Below are positions 1-64,000 of a stretch of 64,000 bases of DNA, one piece after another. Origin of the DNA: Candidatus Aegiribacteria sp. MLS_C (GTDB taxonomy: Bacteria > Fermentibacterota > Fermentibacteria > Fermentibacterales > JCC-6). Location of the stretch: assembly GCA_002030045.1 (NCBI GenBank), contig LQBI01000033.1, forward strand, positions 1-64,000. The letters are read 5' to 3'. A program made the position numbers and the translations under genes. Below the pieces are notes generated by a model. It saw only the letters and a list, made by a program, of their open reading frames with translations, did not search any database and was not told the DNA's origin. The number at the start of each line of letters is the position of its first letter. Position 1 is the first letter of the stretch.

Positions 1-81
1 GCTTATTGCGAAGACTGCAGTCCATTTGAGTGGAAAAAGGAAAAAGTACACCAAGTTACCCTTAAGCGATGTTACGCTGAC

Positions 82-1326
82 TTATGCAAGTAGGTAGTAG
101 CCGGTTCCACCGGGCCTGTCGGTGGAGCGCTCGTCCCAGATGACCATTCCTGTGAGTTCGCCTCCGAAGGATTCGGACAGTTCGGCGGCATACTCCAGCA
201 TGTAGTCTGCCGCCATTCTGTAGGCCTCGCCGGATTCGTTTCGGAACCGTGAGCCCGAGGATGTCTCGACACGGTGGGCCTGCTCCAGAACCCTGTCGAA
301 TCTGGGAAGCCAGGCGCTGGCTTCGCTCTCCGCCAGGGATCTGCGGAAATGCCTTACCGGGGCGGGCAGTATCACATGCGTGCTCCTGCCGATTTCCAGC
401 AGGCATTCGTGAAAGAGAAGGTCCGCGCCATCCGCGGCGGAGGCTATCCCTATGTCCGGTCTAAGACCCAGCAGTGTTTTTCTGAGTCGGTTCTTGACCC
501 TGGAGCTGATGCTGTCCGGAAAACGGACCCCGGGGCGTCCTGGTCTGTCCACCCTGTGACCTGCAAAGACGATGATCCGGGGCGTTCTGATCGAATCCAG
601 GACCCTTGCCGCCTCCTCTTCGGGTATGTCTAGGCTTTCGATGAGGGCAAGGGCGTTAATCCTGGCGGACTTGATCTGACCGAGTTTTCCGCAGAGATGG
701 CTCCCGGCGCTCTCGTACCATCTTGCGGCCGTCCCGTAGTCGCCCCTGATGAGGTAAGCCTCTCCCATGGAGGCGGGTATCCAGTACTCGCTTGTCGTGC
801 CGTGCCGATTGTACTTCTCCCAGCACTCGGATATGACCTCCTCGGCCAGTTCCAGGCTGAGGTCCCTCATACCGAGGAAGATCGCCAGCGAGGCGGCGTT
901 GATGGTGCACCAGTAGTCACATCCGAGTCCGCGACTCCTCATGTAGCTCTTGAATGAAGCGGAGAGAGACCTGTGCGCTTCTTCGGGATCTGAACCCCTG
1001 GCCTCGAGCCACCTGCGTTTGTAGAAGCTTCCCAGAAGGGCAGAGAGCCGTGCATCCTCCTCCGGGTGTATTCCTTCCGTTCCCTCTAGAAGGTCTATGG
1101 CCTCGTCGGTCATTCCAAGCCTGGACATGCACAGGGCGTGAAGACCGATCCCGGCAGGGTAATTCCGCTCCGAGCCGCCCATGGCCCTCTCTCCGAGTTC
1201 GTATGCCCGCAGGTACTCACCCCTGGAGATGAGTTCCTTGATGTTCGAGATCTCGAACTCACCATGCATGGAGTCAGGATACCTGCGCAGGTCTTCCGGA
1301 CCTGCTGTCAGCTGATCTTTCATCAT
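82..1326 (-). CDS. TPR protein with C-terminal SLOG-like domain (TPR-S type)
   Basis: This is a 414-residue protein with no signal peptide or membrane segment, so it is probably cytoplasmic. Residues ~25-245 are helical and TPR-like. The C-terminal ~150 residues begin with a beta strand and the motif IIVFAGHRVDRPGRP, followed by RFP, then SAADGADLLFHE and HVILPAP. This pattern matches the Rossmann-like SLOG domain that ends TPR-S proteins, which are known from NTP-dependent conflict and signalling gene sets. SLOG domains of this class bind nucleotide-derived ligands. It is the last gene of a run with the TIR protein and the secreted ConA-like protein (139-base gap), which suggests it senses or responds to the TIR product. 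ATG codons at 1326 and 1323 are both possible; GGGGAG lies just upstream. The domain call is moderately sure; the function is inferred. Confidence 0.75.
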   Translation of the reverse strand: MMKDQLTAGPEDLRRYPDSMHGEFEISNIKELISRGEYLRAYELGERAMGGSERNYPAGIGLHALCMSRLGMTDEAIDLLEGTEGIHPEEDARLSALLGSFYKRRWLEARGSDPEEAHRSLSASFKSYMRSRGLGCDYWCTINAASLAIFLGMRDLSLELAEEVISECWEKYNRHGTTSEYWIPASMGEAYLIRGDYGTAARWYESAGSHLCGKLGQIKSARINALALIESLDIPEEEAARVLDSIRTPRIIVFAGHRVDRPGRPGVRFPDSISSRVKNRLRKTLLGLRPDIGIASAADGADLLFHECLLEIGRSTHVILPAPVRHFRRSLAESEASAWLPRFDRVLEQAHRVETSSGSRFRNESGEAYRMAADYMLEYAAELSESFGGELTGMVIWDERSTDRPGGTGYYLLA

Positions 1327-1464
1327 ATCTCCCCGATGGTCATAGTGAGCGGGTTATTCTGCAGGTATTCCGAGTTCCCGTGTAGCCGTACTTCCGGAAA
1401 AGCTCCATGGTGCCTGCCCCGGCAACTATAGTCCGAAGGATGCCTGACAGGCGAGTGGTACATA

Positions 1465-2181
1465 TCAGATACTCCCGACGCGGACATTGTCGTGAAGAGC
1501 GATGCCCCAGGAGGAGGACCTGTCGCCCAGCCTTATCCTCACCGTACGGGTGGTATCCGGAACAGCGACGGAGGAAACGCACCACAGGGAGTCGTCTATC
1601 AGATAGCTCACGGTCAGGTCATCGTTGATCTCGAGCCTGAACCTGTGCCATCCGTCCAGCAGCTGGTTCTGGTGGTAATACTGTTGAGCGAAGGATTCTT
1701 CCGGACTTCGCCGGCAGGATAAGCTTATGACGGCCTGACGGTGAGGAGCGGCCCAGTCCAGCTCGCCGCTGTAGGAAAGGTCTATGCGGGCTATGCAGTA
1801 TTCCTCTTCTGTCGAATCGCCCTGTCTGAACCCCGGCGTCACGATCTCCAGGCAGGCAGTGACCCATGTGCCCCTCTCCAGGCATGTGAGGTATACGTCG
1901 CACTCAGCGAAGAAGCCCGCTCCCAGCTGGAAGGTCTCCCTGGAGACCGCTCCGCTGCCGACATTGGAGTCGCCATTGTTGCAGAAGGCGGGCGCCGGAA
2001 GTCCCAGTGAATCCACGGTCATAGGAAGGGGGTCGCCGTAGAAGAACCAGCGTTCCGACAGTGCGGACGAGGAGAAATCGTCCAGGAGGAGCGTCTCACC
2101 GGATGTGGCGGGAATGCATACCAGCGAAAGGAACATCACCGTCCCCGCAACGCGCGAGCCGTGTCCCGTCCGGTTCACCAT
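1465..2181 (-). CDS. Secreted protein with ConA/LamG-like domain
   Basis: The 238-residue product has an N-terminal hydrophobic signal (VAGTVMFLSLVCIPATSG) and would be exported. The rest is beta-rich. It opens with LLLDDFSSSALSERWFFYGD and ends with WGIALHDNVRVGSI, the layout of a concanavalin A/laminin-G-like jelly roll. It resembles the C-terminal ~205 residues of the upstream TIR protein: DDF.../EDW... opening, a RFRLEIN/RLTIET strand and a closing HDNVRV/HVDDLRL. Its start overlaps the TIR gene stop by seven bases, implying translational coupling. It could be a soluble ligand-binding partner or decoy of the TIR protein ectodomain; that role is inference. No catalytic residues are evident. 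Confidence 0.6.
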   Translation of the reverse strand: MVNRTGHGSRVAGTVMFLSLVCIPATSGETLLLDDFSSSALSERWFFYGDPLPMTVDSLGLPAPAFCNNGDSNVGSGAVSRETFQLGAGFFAECDVYLTCLERGTWVTACLEIVTPGFRQGDSTEEEYCIARIDLSYSGELDWAAPHRQAVISLSCRRSPEESFAQQYYHQNQLLDGWHRFRLEINDDLTVSYLIDDSLWCVSSVAVPDTTRTVRIRLGDRSSSWGIALHDNVRVGSI

Positions 2182-4436
2182 CTCCGTCTGCAGAGCCTCA
2201 GGTCGTCAACATGGTGAGGAAGGGATCCGGAGTTTCCCCAGATGTAGACCCCCACCGTGTCACATCCTGTGCGGGAGCCGACCGAGTCCTCATGGAAGAG
2301 CCTGTCCCCAGCCCAGAACCTGACGGTCCGGGAGCAGGTCTCGATGGTGAGCCGCTGGGGCACTCCCCGTTCCAGCCATAGGGATTCCGCACCGCAGAAA
2401 GCCAGCACCGAGCCGTCGGAGATTGTCCTGGTCTCCAGTCCCCGTACCTGGCCGTTGCCGCCGGGTGTGTAGACCCATCTCAGTTCCATGTCGGACACCA
2501 TTCCCGGGTCCAGGAGGAAGTCGTCGGCGCTGCCACCGGTCATTCCGAATGCCACCCAGTTGTTCCCTCCCGTCACGGGCATGTCAGGAACGGTTATGTC
2601 GGCGGACAGACAGAGTCCCGGGACCAGCGGGAACCGGGCGATGCTCACCACGGAAACATTATTGGCGTCGAAGGACCAGTTTCCCGAAATACTGTCCCTG
2701 TGCAGCACCGGTGAGTAATTGCGGTTGAATCCCATTTCCCATACGGTCTGGTCTATGAAGCCCCTCTCCCAGTCCTCGGCGAAGATATCGACCCCTGTGA
2801 CGGTCTCCGGGTTCCATCTGCCGTCTTCCGTGAACCGTATGACCCAGGCGTCGGGCTGACCGTACATGGACGTACCGCCGGCTGCCCAGATGGTCCCGTC
2901 GGCCGCCCTGGAAACTGCCGAGAGGTAGTCTTCCCCGCCCATGTCCACCACCGAATGCCACTGCTGTCTTCCCTCCTGATCGAGACGAATGAGCCAGCCG
3001 TCCCTGGAGCCGCTGCCCCAGGAGCCCGTGTATCCTGCAAGCAGAACGTCGCCTGCCGGCATCAGGAGAGCATCGTTGATGACATCCGGCATCGATCCCC
3101 CGTAGCTTCTCTCCCACAGAAGCTCGAGGTCGGGCGAGAACCTCATCACCGAGAGGTCCCCCCTGCCGCTGCCGTAGGTGTCCCTGGTCATCGCGAGAAG
3201 GATATCGCCTCCGGGGAGTTCCAGCCCGCACGAAACATGGGAACGGGCATCCCCGATCACTATCCTGTCCATCAGGTCACCCGTGGGGGAAACCGTTTCC
3301 ACCCCGTTTGCCCTTGAGGGAAGGTCGCGGAAGACCCTGAGCAGGTCTCCGTTCTCCAGCACGACAAGATCCCTGGCGGTGTTGCTCTCTCCAAGTGTGT
3401 CCCTGGAAACGAAACCGCCGGATGCGTCGATGACAACCTGATGATTGGCCCTGAAACAGGTCGAACTGATCTGCCTGAGGGTGAAGAACAGGTATACGAG
3501 GCTGTCGTCCGCCATATCCATCGAGGCCAGCTCGGGCTGGACGGCCCCTTCCCACTCGAGCCACCATTCTTGGTCCCAGACTTCTCCTCCGGCGCTGTCC
3601 AGCCTGACGGCCCTCACCGGGAAACCCGTATGGTCGAAGTCGGCGTACTCCCCCGCGGCACAGATGAGACCATCCGTCCCGGCCTTCAGGAGCCGAGGTT
3701 TGTCCTCGCCCGCCAGGGAGTCGGACCAGGTCCACATTATCCTGCCCTCCCCGTCGAAACGGGTTATCCACCACTCGCTCCAGAATCCCCAGTCCCAGGT
3801 GCCGGTGGCCGTGAAGCCGCCGTCAGTACCGGCGATTATGTCGGTGGCGTAGTCCCAGGAGTCTGTACCGCCCGCGACCATGTTCAGCAGTCCGCGGACA
3901 TCGCCGCTTGAACCGGGGCTTCGGAGGATGATGAAAGCCCCTGCGGCCAGGAAGCTGAGAAGGATGATGAGCGCGGCTGCAACCCATATCCTGCGGCATC
4001 TCCTTCCGGGAAGGGACGCCGGAGGGGTTCTCGGTTCGATTCCCGGCAGATTGCCCAGGGATTCCAGGAGCCGGCCGCGTACTTCCTTCCAGCCGCCGCT
4101 GGCGTCCAGCCACTGGTGCGAGCCCGTGAAGTACTTTAAGCCCTTGGACAGCTCGATGTCCTCGAGCTTGATGGGTATAATGGTCTTCTTCAGGTTCGTG
4201 GCTATGTCAAGCTCGTTCCTTATCTGGCGGGAGTCGTTGGCATGCCCGCTGAACACCAGGACCATTCCGGAGGAGCCTGCGATGGCGTCGTAGATGGTTT
4301 CCGCCCAGTCGGCTCCCGGTGGTATGTCCCGGTATGAGACCCAGCAGCGGAACCCCGAGTCCTCCAGGAACTCCACCAGGCGGCGTACCTTCCTGTCGTC
4401 ACTGCTGGAATGGCTTACGAAGATGTAGTCTTCCAA
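2175..4436 (-). CDS. Membrane-anchored TIR-domain protein with beta-propeller and ConA-like ectodomain
   Basis: The 753-residue protein starts with a TIR domain (residues ~1-125): FVSHSSSDD, CWVSYRDIPPG, then SRQIRNELDIA, where Glu75 matches the glutamate that is catalytic in NAD-cleaving TIR domains. A single transmembrane segment follows (about 150-171, IWVAAALIILLSFLAAGAFII). Residues ~185-540 carry repeated blades with WD/DGWLIRLD-type motifs, as in secreted beta-propellers, and ~545-753 form a ConA/LamG-like domain. TIR would be cytosolic and the rest outside the inner membrane. TIR domains cleave NAD+ or make cyclic ADP-ribose signals in anti-phage systems such as Thoeris; here the ectodomain suggests an envelope sensor. 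It heads the run with 1465-2181 and 82-1326. Confidence 0.8.
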   Translation of the reverse strand: MEDYIFVSHSSSDDRKVRRLVEFLEDSGFRCWVSYRDIPPGADWAETIYDAIAGSSGMVLVFSGHANDSRQIRNELDIATNLKKTIIPIKLEDIELSKGLKYFTGSHQWLDASGGWKEVRGRLLESLGNLPGIEPRTPPASLPGRRCRRIWVAAALIILLSFLAAGAFIILRSPGSSGDVRGLLNMVAGGTDSWDYATDIIAGTDGGFTATGTWDWGFWSEWWITRFDGEGRIMWTWSDSLAGEDKPRLLKAGTDGLICAAGEYADFDHTGFPVRAVRLDSAGGEVWDQEWWLEWEGAVQPELASMDMADDSLVYLFFTLRQISSTCFRANHQVVIDASGGFVSRDTLGESNTARDLVVLENGDLLRVFRDLPSRANGVETVSPTGDLMDRIVIGDARSHVSCGLELPGGDILLAMTRDTYGSGRGDLSVMRFSPDLELLWERSYGGSMPDVINDALLMPAGDVLLAGYTGSWGSGSRDGWLIRLDQEGRQQWHSVVDMGGEDYLSAVSRAADGTIWAAGGTSMYGQPDAWVIRFTEDGRWNPETVTGVDIFAEDWERGFIDQTVWEMGFNRNYSPVLHRDSISGNWSFDANNVSVVSIARFPLVPGLCLSADITVPDMPVTGGNNWVAFGMTGGSADDFLLDPGMVSDMELRWVYTPGGNGQVRGLETRTISDGSVLAFCGAESLWLERGVPQRLTIETCSRTVRFWAGDRLFHEDSVGSRTGCDTVGVYIWGNSGSLPHHVDDLRLCRRRW

Positions 4437-4582
4437 CGTATCCTCTGCTTGCCCGTGGGTTCTGGATGGTCATCGTTGTTTCGGTGGAATATAAACATGC
4501 TATTACATATATTCACAGATACGATCGCCTACCACCCGGAAATCACCTGAAGCATATGCGGGGACTGCACGCGAGGAGAACA
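4437..4582. promoter_or_regulatory. Divergent AT-rich promoter region
   Basis: This is the only intergenic stretch between the minus-strand TIR gene and the plus-strand sulfatase-like gene. It has an AT-rich core at 4488-4515 (AATATAAACATGCTATTACA). On the minus strand TATATT (4488-4493) lies 18 bases from TGTGAA (4512-4517). On the plus strand TTGTTT (4476-4481) precedes TATTAC (4501-4506) at a long 19-base spacing. Both promoters are weak guesses. No operator-like inverted repeat is obvious. Confidence 0.35.
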
Positions 4583-5902
4583 ATGTTCAGAAATGCAGGG
4601 CCGGTTCCGGCTGTCACCATGCTGCTGTTTCTCCTCGCCTGCGGAGATGGCGCCGGCACCGTCTCGCGTCCGGGGATCGTGGTCGTGATAATCGACACCC
4701 TTAGGGCCGACCATCTGGGCTGCTACGGCTATGAGCGGGACACTTCACCGGTTATCGACAGCCTGGCCGGGGAAGGCACCATCTGGAGAGACTGCCAGGC
4801 TCAGGCTCCTTGGACCCTGCCGGCCACAGCCACCATCCTGACGGGACTGACTCCCAGAGAGCACGGGACCGGCAGGAGGAACGGTGTCGATTACGTGCTC
4901 GACAGTGAAGTGCCAACTTTCGTGACGATCCTTGCCGATGCCGGTTACAGTACGTTCGGAGTGTTCAACGTTGCCCTGCTCTCGGAGCGGATGGGCTTTG
5001 CAAGGGGCTTCGACTGCTACTCGTGCGACGATTGCGGAGTGTACAGGGCTGCCGAGACCGTTGACGAGTTCCTGCGGTGGCTCGAGGAGCGGGATGATCC
5101 GGAACCATTCCTGGCGGTGGTCCACATATTCGATGTCCATCAACCCTACGACCCGCCGGAACCCTACGACGACATGTTCCTTCCGGGTGACACCCTGCAG
5201 CAGGTATACTGGGAGATAAGCGAAGGCGGGATCGATCATCCCGAGCATGCGGAACATTTCGTCGCCAGGTACGACGGGGGCATACGATGGGTGGACACCC
5301 AGCTGGGCAGGCTCTTCGCCGGTCTGAGGTCAGGCGGTCTTGCCGACGGCGTGGTGGTCATATTAACCGCCGATCACGGGGAGGAATTCCTGGAGCACGG
5401 CTGGGTCGGACATGGGGGCAGTTTCTTCCAGGAAGTTCTGCATGTGCCCCTGGTCATGTCCGGGCCCGGAATAGGCAGGGGCAGGGAAGTCGGGACAACG
5501 GTGGGCCAGATGGACATCATGCCCACCATACTGTCCCTCTGTTCCGTAGAGGTCCCCGACGGTCTGCCCGGTACGGACCTTCTCGGCTCCAGTTCCGGCG
5601 AGGACAGGATCATACCCGCCAGCTCCGCGAGTTTCACCGGCAGCATGTCGGGGTACGCACCGCTGACCGAGGTCCGCTTCGGTCGCATGAAGGGCATCCT
5701 GACCAGGCGCGGAAGCACTGACCGCTACGTCATGTACGACCTCCTGGAGGACCCCGGGGAGCAGTCCCCCCTTCGGGCCGACTCGGCGATGGTGCGACTT
5801 CTGGACATCAGGATGACCACTCCCATGCTGTACGAACCCCTGAGGGCAGGCGACCTGGACGAAGGGTCCAGGAGCGCCCTGGAAGCGCTGGGTTACATCT
5901 GA
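4583..5902 (+). CDS. Sulfatase-like (alkaline phosphatase superfamily) lipoprotein
   Basis: The 439-residue product begins with a lipoprotein signal ending LLFLLAC (lipobox cysteine near residue 20), so it is likely membrane-anchored outside the cytoplasm. The catalytic fold is clear: VVVIIDTLRADHLGCYGY, metal-binding VVILTADHGEEFLEHG and HVPLVMSGPG. At the nucleophile position, where sulfatases have C/S-x-P-x-R, the sequence reads PWTLPATATILTG, giving threonine as the likely nucleophile. That favours a phosphoesterase or phosphotransferase over a formylglycine sulfatase. The ORF stays open back to 4319, but ATG 4583 is chosen because GCGAGGAG lies just upstream and the lipobox then falls at the right distance. 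The substrate is unknown. Confidence 0.8.
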   Translation: MFRNAGPVPAVTMLLFLLACGDGAGTVSRPGIVVVIIDTLRADHLGCYGYERDTSPVIDSLAGEGTIWRDCQAQAPWTLPATATILTGLTPREHGTGRRNGVDYVLDSEVPTFVTILADAGYSTFGVFNVALLSERMGFARGFDCYSCDDCGVYRAAETVDEFLRWLEERDDPEPFLAVVHIFDVHQPYDPPEPYDDMFLPGDTLQQVYWEISEGGIDHPEHAEHFVARYDGGIRWVDTQLGRLFAGLRSGGLADGVVVILTADHGEEFLEHGWVGHGGSFFQEVLHVPLVMSGPGIGRGREVGTTVGQMDIMPTILSLCSVEVPDGLPGTDLLGSSSGEDRIIPASSASFTGSMSGYAPLTEVRFGRMKGILTRRGSTDRYVMYDLLEDPGEQSPLRADSAMVRLLDIRMTTPMLYEPLRAGDLDEGSRSALEALGYI

Positions 5903-6128
5903 CATCCATTCCCCGTACACCTTCTTCCGAGTACTGCCCCTCAGTTTTCTTCATCCTTCGTCTCTCGAGCCGTTCCTATCCTGAGTACGGGGTTTTGACG
6001 GGGCTGCGGTACCTCCGTATGTTCTTTCCTGCAGAAACAGGCCCGGCCCGGTCCAGGGTTCAGGCCCTCCTTTCCAACAGCCTGCCCCTGCCGGACGGAA
6101 TCCCATCTCAGCAGCCAGAGGGGGTCCC

Positions 6129-7706
6129 ATGGATACACTTGACGAACTGAGGGCGGAAGCTCGCGCAGGCGGAGGAGAGGACAAGACCCGGAAACGCCAC
6201 GAGGAAGGCAGACTGACCGCCCGAGAGAGGCTGGATGTCCTTCTGGACAAGGACTCCTTCAACGAGCTGGGCATGTTCGTTACCCACGACTGCCATGATT
6301 TCGGAATGGAAGAGAAGAAGTTCCTTGGCGACGGTGTCGTCACGGGCTACGGGACCGTCCACGGACGACTGGTATACGTCATATCCGAGGATTTCACCGT
6401 ACTGGGAGGTTCCCTTTCGAAGAAGTACGCCGAGAAGATAGCCCTGACACAGTCCCTGGCGCTGAAGAACGGTGCTCCTATGATAAACCTGAAGGACTCG
6501 GGAGGGGCCAGGATACAGGAGGGGATAGACTCCCTGGCAGGTTACGGCATGGTTTTCATGGGCAATGTCAGGGCATCGGGAGTGATTCCGCAGATATCGG
6601 TCATCATGGGTCCGTGCGCGGGAGGGGCCGTATACTCACCTGCTCTAACGGATTTCGTCTTCATGGTCGACAGCAGGAGCTACATGTTCCTCACCGGTCC
6701 AGACGTCATAAGGGAGGTGACCCACGAGGAAGTGACCTTCGAGGAGCTGGGAGGGGCGGCGGCGCACAACTCGAAGAGCGGGGTGGCGCATTTCAGATGC
6801 GATTCCGAGGAGCAGGCGCTCTCCATGGTGAGGGAGCTGCTGACCTACCTTCCGCAGAACAACATGGAAGACCCTCCGGTAGTGGTGCATAAGAAGCGTA
6901 CGGGGCTCCGCGGCAAGCTGGGCTCGCTCGTCAAGCAGGTCAGGGGAGGCGGAAGGGAGGAGGCCCTGGAGAGGGTCCTCCCGGATAACCAGTCGCTGCC
7001 CTACGACATGAAGAGAATAATAGCCGGCATAGTGGACGAGGATTCCTTCTTCGAGGTCCACAGGCACTTCGCCCCCAGCATCATAGTAGGTTTCGGGCGC
7101 CTGGAGGGGATGACCATAGGTATTGTTGCCAACCAGCCCGCACACCTTGCGGGAGTTCTGGACACCCTCTCTTCGGCCAAGGCTGCCAGGTTCGTACGTT
7201 TCTGCGACTCGTTCAACATCCCGCTGCTGGTGCTGGAGGACGCCCCCGGCTTCCTGCCCGGGGTCAGTCAGGAGCATACGGGAGTGATAAAGGAGGGGGC
7301 CAAGCTGCTCTACGCTTTCTGCGAGGCTACAGTACCAAGAATAACCGTGGTCATCAGGAAGGCCTACGGCGGGGCCTACATTGCCATGAACTCAAAGCAG
7401 ATAGGCGCAGACCTCAACTTCGCCTGGCCTACGGCCCAGATCGCGGTCATGGGCGCGGAAGGTGCCGTGAAGATCCTCTTCAGAAGGCAGCTGGCCTCAT
7501 CGCCGGAGCCGGAAGACGAGAGAAGGCAGCTGGTGGACCAGTACAACCTGAAGTTCAGCAATCCCTATGTCTCTGCCAGCAAGGGATACATAGACGAGGT
7601 CATTAAACCTTCCGAGACCAGGTCCAGGCTGATAGCCGCTTTCTCCTCGCTGCGGACCAAGCTGGAGAAGCGGATCGACCGCAAGCACGGGAACATGCCC
7701 CTGTGA
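6129..7706 (+). CDS. Acyl-CoA carboxylase carboxyltransferase (beta) subunit
   Basis: The 525-residue protein matches the length and sequence of propionyl-CoA carboxylase beta/methylmalonyl-CoA decarboxylase alpha. It has the N-terminal RLTARERLDVLLDKDSF motif, the N-terminal crotonase-like half (GGSLSKKYAEKI, NLKDSGGARIQEGI, MGPCAGGAVYSPA) and the second half (PLLVLEDAPGFLPG, RKAYGGAYIAM, PTAQIAVMGAEGAV). It transfers CO2 between carboxybiotin and an acyl-CoA, most likely propionyl-CoA. It forms an operon with the biotin carboxylase (4-base GTGA overlap) and a biotin carrier protein, making a complete three-part enzyme. Whether the pathway runs toward carboxylation or decarboxylation cannot be read from the sequence; no membrane decarboxylase subunit lies nearby. 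A GGGGG run precedes the ATG. Confidence 0.93.
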   Translation: MDTLDELRAEARAGGGEDKTRKRHEEGRLTARERLDVLLDKDSFNELGMFVTHDCHDFGMEEKKFLGDGVVTGYGTVHGRLVYVISEDFTVLGGSLSKKYAEKIALTQSLALKNGAPMINLKDSGGARIQEGIDSLAGYGMVFMGNVRASGVIPQISVIMGPCAGGAVYSPALTDFVFMVDSRSYMFLTGPDVIREVTHEEVTFEELGGAAAHNSKSGVAHFRCDSEEQALSMVRELLTYLPQNNMEDPPVVVHKKRTGLRGKLGSLVKQVRGGGREEALERVLPDNQSLPYDMKRIIAGIVDEDSFFEVHRHFAPSIIVGFGRLEGMTIGIVANQPAHLAGVLDTLSSAKAARFVRFCDSFNIPLLVLEDAPGFLPGVSQEHTGVIKEGAKLLYAFCEATVPRITVVIRKAYGGAYIAMNSKQIGADLNFAWPTAQIAVMGAEGAVKILFRRQLASSPEPEDERRQLVDQYNLKFSNPYVSASKGYIDEVIKPSETRSRLIAAFSSLRTKLEKRIDRKHGNMPL

Positions 7707-9196
7707 ACAGCATAGGCAAGGTCCTGGTGGCAAACAGGGGAGAAATAGCCATCAGGATAATGCGGGCCTGCAGGGAGATGGGAATAGAGTCCGTTGCCGT
7801 CTACTCCGATATAGACAGGACCTCCAGGCATGTCCGCTACGCCGACGAGGCGTACTGCATCGGCCCAGCCCCCTCGATAGAGAGCTACCTGAGGATCGAC
7901 AGGGTAGTGGAGACGGCCCTGGAGAGCGGATGTGATGCAGTGCATCCCGGATACGGCTTCCTGGCGGAGAACCCGGGACTCCCTTCCGCATGTCTTGATG
8001 CGGGTCTTGTGTTCATAGGACCCTCAGCCCGTTCCATGGCTCTTCTCGGGAACAAGACGCAGGCCCGCAGGATGGCTGTGGAAGCCGGTATACCCATTGT
8101 CCCGGGTACAAAGGAACCGCTGTCCGATGTAAGAGAAGCCGAGAAGGCGGTAGAGGAGATGGGGCTTCCCGTGCTTCTCAAGGCAGCGGGAGGAGGAGGG
8201 GGAAAGGGCGTTAGGATCGTCAGGGAGGCCTCGGGCCTCAGGTCCAGCCTTGAGCAGGCTACCGCAGAGGCCCGGGCGGCATTCGACAACCCCGACATAT
8301 ACATAGAGAGGTACCTCGAACGGCCGAGGCACGTTGAGATACAGGTTCTGGCCGACCTTCACGGTAACGTCGTGCACCTGGCGGAGAGGGAGTGCTCCGT
8401 GCAGAGGAGGTTCCAGAAGCTCATAGAGGAGGCTCCCAGCTGCGCGCTGGACGGGGAACTCAGAAGCAGGATGGGAGAGGCCGCCAGGAAGGCGGTGATA
8501 GCTTCCGACTACCACAATGCCGGAACCGTTGAATTCCTGCTCGATTCCGGTGGCGACTTCTACTTCTGCGAGGTCAACGCCCGGCTCCAGGTCGAGCATC
8601 CGGTCACCGAACTCATTACCGGAGTGGATATAGTCAAGGAGCAGATACGCATAGCTCAGGGACTCCCTCTGTCTTTCTCGCAGGAGGACATTGATATCCG
8701 GGGTTCCGCCATAGAGTGCAGGATCTGCGCGGAGGACCCCGTTTCCTTCCTTCCCTCTACGGGGACCATAACCGAGCTGGAGGAGCCGTCGGGACCCGGG
8801 GTCAGGCTGGAATCCGGCATCAGCGAGGGTTACAAGGTATCTCTCTACTACGACCCGCTCATAGCGAAGCTGATAGTCTGGGGCCGCGACCGTTCCGAGG
8901 CCATCGCCAGGATGAGGCGTGCACTGGAGGAGTACAGGATCAAGGGAATACACACTACCATTCCCTTCCACCTGAAGGCTATGCAGAGCGTGCAGTTCGT
9001 CTCCGGAGAGTACGATACCGGCATAGTGCAGGAGATCGAGCATCCGGAGACGGAGATCCATATCGAGATTGCCGCCATAGCCGCGGCGATTGTGGCCGGT
9101 GAGGAGATGGCGGTGGAGCTGGGAGGCGAAACGGAGGAGAGCAGATGGAAGATGCTGGGGAGGGTTGGTAATGGCCTTCATCGTGCGAAGTGGTGA
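7703..9196 (+). CDS. accC: Biotin carboxylase subunit of acyl-CoA carboxylase
   Basis: The 497-residue protein is an ATP-grasp biotin carboxylase. Visible marks are [20 protein letters not shown], the glycine-rich ATP loop [15 protein letters not shown], the [17 protein letters not shown] strand, [17 protein letters not shown], and the metal/catalytic stretch [18 protein letters not shown]. It carboxylates biotin on the carrier protein using bicarbonate and ATP. The length is slightly above the usual 445-450, owing to an acidic, alanine-rich tail ([20 protein letters not shown]) resembling the linker of acyl-CoA carboxylase alpha chains. The GTG start overlaps the stop of the carboxyltransferase gene. 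The gene also overlaps the carrier-protein gene by 26 bases. Confidence 0.94.
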
Positions 9197-9674
9197 GCGC
9201 AGCTTCAGGATAAGTCCCCGACTCGTAGAGAGCACGGAGCACGAGGACCACTACCTGGTCCTGATGGACGACTCGGAGCACCGGCTCAGCGTCACCAGGA
9301 TAACCCCCACCCATCTCTCCATCCTGCTCGGGAACAAGTCCTACAACGTGGAGGTTGAGAGGAGCGGAAGCGATTACAGGGTGACCACCCGCGGGGAGGT
9401 TTTCACTTTCAGGGTCGCGGACGAGTTCCTCCAGTCCTCCGAGGAGGCCTCCGCATCCGGAGAGGCGGTGATAACAGCCCCCATGCCGGGCCTCGTGGTC
9501 AAGATTCTTGTAAGCGAGGGAGACGAGGTCAGGGCCGGCCAGGGTCTTCTAGTGCTGGAGGCGATGAAAATGCAGAACGAGATACCGGCCCCGGGTTCGG
9601 GGACGGTAAGGGAGGTCCCGGTGCAGGAGGGGAACACAGTCATGACAGGGGACATCCTGGTGGTGATCGACTGA
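9171..9674 (+). CDS. Biotin carboxyl carrier protein (biotinyl domain)
   Basis: The 167-residue product ends in a biotinyl domain with the canonical EAMKMQNEI motif; the lysine between the methionines is the biotinylation site. Flanking strands [20 protein letters not shown] and [14 protein letters not shown] are typical. The N-terminal ~85 residues are a beta-rich linker domain like those of acyl-CoA carboxylase alpha chains. ATG 9171 is preferred to an in-frame codon at 9090 because GGGGAGGG (9157-9164) is well placed before it. The gene overlaps the end of accC. It shuttles carboxybiotin between the two preceding subunits. Confidence 0.9.
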
Positions 9675-9694
9675 GGGACAGGTGAACGTACGGG

Positions 9695-9862
9695 GTGCTT
9701 TCTGAAGGTCTGGAATGCACATGGAGCCTCGCCCCGCCTCCCGAAAGCAGCGATGAATGGACCGGCGCCATGAGAAAAGAGCAGACGGGCAGGTTCAGGA
9801 GGGCGAGGACCATGGACGAAGAGGCCGTCAACGCTTCAGGAAGAGCTCTGAAAGCACTCTGA
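9695..9862 (+). other. Possible small ORF (55 residues, GTG start)
   Basis: After the biotin carrier gene there is an open frame from GTG 9695 to TGA 9860-9862. It encodes a peptide rich in Glu, Arg and Ala (SEGLECTWSLAPPPESSDEW near the start, ASGRALKAL at the end). Codon choice (AGG, GAG, GCC) resembles nearby genes, but the upstream Shine-Dalgarno match is poor and no family is recognised. It could equally be a gene remnant or chance. Confidence 0.2.
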
Positions 9863-9876
9863 ACCCGCTCATCCCC

Positions 9877-10368
9877 TCAATTGACGTCCCCGATGTATAC
9901 AGGACCGCCGTAATCACCTCTGATGAGTCCAGGCAGTATGGACCGCAGGGCATCGGGATAGATCCTCAGTGATGCGATCCTCTCGGGGGACACCCATTCC
10001 ACCCCCGTCTGCCAGGCGTCGTGCTCGGGAGGGGAATCAACCTGCTCCAGGGGCTTCGCCATGAATACTATCTCGGTCTGATGGACGTCGCTCTCCCACC
10101 GGGCGAACTGATGATTGGCGCCGAGGTAGTCCCGGACCAGCACCAGCCTGCCGGGTTCCACCAGCCATCCGGTCTCCTCGATCACTTCCCTCACCATCGC
10201 CTGAATAACGGTCTCTCCGAACTTCTGCCCGCCGCCCGGCAGCAGGTAGAAGTCTCCCAGGTGGTCGCGGTTGACCGTGAGGAGCACCCTGCCTTCCGAT
10301 ACAACCACAGCCTTGCAGGAATTCCGCTTCCTGCCGGTGCCGTCCTCGACGCTGAATGGTCCTGTCAT
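9877..10368 (-). CDS. Nudix hydrolase
   Basis: The 163-residue protein has a full Nudix box, GGGQKFGETVIQAMVREVIE followed by ETGW (G-x5-E-x7-REVxEExGW). It begins with KAVVVSEGRVLLTVN, the first strand of the fold. Nudix enzymes hydrolyse nucleoside diphosphates linked to another group; the substrate here cannot be told, although the HDAWQTGVEWVSPE segment and overall size resemble MutT/ADP-sugar-type members. It starts one base after the stop of the prepilin peptidase gene on the same strand, so the two are probably co-transcribed without an obvious functional link. Confidence 0.85.
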   Translation of the reverse strand: MTGPFSVEDGTGRKRNSCKAVVVSEGRVLLTVNRDHLGDFYLLPGGGQKFGETVIQAMVREVIEETGWLVEPGRLVLVRDYLGANHQFARWESDVHQTEIVFMAKPLEQVDSPPEHDAWQTGVEWVSPERIASLRIYPDALRSILPGLIRGDYGGPVYIGDVN

Positions 10369-10369
10369 G

Positions 10370-11200
10370 TCAGAACGAGGCCCCCAGCCGCAGGTAGGCC
10401 TCCCACAGCCCTCGACCCGCGAAGACCGTGACGATGGAGCCGATCGCGAGGAAGGGTCCGAATGGAACGGGTACCCGCCTGTTCCTGCCGGCCAGTATGA
10501 AGGCTGTTCCCGCGAGACCTCCGGCCAGGAACGACAGGAACAGTGCGACCCCGGTCAGGGCGGGACCGAGGAAAGCCCCTGTCATGGCCGCCAGCTTGAT
10601 ATCCCCCCACCCCATACCTCCCTGGAACTCCTCCGCCTCCGACTCGTGACCCTCGGGAGGCAGTGTGTAACCGGGCCTGCGTTTCAGCAGCATTCCGGCA
10701 ACGGTCCTGATGATGAGGAAGAGAAGAAATGCGGATACGGAGGTGATGAGATGCGGGAGGAACTTCCCCGCTCCCGGCAGAAGGGCGAATCCCAGCCCGA
10801 CAGCCGTTCCGCCGAGACTGACGCTGTCAAGCACTATCCAGTGGTCGATGTCCGTCAGGACCGTGCAGACCAGGAGGGATACGAAGACGGCGTACTTGAG
10901 TGAGAGCCAGGACTGGCCGAACCTCATGACCACGGCAAGGAAGAGCAGGCCGGTAACCAGCTCCACCAGGGCGTAGCGGAAGGAGAAGGCTGCACCGCAG
11001 CTTCTGCACCTGCCCCTCAGGAGGAACCAGCTCAGAACAGGCACGTTGTCGAACCACCTTATCGGGGTTCCGCAGGATGTGCACCTGCTTGCTGGGCGGA
11101 CTATGGACTCTCCCCTGGGAACCCTCCAGGCGACCACGTTGAGGAAACTCCCCACCGAGGCGCCGAACAGGAACGAGAAAACAAGGTACATTGTCCTCAA
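10370..11200 (-). CDS. pilD: Prepilin peptidase (type IV leader peptidase)
   Basis: The 276-residue membrane protein has both halves of a bifunctional prepilin peptidase. The N-terminal domain has GASVGSFLNVVAWRVPRGES and a zinc-binding cysteine set, SRCTSCGTPIRWFDNVPVLS followed by RGRCRSCGAAFS. The C-terminal aspartyl protease domain has the two catalytic aspartates in CTVLTDIDHWIV and GMGWGDIKLAAM (GxGD). About eight hydrophobic segments are present. It cleaves and N-methylates type IV pilins or pseudopilins at the inner membrane. No pilin genes are in this window, so it probably serves loci elsewhere. Confidence 0.93.
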   Translation of the reverse strand: MRTMYLVFSFLFGASVGSFLNVVAWRVPRGESIVRPASRCTSCGTPIRWFDNVPVLSWFLLRGRCRSCGAAFSFRYALVELVTGLLFLAVVMRFGQSWLSLKYAVFVSLLVCTVLTDIDHWIVLDSVSLGGTAVGLGFALLPGAGKFLPHLITSVSAFLLFLIIRTVAGMLLKRRPGYTLPPEGHESEAEEFQGGMGWGDIKLAAMTGAFLGPALTGVALFLSFLAGGLAGTAFILAGRNRRVPVPFGPFLAIGSIVTVFAGRGLWEAYLRLGASF

Positions 11201-11243
11201 GGTACCACCCGGACTGCATTACCTATGAAAGGTGTAAGGATAT

Positions 11244-11272
11244 TTGTCTGTTCGCCCAGCCTTTAGTATAAT
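11244..11272 (+). promoter_or_regulatory. Sigma-70-type promoter of the first porin gene
   Basis: TTGTCT (11244-11249) and a perfect TATAAT (11267-11272) are separated by 17 bases. Transcription would begin near 11279, leaving a leader of about 110 bases before the porin ATG. TTGTCT recurs as the -35 box at 18319. Confidence 0.75.
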
Positions 11273-11282
11273 CCTGCCGATA

Positions 11283-11355
11283 CGGAGACGGGAGTAGGCT
11301 CCCGACCATGGAAAACCGGTCATGCAGGTATTCCTCAAGCCTGTCCCTGTCTCCG
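11283..11355 (+). promoter_or_regulatory. Candidate structured 5' leader RNA of porin gene
   Basis: The leader can fold into a closed multi-branch junction. The closing stem is CGGAGAC (11283-11289) with GTCTCCG (11349-11355). Inside are GGGAG/CTCCC (11290-11294 with 11299-11303), GACC-AT-GG/CC-GGTC with an AAAA loop (11304-11321), and CAGG/CCTG (11325-11328 with 11340-11343). No known riboswitch consensus was recognised. The arrangement is complementarity seen by eye, not an energy calculation. A strong Shine-Dalgarno (AAAGGAGGG) lies further down, just before the ATG. Confidence 0.45.
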
Positions 11356-11392
11356 CGTTCTTGATAACTCAACCCAAAGGAGGGAGTACTTC

Positions 11393-12433
11393 ATGAAGTA
11401 CGCACTGGCACTGGTTGCGCTTGTTTCAGTCCTGGCGATGGCAGAGCCCGTCGTCGACATCTCCGGTTTCGCCAAGGCCTGGTTCTACATGTACGGCGAG
11501 GAGGGAGCGAACCCCGAGAACACCTTCAGGGCCTACGACTGGACCACCGTCAAGGGCAGGCTCAGCGACGACGTCTACGCCTTCGTGGGCGCCAGCTACA
11601 GCTCCTGGGATTCCGATGGCGACCTCCAGGTATGCGACGCCTACCTCACCATGGACATCGTCCCGGAGCTTTCCATCAAGGCCGGCCAGTTCAACATCCC
11701 CCTGGGATGGGCCAACTGCTGCCCCGGCGGAAACCTTTACTTCCTTGACAGGGCCGGAGTGGTCTCTACCGACGAGTTCGGCTGGTACAGCGACCGCGAC
11801 CTGGGCGTGAACCTCCACGGCCAGTTCGACATGGTGGGCGTGGATGTGGGCTACTTCAACGGCACCGGCATCCATGCCGACGCCAGCGAGTTCTGGAACA
11901 AGGAGTTCGTGGGCAAGCTCACCCTGGACGCCACCGACTGGCTGAGGATAGCAGGAGGCGTAGGCATGATAGGCCAGCCTCAAATCGACACCCTCGGTAC
12001 TGTTCTTCAGGAAGAGTGGTCTTCGATGGGCATCAACGCCTACGCACTGGCCGACTACCCGATGTCCGAGAGCGCCGATCTCATCTTCGAGGCCGAGTAC
12101 TGGAACTTCGGCTACGCCGGACCGGATGTGGACAATGTTGACGAGGAAGCCGGAATGGACCTCTACGCCACCCTTGGCGTGCACTTCATGCTGGACGGCG
12201 GCTTCCTCCACTCCATCATGCCGGCTGTCCGCTACGAGATGTACAGCCCCCAGGAGGCCGTTACGACCGGCGCCGACCGGGCCGAGGACAACACCAGCTG
12301 GATAGACGCCTGCGTGAACTGCTTCATCACCCCTTCGAACACGCTTCAGCTGGGCATCAGGAACTGGAGCTTCGAGGACGAGAACCTGGACGGCTACACC
12401 GACATGTACCTCGGCTGGAGGCTCAACTACTAG
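11393..12433 (+). CDS. Outer-membrane porin-like beta-barrel protein
   Basis: The 346-residue protein has a signal peptide (MKYALALVALVSVLAMAEP) and then alternating aromatic/polar strands ending in a terminal aromatic strand (MYLGWRLNY), as in outer-membrane barrels. Motifs such as VDISGFAKAWFYMYGEEG, SIKAGQFNIPLGW and GVNLHGQFDMVGVDVGYFNG resemble phosphate-selective/OprP-like porins, where a strand ending in RLGQFxxPxG is usual. It is strongly acidic. A paralogue follows at 12695. The gene has its own promoter and a long leader, and a terminator follows, so it is probably a highly expressed single-gene unit. The solute specificity is unknown. Confidence 0.8.
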   Translation: MKYALALVALVSVLAMAEPVVDISGFAKAWFYMYGEEGANPENTFRAYDWTTVKGRLSDDVYAFVGASYSSWDSDGDLQVCDAYLTMDIVPELSIKAGQFNIPLGWANCCPGGNLYFLDRAGVVSTDEFGWYSDRDLGVNLHGQFDMVGVDVGYFNGTGIHADASEFWNKEFVGKLTLDATDWLRIAGGVGMIGQPQIDTLGTVLQEEWSSMGINAYALADYPMSESADLIFEAEYWNFGYAGPDVDNVDEEAGMDLYATLGVHFMLDGGFLHSIMPAVRYEMYSPQEAVTTGADRAEDNTSWIDACVNCFITPSNTLQLGIRNWSFEDENLDGYTDMYLGWRLNY

Positions 12434-12480
12434 TCATTGCGACTGGACCTTCCCGCCGGGCCGCACCGGACGGGAAAGCA

Positions 12481-12543
12481 GCGACAGGTTCGTGCTAGTA
12501 CGCGACAGGTTCGTGCGAGGAAACGACAGGTTCGTGCGATGAC
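12481..12543 (+). repeat. Three 21-bp tandem repeats
   Basis: Copies begin at 12481, 12502 and 12523 with an exact 21-bp period. Each starts (G/A)CGACAGGTTCGTGC and differs in the last six bases. They lie between the porin stop and the terminator hairpin, so they would be in the 3' UTR. 21 bp is close to two helical turns, but no binding protein is suggested. Confidence 0.8.
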
Positions 12544-12544
12544 A

Positions 12545-12567
12545 GGGGCCCGGCACCGCCGGGCCCC
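12545..12567 (+). terminator. GC-rich terminator hairpin after the first porin gene
   Basis: A perfect 10-bp stem, GGGGCCCGGC (12545-12554) and GCCGGGCCCC (12558-12567), has a 3-base loop and is followed by TTCCCTTT. The T tract is interrupted but the stem is very stable. Confidence 0.75.
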
Positions 12568-12577
12568 TTCCCTTTGC

Positions 12578-12605
12578 GGGGTCGTACGTTACTTCGGGTC
12601 ACTTA
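12578..12605 (+). repeat. Intergenic REP-like element, copy A
   Basis: GGGGTCGTACGTTACTTCGG continues with GTCACTTA. The same 28-base sequence occurs at 46135-46162, and its reverse complement (27 bases) at 47363-47389 on the other side of the RAYT transposase gene. A variant is at 18242. It sits between a terminator and the promoter region of the second porin gene (TATACT at 12642-12647). Confidence 0.8.
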
Positions 12606-12694
12606 GCGATTCCGGGACTTCTCCAGTGCCGGCCGATACCTTATACTCCTCCGGCAGGCTTACCGACTCCCGATGATCCGACTGGAGGCATTTC

Positions 12695-13765
12695 ATGGGC
12701 AAGCTCGTATTGATGGCATTACTGATAGCTCTGACTGCGAACGCCGGGGACTTCGAGACCGGCGGGTCTGAAATGTTCAGGTTCAGCGGCTACAACCAGT
12801 TCCGTTTCGCCATGTGGGGCGAGGAAGGACACGACCCCTCGAACGGTTTCGATTTCTACAACAGGACGACATGGTCCCCCGAAGTTGGCGACATACTGTC
12901 GGCCAGGCTCTCCTTCGATACCAGGTACGGTTTCGTAGCCTGGGACAGCCTCTCCGGATATGTATCCGACGACTTCACCCTGAAGCTGGTCGAAGCGTAC
13001 GGTACGCTGGAGTTATCACCGGAGATACTCCTTTCCGGCGGCCGGTTCAAGCTCCCGTTCGGTTACGGCTACACGAGGTCCGGTGCGAGCATTCCGCACT
13101 ACGACAGGGTCTATGCCGTCTCCCGACCAGATTTCGGAGTGTACGGCGGCCTGGATGTGGGCATAATGCTGAGCACCGATTTCGGCCCTGTGATCGTCGA
13201 CCTTGCATATACCAACGGCACCGATTCTGCAGCCGATACTACGGTCAGCAAGCAGTTCACCGCCAGGCTTTCCCTGTCCCCGGCGGACTGGCTGTCGGCA
13301 GGCGGAGCGGTAGCGATCATCGGTCAGCCCGAGGTAGATACCATGGAAGAGTGGTCCGCCACCGGTCTGGACTTCTACCTTCATGGAGATTATGCGATAA
13401 CCTCCGATCTGATGTTGAATTACGAGGGCGAGTACATGATCCTCCCATGGCCAGGTCCTGTGCTCGACAACATGGAGAACGAGAGCGGAGGGGACTACAG
13501 CCTCAGTCTGGCGGGTACCAGGGAAGTGGATATGGGCTTACTGACCGGTATCCAGCCTGCCATAAGATTCGAGATGATAAGTCCTCCGGAGCAGGTCTCC
13601 TCCGGCGACCCGGTACCGGAGACCGACGTTTCGGTCCTGGACTACTGCCTTAACCTTCACACCGGACCGCTGAACACCGTCCAGCTGGGAGGCAGGAGCT
13701 TCTCCTTCGAGAACGGTGGCGAAGGTCATACGGATGTCTACGTCAACTGGAGGATGCTGTTCTAG
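12695..13765 (+). CDS. Outer-membrane porin-like protein, paralogue of the 11393 gene
   Basis: The 356-residue product has a signal peptide (MGKLVLMALLIALTANAG) and the same barrel layout as its neighbour: MFRFSGYNQFRFAMWGEEG, LLSGGRFKLPFGYGYTRSG, GLDVGIMLSTDFGPVIVDLA, GGAVAIIGQPEVDTMEEWSA and a terminal VYVNWRMLF. The strings IGQPxxDT, EEWSxxG and SxPExV recur in both proteins, showing recent duplication from a common ancestor with much divergence. It has a good Shine-Dalgarno (GGAGG before ATG 12695) and its own likely promoter (TTCTCC 12619, TATACT 12642, 17-base gap). Porin function is inferred from the fold pattern. Confidence 0.78.
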   Translation: MGKLVLMALLIALTANAGDFETGGSEMFRFSGYNQFRFAMWGEEGHDPSNGFDFYNRTTWSPEVGDILSARLSFDTRYGFVAWDSLSGYVSDDFTLKLVEAYGTLELSPEILLSGGRFKLPFGYGYTRSGASIPHYDRVYAVSRPDFGVYGGLDVGIMLSTDFGPVIVDLAYTNGTDSAADTTVSKQFTARLSLSPADWLSAGGAVAIIGQPEVDTMEEWSATGLDFYLHGDYAITSDLMLNYEGEYMILPWPGPVLDNMENESGGDYSLSLAGTREVDMGLLTGIQPAIRFEMISPPEQVSSGDPVPETDVSVLDYCLNLHTGPLNTVQLGGRSFSFENGGEGHTDVYVNWRMLF

Positions 13766-13786
13766 CCCTCCCCGGAGCGGATTTGC

Positions 13787-14776
13787 ATGGACGGCAGGAC
13801 TCCCGGTAGGGGAAGCAGGTACATCGATCCCGGAGTGCACCGTCGTTTCGACCGGCGGATGACGGTATTCCACCGGAGAGCAGTGTACACGGGGTTCGAC
13901 AGCTACAGCCAGGAGCGTTTCGATCCCGCCGATCCCGAACTGCTGGAACTGGCCGAAGCAAGGGCTGCGTGGCTGCTGCACGACAACTACCCAGGAGGTT
14001 TTCGGGACTCCATCGTCGGAGATTGCAGGCTCGTTCACGGCAGACCTCCCTTCAGGTTCCGCTTCCACAGCCCGGAAGAGGCCGCATCAAATGCCCGGGA
14101 TGTGGCGGAGCGATTCGGCGCCTCCCTGACAGGATTCACGGCGGTGGACAGCAGGTGGCTGTACAGCCGGGAACGTAGCGGAACACCGGTCGAACTGCCT
14201 GAAGAGGCGAAGTGGGCGGTGGTGATGGCGGTGGAGATGGACAGGGACCTGATGTCCACATCTCCGTCGCTCAGAGCTGCGGCCGAGTCCGGCAGGGGAT
14301 ACTCCCGTATGGCCTCCCTGGCAGGCGCCATGGGCGAGTACCTAAGGCTGCTCGGGTACTACGCCCGGTCATGCGGTAACGACACCTCACTGAGCATACC
14401 CCTGGCTGTGGATGCAGGTCTCGGGATCATGGGGAGGAACGGTCTTCTTCTCACCAGTGAGTTCGGTCCCAGGGTCAGGCTATGCAAGGTCTTCACGGAC
14501 CTTCAGCTCGTACAGTCAGTTTCGGAGTACCCGGAACCCGAGGAGATCTGTTCCGGATGCACGGTCTGCGCCGAAGCCTGTGAGGCGGGTGCGCTCAGCA
14601 GGGACGACCGTCCATGCTGGGACACACTGACTGGGTCCAACAATCCAGGAGTACTCAGGTGGCCCTTCGATCCCGAGAAGTGCTTCGACTACTGGCTGAA
14701 GATAGGCAGGGACTGCTCCAACTGCATAGCCGCGTGCCCGGCTGTCGCTCGAATAGGCTCTTTGCAGAAAAGCTGA
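13787..14776 (+). CDS. Reductive-dehalogenase/QueG-like double-cluster iron-sulfur protein
   Basis: The 329-residue protein ends with two 4Fe-4S motifs, CSGCTVCAEACEAG and C-x12-CSNCIAACPA; the widely spaced second motif is typical of the RdhA group. The core has DAGLGIMGRNGLLLTSEFG continuing PRVRLCKVFTD, the hallmark of the corrinoid-binding RdhA/QueG fold. No Tat signal or membrane segment is present, so it would be cytoplasmic, unlike respiratory dehalogenases. It is shorter than most RdhA proteins. The substrate is unknown; quinone-like, epoxide or organohalide reduction are possibilities. It begins 21 bases after the porin gene stop, so read-through from the porin promoter is possible. 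Confidence 0.75.
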   Translation: MDGRTPGRGSRYIDPGVHRRFDRRMTVFHRRAVYTGFDSYSQERFDPADPELLELAEARAAWLLHDNYPGGFRDSIVGDCRLVHGRPPFRFRFHSPEEAASNARDVAERFGASLTGFTAVDSRWLYSRERSGTPVELPEEAKWAVVMAVEMDRDLMSTSPSLRAAAESGRGYSRMASLAGAMGEYLRLLGYYARSCGNDTSLSIPLAVDAGLGIMGRNGLLLTSEFGPRVRLCKVFTDLQLVQSVSEYPEPEEICSGCTVCAEACEAGALSRDDRPCWDTLTGSNNPGVLRWPFDPEKCFDYWLKIGRDCSNCIAACPAVARIGSLQKS

Positions 14777-14810
14777 CCTGTAGCATTCCCGGGGACTTCT
14801 CATGCTTTCC

Positions 14811-14848
14811 TTGACACACTGTATTACTGCACTATTATAGTAATACAG
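14811..14848 (+). promoter_or_regulatory. Promoter with GntR-type operator
   Basis: A perfect -35 box TTGACA (14811-14816) is followed 16 bases later by TATTAT (14833-14838). CTGTATTACT (14819-14828) and AGTAATACAG (14839-14848) form a perfect 10-bp inverted repeat with a 10-base centre that contains most of the -10 box. The GntR gene starts 15 bases later with AAGGAGG upstream. Binding of the regulator here would block RNA polymerase, which fits autoregulation. Confidence 0.8.
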
Positions 14849-14863
14849 TAGAAGGAGGAATGC

Positions 14864-15235
14864 ATGTACCGTATAGATCAGAGATCCTCTGTTCCCGTCT
14901 ATGAGCAGTTGATCAGACAGATCGAACGAAGCATTCTTTCCGGCGAGCTGAAGGATGGAAGCAGACTTCCCTCGATACGCGAACTCGCATCCTCATTGCG
15001 GATCAACCCGAATACCGTAGCCAAATCCTATAGACAGCTTGAAGTCGAAGGATTGGTTCGTTCCAGAAAGGGCCTTGGGATATTCGTCAGTACTGATGAA
15101 GTGGACCTTGATGGAAGCAGGAGGAGATACTTTGTCCAGCTGACGGAGGAATACCTGCGAAAGGCCAGGTCATTGGGTCTGGACGACGATGAAATACTGG
15201 AAGGTCTTTCCGGAATGATCGGGGAGGATGGCTGA
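14864..15235 (+). CDS. GntR-family (YtrA subfamily) transcriptional regulator
   Basis: The 123-residue protein has the GntR winged helix (residues ~1-80): PVYEQLIRQIERSILSGELK, GSRLPSIRELASSLRINPNT followed by VAKSYRQLEVEG. Its short C-terminal tail without a large effector domain is characteristic of the YtrA subfamily. YtrA regulators are usually the first gene of an operon with ABC transporter genes and repress it, and this is exactly the context here. The upstream perfect inverted repeat is the obvious operator. The inducer is unknown; relatives respond to cell-wall-active compounds. Confidence 0.92.
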   Translation: MYRIDQRSSVPVYEQLIRQIERSILSGELKDGSRLPSIRELASSLRINPNTVAKSYRQLEVEGLVRSRKGLGIFVSTDEVDLDGSRRRYFVQLTEEYLRKARSLGLDDDEILEGLSGMIGEDG

Positions 15236-15236
15236 C

Positions 15237-16067
15237 ATGATAAGAATAGAGAGTCTTTCCTTTGCATATGGAAGGAAAAGGATCATACGGAATCTGGATC
15301 TCGACCTGAGAAGCGGTGAGACTGTCATGATCACCGGTCCGAACGCTGCCGGCAAGAGCACCCTGCTGCGTCTGATGGCAGGGGTACTCAAACCGTCAGA
15401 AGGAAGAATCGACTACGGCTTTCCGGAGGGAACCGATCCCCGATCCAGGATAGCTTTCCTTCCCGACAGTCTGAGTTTCTATGGGAGTATGACACCGAAT
15501 GAGGTCGCAGGATTCCATGCCGGATTCTTCGGTACCGAACCATCAGGTCTTCAAGTGGCTAGAAGGGCCGGGGTGGACCTGAACAGGAGGATAGAAGACC
15601 TCTCTCTGGGGCAGAAGGTCATAGTGCAGCTCTCCATTGTTCTGTCCACGGATCCAGACATTGTGCTTATCGATGAAGTCCTGCATGCAGTGGATCCTTA
15701 TCTTAGGGGACTGATGTTCCAGGAACTCATAGGTGTTATGGAGGAGAGGGATCCGACGGTCGTCATGATTAATCTCAACTTCTCGGAAGTCGAGAACCTG
15801 GTAGACAGGGTTATCTTCATGGGTAGAGACGGAGTGAGACTGGACGAGAGAGTCGACGATCTCAAGGCCCATGCGAGACTTCTGGAATCTGGATTGGAGC
15901 CAGTAGATGCCGAGGTCCTGCTTGCACGGGAAGTACTGGGCAGGAAACAGTTCGTGCTGTATCCCTGCAGCGGGAATGATGGGGTCACCACGGTCGGATC
16001 GAGAGCAATGGACCTTACGGAGATACTGACCGCGTTCATGGAGGCGGAGTACGATGATCGCTCATGA
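15237..16067 (+). CDS. ABC transporter ATP-binding protein
   Basis: The protein (276 residues from this start) has Walker A (GPNAAGKST), a signature-like LSLGQKVIVQLSIVLS, and Walker B (DIVLIDEVLHAVDP). Two catalytic switch residues look replaced: the Q-loop region reads AFLPDSLSFYG with no glutamine, and the H-loop region reads MINLNFSEVE where SHILSEVE is usual, so the histidine is missing. Slow or regulatory ATP turnover is possible. ATG 15237 fits GGGGAGG (15221-15227) better than ATG 15228, which lies one base after it. It overlaps the first permease gene by 14 bases and acts with the two following membrane proteins. Confidence 0.88.
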   Translation: MIRIESLSFAYGRKRIIRNLDLDLRSGETVMITGPNAAGKSTLLRLMAGVLKPSEGRIDYGFPEGTDPRSRIAFLPDSLSFYGSMTPNEVAGFHAGFFGTEPSGLQVARRAGVDLNRRIEDLSLGQKVIVQLSIVLSTDPDIVLIDEVLHAVDPYLRGLMFQELIGVMEERDPTVVMINLNFSEVENLVDRVIFMGRDGVRLDERVDDLKAHARLLESGLEPVDAEVLLAREVLGRKQFVLYPCSGNDGVTTVGSRAMDLTEILTAFMEAEYDDRS

Positions 16068-16623
16068 GTTCAGGATGACGCTGTCCCAGTTCGGAGGCGT
16101 CATGACATTTCTTGCGGTCATGCCGCTGGTCTACCTGCTTGACATATCCGTCCGCCGGACCGGCGTGAGTCTGGCGGACTACATTATCGGAGGGTACGGC
16201 CTACTCTGGTTGATCTCAGTCATCTATCCGGGATGCAATATTTTTAGGTCTGAAGTGCGGGACGGCTCTCTGGAATACCTGCTCTCCCTCCCCATCGGCA
16301 GATCTGATCTGCTGTTATGGAAGACACTGCCGAGGATTCTGATACTCTACCTTGCCGCGGAAGTGGGCAGTCTCTTCGGTGTAGAGTTCTTCACGGGTAG
16401 AGAACTGCTCCTTTCATTCATCGTTTTCACACAGTCATGCGGGTTCATACTGGGCCTTGTGGGCATGGGCAGCTGGAAGGCACGATGCATTCTCTTTCTT
16501 CCGGTCTGTACCATCTGGGACATGAGACCCTCCCGGGTCAGGGAGAGGAGGCTGGCGTCCTATGCTGTGGGACCTCTGCCTGCAATGGCTGTACCTGTGA
16601 TCAGAATCTTCTCCGGAGCATAG
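16054..16623 (+). CDS. ABC transporter permease, internally shortened
   Basis: The 189-residue membrane protein resembles the first ~155 residues of the next gene product: both have LVYLLD/LLYIMD, an NIFRSEVRDGSLEYLLSLP/GMFRSEDDQGALEYLLSVP segment and a following KTLPRI/KMVPRI. It then jumps from GMGSWKARC straight to LFLPVCTIWDMRPSRVRERR. The paralogue has about 65 more residues between the matching places (ARSWSTS and FFLPVLYIL), and a further few before VWDMKP. At least two membrane segments therefore seem lost by in-frame deletion. It may still be made, because it keeps an open frame and overlaps the ATPase gene. It may also be decaying. Confidence 0.75.
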   Translation: MIAHEFRMTLSQFGGVMTFLAVMPLVYLLDISVRRTGVSLADYIIGGYGLLWLISVIYPGCNIFRSEVRDGSLEYLLSLPIGRSDLLLWKTLPRILILYLAAEVGSLFGVEFFTGRELLLSFIVFTQSCGFILGLVGMGSWKARCILFLPVCTIWDMRPSRVRERRLASYAVGPLPAMAVPVIRIFSGA

Positions 16624-16647
16624 CAATATCATGACAGGGAGTTAATC

Positions 16648-17463
16648 ATGTGGATGAAGGAAATCAGGGAGACTCTCAGACAGGCCGCGTTCGTCATGTC
16701 CTTCTTCGTGTTGGTACCCCTTCTTTACATCATGGACACCGAGATCTACGATACCGGCTGGAGCCTGATCGACTACTTGTCCAACGGGATGGATTTCTTC
16801 GTGCTGATCTCGGCACTTTACCTGGCCTACGGCATGTTCAGGTCGGAAGATGATCAGGGGGCACTCGAGTACCTTCTCTCGGTTCCGCTGAGACGAAGCA
16901 GTCTCTTCGCCGCGAAGATGGTCCCCAGGATATCGGTCTGCGCCGTCCTGCTGACAATGGCGAGCGTATTCAATTCGATCTGCGGCACTGGTGGTTCGGT
17001 CCTTCACTCCCTGATCCTGAACTGGGGTGCAGGATACCTGTATCTCCTTCTTCTGATGGTCTTCATCCAGCTGTGCGGTCTTGTTCTCAACATCGTGGGA
17101 GCAAGGAGCTGGTCGACCAGTCTGGTTCTGGCCTTCATGGTCCTGATGGTATGGAAACTCGTTGCCTTCACCTTCGTACTCCAGGATGCCATTGCGAAGG
17201 TCTTCGGCTGGAGGGCATCCTACAACTTCATGCTTACCATCGGAAGGACAGGTCAGACGGTCATTGATTTCGCCGTGTTCTTCCTGCCCGTACTTTACAT
17301 CCTCAAATCGCTGGCCGGGGTCTGGGACATGAAGCCCATCCGATACAGGGAAAACGTGTTCCAGAGGAAGGTAATGCTTCCGCTGGCGGTCTTCATCGTT
17401 CTGCTTGCAGGTTCCGTTTCTTCGTCCCACTGGGACCTCAGCCATCCTCTGCTCATGGGATAG
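16648..17463 (+). CDS. ABC transporter permease
   Basis: The 271-residue protein has about six hydrophobic segments (for example FVMSFFVLVPLLYIMD, YLYLLLLMVFIQLCGLVLNI, TSLVLAFMVLMVWKLVAFTF and MLPLAVFIVLLAGSV). It is the membrane partner of the ATPase at 15237 and the full-length relative of the shortened permease before it. The layout matches ABC-2-type exporters of the YtrA operons; the substrate is unknown. It starts 24 bases after the previous stop, with GGGAG upstream. Confidence 0.85.
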   Translation: MWMKEIRETLRQAAFVMSFFVLVPLLYIMDTEIYDTGWSLIDYLSNGMDFFVLISALYLAYGMFRSEDDQGALEYLLSVPLRRSSLFAAKMVPRISVCAVLLTMASVFNSICGTGGSVLHSLILNWGAGYLYLLLLMVFIQLCGLVLNIVGARSWSTSLVLAFMVLMVWKLVAFTFVLQDAIAKVFGWRASYNFMLTIGRTGQTVIDFAVFFLPVLYILKSLAGVWDMKPIRYRENVFQRKVMLPLAVFIVLLAGSVSSSHWDLSHPLLMG

Positions 17464-17526
17464 GTAGGAACCAGGACTCAAGCCGGCTATATTCCACAAC
17501 GAACCACAGACATTGGAGGATAGCTC

Positions 17527-18003
17527 ATGCCCCAGTACAACCGGCCGCCTGAGATGCAGATCGATACCGACAGGACCTACAGGGCTACGATCGAGACGGG
17601 AAAGGGAGACATAGAGCTGGAACTCTACCCCGAGTACGCACCCGTGACAGTCAACAACTTCGTCTTCCTGGCGAGGGAGGGATTCTACGACGGCGTGACA
17701 TTCCACCGGGTGATATCGGATTTCATGATACAGGGCGGGGACCCGACCGGTACGGGAAGGGGAGGACCAGGCTACCGTTTTCAGGATGAGTTCAAGGGAA
17801 ATCCCCTCACTCACGAGACCGGGGTCATATCGATGGCCAATGCAGGCCCCGACACCAACGGAAGCCAGTTCTTCATCACCCATTCCCCTCAGCCCCACCT
17901 CAACGGCCGTCACACCGTCTTCGGCAAGGTGGTCAACGGTCAGGAAGTGGTGGATTCCATAAGTCAGGGTGACGTGATGGACAGGATCGTAGTGCAGGAC
18001 TGA
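17527..18003 (+). CDS. Cyclophilin-type peptidyl-prolyl cis-trans isomerase
   Basis: The 158-residue protein has the cyclophilin core: [56 protein letters not shown] and [20 protein letters not shown]. The catalytic Arg (FHRV) and the substrate-pocket Phe/Gln/Phe residues (FMIQGG, SQFFIT) are present. No signal peptide is visible, so it acts in the cytoplasm in protein folding. GGAGG sits just before the ATG. It follows the ABC operon by 63 bases and may be a separate unit. Confidence 0.95.
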
Positions 18004-18133
18004 CTGACAGGACGGGCCAGGCATGATGTATCTGCAGGCTCGCCCGTATCAATGCTTTACACATGCCTACAATACACGAGTGATACCGAGCATTGGCCGC
18101 TCACGACTACCGGTCCGCCCCCTTGGGTTTTCG

Positions 18134-18313
18134 TAAGTGCCCCTGAGTAACGGTCGGTCATCAATGACCGTACGACCCCCGATGGTCTAAGTGCCCCTGA
18201 GTAACGGTCGGTCATCAATGACTGTACGACACCCGATGGTCTAAGTGACCCTAAGTAACGTACGACCCCCGATGCGACCCCCGATGCGACCCCCGATGGT
18301 CGACCCCCGATGG
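18134..18313 (+). repeat. Compound REP-like array (54-bp units plus 12-bp units)
   Basis: Units starting TAAGTG lie at 18134, 18188 and 18242, exactly 54 bp apart. The first two carry an extra ~18-base palindromic insert (GGTCGGTCATCAATGACC) between AGTAAC and GTACGACC. The third lacks it and gives AAGTGACCCTAAGTAACGTA, close to the reverse complement of the element at 12578. It is followed by four or more copies of CGACCCCCGATG (12 bp, some with an added GT). The 18004-18387 gap otherwise holds only the promoter at 18319; no gene is seen in it. Confidence 0.85.
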
Positions 18314-18318
18314 TGGCC

Positions 18319-18346
18319 TTGTCTTAATCCGGACTTAACCTATACT
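18319..18346 (+). promoter_or_regulatory. Promoter for the Rho-N-like mini-protein gene
   Basis: TTGTCT (18319-18324) and TATACT (18341-18346) are 16 bases apart, directly after the repeat array. Transcription would start near 18353, about 35 bases before the ATG at 18388, with GAAGGGGGG between. Confidence 0.7.
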
Positions 18347-18387
18347 AGGCATGGTCTTTCCTGACACACCGTTGAAGGGGGGTCGGC

Positions 18388-18576
18388 ATGACCAGGAAGA
18401 AGATACTCGAAATGGCCTCTGACCTGGGCATCAGGGGTGCTTCCAGGATGAAGAAGGCGGACATCATCAGGGCGATACAGGAGCACGAGGGTAACTACCC
18501 CTGTTTCGGAACCGCGGTGGACGGCCACTGCGACCAGACCGAGTGCCTGTGGAGGGCCGACTGCCTTCAGACCTGA
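18388..18576 (+). CDS. Small Rho-N/SAP-like domain protein
   Basis: The 62-residue protein has a helical N-terminal half, KILEMASDLGIRGASRMKKA followed by DIIRAIQ, that matches the Rho termination factor N-terminal/SAP-type nucleic-acid-binding helix-extended-loop-helix. The C-terminal half holds four cysteines (PCFGTA, HCDQTECLW, ADCL) that could bind a metal or form a redox centre. Small proteins with this combination occur in several phyla and have no assigned function. It has its own promoter and a good Shine-Dalgarno, and stands alone between a repeat array and a convergent TPR gene. Confidence 0.8.
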   Translation: MTRKKILEMASDLGIRGASRMKKADIIRAIQEHEGNYPCFGTAVDGHCDQTECLWRADCLQT

Positions 18577-18588
18577 GCCCGGACGGTA

Positions 18589-20313
18589 TCAGTCCAGACC
18601 GTAGGCATCCTTAAGCCTGCACGATTCGAATATACCCTGCTGGATGCCGTGGTTGAATGCCTCGTTGTAATCGGCGATGGCTTCCTCTATTCTGCCTGCT
18701 CCCTCGTGGCAGCGGGCCCTGTTGTAGTAGGCGTCACCCCTCCAGTCCTGTCTCCGGTACAGATTGATGGCGCTGGAGAAATCGGCCGCCCCGTTATCCC
18801 AGTCCTCCCTCGCCATGTGGATCCTGCCCCTGCTGTAATAGCCCCTGCCGTCGTTGGGCTGCAGCTCGATGGCCCTGGTATAGCACTCCAGCGCCGTATC
18901 GTTGTCGTTGATGCTGTTGTGAAGGTTGCCCAGGGTGATCCAGGCATCCTTGTACCCCGGGTCCATCTTCAGGGACTCGCGGATGACGGACCTGGCCTCG
19001 TCCAGGTCGCCCCCGGACATGTGCAGGTAGTAACCCAGGTTGTGGAGGCTCTTGGAAGTGTACCTCCAGTCCCTGTCGCCCCTGAACCTGGAGCGTTCCC
19101 CGAAGAGTTCCGCTGCCTTCCTGAACTGCTCCAGGGCGCCTGAAGGGTTGTTCTGCTCCCCCATCTCTATGCCCGAAGAGAAGAAGTCCATGGGATACTC
19201 GTTCCCGTAGGCCGTCCGTCTGTCCTCGGCGGCGCTGCGGTGACCAAGGAAATCCGCTATTCGGAAATCCTCCTTCGCCTGACGGTCGTTCCCGAGGGCC
19301 TTGTTGCAGAGGGCCCTGGAATAGAAGAGGTCGGGTGACAGGCTGTCCTTCTCAATGGCTGGATCCAGAATGTCCAGGCCTTCCCGTGGTCTTCCGTTTA
19401 CCGCGTACAGGTTGCCCAGCCTGGCGGGATAGACGGGATTCTCCGGGTCCAGTTCCATGGCCTTCCTCAGGTCGGCCTCCGACCTGTCGTCCTGTGAGGT
19501 GATGTAGTAGTGCCAGCCTCTCCTGCCGTAGGCGTCCGCCGAGTCAGGGGTCGATTCGATGGCCTTGCCGTAGTGGTGTTCGGCATCCTCGTTCATCTTC
19601 ATCACGCTCAGCTTGTCCGCCAGTTCCAGCCTGGCCAGGAGCTGATCCTCCGGAGTGTCGAAACCCTGTTCCAGAGCCTGCTGCATGAAGTCGACGGCTG
19701 TCTGGGAATCGTTCTGGGCCCAGTGGTCCCTGGAGAGGGCCAGTTTCTCGCCTGCGCTCTCTATGGGCGAACCGTTGCTGACGAGACAGTATGCGGAGTA
19801 GGAATCCCCAAGCTCGGCGGCTTTCCTGTAGTCCGCTTCGGCCAGGTCGTACCTGCCCTGGTTGTACCTGCATATACCCCTCTGCTGGTAGGCCAGCTGA
19901 TTGCCGGGATCCAGCTCAATGGCCCTGGTGAACTCCGCCTCCGCCTCGGTAAGCTTGCCCAGGGCGTTGTTGTAAACGCTCCCCAGCCTGTAGCGGTACT
20001 CGGCCACCTCCGGACCCAGCTCCACCGCCTTCTGAAGGTGTACGCCGGCATCGCCGTTCCTGCCGAGCCAGTACTCGGCCCATCCAAGGTCCGCGTACCC
20101 GGCCGGGTCATCCGGGTCCGCCTCCACGCTCCTCTCGCCGTAGAAGACGGCATCCGTGTACTGGGCCTTCCTGAACATCGCGTCGGATATGATACTGTAA
20201 AGGAGTGACAGGTCTTTCCCGGCGTCACCCGACTCTATTACTTCCAGGGCATTATCGATGGTGTAATCGAGCAACCCCCTGTCCCTGCCCTGAATAACTT
20301 CCTGCATGCCCAT
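18589..20313 (-). CDS. Tetratricopeptide-repeat protein
   Basis: The 574-residue protein is built almost wholly of TPR units (~34 residues each), such as AGYADLGWAEYWLGRNGDAG, AYQQRGICRYNQGRYDLAEA and GYYSRGRIHMAREDWDNGAA. At least twelve can be read across its length. There is no signal peptide or catalytic domain, so it is a cytoplasmic protein-interaction scaffold. It is convergent with the Rho-N-like gene (12-base gap) and divergent from the zinc-ribbon membrane protein gene. No partner can be named. Confidence 0.85.
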   Translation of the reverse strand: MGMQEVIQGRDRGLLDYTIDNALEVIESGDAGKDLSLLYSIISDAMFRKAQYTDAVFYGERSVEADPDDPAGYADLGWAEYWLGRNGDAGVHLQKAVELGPEVAEYRYRLGSVYNNALGKLTEAEAEFTRAIELDPGNQLAYQQRGICRYNQGRYDLAEADYRKAAELGDSYSAYCLVSNGSPIESAGEKLALSRDHWAQNDSQTAVDFMQQALEQGFDTPEDQLLARLELADKLSVMKMNEDAEHHYGKAIESTPDSADAYGRRGWHYYITSQDDRSEADLRKAMELDPENPVYPARLGNLYAVNGRPREGLDILDPAIEKDSLSPDLFYSRALCNKALGNDRQAKEDFRIADFLGHRSAAEDRRTAYGNEYPMDFFSSGIEMGEQNNPSGALEQFRKAAELFGERSRFRGDRDWRYTSKSLHNLGYYLHMSGGDLDEARSVIRESLKMDPGYKDAWITLGNLHNSINDNDTALECYTRAIELQPNDGRGYYSRGRIHMAREDWDNGAADFSSAINLYRRQDWRGDAYYNRARCHEGAGRIEEAIADYNEAFNHGIQQGIFESCRLKDAYGLD

Positions 20314-20516
20314 GCTGTCCCTCCCGTGTGTTTGAATGAATCACCGACAAATTGAGACAGGAGACACTAACTCTTGCCGGAACAGTCGCCAAGTCCCCGG
20401 AGAGGATTGCAGGACGGACCTTTTTCATTATCTTCGAAAACCGGAATCGTTCTGGTGAGGCCGGAGTATGCGGACCCCGGGATCCCAGACCAAAAAAGAA
20501 TACACGGAGGGACGAG

Positions 20517-21635
20517 ATGCCTGAGGAGAACAGCAAAGAACCCGCAGGGACCGGTGGACCCGAGGACACTCCCGGCGGTGAGGGCGGGAATGTAGAGAAG
20601 AAGTCACAGATCGGCGAAGTGAGCTGCAGCAACTGCGGGGCGCCCCTTGAATACATGCCGGGGGAAGCTGTGATAACCTGTTCCTACTGTGGAACGACGA
20701 CTATGCTTGCGGACTTCGACCATATAGTGACGCTGGAGTCCCACTACCTGCTGCCACCGGCAGTGGGAAGGGACGAATCCATCAGCATAGCTTCGGCATG
20801 GCTCAAGAAGGGTTTCCACAGGTCCAACCAGCTGCCCAACAAGGTCCACTGGAAGGATATAGAGGCCCGGGTACTGCCATACTGGGTGGTCAGGTGCACG
20901 GCGAACACACGCTGGAGCGGCCAGCAGAAACGCACCAGGACCGTCGGCCAGGGCAAGGCCCAGAAGACCGAGGAGTACTGGGAACCGGTTCAGGGACACT
21001 TCTCGGAGGACTACACATGGCCGGTCTACGCCAGGGAGGATACCGCCGAGTTCTGGGGCATAAGGAACATTGAACCCGGCAGGCAGGCCGTCTTTCCCGA
21101 CTGGGGGAAGTTCATCCTCCGTTTCGGCGGTTCGAGGAAGGCTCCCAACAGGGACCTCCTGGAGGGCAAGGCGGATTTCTCCATCGAGGAACTCAAGAAG
21201 AGCGGAATGCAGGAGCACATCGTCAACGGACAGATCGTCCAGGAGAGGGCCGAGCAGAACGCCCGCAGCAGGATAATCGAAATGCATCACACTCAGGCGG
21301 AGAGCAGGGCCACCAGGGTGACGGACATAGACACCACCGTGGACGTCCAGGGCGTGGACCTGGTCTACCTGCCTCTCTGGGAACTCACCTACAGCTACGG
21401 TGGGAAGGACTACAGAATCCTGGTGGACGCCAGCCGCCGGGAAGTCCTGTCCGGCGAGGCCCCCGTGGGCAAGTGGGCCAAGGCGACGATCTTCGACATC
21501 GTCTTCCTGCTTCTGGCGGCTCTGTTCATCGCCATAGGAGCAGGTGCTGACGCTGCCTGGGCTTACGTGGTCGGAGGAGTGCTGGGTGCGGGGGCCGTGG
21601 CTTACACCGCCTGGACCGCCACTATGAAGGAGTGA
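20517..21635 (+). CDS. Zinc-ribbon membrane protein of unknown function
   Basis: The 372-residue protein starts with a disordered acidic stretch, then a zinc ribbon (CSNCGAPLEYMPGEAVITCS followed by YCGTT) at residues ~39-62. A beta-rich central region (LPYWVVRC, WEPVQGHFSEDYTWPVYARE, VDLVYLPLWELTYSYGGKDY) and two C-terminal hydrophobic segments follow (IFDIVFLLLAALFIAIGAGA, AWAYVVGGVLGAGAVAYTAW). ATG 20517 is chosen because CGGAGGGA precedes it; the frame is open upstream to 20352. A possible promoter is TTGCAG (20407) with TATCTT (20429). I recognise no function; a membrane-tethered chaperone or trafficking role is conceivable. Confidence 0.75.
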   Translation: MPEENSKEPAGTGGPEDTPGGEGGNVEKKSQIGEVSCSNCGAPLEYMPGEAVITCSYCGTTTMLADFDHIVTLESHYLLPPAVGRDESISIASAWLKKGFHRSNQLPNKVHWKDIEARVLPYWVVRCTANTRWSGQQKRTRTVGQGKAQKTEEYWEPVQGHFSEDYTWPVYAREDTAEFWGIRNIEPGRQAVFPDWGKFILRFGGSRKAPNRDLLEGKADFSIEELKKSGMQEHIVNGQIVQERAEQNARSRIIEMHHTQAESRATRVTDIDTTVDVQGVDLVYLPLWELTYSYGGKDYRILVDASRREVLSGEAPVGKWAKATIFDIVFLLLAALFIAIGAGADAAWAYVVGGVLGAGAVAYTAWTATMKE

Positions 21636-21647
21636 CCGGAGGGACCC

Positions 21648-22052
21648 TCAGCCCTTCAGCAGGTGTGAGACCTCGTCGCTCAGTTCCGAAAGGTCCGGAA
21701 GAGGCTTGAAGAAGAGCCTGCCGGACACACCGGGTATCGATACCAGTTCTTCGGGGACGCTGGCGGCGGGAGAGCCCGTGTAGATAATGTACCTCACCTC
21801 CGGCCATCTGGCGGCGGCTGTCCTGAGGAACTCGACGCCGTCCATGCCGGGCAGTCTCAGGTCGACTATAACCGCGTCCGGAAGGTCCGTCTCCATCATC
21901 CTCAGGGCTTCCTCGGCGGTGTCCACGGAGCGCGTATCGAAACCGCAGTCCTCGAAGTGGTACTTGAGGCTGACCCTGATGGATTCCTCGTCGTCAATGA
22001 TCAGGATGCTCAACTGTACCGCTCCCTCCTCACCGTCCGGGGTCGGCATCAC
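21648..22052 (-). CDS. Stand-alone response regulator receiver protein
   Basis: The 134-residue protein is one receiver domain: SILIIDDEESIRVSLKYHF with acidic pocket residues, phospho-acceptor Asp64 in VIVDLRLPGMDG, a conserved Thr in YIIYTGSP, and a lysine in LFFKPLPD. No output domain follows. Its ATG overlaps the stop of the HD-GYP regulator gene (ATGA), so it belongs to the kinase operon. A role as a phosphate sink or intermediate receiver is inferred. Confidence 0.9.
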   Translation of the reverse strand: MMPTPDGEEGAVQLSILIIDDEESIRVSLKYHFEDCGFDTRSVDTAEEALRMMETDLPDAVIVDLRLPGMDGVEFLRTAAARWPEVRYIIYTGSPAASVPEELVSIPGVSGRLFFKPLPDLSELSDEVSHLLKG

Positions 22053-23128
22053 AGTCTCTCCGGCATTATCTCGATGTCAGTCAGCGTGTCCCTGCTGTGT
22101 TCGGTACTGTATATCCTGCCGTCTATGAAGAGTTCTACCATTCCCGGGGAGAGCTGCGTACCGCTCATGTCCCTGAGGACCGACAGAGCGGTCTCCCTGT
22201 TCATGGCGTCCCTGTAGGGCCTGTCGGAGGTAAGGGCGTCGTAGACGTCGGCCACCGAGAGGATCTCGGATTCAAGGTCCAGGTCCAGGCCGCGGTCCTC
22301 CTCCGGATAACCGTTGCCGTCATGCCATCTGTGATGGTTCCTTATCAGGGGTAGTATGGGCCTGAAGAAATCCACGTTGTGCAGTATCCGTTCGCCTATC
22401 AGCGGGTGCTCCTTGATCAGGTCGTACTCCTCGGCGGTGAGTTTCCCGGGCTTGTTGAGGACCGAGCTGGATATGCCTATCTTGCCTATGTCATGAAGCA
22501 GGCTGCCCAGTCTCAGCACCTGCAGGCTCCTCCTGTCCAGTCCCATCCTCCTGCCCATGGCCACGCTGTACTCGCTGACCCTGAGGGAATGCCCCCGGGT
22601 GTAGGGGTCCTTGGCCTCGATGGTCTGAGTGAGTATCACCACCGTGTTGAAAAGGGCCCTGTCAAGTGCCCTGTTGGTCCTTTCCAGCTCCTCGGTCCTC
22701 TTTCGGACGAGTTCCTCCAGGTGCTGCCTGTACATCTCGTTCTGTTTGATGAGCCGTGATTTCTCCAGGGTCTCCTCGACCCTGTGCAGAAGACCTGCCA
22801 TGTCCATGACCGGTTTGGTGAGGTAATCCCAGGCTCCTTCGCGAAGGGCCCTTATGGCGTCCTCGAGGACATCGGTGCCCGAAACGACTATCAGCGGAAC
22901 GCTGCTGTCCACCGAACTCACGTGCCTGATGACCTCATGACCGTTCATTCCGGGCATCCTGAGGTCCACAAGGACACAGTGCGGGGATTCCGACTCGAAC
23001 AGCTCCACGCCCCTCCTGCCGTTCTCAGCCAGGATGACCGTGTAACCGTTGTCCTCCAGATACATCTGGAAGCTAGTCCTTACGGCCTCCTCGTCGTCTA
23101 TCACAAGCACCTTCGTGATGTCAGGCAT
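22049..23128 (-). CDS. Response regulator with HD-GYP phosphodiesterase domain
   Basis: The 359-residue protein has a receiver domain (residues ~1-122; KVLVIDDEEAVRTSF, Asp55 in CVLVDLRMPGMNG, KPV near residue 105). A helical linker (~130-165) leads to an HD-GYP domain: RGHSLRVSEYSVAMG, LLHDIGKIGISS, IKEHPLIGERIL, HHRWHDGNGYPEE and ALTSDRPYR. HD-GYP proteins hydrolyse cyclic di-GMP, and the HD and GYP residues are intact. It overlaps the kinase gene by eight bases and the stand-alone receiver gene by four. The output of this operon is therefore probably second-messenger breakdown rather than direct transcription control. Confidence 0.93.
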   Translation of the reverse strand: MPDITKVLVIDDEEAVRTSFQMYLEDNGYTVILAENGRRGVELFESESPHCVLVDLRMPGMNGHEVIRHVSSVDSSVPLIVVSGTDVLEDAIRALREGAWDYLTKPVMDMAGLLHRVEETLEKSRLIKQNEMYRQHLEELVRKRTEELERTNRALDRALFNTVVILTQTIEAKDPYTRGHSLRVSEYSVAMGRRMGLDRRSLQVLRLGSLLHDIGKIGISSSVLNKPGKLTAEEYDLIKEHPLIGERILHNVDFFRPILPLIRNHHRWHDGNGYPEEDRGLDLDLESEILSVADVYDALTSDRPYRDAMNRETALSVLRDMSGTQLSPGMVELFIDGRIYSTEHSRDTLTDIEIMPERL

Positions 23129-26100
23129 GGTCGTCTTCCTGTTCGATGGGAAGCCTCACCGTGAACCTGGCGAACCTGCCCGGGGCCGAGTCCACCTCAA
23201 GCTCCCCGTGATGGTCCTCCACCACGATGAAGTAGGAGACGGACAGGCCCAGGCCGGTACCTATCCCCACGTCCTTCGTCGTGAAGAAGGGTTCGAATAT
23301 CCGTGTACGGAGCCCCTCGGGTATTCCGGGACCGTTGTCCTCTATCTCCGTTGCCACATACGGGTCTTCCCTGTATATCCTGATGACGAACCTCGACCTC
23401 TCCGGCCTGCCGGTCCTGAAACGGGACTCGTGCATGGCCTCGGTGCCGTTCCTGAGTATGTTGAGGAATACCTGCTGTATCTTGCTCCGTTCGCACAGGA
23501 CCGAGGGGACGTCGGTTCCGTACTCCCTCTCTATCTCCACATGCTTGAAGTCGTAGTTCTTCCTGAGGTCGTAGTCGTTCTCCGCCAGGCCGATGGTGCT
23601 GTCCATCAGTTCCCTGAGGTCGGTGGGAGCGGGTTTGGCCTCGCTCTTCCTGGCGAAACTGAGCATGTTCTGTACGATGGTGGCCGCGCGGATACCGGAA
23701 TCGTGTATGAGCCTCAGCTGCCGGATGATGTTCCGCCTGTCGAGGAACTCCCTTACAGCCTCCATGGTGGTGCCAACCTCCGAGGCGACCTTCCGGTTGT
23801 CCGGCAGGTCGCTGAGAAGGCGCCTCAGAATGACCTCCGCGTTCTGCATCATGCCGGCGAGAGGGTTGTTTATCTCGTGGGCCATGCCCGCCGCCAGTCC
23901 GGCAACCGAAAGCATCTTCTCGGACTGTATCATCATCTCTTCCAGGTGGACCTTCTCCGTGACGTCGTCCAGCCTCAGGACCGCACCCTCCACGTCGTCT
24001 GCGACGAGAGGGTAGATCGTGAGGTCCTCGTAGCGGGTCCTCTCGGCATCCGAGGTGTTCTGCTTGGTACTGTACTTGACCTTCCTGGAGCCGATGCTCT
24101 CCCTGATGAGCGGCGCATACCTGCCCAGCCAGGGCACGGCTTCCGCCAGGTCCCGTCCGAAGGCTTTCTCGTTGCTCAGCCCGGTCCGGCGTTCCGCGCC
24201 GGAGTTCCAGAGAGTTATGCTGCCCTTGCTGCTCACCCCTATCATGACGCTGGGCATGGAATCTATGATGTTGGCCATGTAGTTTCGCAGACGATTCAGC
24301 TCCGTCTCGGTCTTCTTCCTGTCCGTGATGTCCATCAGCTCGGCCAGGGTCCGGGGGTTCCCCTCTGAGTCCCGGAAGTGGTCCACGTACACGATGGCGT
24401 GCCTGAGTTCCCCGTCCTTCCTCCTGATGACCAGCTCGTAGCTCTCCTCCGATTCCAGTCCCTCCCTGAAGCGACGGTACCTCTCGGCCACCTTTTCCCT
24501 GCTGCTGTCGTCCAGGAACTCCCTGATGTCCCTCCCGATGATCTTCTTCAGGGGGAAACCGGTTATTCTGGAAAGCTGCTCGTTGGAGTAGACCACCCTG
24601 TAGTTGTCGTCAACGAGGAAGATCCCCGCGGGCGCGTTCTCCACCACGGACCTGAAGAGCCTCTCGCTCTCCACCAGGTCCGCTTCCGCCTTCTTGCGTT
24701 CGGTGATATCGAATCCAAAACCGATTATCTCCGAGATGCTTTTGTTCTCGTCCAGCCTGTTGATGGAGTTCCAGGCGATGGTCCTCTTCTCGCCGGTCCT
24801 GGTTGTCAGCGTCATCTCATGGTCCCGGACGTCCGTGCCGTCGCTGAACTTCTCGAACAGCCTCTTGACCTGTTCCTGTTCCCCGCCGGGGTAGAAGACC
24901 TTCCACCAGTTCCTTCCGACTATCTCGGAGCTGCTGTAGCCAGTGACCTTCTCACCGGCGGGATTGATGAACCTGGTCATGCCCTCGGGGGATATTCCGC
25001 AGACAACGGCGGGTGTGCCCCTGATGATGCTGGACGAGTAGTCCCGCTCCTCCCGCAGCGCCTGCTCCGTCTCCTTGAGTTCGGTAATGTCCACGAAGAC
25101 CCCGTTGAAGACGGTTTTGCCCGGAAGGACGGTGGGTACGGACATGCCCCTGAGCCATACGAGTTCGCCGCCTGGCTTGATGAACCGCGTTGTGTGCTCC
25201 CACCGTTCCTTCATCATGACGGCCCTGTCCACGGAGGCCTGGAATTCCCCGACGGCCTCGGGGTGGACCCTCTCGACGAACCTGCGGTAGAAGCCCTCCG
25301 CCTCCGGCGATATACCGAGGATATCCGAGGCCTTGCCGCTCACGAAATTTAGACCGTAGTTCTCCCCATCGTCGGCGAAGAACTGGAACAACACCCCGGG
25401 TACGCTGTTTGCCAGGTCCCTTATCTGCTGCTCGCTCTTCTGCAGGGCCTCCTCCATGCACTTCTGCTCTGTGATGTCCCTCACCGTGGCCTGCAGGAAG
25501 GTACCGTCCTGCGTCTCGACCCTGGCCAGCAGGACCGTGGCGGGGAATTCCTCCCCGTTCATCCTCCTGTGGGTCCAGTGGAAGAAGTTCGAGCCCTGGT
25601 CCATTGCCTTTTCTATCATCTCCAGGGCCTTCTCCCTGGAGAGTCTGCCGTCGGGCTGGGAATCCGGTGACAGTCTCCAGGGTTCCATGGATACGAACTC
25701 CGCCTCGGAGGAGACCCCGAAGAGTTCCTGTATGGCGGGGTTCCCGGATGTGAACTTCCATGAAGGCGGTTCCAGGGTCATGATGGCATCCCTGGAGGAA
25801 TCGAAGAGGGTCCGGTACCTCTGCTCGGACTTCACTAGCTGCTCCTCGGAATTCAGCTTCCGCATGGCGTATGCAAGGTCCGTGCCCACTTCCTGCAGTA
25901 GGTCGCACTCCTCGTCCTCGATGGAGGCGCCGCTGGTCAGAGCCACGAAGAGGACCCCCGATATCTCCTGTCCGCTTCCTATGGGGGCTACGATGGTGGG
26001 GTGGAAGTCATCGCCGTGGCTTCCCAGGTAACGGCATCCTCCGCAGTCCGAACGCTCCTTCATCACATGGTACCGTCCGGTCTCCAGGACGCCTGAAATG

Positions 26101-27512
26101 CAGGGAGGGAACGTGTCCGAGAGCATCTCCATCTTCGGATAGCTCCTGGCTCCCGCCTGGAACAGCTTCCCTATTCCGGCGTCCTTGTCCATCAGCACGA
26201 TGGTGCAGTCCTGGTAGGAGCGGGTTTCTATCAGCGTGTTGCAGGCCTTGCGCATAAGTTCATCCACGCTCCGCTCCTGAACTATGAGCTGATTCACGTT
26301 CCTTATGGCCAGGAGCAGTGAGTTCAGGTGCTCTATCCTCTCCATGGCCCTCTGCTGTTCCGTGACGTCGAGCATGACCCCGTTGAACATCAGGACCCCG
26401 TCGATCATTGCGGGTCTCGAAAGTCCTCTCAGGCAGACGGTTCTGCCGTCCTTCCTCCGGAACCTCGTCTCGAAATCCCAGTCGGACATGTCGTTCACGG
26501 CCCGGTCGATGGATGCCAGGAACCTGTCCCGCTCCTCCGTCGTGGGGATCCCGGCAATGAAACCGTCGTAGAGACCACCCCCGCTCCCGATCTCTTCGAA
26601 GGCGGTCTCGAGTCTGCCTCCGACGAAGTCCATACCGTATTCGCCTGTGCGACTGATATGAAACTGGAAGATGGCCCCCGGCACGTTGCCGGCCGCCTCC
26701 CTCAGCTTCGTCTGGCCCTGGACAAGGTCGTCCTGCGCTTTCCTGCGCTCGGTGATATCCTGCTGTATTCCGAGTACCTCGGACGGGACTCCCTTCTCCG
26801 ACGTGCCCAGGACCTCCGGCATGGGAGCCGATATCCACCTGATCTCGCCGTCCGGATGAAGGATCCTGAAGGTAAGGGGCGATGCGCGCCTGCCGCCGGC
26901 GATCTCATCGAAGCTGTTCATGACCTTTTCCACGTCGTCGGGATGGACGTAGTTGCTGACCAGTTCATTGAGATCGAAAAGGTCCTTCTCGGGCGGGATC
27001 GCGTATATGCCCAGCAGTTCCCGGGACATCCATACCTCGCCGGTAGCCGGGGTCCACCTCCAGCTTCCGATGTTTGCCAGGGCGTTCACCTGTCTGAGAT
27101 GGGTCTCGCTCTTCCTGAGGCTTCTCTTGTCCTTCCTGTTCTCCACCGCTCTGGAAAGGAGACGGGAGATCCTCTTCTGGAGCGACTCGAAGCTTTCACC
27201 TGACGGTATGTCACCGCAGCCGAAGGTCTCGAGGAAACAGGCGGCTACGTCCCCGGCCTCCCTCATCATCCGGTCCGGAAGCTCAAGGAGCCAGAAATTC
27301 CTGCTCAGAGGAGAAGATGTGAATTGATCTCCGGGAACAAGAACGACCCCGCGGAGGCGGGATCCCATGTTCCTTATGAAAGCCAGTGCCTGGTCGGCAT
27401 TGTCGGCGTGAAGAGCCATCGTGCGCGAGGCGAGGTCCTCCGGTTTCCCGGACCTCGCGTCCAGGAATCCTTCGGGGACCTCCTTGGAAAGGCTCAACAG
27501 TGATATATCCAT
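23121..27512 (-). CDS. Multi-PAS/GAF sensor histidine kinase
   Basis: The 1463-residue protein appears to contain seven PAS domains (about 140-257, 262-388, 565-684, 690-815, 822-940, 948-1066, 1073-1190), several ending in the DITExxKAE signature. A GAF domain at ~395-553 has cysteines in SDCGGCRYLG, also seen in other GAF kinases. The kinase core follows: MAHEINNPLAG with phospho-acceptor His1212, N-box NILRNGTEAM, EDNGPGIPEG, FEPFFTTK and GTGLGLSVSYFIV. No transmembrane segment is visible, so it should be cytosolic. The N-terminal ~130 residues are of unknown type. It starts a three-gene operon with two response regulators. Confidence 0.93.
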   Translation of the reverse strand: MDISLLSLSKEVPEGFLDARSGKPEDLASRTMALHADNADQALAFIRNMGSRLRGVVLVPGDQFTSSPLSRNFWLLELPDRMMREAGDVAACFLETFGCGDIPSGESFESLQKRISRLLSRAVENRKDKRSLRKSETHLRQVNALANIGSWRWTPATGEVWMSRELLGIYAIPPEKDLFDLNELVSNYVHPDDVEKVMNSFDEIAGGRRASPLTFRILHPDGEIRWISAPMPEVLGTSEKGVPSEVLGIQQDITERRKAQDDLVQGQTKLREAAGNVPGAIFQFHISRTGEYGMDFVGGRLETAFEEIGSGGGLYDGFIAGIPTTEERDRFLASIDRAVNDMSDWDFETRFRRKDGRTVCLRGLSRPAMIDGVLMFNGVMLDVTEQQRAMERIEHLNSLLLAIRNVNQLIVQERSVDELMRKACNTLIETRSYQDCTIVLMDKDAGIGKLFQAGARSYPKMEMLSDTFPPCISGVLETGRYHVMKERSDCGGCRYLGSHGDDFHPTIVAPIGSGQEISGVLFVALTSGASIEDEECDLLQEVGTDLAYAMRKLNSEEQLVKSEQRYRTLFDSSRDAIMTLEPPSWKFTSGNPAIQELFGVSSEAEFVSMEPWRLSPDSQPDGRLSREKALEMIEKAMDQGSNFFHWTHRRMNGEEFPATVLLARVETQDGTFLQATVRDITEQKCMEEALQKSEQQIRDLANSVPGVLFQFFADDGENYGLNFVSGKASDILGISPEAEGFYRRFVERVHPEAVGEFQASVDRAVMMKERWEHTTRFIKPGGELVWLRGMSVPTVLPGKTVFNGVFVDITELKETEQALREERDYSSSIIRGTPAVVCGISPEGMTRFINPAGEKVTGYSSSEIVGRNWWKVFYPGGEQEQVKRLFEKFSDGTDVRDHEMTLTTRTGEKRTIAWNSINRLDENKSISEIIGFGFDITERKKAEADLVESERLFRSVVENAPAGIFLVDDNYRVVYSNEQLSRITGFPLKKIIGRDIREFLDDSSREKVAERYRRFREGLESEESYELVIRRKDGELRHAIVYVDHFRDSEGNPRTLAELMDITDRKKTETELNRLRNYMANIIDSMPSVMIGVSSKGSITLWNSGAERRTGLSNEKAFGRDLAEAVPWLGRYAPLIRESIGSRKVKYSTKQNTSDAERTRYEDLTIYPLVADDVEGAVLRLDDVTEKVHLEEMMIQSEKMLSVAGLAAGMAHEINNPLAGMMQNAEVILRRLLSDLPDNRKVASEVGTTMEAVREFLDRRNIIRQLRLIHDSGIRAATIVQNMLSFARKSEAKPAPTDLRELMDSTIGLAENDYDLRKNYDFKHVEIEREYGTDVPSVLCERSKIQQVFLNILRNGTEAMHESRFRTGRPERSRFVIRIYREDPYVATEIEDNGPGIPEGLRTRIFEPFFTTKDVGIGTGLGLSVSYFIVVEDHHGELEVDSAPGRFARFTVRLPIEQEDDHA

Positions 27513-27692
27513 CTGTACTCCACCGCTCCCCAGCAGGAGTATAGAATAAGCTCTTCCAATCTCATCGTAAACAGCGACCTACCCATTCCACACCGTGTCT
27601 TTCCGAGTGAAGCCCCGGAAGCAGCCGTGGCTTTCGAACAGCAGGGTCATGACCACCCAAGATGATGAAAGACAGTAAATTAGCATGCATTT

Positions 27693-27729
27693 TTGCGTAA
27701 AGCACCGTTCTTATGTATTGTAGAACGGT
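27693..27729 (+). promoter_or_regulatory. Promoter with inverted-repeat operator before the RND operon
   Basis: TTGCGT (27693-27698) and TATTGT (27716-27721) are 17 bases apart. ACCGTTCT (27704-27711) and AGAACGGT (27722-27729) make a perfect 8-bp inverted repeat whose 10-base centre contains the -10 box. This is the usual site layout for a TetR- or MarR-type repressor of an efflux operon, but no such gene lies beside it. A partial third match, AGAACGG, is at 27744-27750. Confidence 0.6.
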
Positions 27730-27761
27730 ATGAATCACATGAGAGAACGGGGGTTTTCCCG

Positions 27762-30700
27762 GTGAGACTCACCAGCAGTTCCATATCCAGGCCGGTAGCG
27801 GTCACTGTCCTCTCGATAGTAGCAGCGCTCCTTGGAACCGTGGCAGTCATCAAGATGCCGGTGGACCTCCTGCCATCGGTGGAGTACCCGAGACTGACCA
27901 TTGAGACAACTTACCCCTCCTCCAGTCCCTACGAGGTTGAACGTCTCGTCACGGACCCCCTGGAGAATGCCGTAGCTGGTGTGCGGGGCCTGCGCAGCTA
28001 CACATCCCGGTCCTACGGTGACAGGAGCCGCATAACCCTGGAGTTCGACTGGGGCGCCAGGATGGATTTCACAAGGCTCGAGGTGAGGGAGAAGCTGGAT
28101 GTGGCCGCATGGTCACTTCCGGACGAGGCGGGAAGGCCGACCATCGTGGATTACGATCCTTCCCGGCGCCCCTTCATGGAGATACTGATGAACATGGAAT
28201 CCGGCGACTGGACGGAGGTCACGGATTTCGCGCGGCGCCTGGTCACGACCAGAATAGACCAGGCTGAGGGCGTAGCAGGCTGCGAGATACAGGGCGAAGC
28301 CGACCCCGCGGTCTTCGTGCGCCTGAGAGAGGGGGCCGTCGAGGAACTTGCCCTGGACCCGGCCTTCGTGGCCCAGGCCCTTCAGGGAGCCAACGTTTCG
28401 ATGTCGGGAGGCCTGGTGCGGGACGGCCAGAGGGAGTTCTTCCTCTCACTCGAGGGGGAGTTCTCCACGCTGGAGGATGTGGAGAACACGGTGATCGGTA
28501 TTCGAGGCTCCACTCCCGTGCTGCTTCGCGATGTGGCGGAGGTGTCGCTGGGGGAGAAGCCGGTGACCGAATGGGCAAGCTACAACGGGGAGAGATGCCT
28601 GATCATCAGGGTCAGGAAGATGGCCGAGTCCAACACCGTGGAGGTTGCGGCCGAAGTGGAGAAGCTGGTCGACGAGCTCAACAACGAGTACCAGAGCCTG
28701 CATCTCAGCATAATTCAGAACGACGCCCAGTTCATAGAGGATTCCATAGGTGAAGTTATCGAGGCCCTGGTACTTGGCGGTATCCTTGCATTCGGGGTCC
28801 TGTTCTTCTTCCTGAGGGACTGGAGGAGTCCCCTCATACTCGGGCTCTCGATCCCCCTCAGCATAGCAATAGCACTGTTCTGCCTCTACATCTCCGGGGT
28901 CACTCTGAACATCATGTCCCTGGGCGGTCTCGCCCTGGGTACCGGTCTGCTGGTGGACAACGCGGTTGTGGTCCTCGAGGCCATATACAGAAGGAGGGAG
29001 AACGGAGAGACGGCCCTGGAAGGGGCTGACTCGGGAACCGGCGAGGTGGGCAAGGCCATCACCGCCAGTACTCTCACCACACTGATAGTCTTCTTCCCGG
29101 TGGTCTATATGGAGGGTATAACCAGCCAGCTCTTCCGTGACCAGGCGCTTGCGGTCGGGTTCGCACTGGTGGCCAGTCTCCTGGTTGCCGTAACGGTGAT
29201 ACCCACCCTCTCGGCGAGACTCCGCAGGCTGAGGGTCGGGGCCGACGTCACCGGACGCATGAAGGAGAGGTACATCGCTCTGATGGAGAAGCTCATCAGG
29301 CGGCCATTCGCCATCCTGGCCGGTACCGTGGGGATATTCCTCCTTTCTCTGCTGGTGGGACTGGGGCTCCCGATGCAGCTGCTGCCGAGCACTCCGGTGG
29401 ACCAGCTGGAGATATCCTACTCCGCACCGATGGGAGCTTCGATGCAGCAGATCGTAGACCTTTCGACAGAGGTCACGGGCCTGGCGGCTGAGTCAGGAGC
29501 CCTCTGGGTGTCAGGCAGGAGCGGAGTACGGTCTGAGGAGGGTGTGGACGCGGTGCTCACCGTGGCGTACGATTCACCGGAGGCGGCAACATCCGCGATG
29601 CAGCCAGTCAGGAGAGCGTGGAACGCCATGTTCAGCTTCCCCCTCACCGTCGAGAAGAGGGAGTCTCTGCTGGGAGAGATCCTGGGGGGCGGAAGTTCGT
29701 TCACCGTCTACCTCGAGGGGGAGAGCATAGAGGCCGACCGAATGGCTGCCGAGGTCCTGGTCGGTATCCTGTCCGAGTACGAGGGGGTGGAATCAGCCGA
29801 CATCCAGTACCTTCCCGGAAAGCCGGAGATGGTGATGGACCTGGACCAGGAACTCCTCAACCTCTACGGGCTCTCTGCTAGCGATGTCGCGGAGTTCGTC
29901 GAGAGTCTCTCAAGAGGCATCAACGCCACCACATACTACAGACAGGACGAGAGGGTGGACGTGGTTCTCCTTGCCGACGTGGGCGAGGGGATACCCACGG
30001 ACTCGCTGCTGGCCCGGTCCATTCCAACCGAACAGGGCCTGCTTCCCCTGAGCAGGGTGGCCCATCCCTACAGGCAGCAGACACCCGGTTTCATAGAGCA
30101 CAACCAGGGGAACAGGGCCGTGGGGGTGAGGGTCCAGGGATCCGGAAGCAACCTTGCCAGGATATCCATGGATGTCGATGCCGCTGCGGACAGCCTGCTG
30201 AGGGAGGTGCCCGTGCAGCTCCGCCAGGGGGACGAGATAGAGGAGATGGACAGGACCTCCTCCAGTCTGATCCTGGCCGCGCTGCTCGCCGTGGGTCTCG
30301 TATACGTATTGCTCGCAACGCAGTTCGAATCCTTCAGGGAACCGTTCGTGATAATGTTCACCGTTCCCATGGGCATCATAGGGGTGGTCGCGGGCCTGGC
30401 GCTGTTCGGACAGAGCTGGAACGCCCTGTCAGGGATCGGCCTGGTCGTCCTTTCCGGTATCGTGGTGAACGACGGCATACTGCTGGTGGAGAGGATCGGC
30501 CAGCTCAGGAGGGAGGGACTGACCAGACATGATGCGATACTGCAGGCTGGAAGGGACAGGTTCAGGCCCGTCCTTATGACCACCGCCACGACAGTGCTGG
30601 GTCTTCTTCCCATGGCCATTGGCTTCGGTTCCGGTTCCAGCCTCAGGCAGCCTCTTGCCATCGCCATAATAGGGGGAATATCCGTGGCGACACTGCTCAC

Positions 30701-30767
30701 CCTGGTACTTGTCCCGGTCCTCTACAAGATCATCTCCGGAAAGAAGGACCCAGTTGTCGATGGTTGA
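27762..30767 (+). CDS. RND-family efflux transporter permease, first of a tandem pair
   Basis: The product (about 1001 residues) has the RND architecture: N-terminal helix (SRPVAVTVLSIVAALLGTVA), porter region with MPVDLLPSVEYPRLTIETTY, six membrane segments around 310-530, a second periplasmic part and six more segments to the C-terminus. GLLVDNAVVVLEAIYRR lies in TM4, with one charged relay residue where AcrB has two. The frame stays open to 27693, but GTG 27762 is chosen because the homology starts there and the promoter covers the upstream part. It exports small molecules with proton influx, together with the next two genes. The start overlap with the second RND gene is eight bases. Confidence 0.92.
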   Translation: MRLTSSSISRPVAVTVLSIVAALLGTVAVIKMPVDLLPSVEYPRLTIETTYPSSSPYEVERLVTDPLENAVAGVRGLRSYTSRSYGDRSRITLEFDWGARMDFTRLEVREKLDVAAWSLPDEAGRPTIVDYDPSRRPFMEILMNMESGDWTEVTDFARRLVTTRIDQAEGVAGCEIQGEADPAVFVRLREGAVEELALDPAFVAQALQGANVSMSGGLVRDGQREFFLSLEGEFSTLEDVENTVIGIRGSTPVLLRDVAEVSLGEKPVTEWASYNGERCLIIRVRKMAESNTVEVAAEVEKLVDELNNEYQSLHLSIIQNDAQFIEDSIGEVIEALVLGGILAFGVLFFFLRDWRSPLILGLSIPLSIAIALFCLYISGVTLNIMSLGGLALGTGLLVDNAVVVLEAIYRRRENGETALEGADSGTGEVGKAITASTLTTLIVFFPVVYMEGITSQLFRDQALAVGFALVASLLVAVTVIPTLSARLRRLRVGADVTGRMKERYIALMEKLIRRPFAILAGTVGIFLLSLLVGLGLPMQLLPSTPVDQLEISYSAPMGASMQQIVDLSTEVTGLAAESGALWVSGRSGVRSEEGVDAVLTVAYDSPEAATSAMQPVRRAWNAMFSFPLTVEKRESLLGEILGGGSSFTVYLEGESIEADRMAAEVLVGILSEYEGVESADIQYLPGKPEMVMDLDQELLNLYGLSASDVAEFVESLSRGINATTYYRQDERVDVVLLADVGEGIPTDSLLARSIPTEQGLLPLSRVAHPYRQQTPGFIEHNQGNRAVGVRVQGSGSNLARISMDVDAAADSLLREVPVQLRQGDEIEEMDRTSSSLILAALLAVGLVYVLLATQFESFREPFVIMFTVPMGIIGVVAGLALFGQSWNALSGIGLVVLSGIVVNDGILLVERIGQLRREGLTRHDAILQAGRDRFRPVLMTTATTVLGLLPMAIGFGSGSSLRQPLAIAIIGGISVATLLTLVLVPVLYKIISGKKDPVVDG

Positions 30768-33700
30768 CCTTGTCCTTCAAAGGCCAAGGGGCACGGTGGT
30801 CATATTCGTGGCCCTTCTGTTCCTGGCGGTGATATCCTTCAACCGGGTCCCCATAGAAGGCACCCCTGACGCTACCCTTCCCACCCTCACCGTATCGGCC
30901 TCATGGACGGGAGCGGATCCTGAAGCTGTCTGCGAGCAGCTCACGAGACCCATAGAGGACGTCGCCAGGGAGGTGCAGGGCGTGGTGGAAGTCTCCTCCA
31001 CCTCGAGGGCCGGTTCCGCAAGCGTGACCGTGTCCTTCGAGAAGGGCACGGACATGGACGTGGCATCCATGGAACTCACCGAGAGGGTATCCTTCCTCAA
31101 GGACGAACTGCCGGAAGCAGCAATGATAGGAACCGTGACCCAGGCGGTCCCAAGGGAACTCACCAGCGAGGGATTCCTCATCTACGCCCTCACCGGCGCG
31201 GAACCATCGATACTCAAGCAGATAGCCGACGACACGGTCGTCCCGCGACTGGAGAGGATCGACGGAGTGAGTTCTGTGATAGTCGAGGGGCTGGGCCGGG
31301 AGGAGATAGTGGTGGACATCGACCTCGACGCCCTCCATTCGATGGATCTCACCCTGACGCAGATCGCCGTTGCCGTCAACTCCGGAATAGTGGACAGGAA
31401 CGTCGGTGTAGCGGTGGATTCCTCCGGACTGGAAGCGGTTGTGAGGCTCTCCACGGTACCCGGGAGTGTGGCCGAACTCAAGGACCTGGTCATAACCAGT
31501 CGCGGAGGGATGTTCATCAGGCTCTCCGACGTGGCCAGAAGGATACTGGTGGATTACGATACCGGCAGCAGCTACATCTTCAGGTACAACGGCATGGACC
31601 AGGTAAGCCTCCAGATAGACAGGAGCCCCTCCAGCAACGCCGTAAGGGTTGCGGACCAGGTAAAGCAGGAGATAGAGGCTCTCAGGCAGGAGCTGCCGTC
31701 CGGCATAGAACTCAACCTGACCGAGGATGGTACGGAAGGTATCACGGACGATCTGAAGAATCTCTCCTGGCGAGCCCTCATATCCCTGGGAGCCATTGTC
31801 CTGGTGCTCCTGCTCCTGAACCACAGCCCCCTTTCCACCCCGCTGATAATAAGCTCGATACTGTTCTCGGCGGCAATGGCGGTGACTGCGGTTTACCTGG
31901 CCGGTTACAGCATCAACGTCCTGACGCTGAGCGCCCTGGCCATTGCCTTCGGGCTGCTGGTGGACGGTGCGGTGGTCGTTCTTGAGTCCATAGGATACCA
32001 GAGGAGACTTGGCAAGTCCCCCATCAGGGCGGCTTCGATCGGTGCCAGGGAAGTGGCCCTGCCCATACTGGGCGGCATTCTGACCACAATGGTGGCCCTG
32101 GTTCCGATACTGTCCAGCGAAGGTATCCTCAAGCTCTACTACAAGCCCTTCACCTTCACGATCGCAGCAACGCTGACGGCATCCTACATAATATGCCTCA
32201 CACTCGTTCCTTCGATCGCCGGTAGGTGGAAGTCCGGGAAGTGGTTCAGGGAGAAGAAATGGGACAGACAGCTGGCGAGGGTCATAGCAGCCCTTCATCA
32301 CAGGCCCTGGGTCCCGGTCATCCTGGCGGTGCTCCTCATAGCGGGAGCCGTCTTCGTCTTCATCAGCAAGGTGGAGAAGGGTCAGGAATGGGGCTTCCAT
32401 TTCGAGTCTGACTACATAATCGTCTGGCTCCAGTACCCGCCGGGTACTCCGCAGGACGTGGTCGACAAGACCGTCAGGAGCTTCGAGGAGATACTCTGCA
32501 ACCGGGAGGGAATAGAGTCAACCCGGACATCGGTTTACGGCGAATCGGCCAACGTTTATTCGGTGCTCACGGAAGAGGCGGTGGAGACCGGGTACGGTCT
32601 TCAGATAGAGGCCGAGGTAAGGGCGCTGGCTCCGACTATCGGGGGTACCAGGAGCGTATACGTCAGAGGGATGAACCCTGAGCCCTACTGGAGGAGCAAC
32701 CAGAGCGCCGGCATGATGCAGACTATCGAACTGAGGGGTTTCGACTACCAGGGACTGAAGGAGATCGCCCTGGCCCTTCAGACCCTTCTTACCAAGCATC
32801 CCAGAGTCGGGGAGGTCAACGTCAACTGGGACCCGAGAAGGCCGGAGCGTAACCAGCTGGCGGTCGTATTTGACAGGCAGGAGCTCGCGGACCTCGGCGT
32901 GAACCCCTTCCAGATATTCCAGGCCTTCAGGTACAACCTGGCAGGCGGGTACGGCGCGGAGGTGCAGGTAGGCGACGAGAGTATGGACATGACCTTCCGC
33001 ATAGACGGCATGGAGAACCCGGAGCTTTCCGATGTCATGCAGAGCCGTATACTGACCGCCGGCGGTACCATGGAGCTTGGGGACATCGTAAGCATTGATA
33101 CTCTGGACGTTCAGGGTTCGGTGGACCGGGAGAACGGGGAGTACGTACGAACGGTGGCCTACTCCTTCATGGGTGCGGAGAGGATGGCGGCGAGGTTCAG
33201 GGTCTCACTGCTGGACAACCTGGAGCTTCCTTCGGGGTACAGGGTATACGAGGAGGAGTACATACCCTTCTGGCTGCAGGACGACGAGACCAACCTTGAC
33301 CTGATAGTCATCCTCGCCATACTGGCTGTCTTCGCGGTGACCGCCATCCTTTTCGAGTCCTTCACCGCTCCAATGTACATACTCGCGGTCATACCCATGG
33401 CCCTGGTGGGAGTCGTTGCGGGATTCTGGCTGTTCGACAGGGTATTCTCACCGCAGGCCTACGTCGGCAGCGTTTTCCTGGTCGGCATAGCGGTGAACAA
33501 CTCAATACTGCTTGTGGACAGTTTCGAGAAGAAGAGGAAGGCCGGAATGAGAGTCAAGAAAGCGGCGGACCTGGTGGTGGCGGAGAGACTGAGACCCATA
33601 CTCCAGACAAGTGCCACCACGATACTGGGTCTCCTGCCCCTGGTTCTGTGGCCCATGCAGCAGACCAACGACCTGTGGGAAAACCTTTCCTTCACCGTTG

Positions 33701-33792
33701 TCTGCGGAATGCTGGTTTCCACGCCGCTGGTGCTGATTTCACTGCCGGCGCTGATACAGTTGACTTCCCGGAAAGGGAGGAAGAGAAAGTGA
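30760..33792 (+). CDS. RND-family efflux transporter permease, second of a tandem pair
   Basis: The 1010-residue protein is a complete RND pump: VDLVLQRPRGTVVIFVALLF, the porter opening VPIEGTPDATLPTLTVSASW, TM4 with GLLVDGAVVVLESI and the TM11-12 repeat FLVGIAVNNSILLVDSF. ATG 30760 lies inside the end of the first RND gene (ATGGTTGA), so translation is coupled. The two proteins are distant paralogues; adjacent non-identical RND genes can form mixed trimers, as for MdtB/MdtC. Here that is inference. The adaptor gene follows with a four-base overlap. No TolC-like gene is in the window. Confidence 0.92.
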   Translation: MVDLVLQRPRGTVVIFVALLFLAVISFNRVPIEGTPDATLPTLTVSASWTGADPEAVCEQLTRPIEDVAREVQGVVEVSSTSRAGSASVTVSFEKGTDMDVASMELTERVSFLKDELPEAAMIGTVTQAVPRELTSEGFLIYALTGAEPSILKQIADDTVVPRLERIDGVSSVIVEGLGREEIVVDIDLDALHSMDLTLTQIAVAVNSGIVDRNVGVAVDSSGLEAVVRLSTVPGSVAELKDLVITSRGGMFIRLSDVARRILVDYDTGSSYIFRYNGMDQVSLQIDRSPSSNAVRVADQVKQEIEALRQELPSGIELNLTEDGTEGITDDLKNLSWRALISLGAIVLVLLLLNHSPLSTPLIISSILFSAAMAVTAVYLAGYSINVLTLSALAIAFGLLVDGAVVVLESIGYQRRLGKSPIRAASIGAREVALPILGGILTTMVALVPILSSEGILKLYYKPFTFTIAATLTASYIICLTLVPSIAGRWKSGKWFREKKWDRQLARVIAALHHRPWVPVILAVLLIAGAVFVFISKVEKGQEWGFHFESDYIIVWLQYPPGTPQDVVDKTVRSFEEILCNREGIESTRTSVYGESANVYSVLTEEAVETGYGLQIEAEVRALAPTIGGTRSVYVRGMNPEPYWRSNQSAGMMQTIELRGFDYQGLKEIALALQTLLTKHPRVGEVNVNWDPRRPERNQLAVVFDRQELADLGVNPFQIFQAFRYNLAGGYGAEVQVGDESMDMTFRIDGMENPELSDVMQSRILTAGGTMELGDIVSIDTLDVQGSVDRENGEYVRTVAYSFMGAERMAARFRVSLLDNLELPSGYRVYEEEYIPFWLQDDETNLDLIVILAILAVFAVTAILFESFTAPMYILAVIPMALVGVVAGFWLFDRVFSPQAYVGSVFLVGIAVNNSILLVDSFEKKRKAGMRVKKAADLVVAERLRPILQTSATTILGLLPLVLWPMQQTNDLWENLSFTVVCGMLVSTPLVLISLPALIQLTSRKGRKRK

Positions 33793-34829
33793 CCAGAAGA
33801 GTCATTATTGTGATCCTTGGCGCCGCTGTCCTCAGCCTTGCCGCCTGCGGCGGAGAGGAAGAGGAGGCGGAGATGGAGGAACTGGAACCATCGCCTCTGC
33901 CGGTGACTGCGGAGACCGCGACTGTCGATACCCTTTTCGCGGTGGTTGGGGCAACCGGCAGGGTATCCTCTGCCAGGACGCAGACACTCACCGCCCAGCT
34001 GCAGGGAGAAGTGGTCCAGGCTCCGGAATACGTGGGTGTCTCAGTCAGCGACGGCGAGGTGGTCTACAGGATCGCTTCCGGCGAGAGCGCCTCCAGGCTC
34101 TCGGCGGCCTCCAGCTCTTACCGCAATGCTCAGGCCCTTTACGAGTTCGAGTGCGAGAACTACCGGGGTGAGCTGACCCAGGAGGTCAAGAGCATGCTCC
34201 GCCAGACCACCGGTCTCGCGGATGCCCAGACGGCCCTGGCCTCCGCCCAGACCCAGTACGGTAACTCGGCGATAACCGCTGGTTTCGACGGTGTCGTCTC
34301 GGACATCAACGCCAGGGAGGGCATGGTGGTATACCCAGGTACTGTGCTGGGGGAGATCATAGACCCCTCGAGTCTCCAGGCGGAGGTCAGCCTGGACGAG
34401 CGTGAGCTGGCGATGTGTTCCCCGGGACAGAGGGTATACGTGACCATTCCTTCACTGAACGACACCACGGTGATAGGGTCCGTCGCATCGGTTTCCCCCG
34501 TTGTGGACCCTTCCATGAGAGCGGGTGAGGTGATAGTCGACCTCCCGGCCGTAGCGAACCTCAGGTCCGGGGCCACAGCGAGGGTGGAGATTGTCACCTC
34601 GGTCCATCCCGATGAACTGGTCATACCTCTGGAGGCGGTTCTGATAAGGGACGACAGGGACATGGTGTTCGTGGTCACCGATGGACACGCGGACTGGAGG
34701 TACGTTACTCTTGGTCCTGAAGGAAGAGGCATAGTGGCGGTGGAGGAGGGTGTGGAACCCGGCGAGCAGGTGATCACAAACGGCCACTACTCACTTGCCC
34801 ACGATGCCCCGGTAGCCGTGGTGAACTAG
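33789..34829 (+). CDS. RND efflux periplasmic adaptor (membrane fusion protein) lipoprotein
   Basis: The 346-residue protein begins at GTG (GTGA overlap with the RND stop, GGGAGG upstream) and has a lipoprotein signal ending LSLAAC, followed by an acidic spacer. The body shows adaptor features: TGRVSSARTQTLTAQLQGEV, a short hairpin region (~100-160), and the barrel strands VVSDINAREGMVVYPGTVLG, LQAEVSLDERELAMCSPGQR and GATARVEIVTSV. The biotinyl/lipoyl half-motif is degenerate and the coiled coil is short. It would link the two RND pumps to an outer-membrane channel encoded elsewhere. Confidence 0.9.
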   Translation: MTRRVIIVILGAAVLSLAACGGEEEEAEMEELEPSPLPVTAETATVDTLFAVVGATGRVSSARTQTLTAQLQGEVVQAPEYVGVSVSDGEVVYRIASGESASRLSAASSSYRNAQALYEFECENYRGELTQEVKSMLRQTTGLADAQTALASAQTQYGNSAITAGFDGVVSDINAREGMVVYPGTVLGEIIDPSSLQAEVSLDERELAMCSPGQRVYVTIPSLNDTTVIGSVASVSPVVDPSMRAGEVIVDLPAVANLRSGATARVEIVTSVHPDELVIPLEAVLIRDDRDMVFVVTDGHADWRYVTLGPEGRGIVAVEEGVEPGEQVITNGHYSLAHDAPVAVVN

Positions 34830-34843
34830 TTCGGGGGCCGGGA

Positions 34844-35278
34844 TTGGAACAACAGAGAATCCTTGAGCTGATCGAGAAATGGAAGCCTGTCCTCAGCCTA
34901 AGCGACTGGGACATCAGAGCAGTCGCAGTCGAGCCCCCGTGGCGCAAGTCGGGGGACGTCAAGATCGACGAGAGCAACCTCATGGCGGCCGTTATGATCA
35001 GGTCCGACCTCGATCCACGCTTCCTTGAACAGGTGGTTGTCCACGAACTGCTTCACATCAAGCTGTGGAATCTCGACCGAATGCTGGAGAGTTCTCTGAA
35101 TTCACTCTTCGGAGAGGACCTGGAAGACGGGCGAAGGGCCTTCGTGCAGGACCAGTTCATGGACAGGCTGGAAACCGTCACCCAGGACCTGACCAGGGCT
35201 CTTCTCTCGGCTGCGGGCTTCAGCGGAAGCTACATGTTCGGCAGGGTGCAGAGACAGGTTGACGAGGAGCTTCAGTGA
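34844..35278 (+). CDS. Small zincin-like protein with HELLH motif
   Basis: The 144-residue protein has HELLH at residues 67-71 (HExxH zinc-protease motif), preceded by a conserved-looking beta strand (AAVMIRSDLDP) and followed by helices. The WDIRAVAV start and the size recall SprT/WLM-like minimal metalloprotease domains, but no third zinc ligand is certain. Translation seems to start at TTG 34844, with a G-rich Shine-Dalgarno region before it; no ATG occurs before the middle of the frame. Its stop codon lies inside the left arm of the 86-base hairpin. It may be cotranscribed with the RND operon (14-base gap). Confidence 0.65.
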   Translation: MEQQRILELIEKWKPVLSLSDWDIRAVAVEPPWRKSGDVKIDESNLMAAVMIRSDLDPRFLEQVVVHELLHIKLWNLDRMLESSLNSLFGEDLEDGRRAFVQDQFMDRLETVTQDLTRALLSAAGFSGSYMFGRVQRQVDEELQ

Positions 35279-35358
35279 CGTACCGCATTTCGTGCACTTA
35301 CTAATTCAATTCAAGGGATAGCAGACTAATCAAGTGCACATAATGCGGTACGTCACTG
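35273..35358. repeat. 86-base near-perfect hairpin between convergent genes
   Basis: CAGTGACGTACCGCAT (35273-35288) is perfectly complementary to ATGCGGTACGTCACTG (35343-35358). After a 3x3 internal loop, GTGCACTT (35292-35299) pairs with AAGTGCAC (35332-35339). The 32-base loop is AT-rich. The element contains the stop codon of the upstream gene and touches the trkA stop, so it could act as a bidirectional terminator or be an inserted palindromic element. It has no T tract typical of an intrinsic terminator. Confidence 0.85.
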
Positions 35359-36030
35359 TCAGCTTCCCAGAGCACTGGCGATCAGCTGTATGTCTCCGGC
35401 GTGTGCGATGACGAAGACCATGTCATTGGCTGCCAGTACATAGTCGCCCCTGGGTATCTGGAATTTCTCCTCATCCTTCCGGTAGATCCCCATGAGAAGG
35501 CTCTCCCTCGGGAATCCGCTGGCCTCGGCAACCTGCCGGACCGACTTCCCTACGCATTGCGCGTTCTTCGGAACCCTTATCGCGTAAACGTAGGCATCCC
35601 CTCCGCCAAGGGACATGATCCTCCTGACGGGCGGCTGCTCCACCTCCATCATCAGCTGGTCCAGCAGGAGGTCGGCCACCCTTACCACGCCAGTAATCCC
35701 CGATATGCCGTAGGCCTGCTCGTAGCCCGGATCTCGCATCCTTGCGACTATTCTGAGAACGCCCAGGCTCCTGGCGAGGATCGAGCAGGCGATGTTGTCC
35801 ACATCGTTCCTCATCAGGCAAAGCAGAATGTCGGCCCTGTGGACACCGGCGTCCTTAAGAACGGCCAGGTTCGTTGCGCTTCCGCTGACCGTAAGGGCTC
35901 CGGTCTCGGCGTAGAGACTGTCGCAGACCTCGTGGTCGATGTCTATGACGACCACGTCATGCCTGTGATCGAGGAGCTTCCTGGTGAGTTCACGGCCCAC
36001 CAGTCCGGCGCCGGCTACGACGACGTTCAT
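35359..36030 (-). CDS. trkA: Trk/Ktr potassium channel regulatory subunit
   Basis: The 223-residue protein has the RCK-N Rossmann fold (VVVAGAGLVGRELTRKLLDH, VVVIDIDHEVCDSL, GSATNLAVLKDAGVHRADIL) and a C-terminal TrkA-C domain (QCVGKSVRQVAEASGFPRES and RGDYVLAANDMVFVIAHAGD). It binds NAD(H)/ATP and gates the TrkH/KtrB ion channel. The single RCK unit has KtrA-like length, half of E. coli TrkA. The gene is intact, but the adjacent channel gene is broken, so in this strain the regulator may serve another TrkH copy or be on the way to loss. Confidence 0.93.
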   Translation of the reverse strand: MNVVVAGAGLVGRELTRKLLDHRHDVVVIDIDHEVCDSLYAETGALTVSGSATNLAVLKDAGVHRADILLCLMRNDVDNIACSILARSLGVLRIVARMRDPGYEQAYGISGITGVVRVADLLLDQLMMEVEQPPVRRIMSLGGGDAYVYAIRVPKNAQCVGKSVRQVAEASGFPRESLLMGIYRKDEEKFQIPRGDYVLAANDMVFVIAHAGDIQLIASALGS

Positions 36031-36060
36031 TAGATGACCTCCATTGTATGTATTACCCGT

Positions 36061-37559
36061 CTACCAGGTCCGCCAGGCCCTGGGGCTGAAGAGAAGCAGG
36101 AGCGGCAGTATCTCCAGCCTTCCGGCAAGCATACCGAAGATGTAAACGATCTTTATCACCGGATTCAGCGCCCCCATCTGGTGTACCGGGATGAAACAGG
36201 GACCTATGTTGCCCATGGCGCTGAACATGCCGGAGAAGGAGGCGTACCCGTCCAGACCGGAGAACAGGGCTGTCACCCCTCCGCCGAATACCAGTAGCCC
36301 GACCCAGATGAAGAAGATGGCTGAGGCCCTGCGGACCTCAACGTCTTCCAGGAACTCGCCGTCGATCAGTATCCTGTTGCTGGCGTTCCTGGGGACGACC
36401 AGCTTCCTCAGCTGCTGTCCGGCGACCTTGAAAAGTATAACCACACGCTGGACCTTGATTCCTCCGCCGGTGGAGACCACGCAGCCGCCTATTATCATCA
36501 TCGCCAGGAAGAGCTGCCCCGCCAGCGGACCGAAGAAGGGACCCGCAAGGCTCCTGGTCCCGAAGCCGGTGGTCGTTAGTACGCTGACGGTCTGGAAAAG
36601 GCTCGCTCTGAAGGCTTCCTCGCCTCCCGCGGCCGACTCCTGAGAGAGCAGCAGATGATCGGTCAGGACCAGTGCAGTAAGGACCGGGATGAGAGTCCAC
36701 CAGAGTTTCATCTCCGCGTTCTTCCAAAGTGACCTGATGTCTCCCGAGAGAACCCTGTAATGGACCAGGAAGCTGGTGCTCCCCAGGAGCATGCCGAATA
36801 CCAGGACGTATTCGATCATTACAACGTTGACTCCCGGCATGGACGAGAAATGCGAGATGCTCTAATCGTAGGGAGAGAACCCGCCTGTCGCCAGAGCGGT
36901 GAAACCATGGTTAAGGCTGTCGAACAGGGACATGCCTCCCATCTTCAGAAGAGCGATCACCAGCATGGTGAAGCCGGTGTACAATCCCCAGAGTATCTTG
37001 AGGGTATTTGCCATTCCGGGTACGGGTCTTCCGGACGTTATCTTGTGGCTTTAAGCCCCGAAGAGGAGATGTCCGCCGAGTATCCTGCTGGAAACCGCAA
37101 GGAAGAAGGTCAGTATGCCCAATCCGCCGACCCACTGGGTCAGGCTGCGCCAGAACAGTATGCTCCTCGGCATCGAATCCAGACCGGTGAACATCGTGAT
37201 GCCGGTGGTGGTGAAGCCGCTCATTGTCTCGAAGTACGCATCCAGGTAGCCGGCTCCGATACCCAGGACGTAGGGAAATGCACCTGAAGCGGAGAGCACT
37301 ATCCAGTCCGCCGTACATATCAGAATGGCCTGAGTGGTGTTCGGCTCCGAGGTGCCGATCTTCCTCTGGACTACGTAACCCAGAGATACGCATGCCGCCG
37401 AGGGGAACAGGAACGAGCCGATAGTGCCGAAACTCTCACCCTCCCCGCGGAAACCAGCACGAAGAGCAGGGGTGCGAGCATGATGATACCGAGTATCAGC
37501 AGGAGTTCCCCCAGGTAACCGGAGACTACCCAGAGACTCCTCCTGTGACGGTCCATCAT
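36061..37559 (-). pseudogene. trkH: Broken TrkH/KtrB potassium channel gene
   Basis: Joined pieces give a nearly full TrkH: MMDRHRRSLWVVSGYLGELL at the start, FETMSGFTTTGITMFTG (first filter), TQWVGGLGILTFFLAV, FTALATGGFSP, TTTGFGTRS, and FSAMGNIGPCF with FGMLAGRLEILPLL at the end. One frameshift lies near 37440-37450 (after LLFVLVSAG). Two in-frame stop codons follow in the middle frame: TAA (37051-37053, after GGHLLFGA) and TAG (36862-36864, after GGFSPYD). Reading through both stops keeps the TrkH sequence. The gene starts 7 bases after the upstream minus-strand gene stop and precedes trkA by 30 bases. Sequencing errors could explain one lesion but hardly all three. Confidence 0.85.
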
Positions 37560-37566
37560 GAAGCTG

Positions 37567-38052
37567 TCAGCGACCCGATTCCGCAAGAAGCCGTATCGCC
37601 TCCCCGGACCTTATCACCGCAGAGTTCGGACAGGATAGAACGTTGCAGAAGGCTATAGCCTGATGGGGGTCCTTCCTGGGATAGAGGTAGCCGAGGACCG
37701 TGACAGCGTTTGCCCTGCAGGGACAGCTGGCAAGAACGTCGAGTTCGGCCCCGCACTGTGGACAGGAGAGCTTCAGGGGCTCATCCGGGTCCACCTCACC
37801 CTCTATCACGCAGTAGCTGGTGTCGCCGAAAACGGATGACAGGGCGACCAGCCCCTCTCCGCTCATCCTGCCCCGGAACCTGACTAGGATGCCGGGGAAG
37901 CCGGAGACCTCATGATCCACCGAGACCAGGTTGTGCCCGTTCGGACAGTACACTGCGTTCACAACCACCTCGGCTTCGACCTTCCTGGACTGATTACGTC
38001 GAACTTCCGGTATGTTCAGTCTGCCCTTGTCATCGAACATGTTGCCTGGCAT
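37567..38052 (-). CDS. Conserved hypothetical zinc-ribbon protein
   Basis: The 161-residue protein has several cysteine pairs: YCPNGHNL near residue 36, LSCPQCGAEL near 95, SCPCRA and FCNVLSCPNS near 135, which suggest two metal-binding knuckles. The part between them is beta-rich (GILVRFRGRMSGEGLVALSS). It has no signal or membrane segment. No function is recognised. It lies directly upstream of the broken trkH and may share its transcript. Confidence 0.6.
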   Translation of the reverse strand: MPGNMFDDKGRLNIPEVRRNQSRKVEAEVVVNAVYCPNGHNLVSVDHEVSGFPGILVRFRGRMSGEGLVALSSVFGDTSYCVIEGEVDPDEPLKLSCPQCGAELDVLASCPCRANAVTVLGYLYPRKDPHQAIAFCNVLSCPNSAVIRSGEAIRLLAESGR

Positions 38053-38070
38053 TTACTTGCTCCTTGTTCT

Positions 38071-38099
38071 TTGGATTTCTGCATCTACTGGAATATGAT
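38071..38099 (+). promoter_or_regulatory. Promoter of the S9 peptidase gene
   Basis: TTGGAT (38071-38076) and TATGAT (38094-38099) are 17 bases apart. The predicted start near 38106 leaves a leader of about 140 bases, in which I see no clear terminator or known riboswitch; GGAAGGA lies before the ATG at 38249. Confidence 0.6.
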
Positions 38100-38248
38100 A
38101 GGTATAAGGAAAACCGGAACAAAGGACCAGCAGTATCCATGGGGGTCCTCGCGGGAAGGATGCCGCGGTACTTTAGAACTCGCAGCGGAGTCATCGGACC
38201 GGGTGCCCAATGGCGGTCGTATTCCACTGCCGGGAAGGATGACTGTTT

Positions 38249-40279
38249 ATGATAACCAGGACAGATCTGACCGTTCTGTTCGCAATTGCGACCTTATTTG
38301 CTGCAGCGTCATGCGGTCAGCAGGGGACGCCGGCAGTCCCGGAGGACGGGGCCGGCCGGGACACAGTCGTGCAGCACGTGGCTTCAGAGGGATCCGAAGA
38401 CCTCATTCCCAGGAGGGTTCTGTTCGGCAATCCCGAGAGGATCGGCCCCCAGCTCTCCCCCGATGGTGGAATGATAGCCTACATAGCACCTGTGGACAGT
38501 GTTCTGAACCTCTGGGTGATGAACGTCGACGGTTCAGGACCCAGGCAGCTGACCTTCGACACGAACCGTGGGGTCACCGATTACTTCTGGGCGAAGAACG
38601 GTTCGGACATCCTCTACATGCAGGACCGGGCGGGGGAGGAGAACACCCATGTCTACAGGCTGGACGTGGAGACCGGTGAGGTCACCGACCTTACCCCGTT
38701 CGAAGGCGTCAGGGCATATGTGAGTGACACCGACCGTGACCGGCCGAACACCGTGATCATCGAGATGAACCGCAACGACCCGATGTTCTTCGATGTCTAC
38801 TCCTGCGACCTGGTCTCCGGCGACCTCACTCTCCTCGAGGAGAATCCGGGTACGCTCGAGAACGGTGAAATGGTACTCGGCTTCATGACCGACCAGGACC
38901 TGAGCGTGCGCGGAATGGCCACCATCGATCCGGCGGACGGTACCATCACCTTCTTCCTCAGGGATTCCCCGGGTTCGGAATGGAAGGATTTCGTGAGCTT
39001 CTCCGCTCTGGACACCGTCCAGCCTGAGCGCTTCAGCGAGGACGGGACGGGCATCTACTACCAGTCGAACCTGGAGTCCAACACCACGAAGCTCCTCTAC
39101 CAGGACCTGGTTACGGGCGATGTCACAGAGATAGCCCATGACAGCCTGGCCGACATCGGAGCCGTGTCCTTCGATCCCTTCACGGGAAGGCCCCGTGCGG
39201 TGAGCTTCCATTACCTGAGAAGGAACGTGCAGGTCCTTGATCCCTCCATAAGTGCGGACTACGACCTCCTCGGCGAGTTCAACCCCGGTGACTTCGGAGT
39301 GGTATCCTCGGACCTCGCCGACAGCACTTGGATAGTCGCCTACTTCACACCCCAGAGTCCCGCCGTCTACTACGTCTACGACAGGACCACCGGCGAGATG
39401 TCCTTCCTCTTCAACGCCATCCCGGCTCTTGACGAATACCGGCTGGCCGAGGTCAGACCCCTCATCATCGAGGCAACGGACGGATGGCCCCTTCCCAGCT
39501 ACCTGACCCTGCCGCGGGATGCAGGCGAAGGACCTCTGCCAATGGTACTCTACGTTCACGGAGGACCCTGGGCGAGGGACTTCTACGGCTACGATCCATT
39601 CGCGCAGATGCTGGCCGACAGGGGATTCGCCGTGCTCCAGGTCAACTTCCGCGCCTCTGCCGGGTTCGGCAAGGACCATCTCAACGCGGGGAACAGGGAG
39701 TGGGGCGGCCTGATGCAGGACGACCTGACCGACGGGGTCAGATGGGCGATAGCCGAGGGAATAGCAGATCCGGCAAGGATCGTGATAATGGGAGGTTCTT
39801 ACGGAGGCTACGCCACGCTTGCGGGAGTCGCCTTCACACCCGACCTCTACTGCGCCGGAGTCGATTTCTTCGGCCCGTCCAACCTCATCACCTTCAGGGA
39901 GACCGTGCCTCCGTACTGGAGACCCCTGGACGCCCTGATGGATATCCGCATCGGAGACCTGGAGGAGGATTCCCTCATGCTGGAGGAGAGGTCACCCCTG
40001 AACTTCGTGGAGAACATAAGGGTACCAATGCTCATAGTGCAGGGAGCGAACGATTCCAGGGTGGTGCAGGCGGAATCGGACCAGATGGTGCAGGCTCTCA
40101 GGGAAAACGGCAACGAGGTCTACTACCTGGTCTACGAGAACGAGGGTCACGGATTCGCAATCGAGGCGAACAGGCTGGAGTTTGCGGGAAGGGTGGAGGA
40201 ATTCCTGTTCAACCACGTTCAGGGAGTCGAGTGCCAGATGTACGAGGGAATACCCAACTCCACTGTCCAGGTGAGGTAG
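38249..40279 (+). CDS. Prolyl oligopeptidase family (S9) lipoprotein peptidase
   Basis: The 676-residue protein has a lipoprotein signal (ATLFAAASCG), so it is likely attached to a membrane facing the periplasm. Residues ~50-390 form a WD40-like propeller (PQLSPDGGMIAYIAP, LWVMNVDGSGPRQLTFD). The C-terminal ~260 residues are the alpha/beta hydrolase: LYVHGGPWARDFYGYDP, nucleophile Ser in IVIMGGSYGGYATLAG, Asp in LIVQGANDSRV and His in ENEGHGFAIE. This is a dipeptidyl/acylaminoacyl peptidase-type exopeptidase acting on short peptides. It probably supports peptide scavenging. It stands alone, with its own promoter and a terminator. Confidence 0.92.
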   Translation: MITRTDLTVLFAIATLFAAASCGQQGTPAVPEDGAGRDTVVQHVASEGSEDLIPRRVLFGNPERIGPQLSPDGGMIAYIAPVDSVLNLWVMNVDGSGPRQLTFDTNRGVTDYFWAKNGSDILYMQDRAGEENTHVYRLDVETGEVTDLTPFEGVRAYVSDTDRDRPNTVIIEMNRNDPMFFDVYSCDLVSGDLTLLEENPGTLENGEMVLGFMTDQDLSVRGMATIDPADGTITFFLRDSPGSEWKDFVSFSALDTVQPERFSEDGTGIYYQSNLESNTTKLLYQDLVTGDVTEIAHDSLADIGAVSFDPFTGRPRAVSFHYLRRNVQVLDPSISADYDLLGEFNPGDFGVVSSDLADSTWIVAYFTPQSPAVYYVYDRTTGEMSFLFNAIPALDEYRLAEVRPLIIEATDGWPLPSYLTLPRDAGEGPLPMVLYVHGGPWARDFYGYDPFAQMLADRGFAVLQVNFRASAGFGKDHLNAGNREWGGLMQDDLTDGVRWAIAEGIADPARIVIMGGSYGGYATLAGVAFTPDLYCAGVDFFGPSNLITFRETVPPYWRPLDALMDIRIGDLEEDSLMLEERSPLNFVENIRVPMLIVQGANDSRVVQAESDQMVQALRENGNEVYYLVYENEGHGFAIEANRLEFAGRVEEFLFNHVQGVECQMYEGIPNSTVQVR

Positions 40280-40299
40280 CCGGGCAGGATCTGCTGTGA

Positions 40300-40326
40300 A
40301 AGGCCGGGACCATGCGTCCCGGCCTT
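40300..40326. terminator. Bidirectional terminator between S9 peptidase and proS
   Basis: AAGGCCGGGAC (40300-40310) and GTCCCGGCCTT (40316-40326) form a perfect 11-bp stem with a 5-base loop. A short T-rich tract follows on the plus strand (CGCTTCT), and the A-rich left side would give TT-CACAGC on the minus strand. It lies between two convergent genes. Confidence 0.8.
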
Positions 40327-40347
40327 CGCTTCTGATAGCTGCTGTTC

Positions 40348-41793
<1,446 letters not shown>

Positions 41794-41873
41794 TCAGCAC
41801 TTCCTGTTGGAGTTCTCGATTGGGATCGCAAGGCGAATAATAATTACGAATCCGCCATACTCCAAGGGTGGAT

Positions 41874-41902
41874 TTGACACCCCGCGGCGAGGGTGTTAAC
41901 TT
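41874..41902 (+). promoter_or_regulatory. Promoter of candidate structured RNA
   Basis: A perfect TTGACA (41874-41879) is followed 17 bases later by TAACTT (41897-41902). The start would fall near 41909, just before the GGGGGCC that closes the predicted RNA stem. Confidence 0.6.
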
Positions 41903-41910
41903 CATTCCGT

Positions 41911-42070
41911 AGGGGGCCAGTTGCTGAGAGTGGCAAAAGGAACCGATGAAGGCGGCGCCCTGATGTACTGCGGATGCGTGACCCGGAACACCGGGTAGAC
42001 AGAGGCAGCTTCAGGCCGTAGTAAGACCTTTAACCCTGACTTGGACTCATTCTTCAGGGATATGGCCCCC
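41911..42070 (+). ncRNA. Candidate structured RNA (~160 nt), family unknown
   Basis: In the 321-base gap between divergent proS and the PAP2 gene, GGGGGCC (41912-41918) is complementary to GGCCCCC (42064-42070). Further nested pairings are CTGA/TCAG, GAGT/ACTC and AAAGG/CCTTT, which give a long interrupted rod. An inner hairpin, CCCGG-AACA-CCGGG, lies around 41982-41995. The rod shape and strong promoter would suit a 6S-like regulatory RNA, or the RNA could be a leader for the PAP2-panB-pur operon. It does not match the TPP, cobalamin, glycine, SRP or RNase P consensus as I know them. No minus-strand gene is seen here. Confidence 0.4.
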
Positions 42071-42111
42071 ACGCCTCTATTCTCAGGCATATGCATGGAG
42101 GGAATGGGTAG

Positions 42112-43032
42112 TTGTCTTCGTTCAGCATCTTCCCTTCGATTGAGGACAGGAACTACCGCCTGATCCTCATGTTCTTCACAGTATACACGGCCATTATGCT
42201 CATGGTGCCGCTCGCCAGACTTGTGCCGAGGGTACCCGTACCGATGGCGTCGTACCTCCTCTGCTATTTCCTCTACAGGTGGAAGGGAATGCCCCGTTTA
42301 CTCAGGCCGTGGATATTCTACCTGCTTCTGGTCCTGTCCTACTGGCAGCTTCAGTTCGTGGTATCCTCTCATTTCCAGGAGTTCCACGGTTCGGGGATAA
42401 TCGCCCTGGAGAGGAGCATTTTCGGAAAACTGCCGACGGTCTGGCTGCAGGAGAAACTCTATTCCGGAAGCCGGTCATGGTACGAGTACCTGTTCGCCCT
42501 GTTCCACGCATCCCTTTTCTTCATTCCGATCGTATTCCCCCTTGTCATGCAGATGAGGAGGAGCATAGAGAGGATGAAGAGGGTGACGGTGGCCATCACC
42601 CTTCTCTCCCTGGCGGGATACGCCACATATGTGCTGTTTCCCCTGACACCTCCGTGGATGGCCTCCCTTGAGAACTCCATACCCCATTTGGAGCGAATAA
42701 CCATAAGGGCACTGGGGGAACTGGCTCCCGGAGGCATCATCTCGGCTTTCAGTCCGAGCCCCAGGGGCGCCATGCCATCGCTGCATGCAGGAGTCCCTCT
42801 GCTGGTGCTTATGATGGCATTCAGGGAGTTCGGCTGGAAAGCGTGGTGGTTCGCACCGGTGGTGGCCGGCATATGCTTCGAGGTGGTCTACGGCGCGGAA
42901 CACTACGTCATCGATGTGGCTGCCGGGTTCATCTACGCCTTATTGACCTATATGCTCGTCTTCAGGATACTCATACCTGACAGCCGGCTCGGCGGATCCA
43001 CGGCGGACGGTAGGGAGGAGAACAGGGAATGA
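42112..43032 (+). CDS. PAP2-superfamily membrane phosphatase/phosphotransferase
   Basis: The 306-residue protein has about six membrane segments and the C-terminal PAP2 catalytic motifs: RGAMPSLHAGVPLLVLMMAF and GAEHYVIDVAAGFIYALL, where both histidines are conserved. The N-terminal half and overall layout resemble the inositolphosphorylceramide-synthase-like (Aur1/Ipt1) branch, so it may transfer a phosphoryl-alcohol headgroup onto a lipid, rather than only dephosphorylate. It starts with TTG 42112, nine bases after GGAGGGAA. The stop overlaps panB (ATGA). The functional link to pantothenate and purine genes is not obvious. Confidence 0.82.
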   Translation: MSSFSIFPSIEDRNYRLILMFFTVYTAIMLMVPLARLVPRVPVPMASYLLCYFLYRWKGMPRLLRPWIFYLLLVLSYWQLQFVVSSHFQEFHGSGIIALERSIFGKLPTVWLQEKLYSGSRSWYEYLFALFHASLFFIPIVFPLVMQMRRSIERMKRVTVAITLLSLAGYATYVLFPLTPPWMASLENSIPHLERITIRALGELAPGGIISAFSPSPRGAMPSLHAGVPLLVLMMAFREFGWKAWWFAPVVAGICFEVVYGAEHYVIDVAAGFIYALLTYMLVFRILIPDSRLGGSTADGREENRE

Positions 43033-43838
43033 ACAAGGGCATAGGCGTCCTGATGGAGAAGAAGAGGAAAGGGCAGAGGATCGTATCCCTTACCGCCTAC
43101 GATTTCATCACCGCAAGGCTGGAGGAGCAGGCGGGGATGGACTTCATTCTCGTTGGTGATTCCATGGCAATGGCCGTGTTCGGGGAGGAAACCACCCTCA
43201 CTGCCGACCTGGATGTCATGATAGCCCATACCAGGGCGGTGAGGAGAGGGGCTCCCGGCATTCCCGTGATTGGCGACATGCCCTTCGGTTCATACGAGCG
43301 ATCCGATTCTCAGGCCGTCGGGAATGCGGCAAGGTTCCTGTCGGAGGGTGGAGCCGATGCAGTGAAACTGGAGGGCGGGAACGGGAGGATGGTATCCAGG
43401 GTCAGGGCCATTATCGATTCAGGCATTCCCGTGATGGGCCACGTGGGGCTGCTCCCACAGTCGATAAGGAAGACCGGAGGTTACAGGGTCGTCTACGCGG
43501 ACGGCCGGGACGCCCTTTTCCGGGAAGCCCATGACCTTCAGGATGCCGGAGTCTTCGCCATCGTGCTGGAGGGAGTCGAGGAGAGACTGGCCGGAGACCT
43601 GACAGCGGAACTGGATGTTCCGACCATCGGAATAGGAGCGGGCAGGTACACTGACGGGCAGATACTGGTGGTGAACGACCTGCTTGGGCTGTCGGGAGAG
43701 TTCAGGCCCAAGTTCCTGAAGGTATACGCCCGCATCGACCGGGCAGTTCTGGAGGCTCTGGAAACCTATGCCGAAGAGGTAAGGTCCGGCGCGTTCCCCG
43801 AAGAGGGGCATGCCTATCATGCGAGGGATGACAAGTGA
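43029..43838 (+). CDS. panB: 3-methyl-2-oxobutanoate hydroxymethyltransferase
   Basis: The 269-residue protein is a typical PanB TIM barrel: ISLTAYD-type start (RIVSLTAYDFITARLEEQAG), FILVGDSMAMAVFG, DADAVKLEGG-like GADAVKLEGGNGRM, GHVGLLPQS, and VLEGVEERLAGDLTAELDVP followed by TIGIGAGRYTDGQILV. It adds a hydroxymethyl group from methylene-tetrahydrofolate to ketoisovalerate, the first step to pantothenate and coenzyme A. It is the second gene of an overlapping operon, and no panC or panE is nearby. Confidence 0.96.
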   Translation: MNKGIGVLMEKKRKGQRIVSLTAYDFITARLEEQAGMDFILVGDSMAMAVFGEETTLTADLDVMIAHTRAVRRGAPGIPVIGDMPFGSYERSDSQAVGNAARFLSEGGADAVKLEGGNGRMVSRVRAIIDSGIPVMGHVGLLPQSIRKTGGYRVVYADGRDALFREAHDLQDAGVFAIVLEGVEERLAGDLTAELDVPTIGIGAGRYTDGQILVVNDLLGLSGEFRPKFLKVYARIDRAVLEALETYAEEVRSGAFPEEGHAYHARDDK

Positions 43839-45076
43839 GGATACTCGTTGTCGGAGGCGGAGGAAGAGAACACGCGCTCGCATGGGCTCTTTCAAGGTCC
43901 GGACGGCACCGGCTGATGAGCGCGCCGGGCAACCCTGGAATAGCCTCGGTCGCCCGGTTGTTCCCGGTGGCTGCCACAGATGTGGAGGGTCTGGTGGACC
44001 TGGCTCTGGAGAAGAGTATCGACCTCGTGGTCGTCGGTCCGGAGGCCCCTCTCGTGGCTGGTCTCGCCGATGCCCTCCGGAGTTCCGGAGTCAGCTGCTT
44101 CGGACCGGGCCGCGATGCAGCCAGGCTGGAAGGCAGCAAGTGGTTCGCCAAGGAGATCATGGACTCCGCCGGGGTTCCGACCGCGGAGGGGAAGGTCTTC
44201 ACCGACACCGCCTCAGCTATGGACTATATCGGGAAGGATCCGGCGGATTTCGTGATCAAGGCTGACGGTCTCGCAGCCGGCAAGGGGGTATTCCTGCCGG
44301 AAGACATCCAGGAAGCCCGTTCGATACTGGCGGGATTCTTCGGTGGAGATTTCGGGAATTCCGGGCTGAGGGTCGTGGTGGAGAGACGGCTTTCGGGCAG
44401 GGAGGTCAGCATTCTCGCGGTATGCAGCGGTATGGACTGCGTGATACTACCGCCCAGCAGGGACCACAAGAGGCTGGGAACAGGGGATACAGGACCCAAC
44501 ACAGGGGGAATGGGCGCCGTCTGCCCTCCGCCGGAACTGAAAGACGATTTCGCAGGGCTGGCAAGGGAGAGGATCGTGCTGCCGGTCCTGAATGAACTCC
44601 ACTCCAGGGGGCTGGATTACCGTGGAGTCCTGTACGCCGGACTGATGGTCACGGATGAGGGGCCGAAAGTGCTTGAGTTCAATGTCAGGTTCGGAGACCC
44701 GGAGACTCAGGCGGTGATGCCGATGCTGGGATCGGACCTGGCGGAACTCTGCATCGCGGCGGCGGAGGGGGAACGGCTTCCCGCCCGGTGCCTGGGAAGG
44801 GATGGCGCATGCACCTGTGTGGTCATGGCTTCGGGTGGATATCCGGCAGCCTATGGGAAGGGATACCCCATAAGCGGGCTGGACGATGTCGAGGATGTCC
44901 TTGTGTTCCATGCCGGGACGGCCGAGAACGGTGAAAGGCTGGTAACGGCTGGCGGAAGGGTTCTGGGCGTGGTCGGCTGCGCGGACGACCTCGGGAGTTC
45001 GGTGGAGAAGGTGTACGGACAGGTAGGGAAGATAGACTTCGAAGGGTGTTACTACAGGACCGACATTGGAGGATGA
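43835..45076 (+). CDS. purD: Phosphoribosylamine-glycine ligase (GARS)
   Basis: The 413-residue ATP-grasp enzyme has [19 protein letters not shown] at the N-terminus, the [18 protein letters not shown] loop, [20 protein letters not shown] and [20 protein letters not shown]. It makes glycinamide ribonucleotide, the second step of purine synthesis. The GTG start overlaps the panB stop by four bases. purE follows after one base, so the two purine enzymes are made from one transcript although they act at non-consecutive steps. Confidence 0.97.
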
Positions 45077-45077
45077 G

Positions 45078-45524
45078 ATGATCCGTGTGGGAATACTCAT
45101 GGGCAGCGAGAGCGACATGGAGACCATGGAAAAAGCGGCCGGAGTGCTCGAGGACCTGGGGATCCCGTTCGAGATGAACGTCATGTCGGCCCACAGGACG
45201 CCGTCCCAGGTCGCCGAATACGCTTCCTCGGCTTCCGGACGCGGACTGAGGGTGCTCATAGCCGGGGCGGGTCTTGCCGCACACCTTGCAGGCGCGGTTG
45301 CCGCGAACACCATTCTTCCGGTGATAGGGGTTCCCATGGCGGCAGGTCCCCTGAACGGGCTGGATGCTCTCCTTTCCACTGTCCAGATGCCGAAGGGGGT
45401 CCCGGTGGCCACCGTCGCGATAGGTTCCCACGGAGCCAGGAACGCAGCCTTCCTTGCCGCCCAGATCCTGGCACTGCAGGATGAATCCATAGCATCCAGA
45501 CTTAAGGAGCTTCGGGGCTGGTGA
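45078..45524 (+). CDS. purE: N5-carboxyaminoimidazole ribonucleotide mutase
   Basis: The 148-residue protein has the class I PurE signature: [79 protein letters not shown] and a C-terminal [12 protein letters not shown]. It isomerises N5-CAIR to CAIR in purine synthesis; a purK gene is not in the window. ATG 45078 is preferred to TTG 45066 because GGAGG (45068-45072) precedes it correctly and the TTG would lie inside the purD end. Confidence 0.96.
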
Positions 45525-46099
45525 GACGAATTGCGATGGAGCCCGGGGGGGCCGGTATTCGGGAGACGGCCCGTCGCATAGCTTCTATCGTGATCCCGGG
45601 AGGAGTGGCACTCTATCCCTCTGATACCGTATACGGGCTCATGTGCAGAGCGGACGACCCGGAAGCCGTGGACCGCATTCGAAGGATGAAGGGCGGCGCT
45701 TCGGACAGACCGTTCATCCTGATAGTCAGTGGACTTTCAATGGCGGGTTCAATAGCTGACTGCACCGATCCCGAGGTGATGGGGATAATGAGCCTGAGAT
45801 GGCCCGGAAAGCTCACGCTGGTACTGCCCGCTCTGGATCCGTGTCCCATCTGGGTACGCGACGGGGACGGCTCCGTAGCGCTCAGGCAGCCTGACCACGA
45901 TCTGAGCAGGCTTGTGATCGAGGAATGCCGGATACCTCTGGTATCTACAAGCGCCAACCCAAGCGGTCAGTCACCCTGCCTGGAGTACGACCGGATCGAC
46001 GATCTGCTCAAGACCTCTGTGGACCTTGCCGTCGATGCGGGGAAACTGCCTCCGTCAGCTCCATCCACAATAATCAAACTGATCCGCGCCGGTACCTGA
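45521..46099 (+). CDS. L-threonylcarbamoyladenylate synthase (Sua5/YrdC family)
   Basis: The 192-residue protein is a YrdC domain without the Sua5 extension: [20 protein letters not shown], the KxR-containing loop [51 protein letters not shown], and [15 protein letters not shown]. It forms threonylcarbamoyl-AMP from threonine, bicarbonate and ATP for the t6A37 modification of tRNAs. It starts at GTG, overlapping the purE stop (GTGA), and is the last gene of the PAP2-panB-purD-purE run. REP-like repeats begin eight bases later. Confidence 0.92.
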
Positions 46100-46106
46100 C
46101 GGCCTC

Positions 46107-46162
46107 GGGGTCGCCCTTACGGGGTCGCCCTTACGGGGTCGTACGTTACTTCGGGTCACTTA
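46107..46162 (+). repeat. REP-like element, copy B, with 14-bp tandem units (left of RAYT)
   Basis: Two copies of GGGGTCGCCCTTAC (46107-46120, 46121-46134) run into the core GGGGTCGTACGTTACTTCGG with GTCACTTA (46135-46162). The core is identical to copy A at 12578 and is the inverse of copy C at 47363. Copies B and C bracket the transposase gene in opposite orientation. Confidence 0.9.
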
Positions 46163-46297
46163 CGTCAAGCCGGGGTCGCTCGATCAATATGACCGATGCT
46201 AATTACCCGTCATTTTTGCTGACTATCTCTGAATGGATTGGGTTCTGCTCTCTCACATAGACTTGAAACTGTTCTGATTTGCAGGTACAATCCTTGT

Positions 46298-47308
46298 ATG
46301 GCAAGAATGATGCGGGCCGATTGGCAGGGAGCCGTCCACCATGTGATGGCAAGGGGCATAGATGGAAGGTATGTCTTCTCTTCTGAACAAGACAAGGAAG
46401 ACCTGCTTTCAAGACTTGCCTTACTTGTCACCGAATTGGAATTCAGCGTCTATGCCTGGGCCATAATGCCCAATCACCTGCATCTATTAGTCCGAACCGG
46501 CAAGGAACCGCTATGGAAGCTCATGCATAGACTGCTCACCGGATACGGTCTTGTCTACAACAGGAATTACGAAAGGCGAGGACATGTCTTCCAGAGCAGG
46601 TTCAGGTCTATCCTCGTCCAGGAAGAGCTATACTTCGTGCGATTATTGAGGTACATACACCGCAATCCCTTAGAAGCTGGACTTGTTCACGGACCCGAGT
46701 CGCTTGCCCAATACAGGTGGTGTGGTCATGGTGCTATACTTGGCAAACATATGAATATATGGCAAGATACAAGCTATGTGATTGCTTATTTTGGAGATAA
46801 GTATGGAAGTGATGGAATCTCTGAGTATTTGAAGGCTGTTATAGAAGATTGCGATGATAAATTTACTAATATTCTTGTTGAGGGTTCTTTCATCATAGGA
46901 AGGGACGGAATCACTCCAGCTGTCAATGATTATCGAGAATGGACAGGCTGCTGCAGGGTGTTAGGTGATGAGTGTTTTGCATTGGATAGCCTGAAGAGAA
47001 TCAGGAGTAGTGGTGCTGACGGCATCAGGGATAGATCTGATGTCCATCAGGGAATAGAATCATTGCTAATTTGGGTTAGGAAGGAATACGGAATCACGAG
47101 ACAAATGCTGCAGGGGATGTCACGGAATCCATCTCTTTGTGAAGCAAGAGCGGTTGTTTCCTGGGTTTGCACTCAAAGAATGGGTTTGAGTATTGCTGAT
47201 TGTATGCGTCTCCTTGGAATGAGCAGGAGCGGAGTTCGCAAGGCTATCGCAAGAGCAGAGAGTCTACAGAGAAAGAATCCTCGCATTAATGATATTCCAT
47301 TTTCGTAA
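46298..47308 (+). CDS. REP-associated tyrosine transposase (RAYT, Y1/HUH family)
   Basis: The 336-residue protein has the Y1-transposase core: MARMMRADWQGAVHHVMARG, the HUH motif in WAIMPNHLHLLVRTG (His60, His62), and catalytic Tyr119 in LLRYIHRNPLEAGLV. Residues ~200-330 form a C-terminal extension ending in a helix-turn-helix-like segment (LSIADCMRLLGMSRSGVRKA) similar to DnaA-C/HTH domains of long RAYTs. The enzyme nicks and rejoins single-stranded palindromic REPs. ATG 46298 is preferred over an ATG at 46238 because homology begins there. The AT-rich codon use of the second half suggests horizontal origin. It is a single gene, independent of its neighbours. Confidence 0.92.
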   Translation: MARMMRADWQGAVHHVMARGIDGRYVFSSEQDKEDLLSRLALLVTELEFSVYAWAIMPNHLHLLVRTGKEPLWKLMHRLLTGYGLVYNRNYERRGHVFQSRFRSILVQEELYFVRLLRYIHRNPLEAGLVHGPESLAQYRWCGHGAILGKHMNIWQDTSYVIAYFGDKYGSDGISEYLKAVIEDCDDKFTNILVEGSFIIGRDGITPAVNDYREWTGCCRVLGDECFALDSLKRIRSSGADGIRDRSDVHQGIESLLIWVRKEYGITRQMLQGMSRNPSLCEARAVVSWVCTQRMGLSIADCMRLLGMSRSGVRKAIARAESLQRKNPRINDIPFS

Positions 47309-47362
47309 ATGATTCACGAATCAACGGCCGATCGAGAGTGATCGTATGACCCCCGGGTAGGC

Positions 47363-47424
47363 AAGTGACCCGAAGTAACGTACGACCCCGTCGGCCCCGA
47401 CCCCGTCAGGCCGACCCCGTCAGG
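47363..47424 (-). repeat. REP-like element, copy C, with 14-bp tandem units (right of RAYT)
   Basis: The core AAGTGACCCGAAGTAACGTA with CGACCCC (47363-47389) is the reverse complement of copies A and B. After a GTCGGCC-type spacer, CCGACCCCGTCAGG occurs twice in tandem (47397-47410, 47411-47424). The second copy contains the stop codon of the neighbouring minus-strand gene (47420-47422), so the repeat has shaped the C-terminus of that protein. Confidence 0.9.
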
Positions 47425-49522
47425 CGGTTCCGCGAAAGGCTATCCAGAGGGCTTTCAGAAGGCTGCGCGGATGAAGCAGGATGTTGGAATAGGCCTGGTT
47501 CGCAAGGGGACAGTAACACTCCCCCCTTCTGATGGATCTGCGTATCTTTCTCGCGGCCTTCGAGTTCCATATCTCCCTGAAGTCGGTGTTCTCATCGACC
47601 CTGCCCATTTCGCCACTGTAGGCCAGGACCGCACAGGGCCAGATGCCTCCGTCGGAATTGATGTGAACGTTCATCAACCCGGCCGAGCATGGAATGACCT
47701 GCCTCCTCTCGTTGAGTATTCTGACCACCAGGTCGTAGTAAACCACCCTGAGCGCGGTAGTGATCCTCGGGAGGAGTTTCATGTCCTTCATCTTTTCCAG
47801 GACCGACTGCTTGAATACTTCCATTATCCTTTCGTAGCTTTCGCTGTCAGGGGTGATACCCGAACCGATATTGAAGAACTCCTCCCTTTCCTCGGCGATC
47901 TCGTTTATGTAGGAATCCACTCCTATGTTCCGTGCGTACTCGATGATCTCGTCCAGCCTGTCAGCGTTGTACTTCGATATCACTGTTCCGATACCTATCT
48001 GAAGGTTGTCGTACCGCTCCTGTAGTTCACGCAGCTGTCCGAGGGTCTCGAGCAGCCGCCTGAAGTTGCCCGGAACTCCCCTTATCTCATCATGCAGCTC
48101 TCCGACACCGTCGAAGGACGGTTTTATCGTCAGCAAGGTTCCCGGTGCCTCTTTTTCGATCACATCCAGGATCTCCCCGGTCATGGCGGCTATGCGCTCC
48201 ACCGCCAGCGCATTCGTGGGGATGTGTATCACGGCGGGTGTCATGAACCTGCAGGCAAGAGCGATTATCTCGGGCAGATCGTCTCTCAGGAATGGTTCTC
48301 CGCCTGACACGTTGAAGAAGTAGGTCCATCCGATGGACCTGAACAGTCTCTCTATGGTGGCAAGGTCGAGATCGTCCCCGGAGTCGTGCTTCCAGATGTA
48401 GCATGTCCTGCAGCGCGACTGGCACCTCCTCGTGACGGAGAAGGTCACATTGATCGGGTTTGGGGCCCTGGAGAGACCGTACATCGCCAGCTTGCTCCGG
48501 ATGACGCTGCCGGCAAGATGGAAGACCTGCTCGATATGGTTCATCGTACGTGTGTATTTTCTGCGGAGCGCTCCGTATATGATCGCCTGAAGGGCATAGA
48601 GACCCTCGACCAGCATGAGGAGGAGCCTCTGCCCCAGCGCTATCACTGTGGCCACCTGGACGCCTCCGGCGAAACCCGAGAGGAGGAGACCCTGTACGCC
48701 TTCACGTATCCCTATTCCACCCGGGATGAAGACCATGATAAGTGCTATGAACCAGGACATCGGACCTGCAAGAAGACATACCGCCACCATTGCGAACGGT
48801 TCCTGGGGACGGACGCCGAATCCCCTGAACCAGAAGAAGAGAGCCATACTGCGAAGGGTCCATGAAAGAAGGTGATAACCTATGAAGACGGCCTGGTGCC
48901 TGTGAGATATATGGGGCAGGTTCTCGATGTCCGTATTGAACCTGTGGCTGAGCCTGTGGGCGAGGAATTTCTGTATCCTCGGGGCGAACAGCATGAGTAT
49001 GCCCAGAAGTGCGGAGAACCAGAGAACCACCACCACCGGCAGCGGCACACTGGCCAGACGCAGGAAGGGAAGGGCAATGATGGCCATGACGGTGAGCGCC
49101 ACCATCATGTAGATATTCTCCAGGATGAATGCCGTGATGCCCTTTACAGGCCCTATGCCGTTCGCCCTCAGGAAGGTTACCCTGCCCACCACCATCCAGA
49201 GCTTACCGGGAACGTACTGACCCATCTGAGTGATGTACCAGTTCCTCCTGACCTCGCCCTTGTCCAGCTTCGGGATCTTCAGCGCGTCGAGGATCTTGCG
49301 CCAGGGCGCCGGGGCGAAGTAGTAGCCCAGCATAAGCGAAACGAAGGCCAGGAATATCATGGGCAGGCTGGCACCTTCCCTGGATTCGGCCCAGAACTCG
49401 TGCAGTTCCGGCTCCCATTCAGGCCATAGCACGAGGGCGAAATATACCGCTGCGACCACCAGCAGGATGATACCGCCCCAGGTTGTCAGCCTGTTGAAGA
49501 ACCGTCTCCTGTCATGGGTCAC
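47420..49522 (-). CDS. Fusion: LPG-synthase-like flippase/membrane domain with radical SAM domain
   Basis: The 700-residue protein joins two families. Residues ~1-320 are a multi-pass membrane domain of the AglD/MprF N-terminal type (UPF0104): QMGQYVPGKLWMVVGRVTFL and FIPGGIGIREGVQGLLLSG. Residues ~355-690 are a radical SAM enzyme with the CxxxCxxC cluster (Cys367, 371, 374 in RRCQSRCRTCYIW), SGGEPFLRDDLPEIIALACR and a short SPASM-like tail (PCSAGLMNVHINSDGGIWPC, GECYCPLAN). The flippase-like part would handle a lipid or lipid-linked sugar and the radical SAM part would modify a substrate at the inner face; this is inference. It ends the envelope operon and has a start that overlaps the YfhO-like gene stop by four bases. 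Confidence 0.88.
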   Translation of the reverse strand: MTHDRRRFFNRLTTWGGIILLVVAAVYFALVLWPEWEPELHEFWAESREGASLPMIFLAFVSLMLGYYFAPAPWRKILDALKIPKLDKGEVRRNWYITQMGQYVPGKLWMVVGRVTFLRANGIGPVKGITAFILENIYMMVALTVMAIIALPFLRLASVPLPVVVVLWFSALLGILMLFAPRIQKFLAHRLSHRFNTDIENLPHISHRHQAVFIGYHLLSWTLRSMALFFWFRGFGVRPQEPFAMVAVCLLAGPMSWFIALIMVFIPGGIGIREGVQGLLLSGFAGGVQVATVIALGQRLLLMLVEGLYALQAIIYGALRRKYTRTMNHIEQVFHLAGSVIRSKLAMYGLSRAPNPINVTFSVTRRCQSRCRTCYIWKHDSGDDLDLATIERLFRSIGWTYFFNVSGGEPFLRDDLPEIIALACRFMTPAVIHIPTNALAVERIAAMTGEILDVIEKEAPGTLLTIKPSFDGVGELHDEIRGVPGNFRRLLETLGQLRELQERYDNLQIGIGTVISKYNADRLDEIIEYARNIGVDSYINEIAEEREEFFNIGSGITPDSESYERIMEVFKQSVLEKMKDMKLLPRITTALRVVYYDLVVRILNERRQVIPCSAGLMNVHINSDGGIWPCAVLAYSGEMGRVDENTDFREIWNSKAARKIRRSIRRGECYCPLANQAYSNILLHPRSLLKALWIAFRGTA

Positions 49523-51858
49523 CCCGTTCTCTCCCTCCGCCTTGAGATCAGGAGGTCTGCGGCCAGCATCAGAAGTATGCTCCCCGCTCCCGCCATCGAT
49601 ACGATCAGGCCCGTGGAGACATCGGATGAATCGAAAACGAATTCCACTTCATGAGTTCCCGCCGGGACAGCCACCGCCCTCTGCCAGTGGTTCGCCTGAA
49701 GCATCTTCCCGGGTATTCCGTCGATCGTCACCTTCCATCGGGGATACCAGGTATCCGCAAGCACCAGAAGGCCGGAGTAGGGGTTGTCCGTCCCCACTAC
49801 CACGCGATGGGGATCGTCCACTATCAGGGTAGCCCGGGCTTCATGGACATTCAGGCTGTCCGGCAGCCCGGGATCATCGTACAGCACGGTGACCGTCTGA
49901 GGGTCCAGACCGCCGGAGAGCAGGCTGATGCAGGAGTTTCGCGACAGAAGGACCCATGATCCGGCGAAGAAGGTCCTGGGGAGTGGATCTTCAGGAACGA
50001 GGAGCTGAAGAGTGTCGGTAAGTGAGGGATCGGAGGATGATGCCTGCTCAAGAAGCATCCTCCTGAATTCCGAATAGTCGATGTAGCCATCCTGCGACTG
50101 CATCACGGTGAATGAGGTCTGCCTGTAGGCAAGTGCTCCCCCAGATGAGATCATTTCCTGCAGGTCCTGGGCCACAGCGGGTTTCGCCGCATGGTAGCCG
50201 AGAACGGACCTCACTCCGTCAGGCATGAAGTCGTTTCCTCCCGGAAGCAGCCTGCCGGAACCCGCCAGTTCAGCAACGCCCGGATGCTCATCGAGGAGAT
50301 CTTCAACATCGGTCTCCCGCAGGAACACCTGGAAATCCCTGTCGATCGGGATCGTCTCGATGCCTATTACCAGAGCGATCAGCACGCCGGGAACCGCAAC
50401 CGAACCCCGGACGAGCGCCTTCCTGAAATGCACCGTTCCGGCAAGCACAAGGCCGACCAGAGCTGCACGCAGGAAGTCCGTCGCCGCCATGTCCACCCTG
50501 CGATCTACCAGAAGGGAGTATCCTGCACCACCGGGGATCCCCATCCTGTCCCACCATGCTGACTGGAGGCCCGGAAGGGCGAATCCCGCCGCCAGGAAGA
50601 CAAGCAGGCAGAAAGCCGAGAAAGCCAGGATGACCCTGACGAAAGCCCTGCGGGGAAAACCTTCCCCCCTGAAGAGAGCATCAAAGCCGGGACCGGCGGA
50701 GAGGGCAAGGGCGGATGTGGTAAGAAATGCCGCCATATGCGGCGCCCGGAGTTTCCTGAAGAATGGCATGGCCCTGTATAACAGCCCGAAGAGAGGAGTG
50801 TACCCTCCCCAGGATACTATCAGTCCCAGCAGCCCGACCGTGAGAAGAGGCCACCTGTACCTGCCCGGAGAACCGGTGAACGCTGCCATGGCCAGCAGGA
50901 ACACAAGCACGCCAAGGAACTCGCTGCTGAGACGCAGACCCAGTCTGCCGAAGTACGCAGGAACTCCCGAGACCATGCTGTCCCGGAATCCGTGCCGGTA
51001 TCCGAACAGGTGAGGGAAGACCATGGTCAGCGATTCCTCTGGAGGAAGGGAATAGCTCTCGGCCTGGTCCGGTGTCAGGTCTTCGCCCCTGGTTGAATAG
51101 CGGGAGAAATTGTAGCCCGGAAGGAGCTGCACCGATCCCACGGCTACTCCGAGCAGCATCACGGTGAGCAGGCCGACCGATGCCCTGCCGGCGTTCTTCC
51201 ACCTGCTTCCACCTGCTGAGAAGACCCTGTATCCTGTCCAGACCACAGCCGCCATAACCGAGTAGAGCATCATCTGTGGATGGCTTGCCAGGGCCTGCAT
51301 CCCCAGTGCGAATCCCCCGTAGGCCGGATACCTTGCCCTTCCGGTCCTTGCCCACATCTCACAGGAGTAGAGAAGCAGGGGCAGGTAGCTCCAGCATATT
51401 ATCTTGCTTCCATGACCGGCGTAGAAGAGCGTATTGCTCCAGGCCGTGGTGGCGAAGGCGATGCATCCCACTATACGGCCCCATCTGCCCACCCCGATGG
51501 AACCCAGGAACATCCATGCGAAGACACCGCCGAGCAGCATGTGAAGGGGGAAGATGAACCTCGCGACGGCACCGGTGCCTCCCGAGATCATCAGAAGCCA
51601 TCTGAGGGGATAGAGGACCGGAGCCGAGAAGGAGGAGTAGAAGGGGACACCGCAGAATATGTAGGGATTCCAGTGGGGCAGGCCGCCACCTCTCATGGCC
51701 GACTCCGTATAGGCGAAGAACGGGTATCCCTGTGCAACGGTATCGCTCATCTCACCACCGGGCAGCCGGCCCGTGGTGAAGACGGTTGAATAGGTGATGA
51801 ACACCGCCGGCAGGAGGAAGAGGAGAAATAAGTACCTGCTTTCCCTCATCTTCTTCAA
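49519..51858 (-). CDS. YfhO-like multi-pass membrane protein
   Basis: The 779-residue protein has an N-terminal segment followed by a luminal/periplasmic loop typical of YfhO-type glycosyltransferase-like proteins: GEMSDTVAQGYPFFAYTESA, GGLPHWNPYIFCGVPFYSSF. About eleven hydrophobic segments follow, then a large extracytoplasmic C-terminal domain that includes VLADTWYPRWKVTIDGIPGK and ending with one last membrane span. In Gram-positive bacteria YfhO helps glycosylate lipoteichoic acid, taking undecaprenyl-linked sugars outside the membrane. Here a similar transfer to an envelope lipid or polysaccharide is inferred. It has ATGA overlaps with both neighbours in the operon. Confidence 0.85.
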   Translation of the reverse strand: MKKMRESRYLFLLFLLPAVFITYSTVFTTGRLPGGEMSDTVAQGYPFFAYTESAMRGGGLPHWNPYIFCGVPFYSSFSAPVLYPLRWLLMISGGTGAVARFIFPLHMLLGGVFAWMFLGSIGVGRWGRIVGCIAFATTAWSNTLFYAGHGSKIICWSYLPLLLYSCEMWARTGRARYPAYGGFALGMQALASHPQMMLYSVMAAVVWTGYRVFSAGGSRWKNAGRASVGLLTVMLLGVAVGSVQLLPGYNFSRYSTRGEDLTPDQAESYSLPPEESLTMVFPHLFGYRHGFRDSMVSGVPAYFGRLGLRLSSEFLGVLVFLLAMAAFTGSPGRYRWPLLTVGLLGLIVSWGGYTPLFGLLYRAMPFFRKLRAPHMAAFLTTSALALSAGPGFDALFRGEGFPRRAFVRVILAFSAFCLLVFLAAGFALPGLQSAWWDRMGIPGGAGYSLLVDRRVDMAATDFLRAALVGLVLAGTVHFRKALVRGSVAVPGVLIALVIGIETIPIDRDFQVFLRETDVEDLLDEHPGVAELAGSGRLLPGGNDFMPDGVRSVLGYHAAKPAVAQDLQEMISSGGALAYRQTSFTVMQSQDGYIDYSEFRRMLLEQASSSDPSLTDTLQLLVPEDPLPRTFFAGSWVLLSRNSCISLLSGGLDPQTVTVLYDDPGLPDSLNVHEARATLIVDDPHRVVVGTDNPYSGLLVLADTWYPRWKVTIDGIPGKMLQANHWQRAVAVPAGTHEVEFVFDSSDVSTGLIVSMAGAGSILLMLAADLLISRRRERTG

Positions 51859-52802
51859 TTCGTGCCTCGCTTTCCGACAAGTCCGGTCCCTCTGGCTCCA
51901 GCAAGGGCGAAAGATACTTCAAAGACCGAAAGTATCAAACGCTCACCTGCGATCACCGCCAGGAAGGGTCCGGTCTGTCCTGAAGACGCCAGCATCGCAG
52001 TTGCCACTGCCTCCCGTATGCCCACGCCTCCCGGAACGAGGAAGACGATGTAGCCCGCCAGCCATGACAGAGGTGCCGCGGCAAGACAGACCGGCAGGCT
52101 GACCTGCCCGATGCCGAATCCGGTGATCCACAGGTACAGGCTGACTCCCCGGACCAGCCAGTTCGCTGCGTAGAAAAGGAGGAGTCCCATCGATACGGCA
52201 AACCGGGGCAGAGGGAGTTCCTCCGGAGAACGTCCGTACTTCAATCCGTACAGCCATCTCTGAAGAGGTCTCAGGAAGGGGACGACCAGAAGTGAAGCCC
52301 CTGCTGTGACCACCGCGCCCTTCAGGGCGGTGCTGGAGAAGACCGAACCGGTTGAGAAGAGGGCGAACGGCAGGGCGGCCAGACCCGCACCCGCAGCCGT
52401 GTAGAGAAGCTCAAGGAAAGGCACGCTGGTCGCCCGGAACCCCGAAAGCCCCCTGGATTTCAGGAAAGCCGCCCTGCCGGCGAAGAGCCATATCTTGCCT
52501 GGTACGTACCGACCCAGCTGGCTCACGAACCAGACGTTCCTCAGTTCGCCGGTCCCGGCCCTGCAGCCGGCCTTTCTGGAGAGCACTCCCCATCCCAGGG
52601 GGATGGAATAGTAGGATAATCCCAGAAGGACAAAAGATGCCGTCAGTGACGGCCAGGAAGGGTCCCAGGAGAAATCGCCTATCTGGTCCAGCCAGGCGCC
52701 GCCGCGGTCCACTACTATCCATACCGCCAGCACGAGCAGCAGAAGGAGGAGGATCCTCGCTGCAGTCATGATGCGTTTTCCTGCCGCCCCGACCCGGATC
52801 AT
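51855..52802 (-). CDS. UPF0104/LPG-synthase-TM family membrane protein
   Basis: The 315-residue protein is a paralogue of the N-terminal half of the radical-SAM fusion: QLGRYVPGKIWLFAGRAAFL matches QMGQYVPGKLWMVVGRVTFL, and VFLVPGGVGIREAVATAML matches the VFIPGGIGIREGVQ segment. Eight to nine membrane spans are visible. This family includes flippase-like AglD and the flippase domain of MprF. The paired members in one operon suggest movement of a lipid-linked intermediate across the inner membrane. It overlaps both neighbours by four bases. Confidence 0.85.
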   Translation of the reverse strand: MIRVGAAGKRIMTAARILLLLLLVLAVWIVVDRGGAWLDQIGDFSWDPSWPSLTASFVLLGLSYYSIPLGWGVLSRKAGCRAGTGELRNVWFVSQLGRYVPGKIWLFAGRAAFLKSRGLSGFRATSVPFLELLYTAAGAGLAALPFALFSTGSVFSSTALKGAVVTAGASLLVVPFLRPLQRWLYGLKYGRSPEELPLPRFAVSMGLLLFYAANWLVRGVSLYLWITGFGIGQVSLPVCLAAAPLSWLAGYIVFLVPGGVGIREAVATAMLASSGQTGPFLAVIAGERLILSVFEVSFALAGARGTGLVGKRGTN

Positions 52803-53698
52803 CGCAGGTAACCCTCATTCCTGTACCATTCCATGGTCTTCGCCACTCCATCGGGCACGGGCCATTCGGGCTGGAAACCGGCTGCACATGCCCTGTCTAT
52901 CGAGACATAGTGGTCCTCCCCGAGGAGCCTGAGCCGGCTCTGCGAGAGCGACGGCGGACAGAGAGGACCGAGAAGCAGGAGTAATCTTAACGCGACCCTG
53001 GGAACAGGCAGCAGCAGCACTCTCCTTCCCACACACTCCCCGGCCTGAAGGGCCAGGTCGCCGACGGTCACGATGTCCGGACCGCCGATGTTGTAGAGGC
53101 CTCCGCTCAGCCGGCCTCCGGGCAGAGATGCCTCCACCGCCGAACACACGTCCTCGACGAAGGTGGGTCGTATTCTGGCACCTCTCCTTCCTATAAGAGG
53201 GAACAAGCCTCCGGCAGCCTTCCTGAACAGCGGGAGCTTGTGCCTGTCACCCGGCCCGTAGACGAAATCCGGTCTGAGGACCGTGACCGGTTCACTGTCC
53301 GGGGATCCCTCCCCGAGGAGGATTCTCTCACCGAGGGTCTTTGTCCTCTCGTAATCTCCCCAGGGCGCGTACGGTGAATCCTCGGAGGCCTCCGGAATGA
53401 GACCGGTAACTCCCGGTGTGCTCAGGTGTATGACCCTGGCACCCGTCCTTCCGCAGTGGTCCGCTATCATGGCGGGTATCCCGGCGTTGGACTTCTCCAT
53501 CTCCTCCAGCGGGACCCCTCTTCCCCCCAGTCTTCCCGCCGAGTTGACTATCACTTCCGCGTCGAGGGGGATCGAACCGGGCACGAGATCCCCGTTCAGG
53601 GACCTGGAGTGCGTGACGACTTCGTGGCCGGCATTCCGGAGACGGGAGGCGATACGGGATCCGATGAACCCTCCGGCTCCTGTTACGAATATTCTCAT
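52799..53698 (-). CDS. NAD(P)-dependent sugar epimerase/dehydratase (extended SDR)
   Basis: The 299-residue protein has the Rossmann start MRIFVTGAGGFIGSRIASRL, a VNSAGRLGGRGV segment, the catalytic tyrosine and lysine in GDYERTKTLGERI, and the PDFVYGPGDRHKLPLF substrate-binding stretch. It belongs to nucleotide-sugar-modifying short-chain dehydrogenases. The substrate cannot be told, but the operon position between glycosyltransferase and flippase-like genes suggests that it makes or modifies a sugar (or lipid-linked sugar) for the same pathway. Confidence 0.9.
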   Translation of the reverse strand: MRIFVTGAGGFIGSRIASRLRNAGHEVVTHSRSLNGDLVPGSIPLDAEVIVNSAGRLGGRGVPLEEMEKSNAGIPAMIADHCGRTGARVIHLSTPGVTGLIPEASEDSPYAPWGDYERTKTLGERILLGEGSPDSEPVTVLRPDFVYGPGDRHKLPLFRKAAGGLFPLIGRRGARIRPTFVEDVCSAVEASLPGGRLSGGLYNIGGPDIVTVGDLALQAGECVGRRVLLLPVPRVALRLLLLLGPLCPPSLSQSRLRLLGEDHYVSIDRACAAGFQPEWPVPDGVAKTMEWYRNEGYLR

Positions 53699-54807
53699 GC
53701 CAGAGATTCGATCAGCTCCCGGGCGTATTCCTCCCAGCTGAAGGAAGCAGCCTTGCGAGCTACCCTTTCCTCGGTCCCGGGGTCAAGCAGCAGGCTGAAA
53801 GCCTCCTCCACCGATTCGGCTATGCTGGACGGCGACCATGGCTCCGCCAGGTACCCGGTGCTGCCCACTTCCACCAGTTCCGAGAGACCGCCGGTATCAG
53901 TAAGCACCAGGACCTTGCCGAAGGAAAGGGCTATCTGTGCCACGCCGCTCTGTGTGGCCTGCCTGTAGGGAAGCACTACCACATCGGCAGCCTCGAAGTA
54001 TACGGCCACTTCCGAATCGGGTACGAAACGGTCTATCCACCTGATCCTGCGGGATAGACCCATGTTAGAGATTATGTCCAGTATTCCACGCCTGTCCGAG
54101 TAGGACTCGCCCACTATCAGAAGCAGTACGTCATCGGGAAGGGACCCCATGGCCCTGACCAGGTCCTGAACCCCCTTGTAGGTGCGTACAAGCCCGAAGA
54201 ACAGCACCAGACGGGCACTCCTGGAATAGCCCAGCCTCTCCCTGGCGCTGTCCCTGGTGATCGACGGGTCAAGGTACTGGTCGTATATCGGATGGTAGAG
54301 CTTGAGGATCCGGGTGTCCAGTTCAAGGCTTTTCGCTTCCTCCAGGTCCGTCCCGCTGTGGACCACGGCCAGCCTCATCCGGCCCAGGAACCGCCGGGTC
54401 AGCTTCCCTGCAAGCAGTACCGATTCGTGCGGTACCACGTTGTGACATATCGCAGCGGAGGGTATCGCACCGGGTACGGAAGCCATCAGCGACAGGGCAA
54501 AGAAGGGATGCCACCACTGGATTATCATCCTGTCGAAGCCGCCTTCCTCGAGGGCGGACCTTGCGGACATCCAGGCCAGTGGATTGCATGAATCGATCAA
54601 ACGCAGACCTCCGTTCCGGGGGGATGGGGTTCCCGGTTCCAGCTGGGAGGTACCCGGGAAGAGGATCGAGGGGTAGAGCCTGCTGTAGGAGACGGGCACG
54701 AAATCATCCTCCGGATAACACCGCACCAGTGTATCGAGGAGCTTCATGGAGAACTGCGCTATTCCACCCCTGTAGGGAGGAAAGGGACCGACGATCCCGA
54801 TCCTCAT
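53695..54807 (-). CDS. Glycosyltransferase family 4 (group 1)
   Basis: The 370-residue GT-B protein starts with IGIVGPFPPYRGGIAQFSMK and has the C-terminal nucleotide-sugar site: RLVLFFGLVRTYKGVQDLVR, DSEVAVYFEAADVVVLPYRQ, ATQSGVAQIALSFGKVLV, TDTGGLSELV. It transfers a sugar from a nucleotide donor, at the cytoplasmic side, onto a growing glycolipid or polysaccharide. There is no signal peptide. Starts and stops overlap the genes on both sides by four bases. Confidence 0.93.
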   Translation of the reverse strand: MRIGIVGPFPPYRGGIAQFSMKLLDTLVRCYPEDDFVPVSYSRLYPSILFPGTSQLEPGTPSPRNGGLRLIDSCNPLAWMSARSALEEGGFDRMIIQWWHPFFALSLMASVPGAIPSAAICHNVVPHESVLLAGKLTRRFLGRMRLAVVHSGTDLEEAKSLELDTRILKLYHPIYDQYLDPSITRDSARERLGYSRSARLVLFFGLVRTYKGVQDLVRAMGSLPDDVLLLIVGESYSDRRGILDIISNMGLSRRIRWIDRFVPDSEVAVYFEAADVVVLPYRQATQSGVAQIALSFGKVLVLTDTGGLSELVEVGSTGYLAEPWSPSSIAESVEEAFSLLLDPGTEERVARKAASFSWEEYARELIESLA

Positions 54808-55778
54808 CCCTCCACCTTTTTCCGGTCCGTCCTCTCGAGGATACGGAAGGAACTCCTGGTGGAGAGCTTCAGCAGCATCTCTCCCAGGAGGCCCAGCGAA
54901 ATGAACTGGAAACCCACAACGAGCAGCAGGATCCCGAGGAGGAGCAGCGGTCTGCCGCCTATTGACTCGCCGCCGAACCAGAGAACTGTGAGGTAGACGA
55001 GTATGACCAGACCGGACAGGGACAGGAAGGTCCCTATGCCGCCGAAGAAATGAAGCGGCCGGTAGGAGTACCTGTTCAGGAAGAGTACTGTAAGCAGGTC
55101 AGAGAACCCCCTGAAGAATCTCGATGCGCCGTACTTGGAGCGGCCGTGCCTCCTGGGCCGGTGGTTGACGACTTTCTCACCCACCCGGAACCCCCTCTGT
55201 GCGGCCAGGACCGGTGTGTACCTGTGCATCTCGCCGTACAGGTCGAGGTTCCGCACTACTCTGGCACGATAGACCTTGAGGCCGCAGTTGAAGTCGTGCA
55301 GTCTTACACCGGTGGTGAGCCTGACCGTGAAATTGAAGAATCTTGACGGCAGTCTCTTGCCCAGAGGGTCCATCCTCCTCTTCTTCCACCCGCTTACGAG
55401 GTCCAGGTCTTCCTCCAGCATCAACCCTATCATCGGGAGTATCTCCGATGGGTCGTCCTGAAGGTCTGCATCAAGGGTAGCCACGTATTCCCCTGAAACC
55501 TCGCTGAAACCGGCTGCGAGAGCCGACGCCTTGCCGCTGTTGACGCTGAACCTGAGTCCTTTCACGGGCTCCGAGCGGGAAAGGTCCTCGATCAGTTCCC
55601 ATGTCCCGTCAGTGCTCCCGTCGTCCACGATGATGACCTCGTAGGAGGTGTCGCCCATGGCAGCCGCTATCTCGTTCACGAGCTCGGCCAGGCTGTCACG
55701 CTCGTTGTACGCCGGTACGATGACGGAGACCAGCGGTCTCGAACCGCGCCCGAAGCCCCGATCCTCAGTTCTTGCCAT
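54804..55778 (-). CDS. Glycosyltransferase family 2 with C-terminal membrane segments
   Basis: The 324-residue protein is a GT-A enzyme: VSVIVPAYNERDSLAELVNE, IIVDDGSTDGTWELI, the DxD site ATLDADLQDDPSEI, and HDFNCGLKVYRARVVR. Two C-terminal membrane segments follow (FGGIGTFLSLSGLVILVYLT and LLLLGILLLVVGFQFISLGL). This is the dolichyl/undecaprenyl-phosphate sugar transferase type (DPM1/ArnC-like). It would load a sugar onto undecaprenyl phosphate for the YfhO-like and flippase-like proteins of the same operon. It lies 21 bases after the LpxH-like gene. Confidence 0.92.
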   Translation of the reverse strand: MARTEDRGFGRGSRPLVSVIVPAYNERDSLAELVNEIAAAMGDTSYEVIIVDDGSTDGTWELIEDLSRSEPVKGLRFSVNSGKASALAAGFSEVSGEYVATLDADLQDDPSEILPMIGLMLEEDLDLVSGWKKRRMDPLGKRLPSRFFNFTVRLTTGVRLHDFNCGLKVYRARVVRNLDLYGEMHRYTPVLAAQRGFRVGEKVVNHRPRRHGRSKYGASRFFRGFSDLLTVLFLNRYSYRPLHFFGGIGTFLSLSGLVILVYLTVLWFGGESIGGRPLLLLGILLLVVGFQFISLGLLGEMLLKLSTRSSFRILERTDRKKVEG

Positions 55779-55799
55779 AGAGCCCCTCTTTCACCGGCT

Positions 55800-56528
55800 T
55801 CAGTCCCTTGACATCAATACGGGACCGTCGGAACCGTCGGCCAGAAGGCAGTAGGTGAACCTGGTCAGCCAGTCCCCGAGGGAGACGTGGATGCCCCTGT
55901 CCTTCCTGATCACCGCGTCCAGATGCGTGTGGCCCGTGATGACCGCGTCGTAACCCCTGCCGAGCATTCCGTCCACCCAGTATCCCAGTCCGGGCGGTAT
56001 GCTGTCAAGGTCCCGCCTCAGAATGCGCCTGCTGGTATCGGAGAACTTCCTGGCTAGAAGGGTCCCCAGGTCCGGGTGCAGGACCCTGAACAGGAACATG
56101 CCAAGGGGAGACCTCAACACAGGCCTGAGCATCCTGTATCCGAGATCGCCGGGACCGAGCCCGTCACCGTGGGCCAGCAGCAGCCGCATTCCACCGGCCG
56201 TCAGCTCCACCGTCCTTTCGGCATGTATCTCCGCCCCTGTCGCAGCCGCAAAATGCCTCCCGACCCAGAAGTCATGGTTTCCAGGCAGGAAATGGACGTT
56301 CCATCCGGCCCTGCTGAGTTCCCCCAGGGCCGCGAGGACCCTTTCATGTCCGGCAGGCACCACCGATCGGTACTCGAACCAGAAATCGAAGAGGTCCCCG
56401 AGTATCCAGAACTCTCCCGGATCATCCGCGCCGGCGAGTTCCTTCAGGAAGGAGACGAGACGGTCCCTTCCCGGATGCTCCTCGGGCTCCGGGAACAGAT
56501 GTGCGTCGCTAAGGAAATACCTGAACAT
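55800..56528 (-). CDS. lpxH: UDP-2,3-diacylglucosamine hydrolase-like metallophosphoesterase
   Basis: The 242-residue protein has the full calcineurin-like metal set: YFLSDAHLFPE, FWILGDLFDFWFEYR, FLPGNHDFWVGRHF, LLLAHGDGLGPGDLGYR and VITGHTHLDAVI. The LpxH family cleaves UDP-diacylglucosamine to lipid X during lipid A synthesis, supporting a lipopolysaccharide-bearing outer membrane, although related enzymes of other specificity exist. ATG 56528 is chosen: homology begins with MFRYFLSDAH; the frame is open 27 codons upstream, but that part is made of 20-bp repeats. It is probably the first gene of the envelope operon. Confidence 0.85.
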   Translation of the reverse strand: MFRYFLSDAHLFPEPEEHPGRDRLVSFLKELAGADDPGEFWILGDLFDFWFEYRSVVPAGHERVLAALGELSRAGWNVHFLPGNHDFWVGRHFAAATGAEIHAERTVELTAGGMRLLLAHGDGLGPGDLGYRMLRPVLRSPLGMFLFRVLHPDLGTLLARKFSDTSRRILRRDLDSIPPGLGYWVDGMLGRGYDAVITGHTHLDAVIRKDRGIHVSLGDWLTRFTYCLLADGSDGPVLMSRD

Positions 56529-56640
56529 GCCGATCCCTGTCTGAATTGAATCGATTCGCTCCTGGACAGGATAAGTCCCGCCTGAACAGGGAAGGTCCTG
56601 CCTGAACACGGTAAACCATGACCGAACACGAAAGACCGTC
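56521..56640 (-). repeat. Six iteron-like 20-bp repeats upstream of the lpxH-like gene
   Basis: Related decamers occur with an exact 20-bp period on the plus strand: CTGAACATGC (56521), CTGAATTGAA (56541), CCTGGACAGG (56561), CCTGAACAGG (56581), CCTGAACACG (56601) and ACCGAACACG (56621). The other half of each unit is not conserved. The two units nearest the gene are weakest. The array covers the upstream region of the minus-strand lpxH-like gene and includes its start codon. Confidence 0.7.
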
Positions 56641-56642
56641 CA

Positions 56643-57146
56643 TCATTTTCCGGGCCGGAAGCTTTCCAGGAGCCGTGAAGGCGAACCGAAACCGCTCTCC
56701 GAACGGGACTCTCCACCCGGGGAGAGGAGCATGGCGAAGGGAAGGATGTCCGTCTCGACAGTACGCATGACGGACGAGTCGGCCAGGTATACAGGCAGCG
56801 AGATACCAAGGTCATTCACTATCCTCTGCGCGTGGTTCCTGGACTCGGCATCGGGCTGTATCGGGATCGGGAGTACGGTGGAATCCAGTGATGCCAGGAA
56901 GAGGAGGTCTTCCCCCATCTCCCCGTAGAGTGCCAGTGGCAGCCAGTAGTAGATGATGGCCGATCGTCCCGGCTGCAGGGCCAGCGTATCCCCTGCGGGG
57001 GCGAGTATGACACCGGGGAGCTGTACCGACAGTTCCGGGGTCCCTGCCGGGTCAGCCGGTCCGGGATCCGCCTCCGTCTCTTCCGAACAGGACGGTGCGA
57101 GGATCAGCAGGCAGGATGCCAGTCCCAGGGCAGTTGATGACTTCAT
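56643..57146 (-). CDS. Thioredoxin-fold-like lipoprotein without CxxC
   Basis: The 167-residue protein has a lipoprotein signal (MKSSTALGLASCLLILAPSC). The mature part follows the order of a TlpA/AhpC-TSA thioredoxin fold: GRSAIIYYWLPLALYGEMGE, LLFLASLDS, NDLGISLPVYLADSSVMRTV and DILPFAMLLSPGG, but the redox CxxC is replaced by residues with no cysteine (WLPLAL). It is thus probably not a thiol oxidoreductase. ATG 57146 is preferred over ATG 57179, as GGAAGGAAC precedes it and the signal peptide begins there. It lies downstream of the ECF sigma/anti-sigma pair and may be part of the same operon. Confidence 0.6.
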   Translation of the reverse strand: MKSSTALGLASCLLILAPSCSEETEADPGPADPAGTPELSVQLPGVILAPAGDTLALQPGRSAIIYYWLPLALYGEMGEDLLFLASLDSTVLPIPIQPDAESRNHAQRIVNDLGISLPVYLADSSVMRTVETDILPFAMLLSPGGESRSESGFGSPSRLLESFRPGK

Positions 57147-57175
57147 CGAGTTCCTTCCAGGTGAGAGCCTTTCCC

Positions 57176-57640
57176 TCATCTTCCGGTGATGGAGGCCCAG
57201 GCTTCCTTAGGCCAGCTGCTACCGGTATCTCCGCTGACCAGAACGGCAAACCCGCCGTTAAAGGCCGCGAAATCAAAATCCAGGCCGTTCCAGGATGCGG
57301 ATGGGGGGAGAGCCCGGATCCCTCCGGGGACGCTTATCCTCATCAGGACGTCGCCGGTGGATGTATCCCTTGCGGTTTGCACCATGAGGGGGTAGAGCCG
57401 ATGACTGCCGAAGGCTACCGGACCACGGGGCGGAATGGCGCAAAGGCCCGGAGGTGCAGGGTTTCCGCCGATCTCGTCCTCAAGTGAAAGCTGGTATGCG
57501 TGGACCGCCATGGCCAGCGGGTCTCGGAAAGAGGTCATGGGTGCTCTGAAAAGGAAAGGAATGGAGATCAGGAGCGCAGCGCACAGGATGACCGCCGTCA
57601 ACCGGTCCTTAGGTATTCGTCCGACATTTGTGTCATGCAT
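57176..57640 (-). CDS. Hypothetical single-pass membrane/exported protein
   Basis: The 154-residue protein has one N-terminal hydrophobic segment (LTAVILCAALLISIPFLF) and an exported beta-rich remainder (GGIRALPPSASWNGLDFDFA and FNGGFAVLVSGDTG). The first gene part overlaps the anti-sigma gene by eight bases. No family is recognised. Its position between an anti-sigma factor and a lipoprotein suggests an envelope-stress-related role, which is inference. Confidence 0.6.
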   Translation of the reverse strand: MHDTNVGRIPKDRLTAVILCAALLISIPFLFRAPMTSFRDPLAMAVHAYQLSLEDEIGGNPAPPGLCAIPPRGPVAFGSHRLYPLMVQTARDTSTGDVLMRISVPGGIRALPPSASWNGLDFDFAAFNGGFAVLVSGDTGSSWPKEAWASITGR

Positions 57641-57854
57641 TTGCCAGGATGCTTTGTACTGCGCTCTGGAGTTCCGATGGAGCCGCCACGCTCATCGCGT
57701 TCCTTACGAAGGTCTGCATCTGCTGCGTCTGGAGGAAGAACTTCCTGCAGTTCGGACAAGCGTCCAGATGGTCCATGAGGGGCTTCCTGTACTCGGCCCC
57801 GAGTTCTCCGGAAAGGTAATCATGCATGTGAAGATGGGCATCCTCGCAGGTCAT
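57633..57854 (-). CDS. Zinc-finger anti-sigma factor (zf-HC2)
   Basis: The 73-residue protein is the zinc-binding anti-sigma fold: CEDAHLHMHDYLSGELGAEY and the HxxxCxxC motif in LMDHLDACPNCRKFF. It has no membrane segment, so it is a soluble ZAS-type anti-sigma. Its stop/start is one base from the ECF sigma gene, the standard pairing. It would hold the sigma factor inactive until an oxidative or other signal disrupts the zinc site. Confidence 0.9.
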   Translation of the reverse strand: MTCEDAHLHMHDYLSGELGAEYRKPLMDHLDACPNCRKFFLQTQQMQTFVRNAMSVAAPSELQSAVQSILANA

Positions 57855-57855
57855 T

Positions 57856-58413
57856 CTAGCTCCCCCCCATTGCTATGTTCTTCCACTCGGCAAGAAGGTT
57901 CCTCAGGATAAGACGTCCCCTGTGTATCCTCGACCTCACGGTTCCGATGGGAATCTCGAGTATTTCAGCTATATCGGCGTAGGAGAACCCCTGAACGTCG
58001 CAGAGTACAACCGCTTCGCGAAACTCGTCCGGAAGGCTTTCGATCGCGTTCACGATGTCCTCCTGAAGAAGATCGTCCAGGAACTTCATGCCGGGATCGG
58101 GACCCATCTTCTTGAGTTCCGCCACGTCTTCCCTGGCCATCTGTTCTATCCACTCCCCGGCCATGCCGACGGGTTTCCTGCTGCTCTTGCGCAGCTTGTT
58201 GAGAAAAGTGTTCCTCATGATGGTGAACAACCAGGCCCCGGCATTTGTTCCTAGCGAGTACTGCTTCTCGGATCTCAGAGCGTTGAGATAGGTGTCCTGC
58301 ACCAGGTCGGAGGCGTCCTCCCCGTTCCGTGTCAGGTGGATCGCGTACCCGTACAGACGGTCCAGATGGCTCAGGACCTCCTTTTCGAATCTCTTTCGCC
58401 GAGTGCTCTTCAT
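57856..58413 (-). CDS. ECF-type RNA polymerase sigma factor
   Basis: The 185-residue protein has sigma region 2 (LYGYAIHLTRNGEDASDLVQ with DTYLNAL, AWLFTIMRNTFLNKLRK) and region 4 (IESLPDEFREAVVLCDVQGF, SYADIAEILEIPIGTVRSRI, HRGR). ATG 58413 is chosen because GGGAGAGG precedes it and homology starts there; the frame is open upstream to 58539, but that stretch has a weak coding pattern. It directs transcription of an unknown regulon with the zinc-finger protein as its brake. Confidence 0.93.
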   Translation of the reverse strand: MKSTRRKRFEKEVLSHLDRLYGYAIHLTRNGEDASDLVQDTYLNALRSEKQYSLGTNAGAWLFTIMRNTFLNKLRKSSRKPVGMAGEWIEQMAREDVAELKKMGPDPGMKFLDDLLQEDIVNAIESLPDEFREAVVLCDVQGFSYADIAEILEIPIGTVRSRIHRGRLILRNLLAEWKNIAMGGS

Positions 58414-58719
58414 TCCTCTCCCGTTCCGGGAATGCTCGCTCCAGGTGTCCCAGGACCGTAAACTACCAAAGTAATGGGTTCCGTGCCAATACCCGTTCTT
58501 TGCACTACCGGTTGTGGTACCCCCTTGCCAAAGGTACAAAATGTTGATAGTCTACCCCTGTCGACATGACTCAGTTCCGAGGGTTCCTGCAGGGGTGACC
58601 GGAGTCACGTTCCAGGTTCCCCGGACATGAAAGCTGGCCGAAGCGAATTATGCTTGGAACCGATTGATGTTTGGTATTCACGGGAGATTTCCCCCTGTTT
58701 AGTTCCGGGAGGGTGTTCC
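58414..58719. other. Intergenic region between the ECF sigma and nrdJ genes
   Basis: This 306-base gap holds the promoter candidates for both divergent genes (see 58455-58482 for the ECF gene). For nrdJ, TTGGAA (58654) with TATTCA (58675) is a weak possibility with a 15-base spacing. No RNA gene, repeat or B12-riboswitch consensus was seen. Confidence 0.5.
58455..58482 (-). promoter_or_regulatory. Possible ECF-type autoregulatory promoter
   Basis: On the minus strand GGAACC (58482-58477) is followed, 16 bases later, by TACGGT (58460-58455). GGAAC at -35 is the commonest ECF box. The site lies 42 bases before the sigma ATG. The -10 region is weak, so this is only a candidate. Confidence 0.4.
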
Positions 58720-61137
58720 TTGGAGGATCTCCATCTTCATAACGATTTGTTCGCAGGTACTGATGAGGAGAAGCGGGGTCCCGCCGTGGCCGAAGAGGCA
58801 CCCGGCAGGCTCACCGGTCTGATTGAACCGGTCTTCAGCGAGAACGCTCTCAAAGTACTGAGGAAACGCTACCTCAAACGGTCCGTATCCGGTGAGGTAC
58901 TCGAGGAGCCCGGCGACATGCTCATTCGAGTGGCCGAGGCGGTGGCTTCGGCCGAGGAGAAGTTCGGGAACGATGTGCAGCAGGCTACGGTCTCATTCTA
59001 CAACCTGATGGCCAGAAAAGAGTTCCTGCCAAACTCGCCCACACTGATGAACGCCGGAAGGGAACTGGGCCAGCTTTCGGCCTGCTTCGTCATTCCGGTG
59101 GATGACAGCATGGAAAGCATCTTCACAGCCGTCAAGAACACCGCACTGATCCACAAGAGCGGAGGCGGGACGGGCTTCTCCTTCTCCAGGGTCAGACCCG
59201 CCAAGGACACCGTCATGTCGACCAGGGGAGTATCAAGCGGTCCTCTCTCGTTCATGACGGTCTTCGACCAGGCAACGGAGACGGTTAAGCAGGGTGGTGT
59301 CCGTAGGGGAGCCAACATGGCGGTTCTCAGGGTAGACCACCCGGACATCGAGGAATTCATCAACATCAAGCGCAACATGGACAAGCTGAACAACTTCAAC
59401 CTTTCTGTGGCCGCAACCGACGAATTCATGGACGCCGTCGAGAGGGGAACCACCTACAACCTGGTGAATCCCAGGGACGGTTCCGCGGCAGGTACCCGGG
59501 ATGCGAACGAGATCTTCGACACCATCGTCGACTCGGCATGGAGCGCGGGTGAGCCCGGCCTCGTCTTCATCGACAGGATCAACGACGCCAATCCCACTCC
59601 CCACGTCGGCTCGATAGAAGCCACCAATCCATGCGGCGAACAGCCCCTGCTTCCATACGAGGCATGCAACCTGGGCTCTGTGAACGTTTCCCTGATGGTT
59701 GAGCAGTCGGAGTCCGGCAGTTGCGTCATGAACTGGAACAAGCTGGAAAAGACGGTCAGGACAGCTGTCCGTTTCCTCGACGATGTGATCGAGATAAACC
59801 GCTACCCTCTGCCGGAGATCGCTGAGGTGGTGGCAGGCAACAGGAAGATAGGACTCGGTGTCATGGGTTTCGCAGACCTTCTCTTCAAGCTTTCCATCCC
59901 ATACGATTCGGAGGAGGCGCTGCTCTTCGCCGAGGAGCTTATGAGCTTCGTGGCGGAGAAGGGAAGGAAGGCCAGCATCGACCTTGCCGCTGAACGAGGC
60001 TCATTCCCGAACTTCAAGGGAAGCGTGTACGATAACAGGCACATGCCCGAATTGAGGAACGCCACGGTCACCACCATTGCGCCCACCGGTTCGATAGGCA
60101 TACTGGCCGGCTGTTCCAGCGGAATAGAGCCCGTATTCGCACTGGCATTCACGCGGAAGAACCTGCTGGACCATGGTGACGAACTCCACGAGGTGGTTCC
60201 CGAGTTCGGCAGGATAGCCAGGGAGAAGGGCTTCTTCTCCGAGGATGTCTTATCGAGGGTAGCAGAGAAGGGTTCGTGCCAGGATATAGCCGAGATACCG
60301 AGGGAGGTCCAGAGGATCTTCGTTACCTCCCATGACATATCCCCCGCCTATCATGTCAGGATGCAGGCGGCATTCCAGAAATACACCGACAATGCTGTCT
60401 CGAAAACTGTCAACATGCCGGAGAACGCCTCCAGGAAGAGTGTAGCCGAGGTCTTCAAACTTGCCAGACGTCTGGGGTGCAAGGGAATAACCGTCTACCG
60501 CGACAAGAGCCGGGACAAGCAGGTACTAAACCTTGCAAGGGCGAAGGAGGCGGAGAAGGCGGACGGCATGGCCCTGCCCTCGGTGCCGATAGGACCAAGG
60601 GACAGGGGCGACGTCACATCGGGGATCACCAAGCGCATCAGGACCGGGTGCGGAAAGCTCTACGTCACGATCAACACGGACGAGAACGGCCCGGTTGAAC
60701 TCTTCTCGCAGATGGGCAAGGCCGGCGGCTGCGCCGCCAGCCAGTCGGAGGCCATCAGCCGGCTCGTGTCCCTGGCTCTCAGATCCAACATCCAGCCTGA
60801 AGCCATAGTAAAGGAACTCAAGGGTATCAGCTGCCACAGGGTAGTCTGGCAGGGAGGCAACCGGATACTCTCCTGCGCCGACGCCATCGGGCAGACCCTG
60901 GAATGGTACATCGAAGAGAAGATGGAGGCCTCAGGCCTGAAGAACTCCGGCGTCATCCAGTCAATCGAATCCGTGGTCCCGAATGATGAGGGGGAGTTCG
61001 ACGATCAAACCGTCCAGGAGGAGGACGAGGCGGTTGAGAACCTTGCCGGAGCATGCCCGATGTGCGGTGGACCCCTGAAGTACGAATCCGGATGCGTTGC
61101 CTGTGCTCTCAACTGCGGGTATTCCGAATGCGGATGA
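58720..61137 (+). CDS. nrdJ: Vitamin B12-dependent (class II) ribonucleotide reductase
   Basis: From this start the protein is about 805 residues. It has the class II/NrdJ reductase pattern: KEFLPNSPTLMNAG, LSACFVIPVDDSMESIFTAV, HKSGGGTGFSFSRVRP, NPCGEQPLLPYEACNLGSVN, APTGSIGILAGCSSGIEP, a TSCPD-type region (TGCGKLYVTINTDENGPVEL) and a zinc finger at the end (CPMCGGPLKYESGCVACALN, CGYSEC). It makes deoxyribonucleotides with adenosylcobalamin, so works with or without oxygen. TTG 58720 follows GGGAGGG correctly; the frame also has ATG 58627, which has no Shine-Dalgarno and adds 31 residues unlike the family. This choice is not certain. Confidence 0.93.
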   Translation: MEDLHLHNDLFAGTDEEKRGPAVAEEAPGRLTGLIEPVFSENALKVLRKRYLKRSVSGEVLEEPGDMLIRVAEAVASAEEKFGNDVQQATVSFYNLMARKEFLPNSPTLMNAGRELGQLSACFVIPVDDSMESIFTAVKNTALIHKSGGGTGFSFSRVRPAKDTVMSTRGVSSGPLSFMTVFDQATETVKQGGVRRGANMAVLRVDHPDIEEFINIKRNMDKLNNFNLSVAATDEFMDAVERGTTYNLVNPRDGSAAGTRDANEIFDTIVDSAWSAGEPGLVFIDRINDANPTPHVGSIEATNPCGEQPLLPYEACNLGSVNVSLMVEQSESGSCVMNWNKLEKTVRTAVRFLDDVIEINRYPLPEIAEVVAGNRKIGLGVMGFADLLFKLSIPYDSEEALLFAEELMSFVAEKGRKASIDLAAERGSFPNFKGSVYDNRHMPELRNATVTTIAPTGSIGILAGCSSGIEPVFALAFTRKNLLDHGDELHEVVPEFGRIAREKGFFSEDVLSRVAEKGSCQDIAEIPREVQRIFVTSHDISPAYHVRMQAAFQKYTDNAVSKTVNMPENASRKSVAEVFKLARRLGCKGITVYRDKSRDKQVLNLARAKEAEKADGMALPSVPIGPRDRGDVTSGITKRIRTGCGKLYVTINTDENGPVELFSQMGKAGGCAASQSEAISRLVSLALRSNIQPEAIVKELKGISCHRVVWQGGNRILSCADAIGQTLEWYIEEKMEASGLKNSGVIQSIESVVPNDEGEFDDQTVQEEDEAVENLAGACPMCGGPLKYESGCVACALNCGYSECG

Positions 61138-61179
61138 TCCCTGCAGCCTCTCCCTCCGTGGTCTTCAGCTCCCGGCACC

Positions 61180-61209
61180 TTGCGCCTGAGGACCGGATTT
61201 AGTTAGACT
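61180..61209 (+). promoter_or_regulatory. Promoter of the PC4-like gene
   Basis: TTGCGC (61180-61185) and TAGACT (61204-61209) are 18 bases apart. Transcription would start near 61215, inside the longer reading frame that begins at 61209, which supports the TTG start at 61260. The same TTGCG(T/C) -35 is used at 27693. Confidence 0.5.
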
Positions 61210-61259
61210 TGCCCTCAAGACTGTCTTCCATCAAACCAACACCGGAGGTGCGACTAGCC

Positions 61260-61475
61260 TTGGAGAAGACGATAAGGGACATAGAGAAGGGCCAGGACCT
61301 GATCAGGGTCGAACTGTCCGAGTTCAAGGGCAATCAGTACATAGGTGCCCGCATCTACTTCATGGACGACAGGGGTGACTGGAAACCCACCAAGAAGGGG
61401 CTCACCCTCCCGCCGGAAACCATGGTCCAGGTCAGGGACGCACTGAACGATGCTCTCGCCGAGATAGGCAGCTAG
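61260..61475 (+). CDS. PC4/YdbC-like single-stranded DNA-binding protein
   Basis: The product (71 residues) is a compact PC4-type domain: IRVELSEFKGNQYIGARIYF followed by MDDRGDWKPTKKGLTLPPET and a C-terminal dimer helix (VQVRDALNDALAEI). PC4 homologues are dimers that bind single-stranded DNA, with transcription or repair roles; the bacterial ones are poorly studied. TTG 61260 follows GGAGGTG (61244-61250) correctly; the longer frame from TTG 61209 seems untranslated. It precedes tex by about 60 bases. Confidence 0.85.
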   Translation: MEKTIRDIEKGQDLIRVELSEFKGNQYIGARIYFMDDRGDWKPTKKGLTLPPETMVQVRDALNDALAEIGS

Positions 61476-61534
61476 GCGGGTCGCCGCCGGGTATTCCGGA
61501 GACCCATCCTGTACAGCAGTCTGAAGGTGGCGCC

Positions 61535-63673
61535 ATTACAGACGGGATAGTATGTGCCGTAGCCGGGGAGACCGGGATCGATCCCGGCAGGGTATCCGCA
61601 GTTGCGGGACTGCTCGAGGGCGGCGCCACGGTGCCGTTCATCGCCAGGTACCGCAAGGAGGCTACCGGAGGGCTGGACGAGGTATCCATCATCAACCTCA
61701 GGGACCGGCTCGATCAGCTGGCCAGGCTGGAGGAGAGGCGTAATTCGATACTCCGGTCGCTCCTTGAGAGGGAACTCCTCACCGACGAACTCAAGACCAG
61801 AATAATGGACGCAGGTACCCCGGCGGAGCTGGAGGACCTGTACCTGCCCTTCAGGCCAAAGCGGAGGACACGTGCCGCCATGGCAAGGGAGAAGGGACTC
61901 GAGCCCCTGGCCCGGAGGATATTCCGGCGGGAGGGAGGGGATCCGTTCCTGTACGCCGCCGGATTCATTGATCCCGGGAAGGGGGTGCTGACCGTTGAGG
62001 TAGCCATCGCGGGGGCCGGGGACATCATCGCCGAGTTCCTGGCGGAGGATCCTGACGTGAGGGAGAGATTGAGGCGGCTCTACTGGCGGGAAGGAATCTA
62101 CAGCAGCAGATCAATAAGGGGCAGGGAAGAGGAGGGAGCCAACTTCAGGGACTATTTCGACTGGAGCGAGCCCGTGAGGAAGGCACCCTCCCACAGGGTG
62201 CTGGCGATGAGGAGGGGTGAGGACAGGAAGGTGCTGGCCCTGAAGGTCCTCGTACCCGAGGATCGGGCGCTGAAGCTTGTACTGAGGGACATTCACCTCG
62301 AGGAGGACTCACCCGAGGCTGGAATAATCGCCGCCGCCGCTTCAGACAGTCTGAGGAGGCTGCTGTCCCCTTCCATGGAGACGGAGACCAGGCTCCGCAG
62401 CAGGGAGGAGGCCGAAGACGAGGCGATAAGGGTCTTCGCCTCGAACCTGCGCAACCTCCTTCTTGCGCCCCCCCTGGGCCGAAAACCGGTGCTCGCGGTG
62501 GACCCTGGTTTCAGGACCGGCTGCAAGCTGGCCTGCCTGGACGGTAACGGCACACTGCTCGAACATGCCACCATATTCCCCTTCGGATCGGGGGATGCTG
62601 CGGAAAGGGCGGCCGGGACCGTCCTGGGTATGCTGTCCCGGCACCGTATCGGATTCGTCGCTGTGGGGAACGGCACCGCCGGGCGCGAGACGGAGTCCTT
62701 CATGCGCGGGCTTGCACTCCCCGAGGACTGCACATTGGTATCTGCGAGCGAAAGCGGGGCCTCGGTCTATTCAGCCTCGCAGGCCGCCAGGGATGAGTTT
62801 CCCGACCTTGACATCACGGTAAGGGGAGCGGTCTCGATAGGCCGCCGCCTTCAGGACCCGCTTGCCGAACTGGTCAAGATAGATCCGGGTTCCATAGGGG
62901 TCGGTCAGTACCAGCACGACGTTGACCAGGCGAAACTGAGGAAAGCCCTGGACGATACCGTGGCAAGCTGTGTGAACAGCGTAGGCGTGGACCTGAACAC
63001 CGCCAGCGTCCACCTTCTGGCTTACGTGTCGGGACTGAACAGCTCCGTCGCAGCCGGCATCGTCAGGCGCAGGGTGGAGAGGGGGCCGTTCAGGACCCGC
63101 AAAGAGCTGATGGAAGTTAACGGCATGGGGCCGGTGAGCTTCCAGCAGTCAGCCGGGTTCCTTCGGATCAGGGACGGCGATGACCCCCTGGACGGGAGTG
63201 CCGTCCATCCGGAAAGGTATGCGCTGGTGGAGGAGATGGCATCCTCGGTGGGGGTCCCGGTCTCCACACTGCTGGCTTCCCCAGGGATCCGCAGCTCCGT
63301 CGACCTTGCCGGTTTCGTCAGGGACGGCATCGGCCTGCCCACCCTCCGGGATATAATGGACGAGCTGGAAAGACCGGGCAGGGACCCCCGGGAGACCTTC
63401 ACCGTCTTCCGTTTCGCAGACGTTCACTCGATAGGCGATCTGCAGGAGGGCATGGTCCTCCCAGGCATAGTCACCAACGTGACCAATTTCGGCGCGTTCG
63501 TTGACGTTGGTGTTCACCAGGACGGACTCGTGCACGTGAGCCGGATGTCCAGGAGCTTTGTAAGAAACCCTGCGGAGCTGGTCTCTGCAGGGGACAGGAT
63601 AAGGGTCAGAGTGACCGGTGTGGACGAGGAGCGTGGAAGGATATCGCTGTCGATGGTCCTGGAAGGCGAATGA
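61535..63673 (+). CDS. tex: Tex-family S1 RNA-binding transcription accessory protein
   Basis: The conserved Tex order is complete: VPFIARYRKEATGGLDEVSI, ELEDLYLPFRPKRRTRAAMA, EEEGANFRDYFDWSEP, the YqgF-like nuclease fold (KPVLAVDPGFRTGCKLACLD; VAVGNGTAGRETESF), RRLQDPLAELVKIDPGSIGV followed by GQYQHDV, helix-hairpin-helix (VGVDLNTASVHLLAYVSG) and a C-terminal S1 domain (GMVLPGIVTNVTNFGAFVDV). Tex interacts with RNA polymerase and nucleic acid. The usual ~30 N-terminal residues (ITDGIVCAVAGETGIDPGRV...) are present in frame, but ATG/GTG/TTG is lacking there; ATT 61535 with AAGGTGG (61524-61530) is the likely start. The next ordinary codon, GTG 61631, would cut off the conserved N-terminus. 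Confidence 0.93.
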   Translation: MTDGIVCAVAGETGIDPGRVSAVAGLLEGGATVPFIARYRKEATGGLDEVSIINLRDRLDQLARLEERRNSILRSLLERELLTDELKTRIMDAGTPAELEDLYLPFRPKRRTRAAMAREKGLEPLARRIFRREGGDPFLYAAGFIDPGKGVLTVEVAIAGAGDIIAEFLAEDPDVRERLRRLYWREGIYSSRSIRGREEEGANFRDYFDWSEPVRKAPSHRVLAMRRGEDRKVLALKVLVPEDRALKLVLRDIHLEEDSPEAGIIAAAASDSLRRLLSPSMETETRLRSREEAEDEAIRVFASNLRNLLLAPPLGRKPVLAVDPGFRTGCKLACLDGNGTLLEHATIFPFGSGDAAERAAGTVLGMLSRHRIGFVAVGNGTAGRETESFMRGLALPEDCTLVSASESGASVYSASQAARDEFPDLDITVRGAVSIGRRLQDPLAELVKIDPGSIGVGQYQHDVDQAKLRKALDDTVASCVNSVGVDLNTASVHLLAYVSGLNSSVAAGIVRRRVERGPFRTRKELMEVNGMGPVSFQQSAGFLRIRDGDDPLDGSAVHPERYALVEEMASSVGVPVSTLLASPGIRSSVDLAGFVRDGIGLPTLRDIMDELERPGRDPRETFTVFRFADVHSIGDLQEGMVLPGIVTNVTNFGAFVDVGVHQDGLVHVSRMSRSFVRNPAELVSAGDRIRVRVTGVDEERGRISLSMVLEGE

Positions 63674-63691
63674 TATCGAACGGCCCCTCAG

Positions 63692-64000
63692 TCATCGAAG
63701 ACGGAAGGTTTCCGGGATCAGCCCCTCGACAGTGAAGTAGCGGATGGAACCGTCGGTGGCAACAGCCACCGGCATGTCACCCTGGCAGAACTCGGCCAGC
63801 ACCTGCCTGCAGGCTCCGCAGGGGACCGGATCGCCGTCGGGGGAGTATACCAGCAGCCCGCTGAAACTTCTCTTTCCTCCGGACACGGCCTTGAAAAGAG
63901 CGACCCTCTCGGCGCAGATGGTCAGGCCGTAGGAGGCATTCTCCACATTGACGCCGGTGTGCAGGACACCCTCGGAGTCCTCCAGCACTGCGGCTACCCT
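63692..64000 (-). CDS. cdd: Cytidine deaminase, 5' end outside window
   Basis: The visible 103 residues are the C-terminal part of a tetrameric cytidine deaminase. The zinc site is complete: VNVENASYGLTICAERVALF (Cys-Ala-Glu catalytic motif) and GDPVPCGACRQVLAEF (PCxxC). It deaminates cytidine and deoxycytidine for pyrimidine salvage. The frame is open to the window edge (AGG GTA GCC before the GTG at 63988), so the true start is beyond 64000. It is convergent with tex, with an 18-base gap and no clear terminator. Confidence 0.93.
   Translation of the reverse strand, partial: RVAAVLEDSEGVLHTGVNVENASYGLTICAERVALFKAVSGGKRSFSGLLVYSPDGDPVPCGACRQVLAEFCQGDMPVAVATDGSIRYFTVEGLIPETFRLR

Follow-up and report, generated by a model that had tools for sequence, protein, structure and literature searches.

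The first 4,436 nucleotides of the window, the 64,000-nucleotide stretch of a Candidatus Aegiribacteria contig that was analysed here, raise the question whether a membrane-bound TIR protein and a nearby TPR protein belong to one signalling pathway and how a signal would pass between them. We identified an operon of three minus-strand genes, kept as a unit in the little-studied phylum Candidatus Fermentibacterota, which encodes a TIR receptor (2175..4436, minus strand), a secreted partner referred to as P2 (1465..2181, minus strand) and a TPR-S protein, of which the native 5' part (residues 1-410) lies at 97..1326 on the minus strand, the printed open reading frame reaching 82. The receptor (753 amino acids) is composed of a TIR domain, one transmembrane helix, a beta-propeller and a ConA-like beta-sandwich; its start codon is TTG, which orthologues use too. 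The P2 gene overlaps the receptor gene, and the operon genes of relatives either overlap or are spaced by 8-54 bp. An ORF check located both reading frames on which the original prediction was built, the receptor and the TPR protein, in their expected places; the middle gene (1465-2181), a conserved part of the operon, had been left undescribed.

The TIR domain (residues about 1-130; 4047..4436, minus strand) was delimited by PF13676 and by the strands and helices of the structural model, and was placed in the cytosol by the positive-inside rule. In the Pfam profile search, residues 5-122 matched TIR_2 (PF13676) with 81.2 bits (curated cut-off 28), and structure matches of the domain were solved TIRs including CRISPR-associated Cat1, TIR-APAZ, SpbK and TLRs. 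The domain contains an RDIPPG box at residues 36-41. The putative catalytic Glu75 (RNELDIA; codon 4212..4214, minus strand) is invariant in 26/26 receptor homologues; it was assigned as a catalytic-type position from the alignment, and NADase or cyclase activity is predicted. Hydropathy analysis gave one strong hydrophobic helix in all 26 homologues, which in the window receptor covers residues about 147-170 (3927..3998, minus strand), follows the sequence GRRCRR and is also a helix in the model. Because the N-terminal side of this helix is rich in arginine, the receptor is predicted to be N-in. The AlphaFold2 model (pLDDT 72.7) consists of the TIR domain, the helix, a beta-propeller (residues about 185-545; 2802..3884, minus strand) and a C-terminal beta-sandwich (residues 546-753; 2178..2801, minus strand). 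The propeller, predicted to be extracytoplasmic, has Foldseek matches to propeller proteins and weak matches to DUF5122/delta-60 repeats, and the sandwich is remotely similar to P2. The N-terminal TIR domain with Glu75 and the single membrane span were thereby borne out as originally predicted, and the model, read together with the arginine-rich flank, is consistent with a propeller and ConA-like part beyond the membrane. The receptor evolves under purifying selection, with a dN/dS near 0.14, and the value of about 0.13 for its ectodomain led us to reject diversification towards a hypervariable outside part. P2 consists of a signal peptide and a ConA-like sandwich, matched no Pfam family in the profile search and is remotely related to the last domain of the receptor (hhalign 94%). 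Relatives carry one to four copies of P2, which probably works with the receptor ectodomain by binding either the ectodomain or the same ligand.

The 414-amino-acid reading frame of the TPR-S gene scored 49.1 bits against PF20308 (TPR-S; curated cut-off 27.6), and relatives scored 45-80 bits, above the cut-off throughout. Profile matches and models define a TPR solenoid (residues about 28-235; 622..1245, minus strand), which is followed by a SLOG-like Rossmann domain (residues about 245-410; 97..594, minus strand) with the motifs FAGHRxD, RFP, AADGAD, ILPxP and WDxR...GGTGY. The SLOG-type pocket motifs are strongly conserved. The fold search was swamped by TPR matches; the predicted order of strands and helices and the motifs of the Rossmann domain fit SLOG. 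By hhalign the domain matched the SLOG-like domain of L148 with 96.5% and YspA-type SLOG weakly, with 40-64%, and profiles of YAcAr/YspA SLOG domains gave weak support. None of the Pfam SLOG models matched the Rossmann domain, which we counted against a reading in which it senses through SLOG. TPR-S proteins from these loci have additional matches to the MAP3K TRAFs-binding family, and TPR-S is under purifying selection (dN/dS about 0.21).

The TPR-S gene is interrupted by an insertion sequence, one end of which occupies 1..96 and also terminates the contig. The terminal repeat of the element, TACCTACTTGCATAAGT, lies at 80-96 on the minus strand and abuts a 4-bp target duplication (GTAG/CTAC, 97..100). 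The missing 3' end of the gene, approximately 208 codons, was found on C1, a separate contig of the window genome, and joining the flanks at a single GTAG/CTAC copy gave a 230-codon open frame matching relatives. The same element end occurs on contigs C1, C4 and C24 of the window genome, which together with the 4-bp duplication led us to reject a plain contig-end truncation in favor of an insertion sequence. The longer intact relatives, the missing end on C1 and the restored frame likewise excluded the 414-amino-acid protein as a complete gene product. Since the TPR-S gene is interrupted in the window genome, the pathway is probably impaired there.

Intact TPR-S relatives are about 610 amino acids long and end in a nucleotide-cyclase-fold domain, the model of which aligned to the cyclase domain of Rv1900c (1ybt_B) with a TM-score of 0.71 over 171 columns. 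Both metal-binding aspartates are absent from this domain in the window genome (the part on C1) and its relatives, and are kept in G020, G036 and L113. Judged by these residues, the domain is a catalytically dead pseudo-cyclase in the window lineage and of active type in remote relatives. The original prediction had described a TPR protein ending in a SLOG-like domain and had found no killing domain in it. The succession of TPR and Rossmann/SLOG-like domains was recovered; the supposed end is the insertion break, and the missing killing domain is a description of the broken gene, the native protein ending in the cyclase-fold domain, dead here. The puzzle of the missing effector arises partly from the truncation of the TPR-S gene. 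Since the cyclase domain of the sensor ranges from active-type to dead forms, it could be used to study how the output of a receiver shifts.

To what extent the receptor and TPR-S belong together was assessed from their distribution. Within the genus Candidatus Aegiribacteria, 6/19 genomes have both genes, 13/19 have neither and 0/19 have one alone; in genomes lacking the operon the site is empty or occupied by other genes. The divergence of the receptor correlates with that of TPR-S with r = 0.99, compared with about 0.91-0.93 in comparisons with flanking genes. TIR adjoins TPR-S in G000, G008, G009, G017, G019, G020 and L113, so that the adjacency expected from the original prediction recurs in further genomes, and in Aegiribacteria-type loci only P2 genes lie between receptor and TPR-S. 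None of the three outcomes named as refuting the original prediction came about: TIR and Rossmann/SLOG-type folds are predicted, Glu75 is conserved, and other genomes have the genes side by side. Both occur in the same neighbourhood in G022, G025 and G040. Neighbours with a different TIR protein were found in another genus (G020, a TIR-TPR protein) and in a deltaproteobacterial MAG (L113). Matches to TPR-S in random distant genomes were mostly weak and generic to TPR and were left out of these linkage counts. In genus g5 the receptor and TPR-S are not adjacent and share no operon, and some genomes have a single gene of the two, the receptor in G024 and G031 and TPR-S in G035; both observations count against the pathway, as do the broken TPR-S gene of the window genome and the dead terminal domain. 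That the two genes are near each other by chance, as their lack of adjacency in g5 might suggest, is very improbable in view of the overlapping genes, the all-or-none presence in the genus, the tight co-divergence and the recurrence with a different TIR protein, and has in part been refuted already. The linkage of the TIR receptor to TPR-SLOG as a signalling unit is well supported by operon and co-inheritance genomics; this support does not extend to a role in conflict, to a TIR-made messenger or to its reading by SLOG. A plasmid search with TPR-S gave no match and one with the receptor only distant propeller matches; a mobile defence island is not favored, given the fixed site and a divergence that tracks the flanking genes.

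The computations establish the order of the genes, their joint inheritance, the domains and topology of the proteins, the conserved residues and the insertion break; the ligand, the messenger, its sensing and the output are inferred. We give about even chances to the locus being a signalling operon in which an ectodomain-triggered TIR messenger is read by TPR-S. The receptor would be a single-pass inner-membrane protein with the TIR domain in the cytosol and the propeller and sandwich outside the membrane; engagement of the ectodomain would cluster the TIR domains, which would then form an NAD-derived messenger via Glu75. Cytosolic TPR-S would sense this messenger in its SLOG pocket and may pass its state on via the TPR scaffold and the C-terminal domain, in the window lineage presumably a dead, regulatory pseudo-cyclase. 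To judge by its predicted domains, the operon resembles, in bacterial form, a pathway headed by an immune receptor of the cell surface. The full Toll-like route, in which an extracytoplasmic ligand and a secreted co-receptor lead to a TIR-made NAD-derived messenger and to a TPR-SLOG-pseudocyclase reader, is put forward tentatively, as a possibility to which we assign somewhat less than even chances. The trigger of known bacterial TIR signalling is usually inside the cell. If true, the route would represent transmembrane NAD-messenger signalling in a bacterium that responds to external inputs instead of to phage components within the cell. Coupling of a membrane TIR with an outside domain to a SLOG-type sensor would mean that the bacterial envelope, too, can be crossed by signals that rely on NAD-derived messengers, and animal TIR receptors would gain a bacterial parallel open to experiment.

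Receptor TIRs of animals recruit adaptors by direct contact. The TIR domain could similarly work without a messenger, the clustered receptor recruiting TPR-S by contact and the SLOG domain holding an ordinary nucleotide structurally. The TPR-S matches to the MAP3K TRAFs-binding family, a protein-assembly scaffold, are consistent with this, as is the RDxxPG box of the receptor TIR, described as characteristic of the TIRs of receptors and adaptors in animals and as rare among prokaryotes (PMC7075850). A pure scaffold would need neither the invariant enzyme-type glutamate nor strongly conserved SLOG pocket motifs, and we regard signalling by contact as unlikely. Less probable still is that the TIR domain is itself the effector, an envelope trigger leading to NAD+ depletion and TPR-S restraining TIR or limiting its product. 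NAD+ depletion is the action of many TIR proteins in defence, SpbK among them (PMC12847820), and the operon has no other killing domain; receptors without TPR-S in G024 and G031 argue against such restraint, and vertical inheritance and low dN/dS suit signalling at least equally. Some SLOG clades are nucleosidases or predicted degraders of ADPR-type signals (PMC9503650), so that the SLOG domain might destroy the TIR product and TPR-S end the signal. The fusion of TPR-S to cyclase-fold output domains is a better fit to sensing, and we give little credence to such an off-switch.

The pathway in which TPR-S reads a TIR messenger was compared with known systems. Burroughs and Aravind reportedly proposed TIR and TPR-S as a producer and sensor pair for NAD signals in 2020, and PF20308 bears the TPR-S name. 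Because the pairing had already been proposed, the TIR/TPR-S pair is not new, and the earlier statement that no such system had been described was too strong. In both cases TIR adjoins TPR-S, a predicted sensor of NAD-derived signals with a TPR region related to the ASK/MAP3K scaffold. The operon differs in its single-pass receptor with a propeller-sandwich ectodomain, its secreted partner and a TPR-S with SLOG and (pseudo-)cyclase domains; the receptor topology, the secreted partner and the pseudo-cyclase appear undescribed. The 2020 work is cited in PMC10907252 and PMC8195603, and a literature search found no paper joining Fermentibacteria and TIR.

With Thoeris the operon shares the logic of a TIR producer and a SLOG-type receiver, a TIR product binding the SLOG pocket there (PMC11204291), but it has a membrane-anchored TIR with an ectodomain and a TPR-SLOG-cyclase-fold receiver, and it is vertically inherited and not known as a mobile defence locus. 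Membership in Thoeris, the effector of which (ThsA) carries SIR2-SLOG or TM-macro domains, was rejected: in the Pfam profile search none of the operon proteins showed a SIR2 or a macro domain, the window TIR scored 20.7 bits against ThsB_TIR (PF08937), just under the cut-off of 21.2 that a few relatives pass, and the Thoeris type III equivalog gave 16 bits against a threshold of 220. PADLOC defence models gave no full-length match; the receptor matched them in its TIR part only, with at best 47 bits (Aga_TIR models, TIR region), and TPR-S scored 9 bits. The Toll/TLR and IL-1R family resembles the receptor in its single pass, cytosolic TIR, outside recognition domain and RDxxPG box. Toll-like receptors have an N-terminal outside LRR and a C-terminal TIR, whereas here the TIR is N-terminal (residues 5-122) in an N-in protein with a propeller and sandwich instead of LRR or Ig domains, and the likeness to animal TIR receptors almost certainly arose by convergence. 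Class III nucleotide cyclases such as Rv1900c share the fold of the C-terminal domain of TPR-S and differ from the window lineage in the two metal-binding aspartates, both lost in the latter.

The region at 82-4436 holds three genes, all on the minus strand, in a genome (G000) whose nearest relatives are, by record titles, Ca. Aegiribacteria and other Ca. Fermentibacterota. The receptor (753 aa; 2175-4436) is composed of a TIR_2 domain, recognized at residues 5-122 in a Pfam profile search (81 bits), a single hydrophobic helix and a long C-terminal stretch. The AlphaFold2 model (mean pLDDT 72.7, pTM 0.57), which was based on six homologues and in which the positions of the domains relative to each other are unreliable, consists of the TIR domain, the helix at 147-170, a beta-propeller and a beta-sandwich. 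Foldseek matches of this model were propeller proteins (CylK, sialidases). The positive-inside rule is used for membrane topology and, because the N-terminal flank of the helix is Arg-rich, places the TIR domain, by prediction, inside the cell. Receptor orthologues are 31-57% identical to the window protein over their length and share its TTG start, and both Glu75 and one membrane helix are kept in 26/26 receptor homologues. In the single pair compared, dN/dS for the ectodomain was about 0.13, which indicates purifying selection. The secreted partner P2 (1465-2181) combines a signal peptide with a sandwich domain for which Pfam has no family. In a profile-profile comparison, P2 aligned with the C-terminal domain of the receptor at 94% probability, which amounts to remote homology. 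Relatives carry one to four copies of P2, the first of which, as a rule, shares a few bases with the receptor gene.

The third protein, TPR-S (82-1326), had been described as a TPR protein ending in a SLOG-like domain. The domain is present, but the end is a break in the gene: relatives continue into a cyclase fold and are about 610 aa long versus 414 aa for the window ORF. A genome search with the missing part as query placed it on contig C1, 94 bases short of the contig end. The ends of C1 and of the window contig, C33, carry similar terminal repeats (TACCTAC/ATTGCAT/GAAGT...) adjoining GTAG/CTAC, and the C1 version recurs as about 90 identical bases at the C4 end and inside C24 (C24:6861). 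Merging both flanks at a single copy of the 4-base repeat gives a 230-codon open frame matching relatives. The two contigs are neighbours in the genome, since the C1 genes past the break (c26, AlkD-type, DUF72 etc.) are those after TPR-S in G008 and G001. Interruption of the gene by an insertion sequence is the simplest reading, and the insertion may be recent, as the downstream half contains no stop. The element is multi-copy (window 1-100, C1 end, C4 end, C24:6861) and breaks the assembly; it has a terminal repeat TACCTAMTTGCAKAAGT, 4-bp targets of CTAG/CTAC type and, close to one of its ends, a start-like ATGGCTTACACTTCTGCTCC, and is IS5-like judged by target type alone.

In the model of intact TPR-S from G008 (pLDDT 79.5, pTM 0.76), a TPR solenoid is followed by a Rossmann-type domain and then by a cyclase fold, which matches the cyclase domain of Rv1900c (TM-score 0.71). 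A chain of motifs, FAGHRxD / RFP / AADGAD / ILPxP / WD...GGT, runs through the Rossmann domain, which aligned with the corresponding domain of G025 TPR-S at 96.5% probability. We call this domain SLOG-like rather than SLOG because its alignment with YspA-type SLOG is weak and it matches no curated SLOG model. In the cyclase domain, the aspartates that bind metal are kept in G020, G036 and L113 (a deltaproteobacterial MAG locus) and missing in the window genome and close relatives. Judged from its residues, the domain cannot act as a conventional enzyme in the window lineage; it is still constrained (dN/dS about 0.27).

Within the genus, receptor and TPR-S are both present in six genomes (G000, G001, G008, G009, G011, G017) and both absent from 13, 7/13 of which are at least 92% complete. 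If the genomes were independent, which they are not, so clean a split would arise with a probability of 1 in 27,132. The distance correlation is 0.99 for receptor versus TPR-S and 0.91-0.93 for the remaining pairs, all with flanking genes in them. At the module site, NUDIX and AlkD-type genes are directly adjacent in G003 and G012 and separated by other genes in G013, G015 and G006, all lacking the module. Cargo between these genes in other species (L182-L189) comprises nothing, a sulfatase, an archaeal-type ATPase or propionyl-CoA carboxylase-like genes. TIR and TPR-S genes are neighbours in other genomes too: G019, from the next genus, has the same gene order as Ca. Aegiribacteria, the gene of a TIR-TPR protein overlaps TPR-S in G020, and a TIR-CsgG-type protein gene lies 38 bases after TPR-S in the deltaproteobacterial MAG. 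In genus g5, receptor and TPR-S share one region with other genes between them, on single contigs in G022 and G025 and in other genomes seen via common flanking genes on separate contigs only. Ca. Aegiribacteria and the next genus seem to have inherited the module from a common ancestor and to have often lost it whole. The row at L113 (1889-8601) reads uracil-DNA-glycosylase family gene, TPR-S-cyclase, TIR-CsgG protein and TPR/Ig-like/CsgG protein.

Burroughs and Aravind reportedly proposed TPR-S in 2020 as a sensor of NAD-derived signals. In Thoeris, the SLOG pocket of ThsA is bound by the TIR product (PMC11204291). Because of this TIR-SLOG analogy and that proposal, we favour a chain in which an event at the receptor ectodomain would start the pathway by clustering TIR domains, which would then make an NAD-derived messenger that probably acts on TPR-S. 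The main rival is direct contact of TIR with TPR-S, without a messenger. The purpose may be defence or envelope physiology; vertical inheritance at one site, the low ectodomain dN/dS and the lack of a killing domain tip the balance a little towards a module that senses a ligand from outside. The module was rejected as Thoeris, and the receptor as a Toll-like receptor by descent. The claim that no such system had been described needs narrowing: TIR adjoining TPR-S is a pairing already proposed, so the pair itself is not new, and in a partial literature, where absence of a description is absence of evidence, none was found of a single-pass bacterial TIR receptor with propeller-sandwich ectodomain, secreted partner and TPR-SLOG-pseudocyclase.

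Other TIR genes occur in these genomes. In G025, a Ca. Sabulitectum-type genome, six tandem TIR genes are followed by an AAA_16/TPR protein and the TPR-S gene (L095, G025:C156:1-19000, 2575-17329, with L148 6321-8171); four of the six are receptor-type and overlap by 4 bases. Here TIR receptors have expanded locally, next to TPR-S, their candidate sensor. G000 itself encodes a TIR - AAA_16 - TPR STAND-type protein of about 1,225 aa (L052, C11, 3566-7243(-)), and TIR proteins of similar size recur through the family. At L053 (C31, 2446-4880), a TIR-FGE-sulfatase(FGS) protein adjoins, on the opposite strand, a 360-aa protein without Pfam match, which has IYLSYCRPDMDPSW near its start and perhaps carries a very divergent TIR-like domain.
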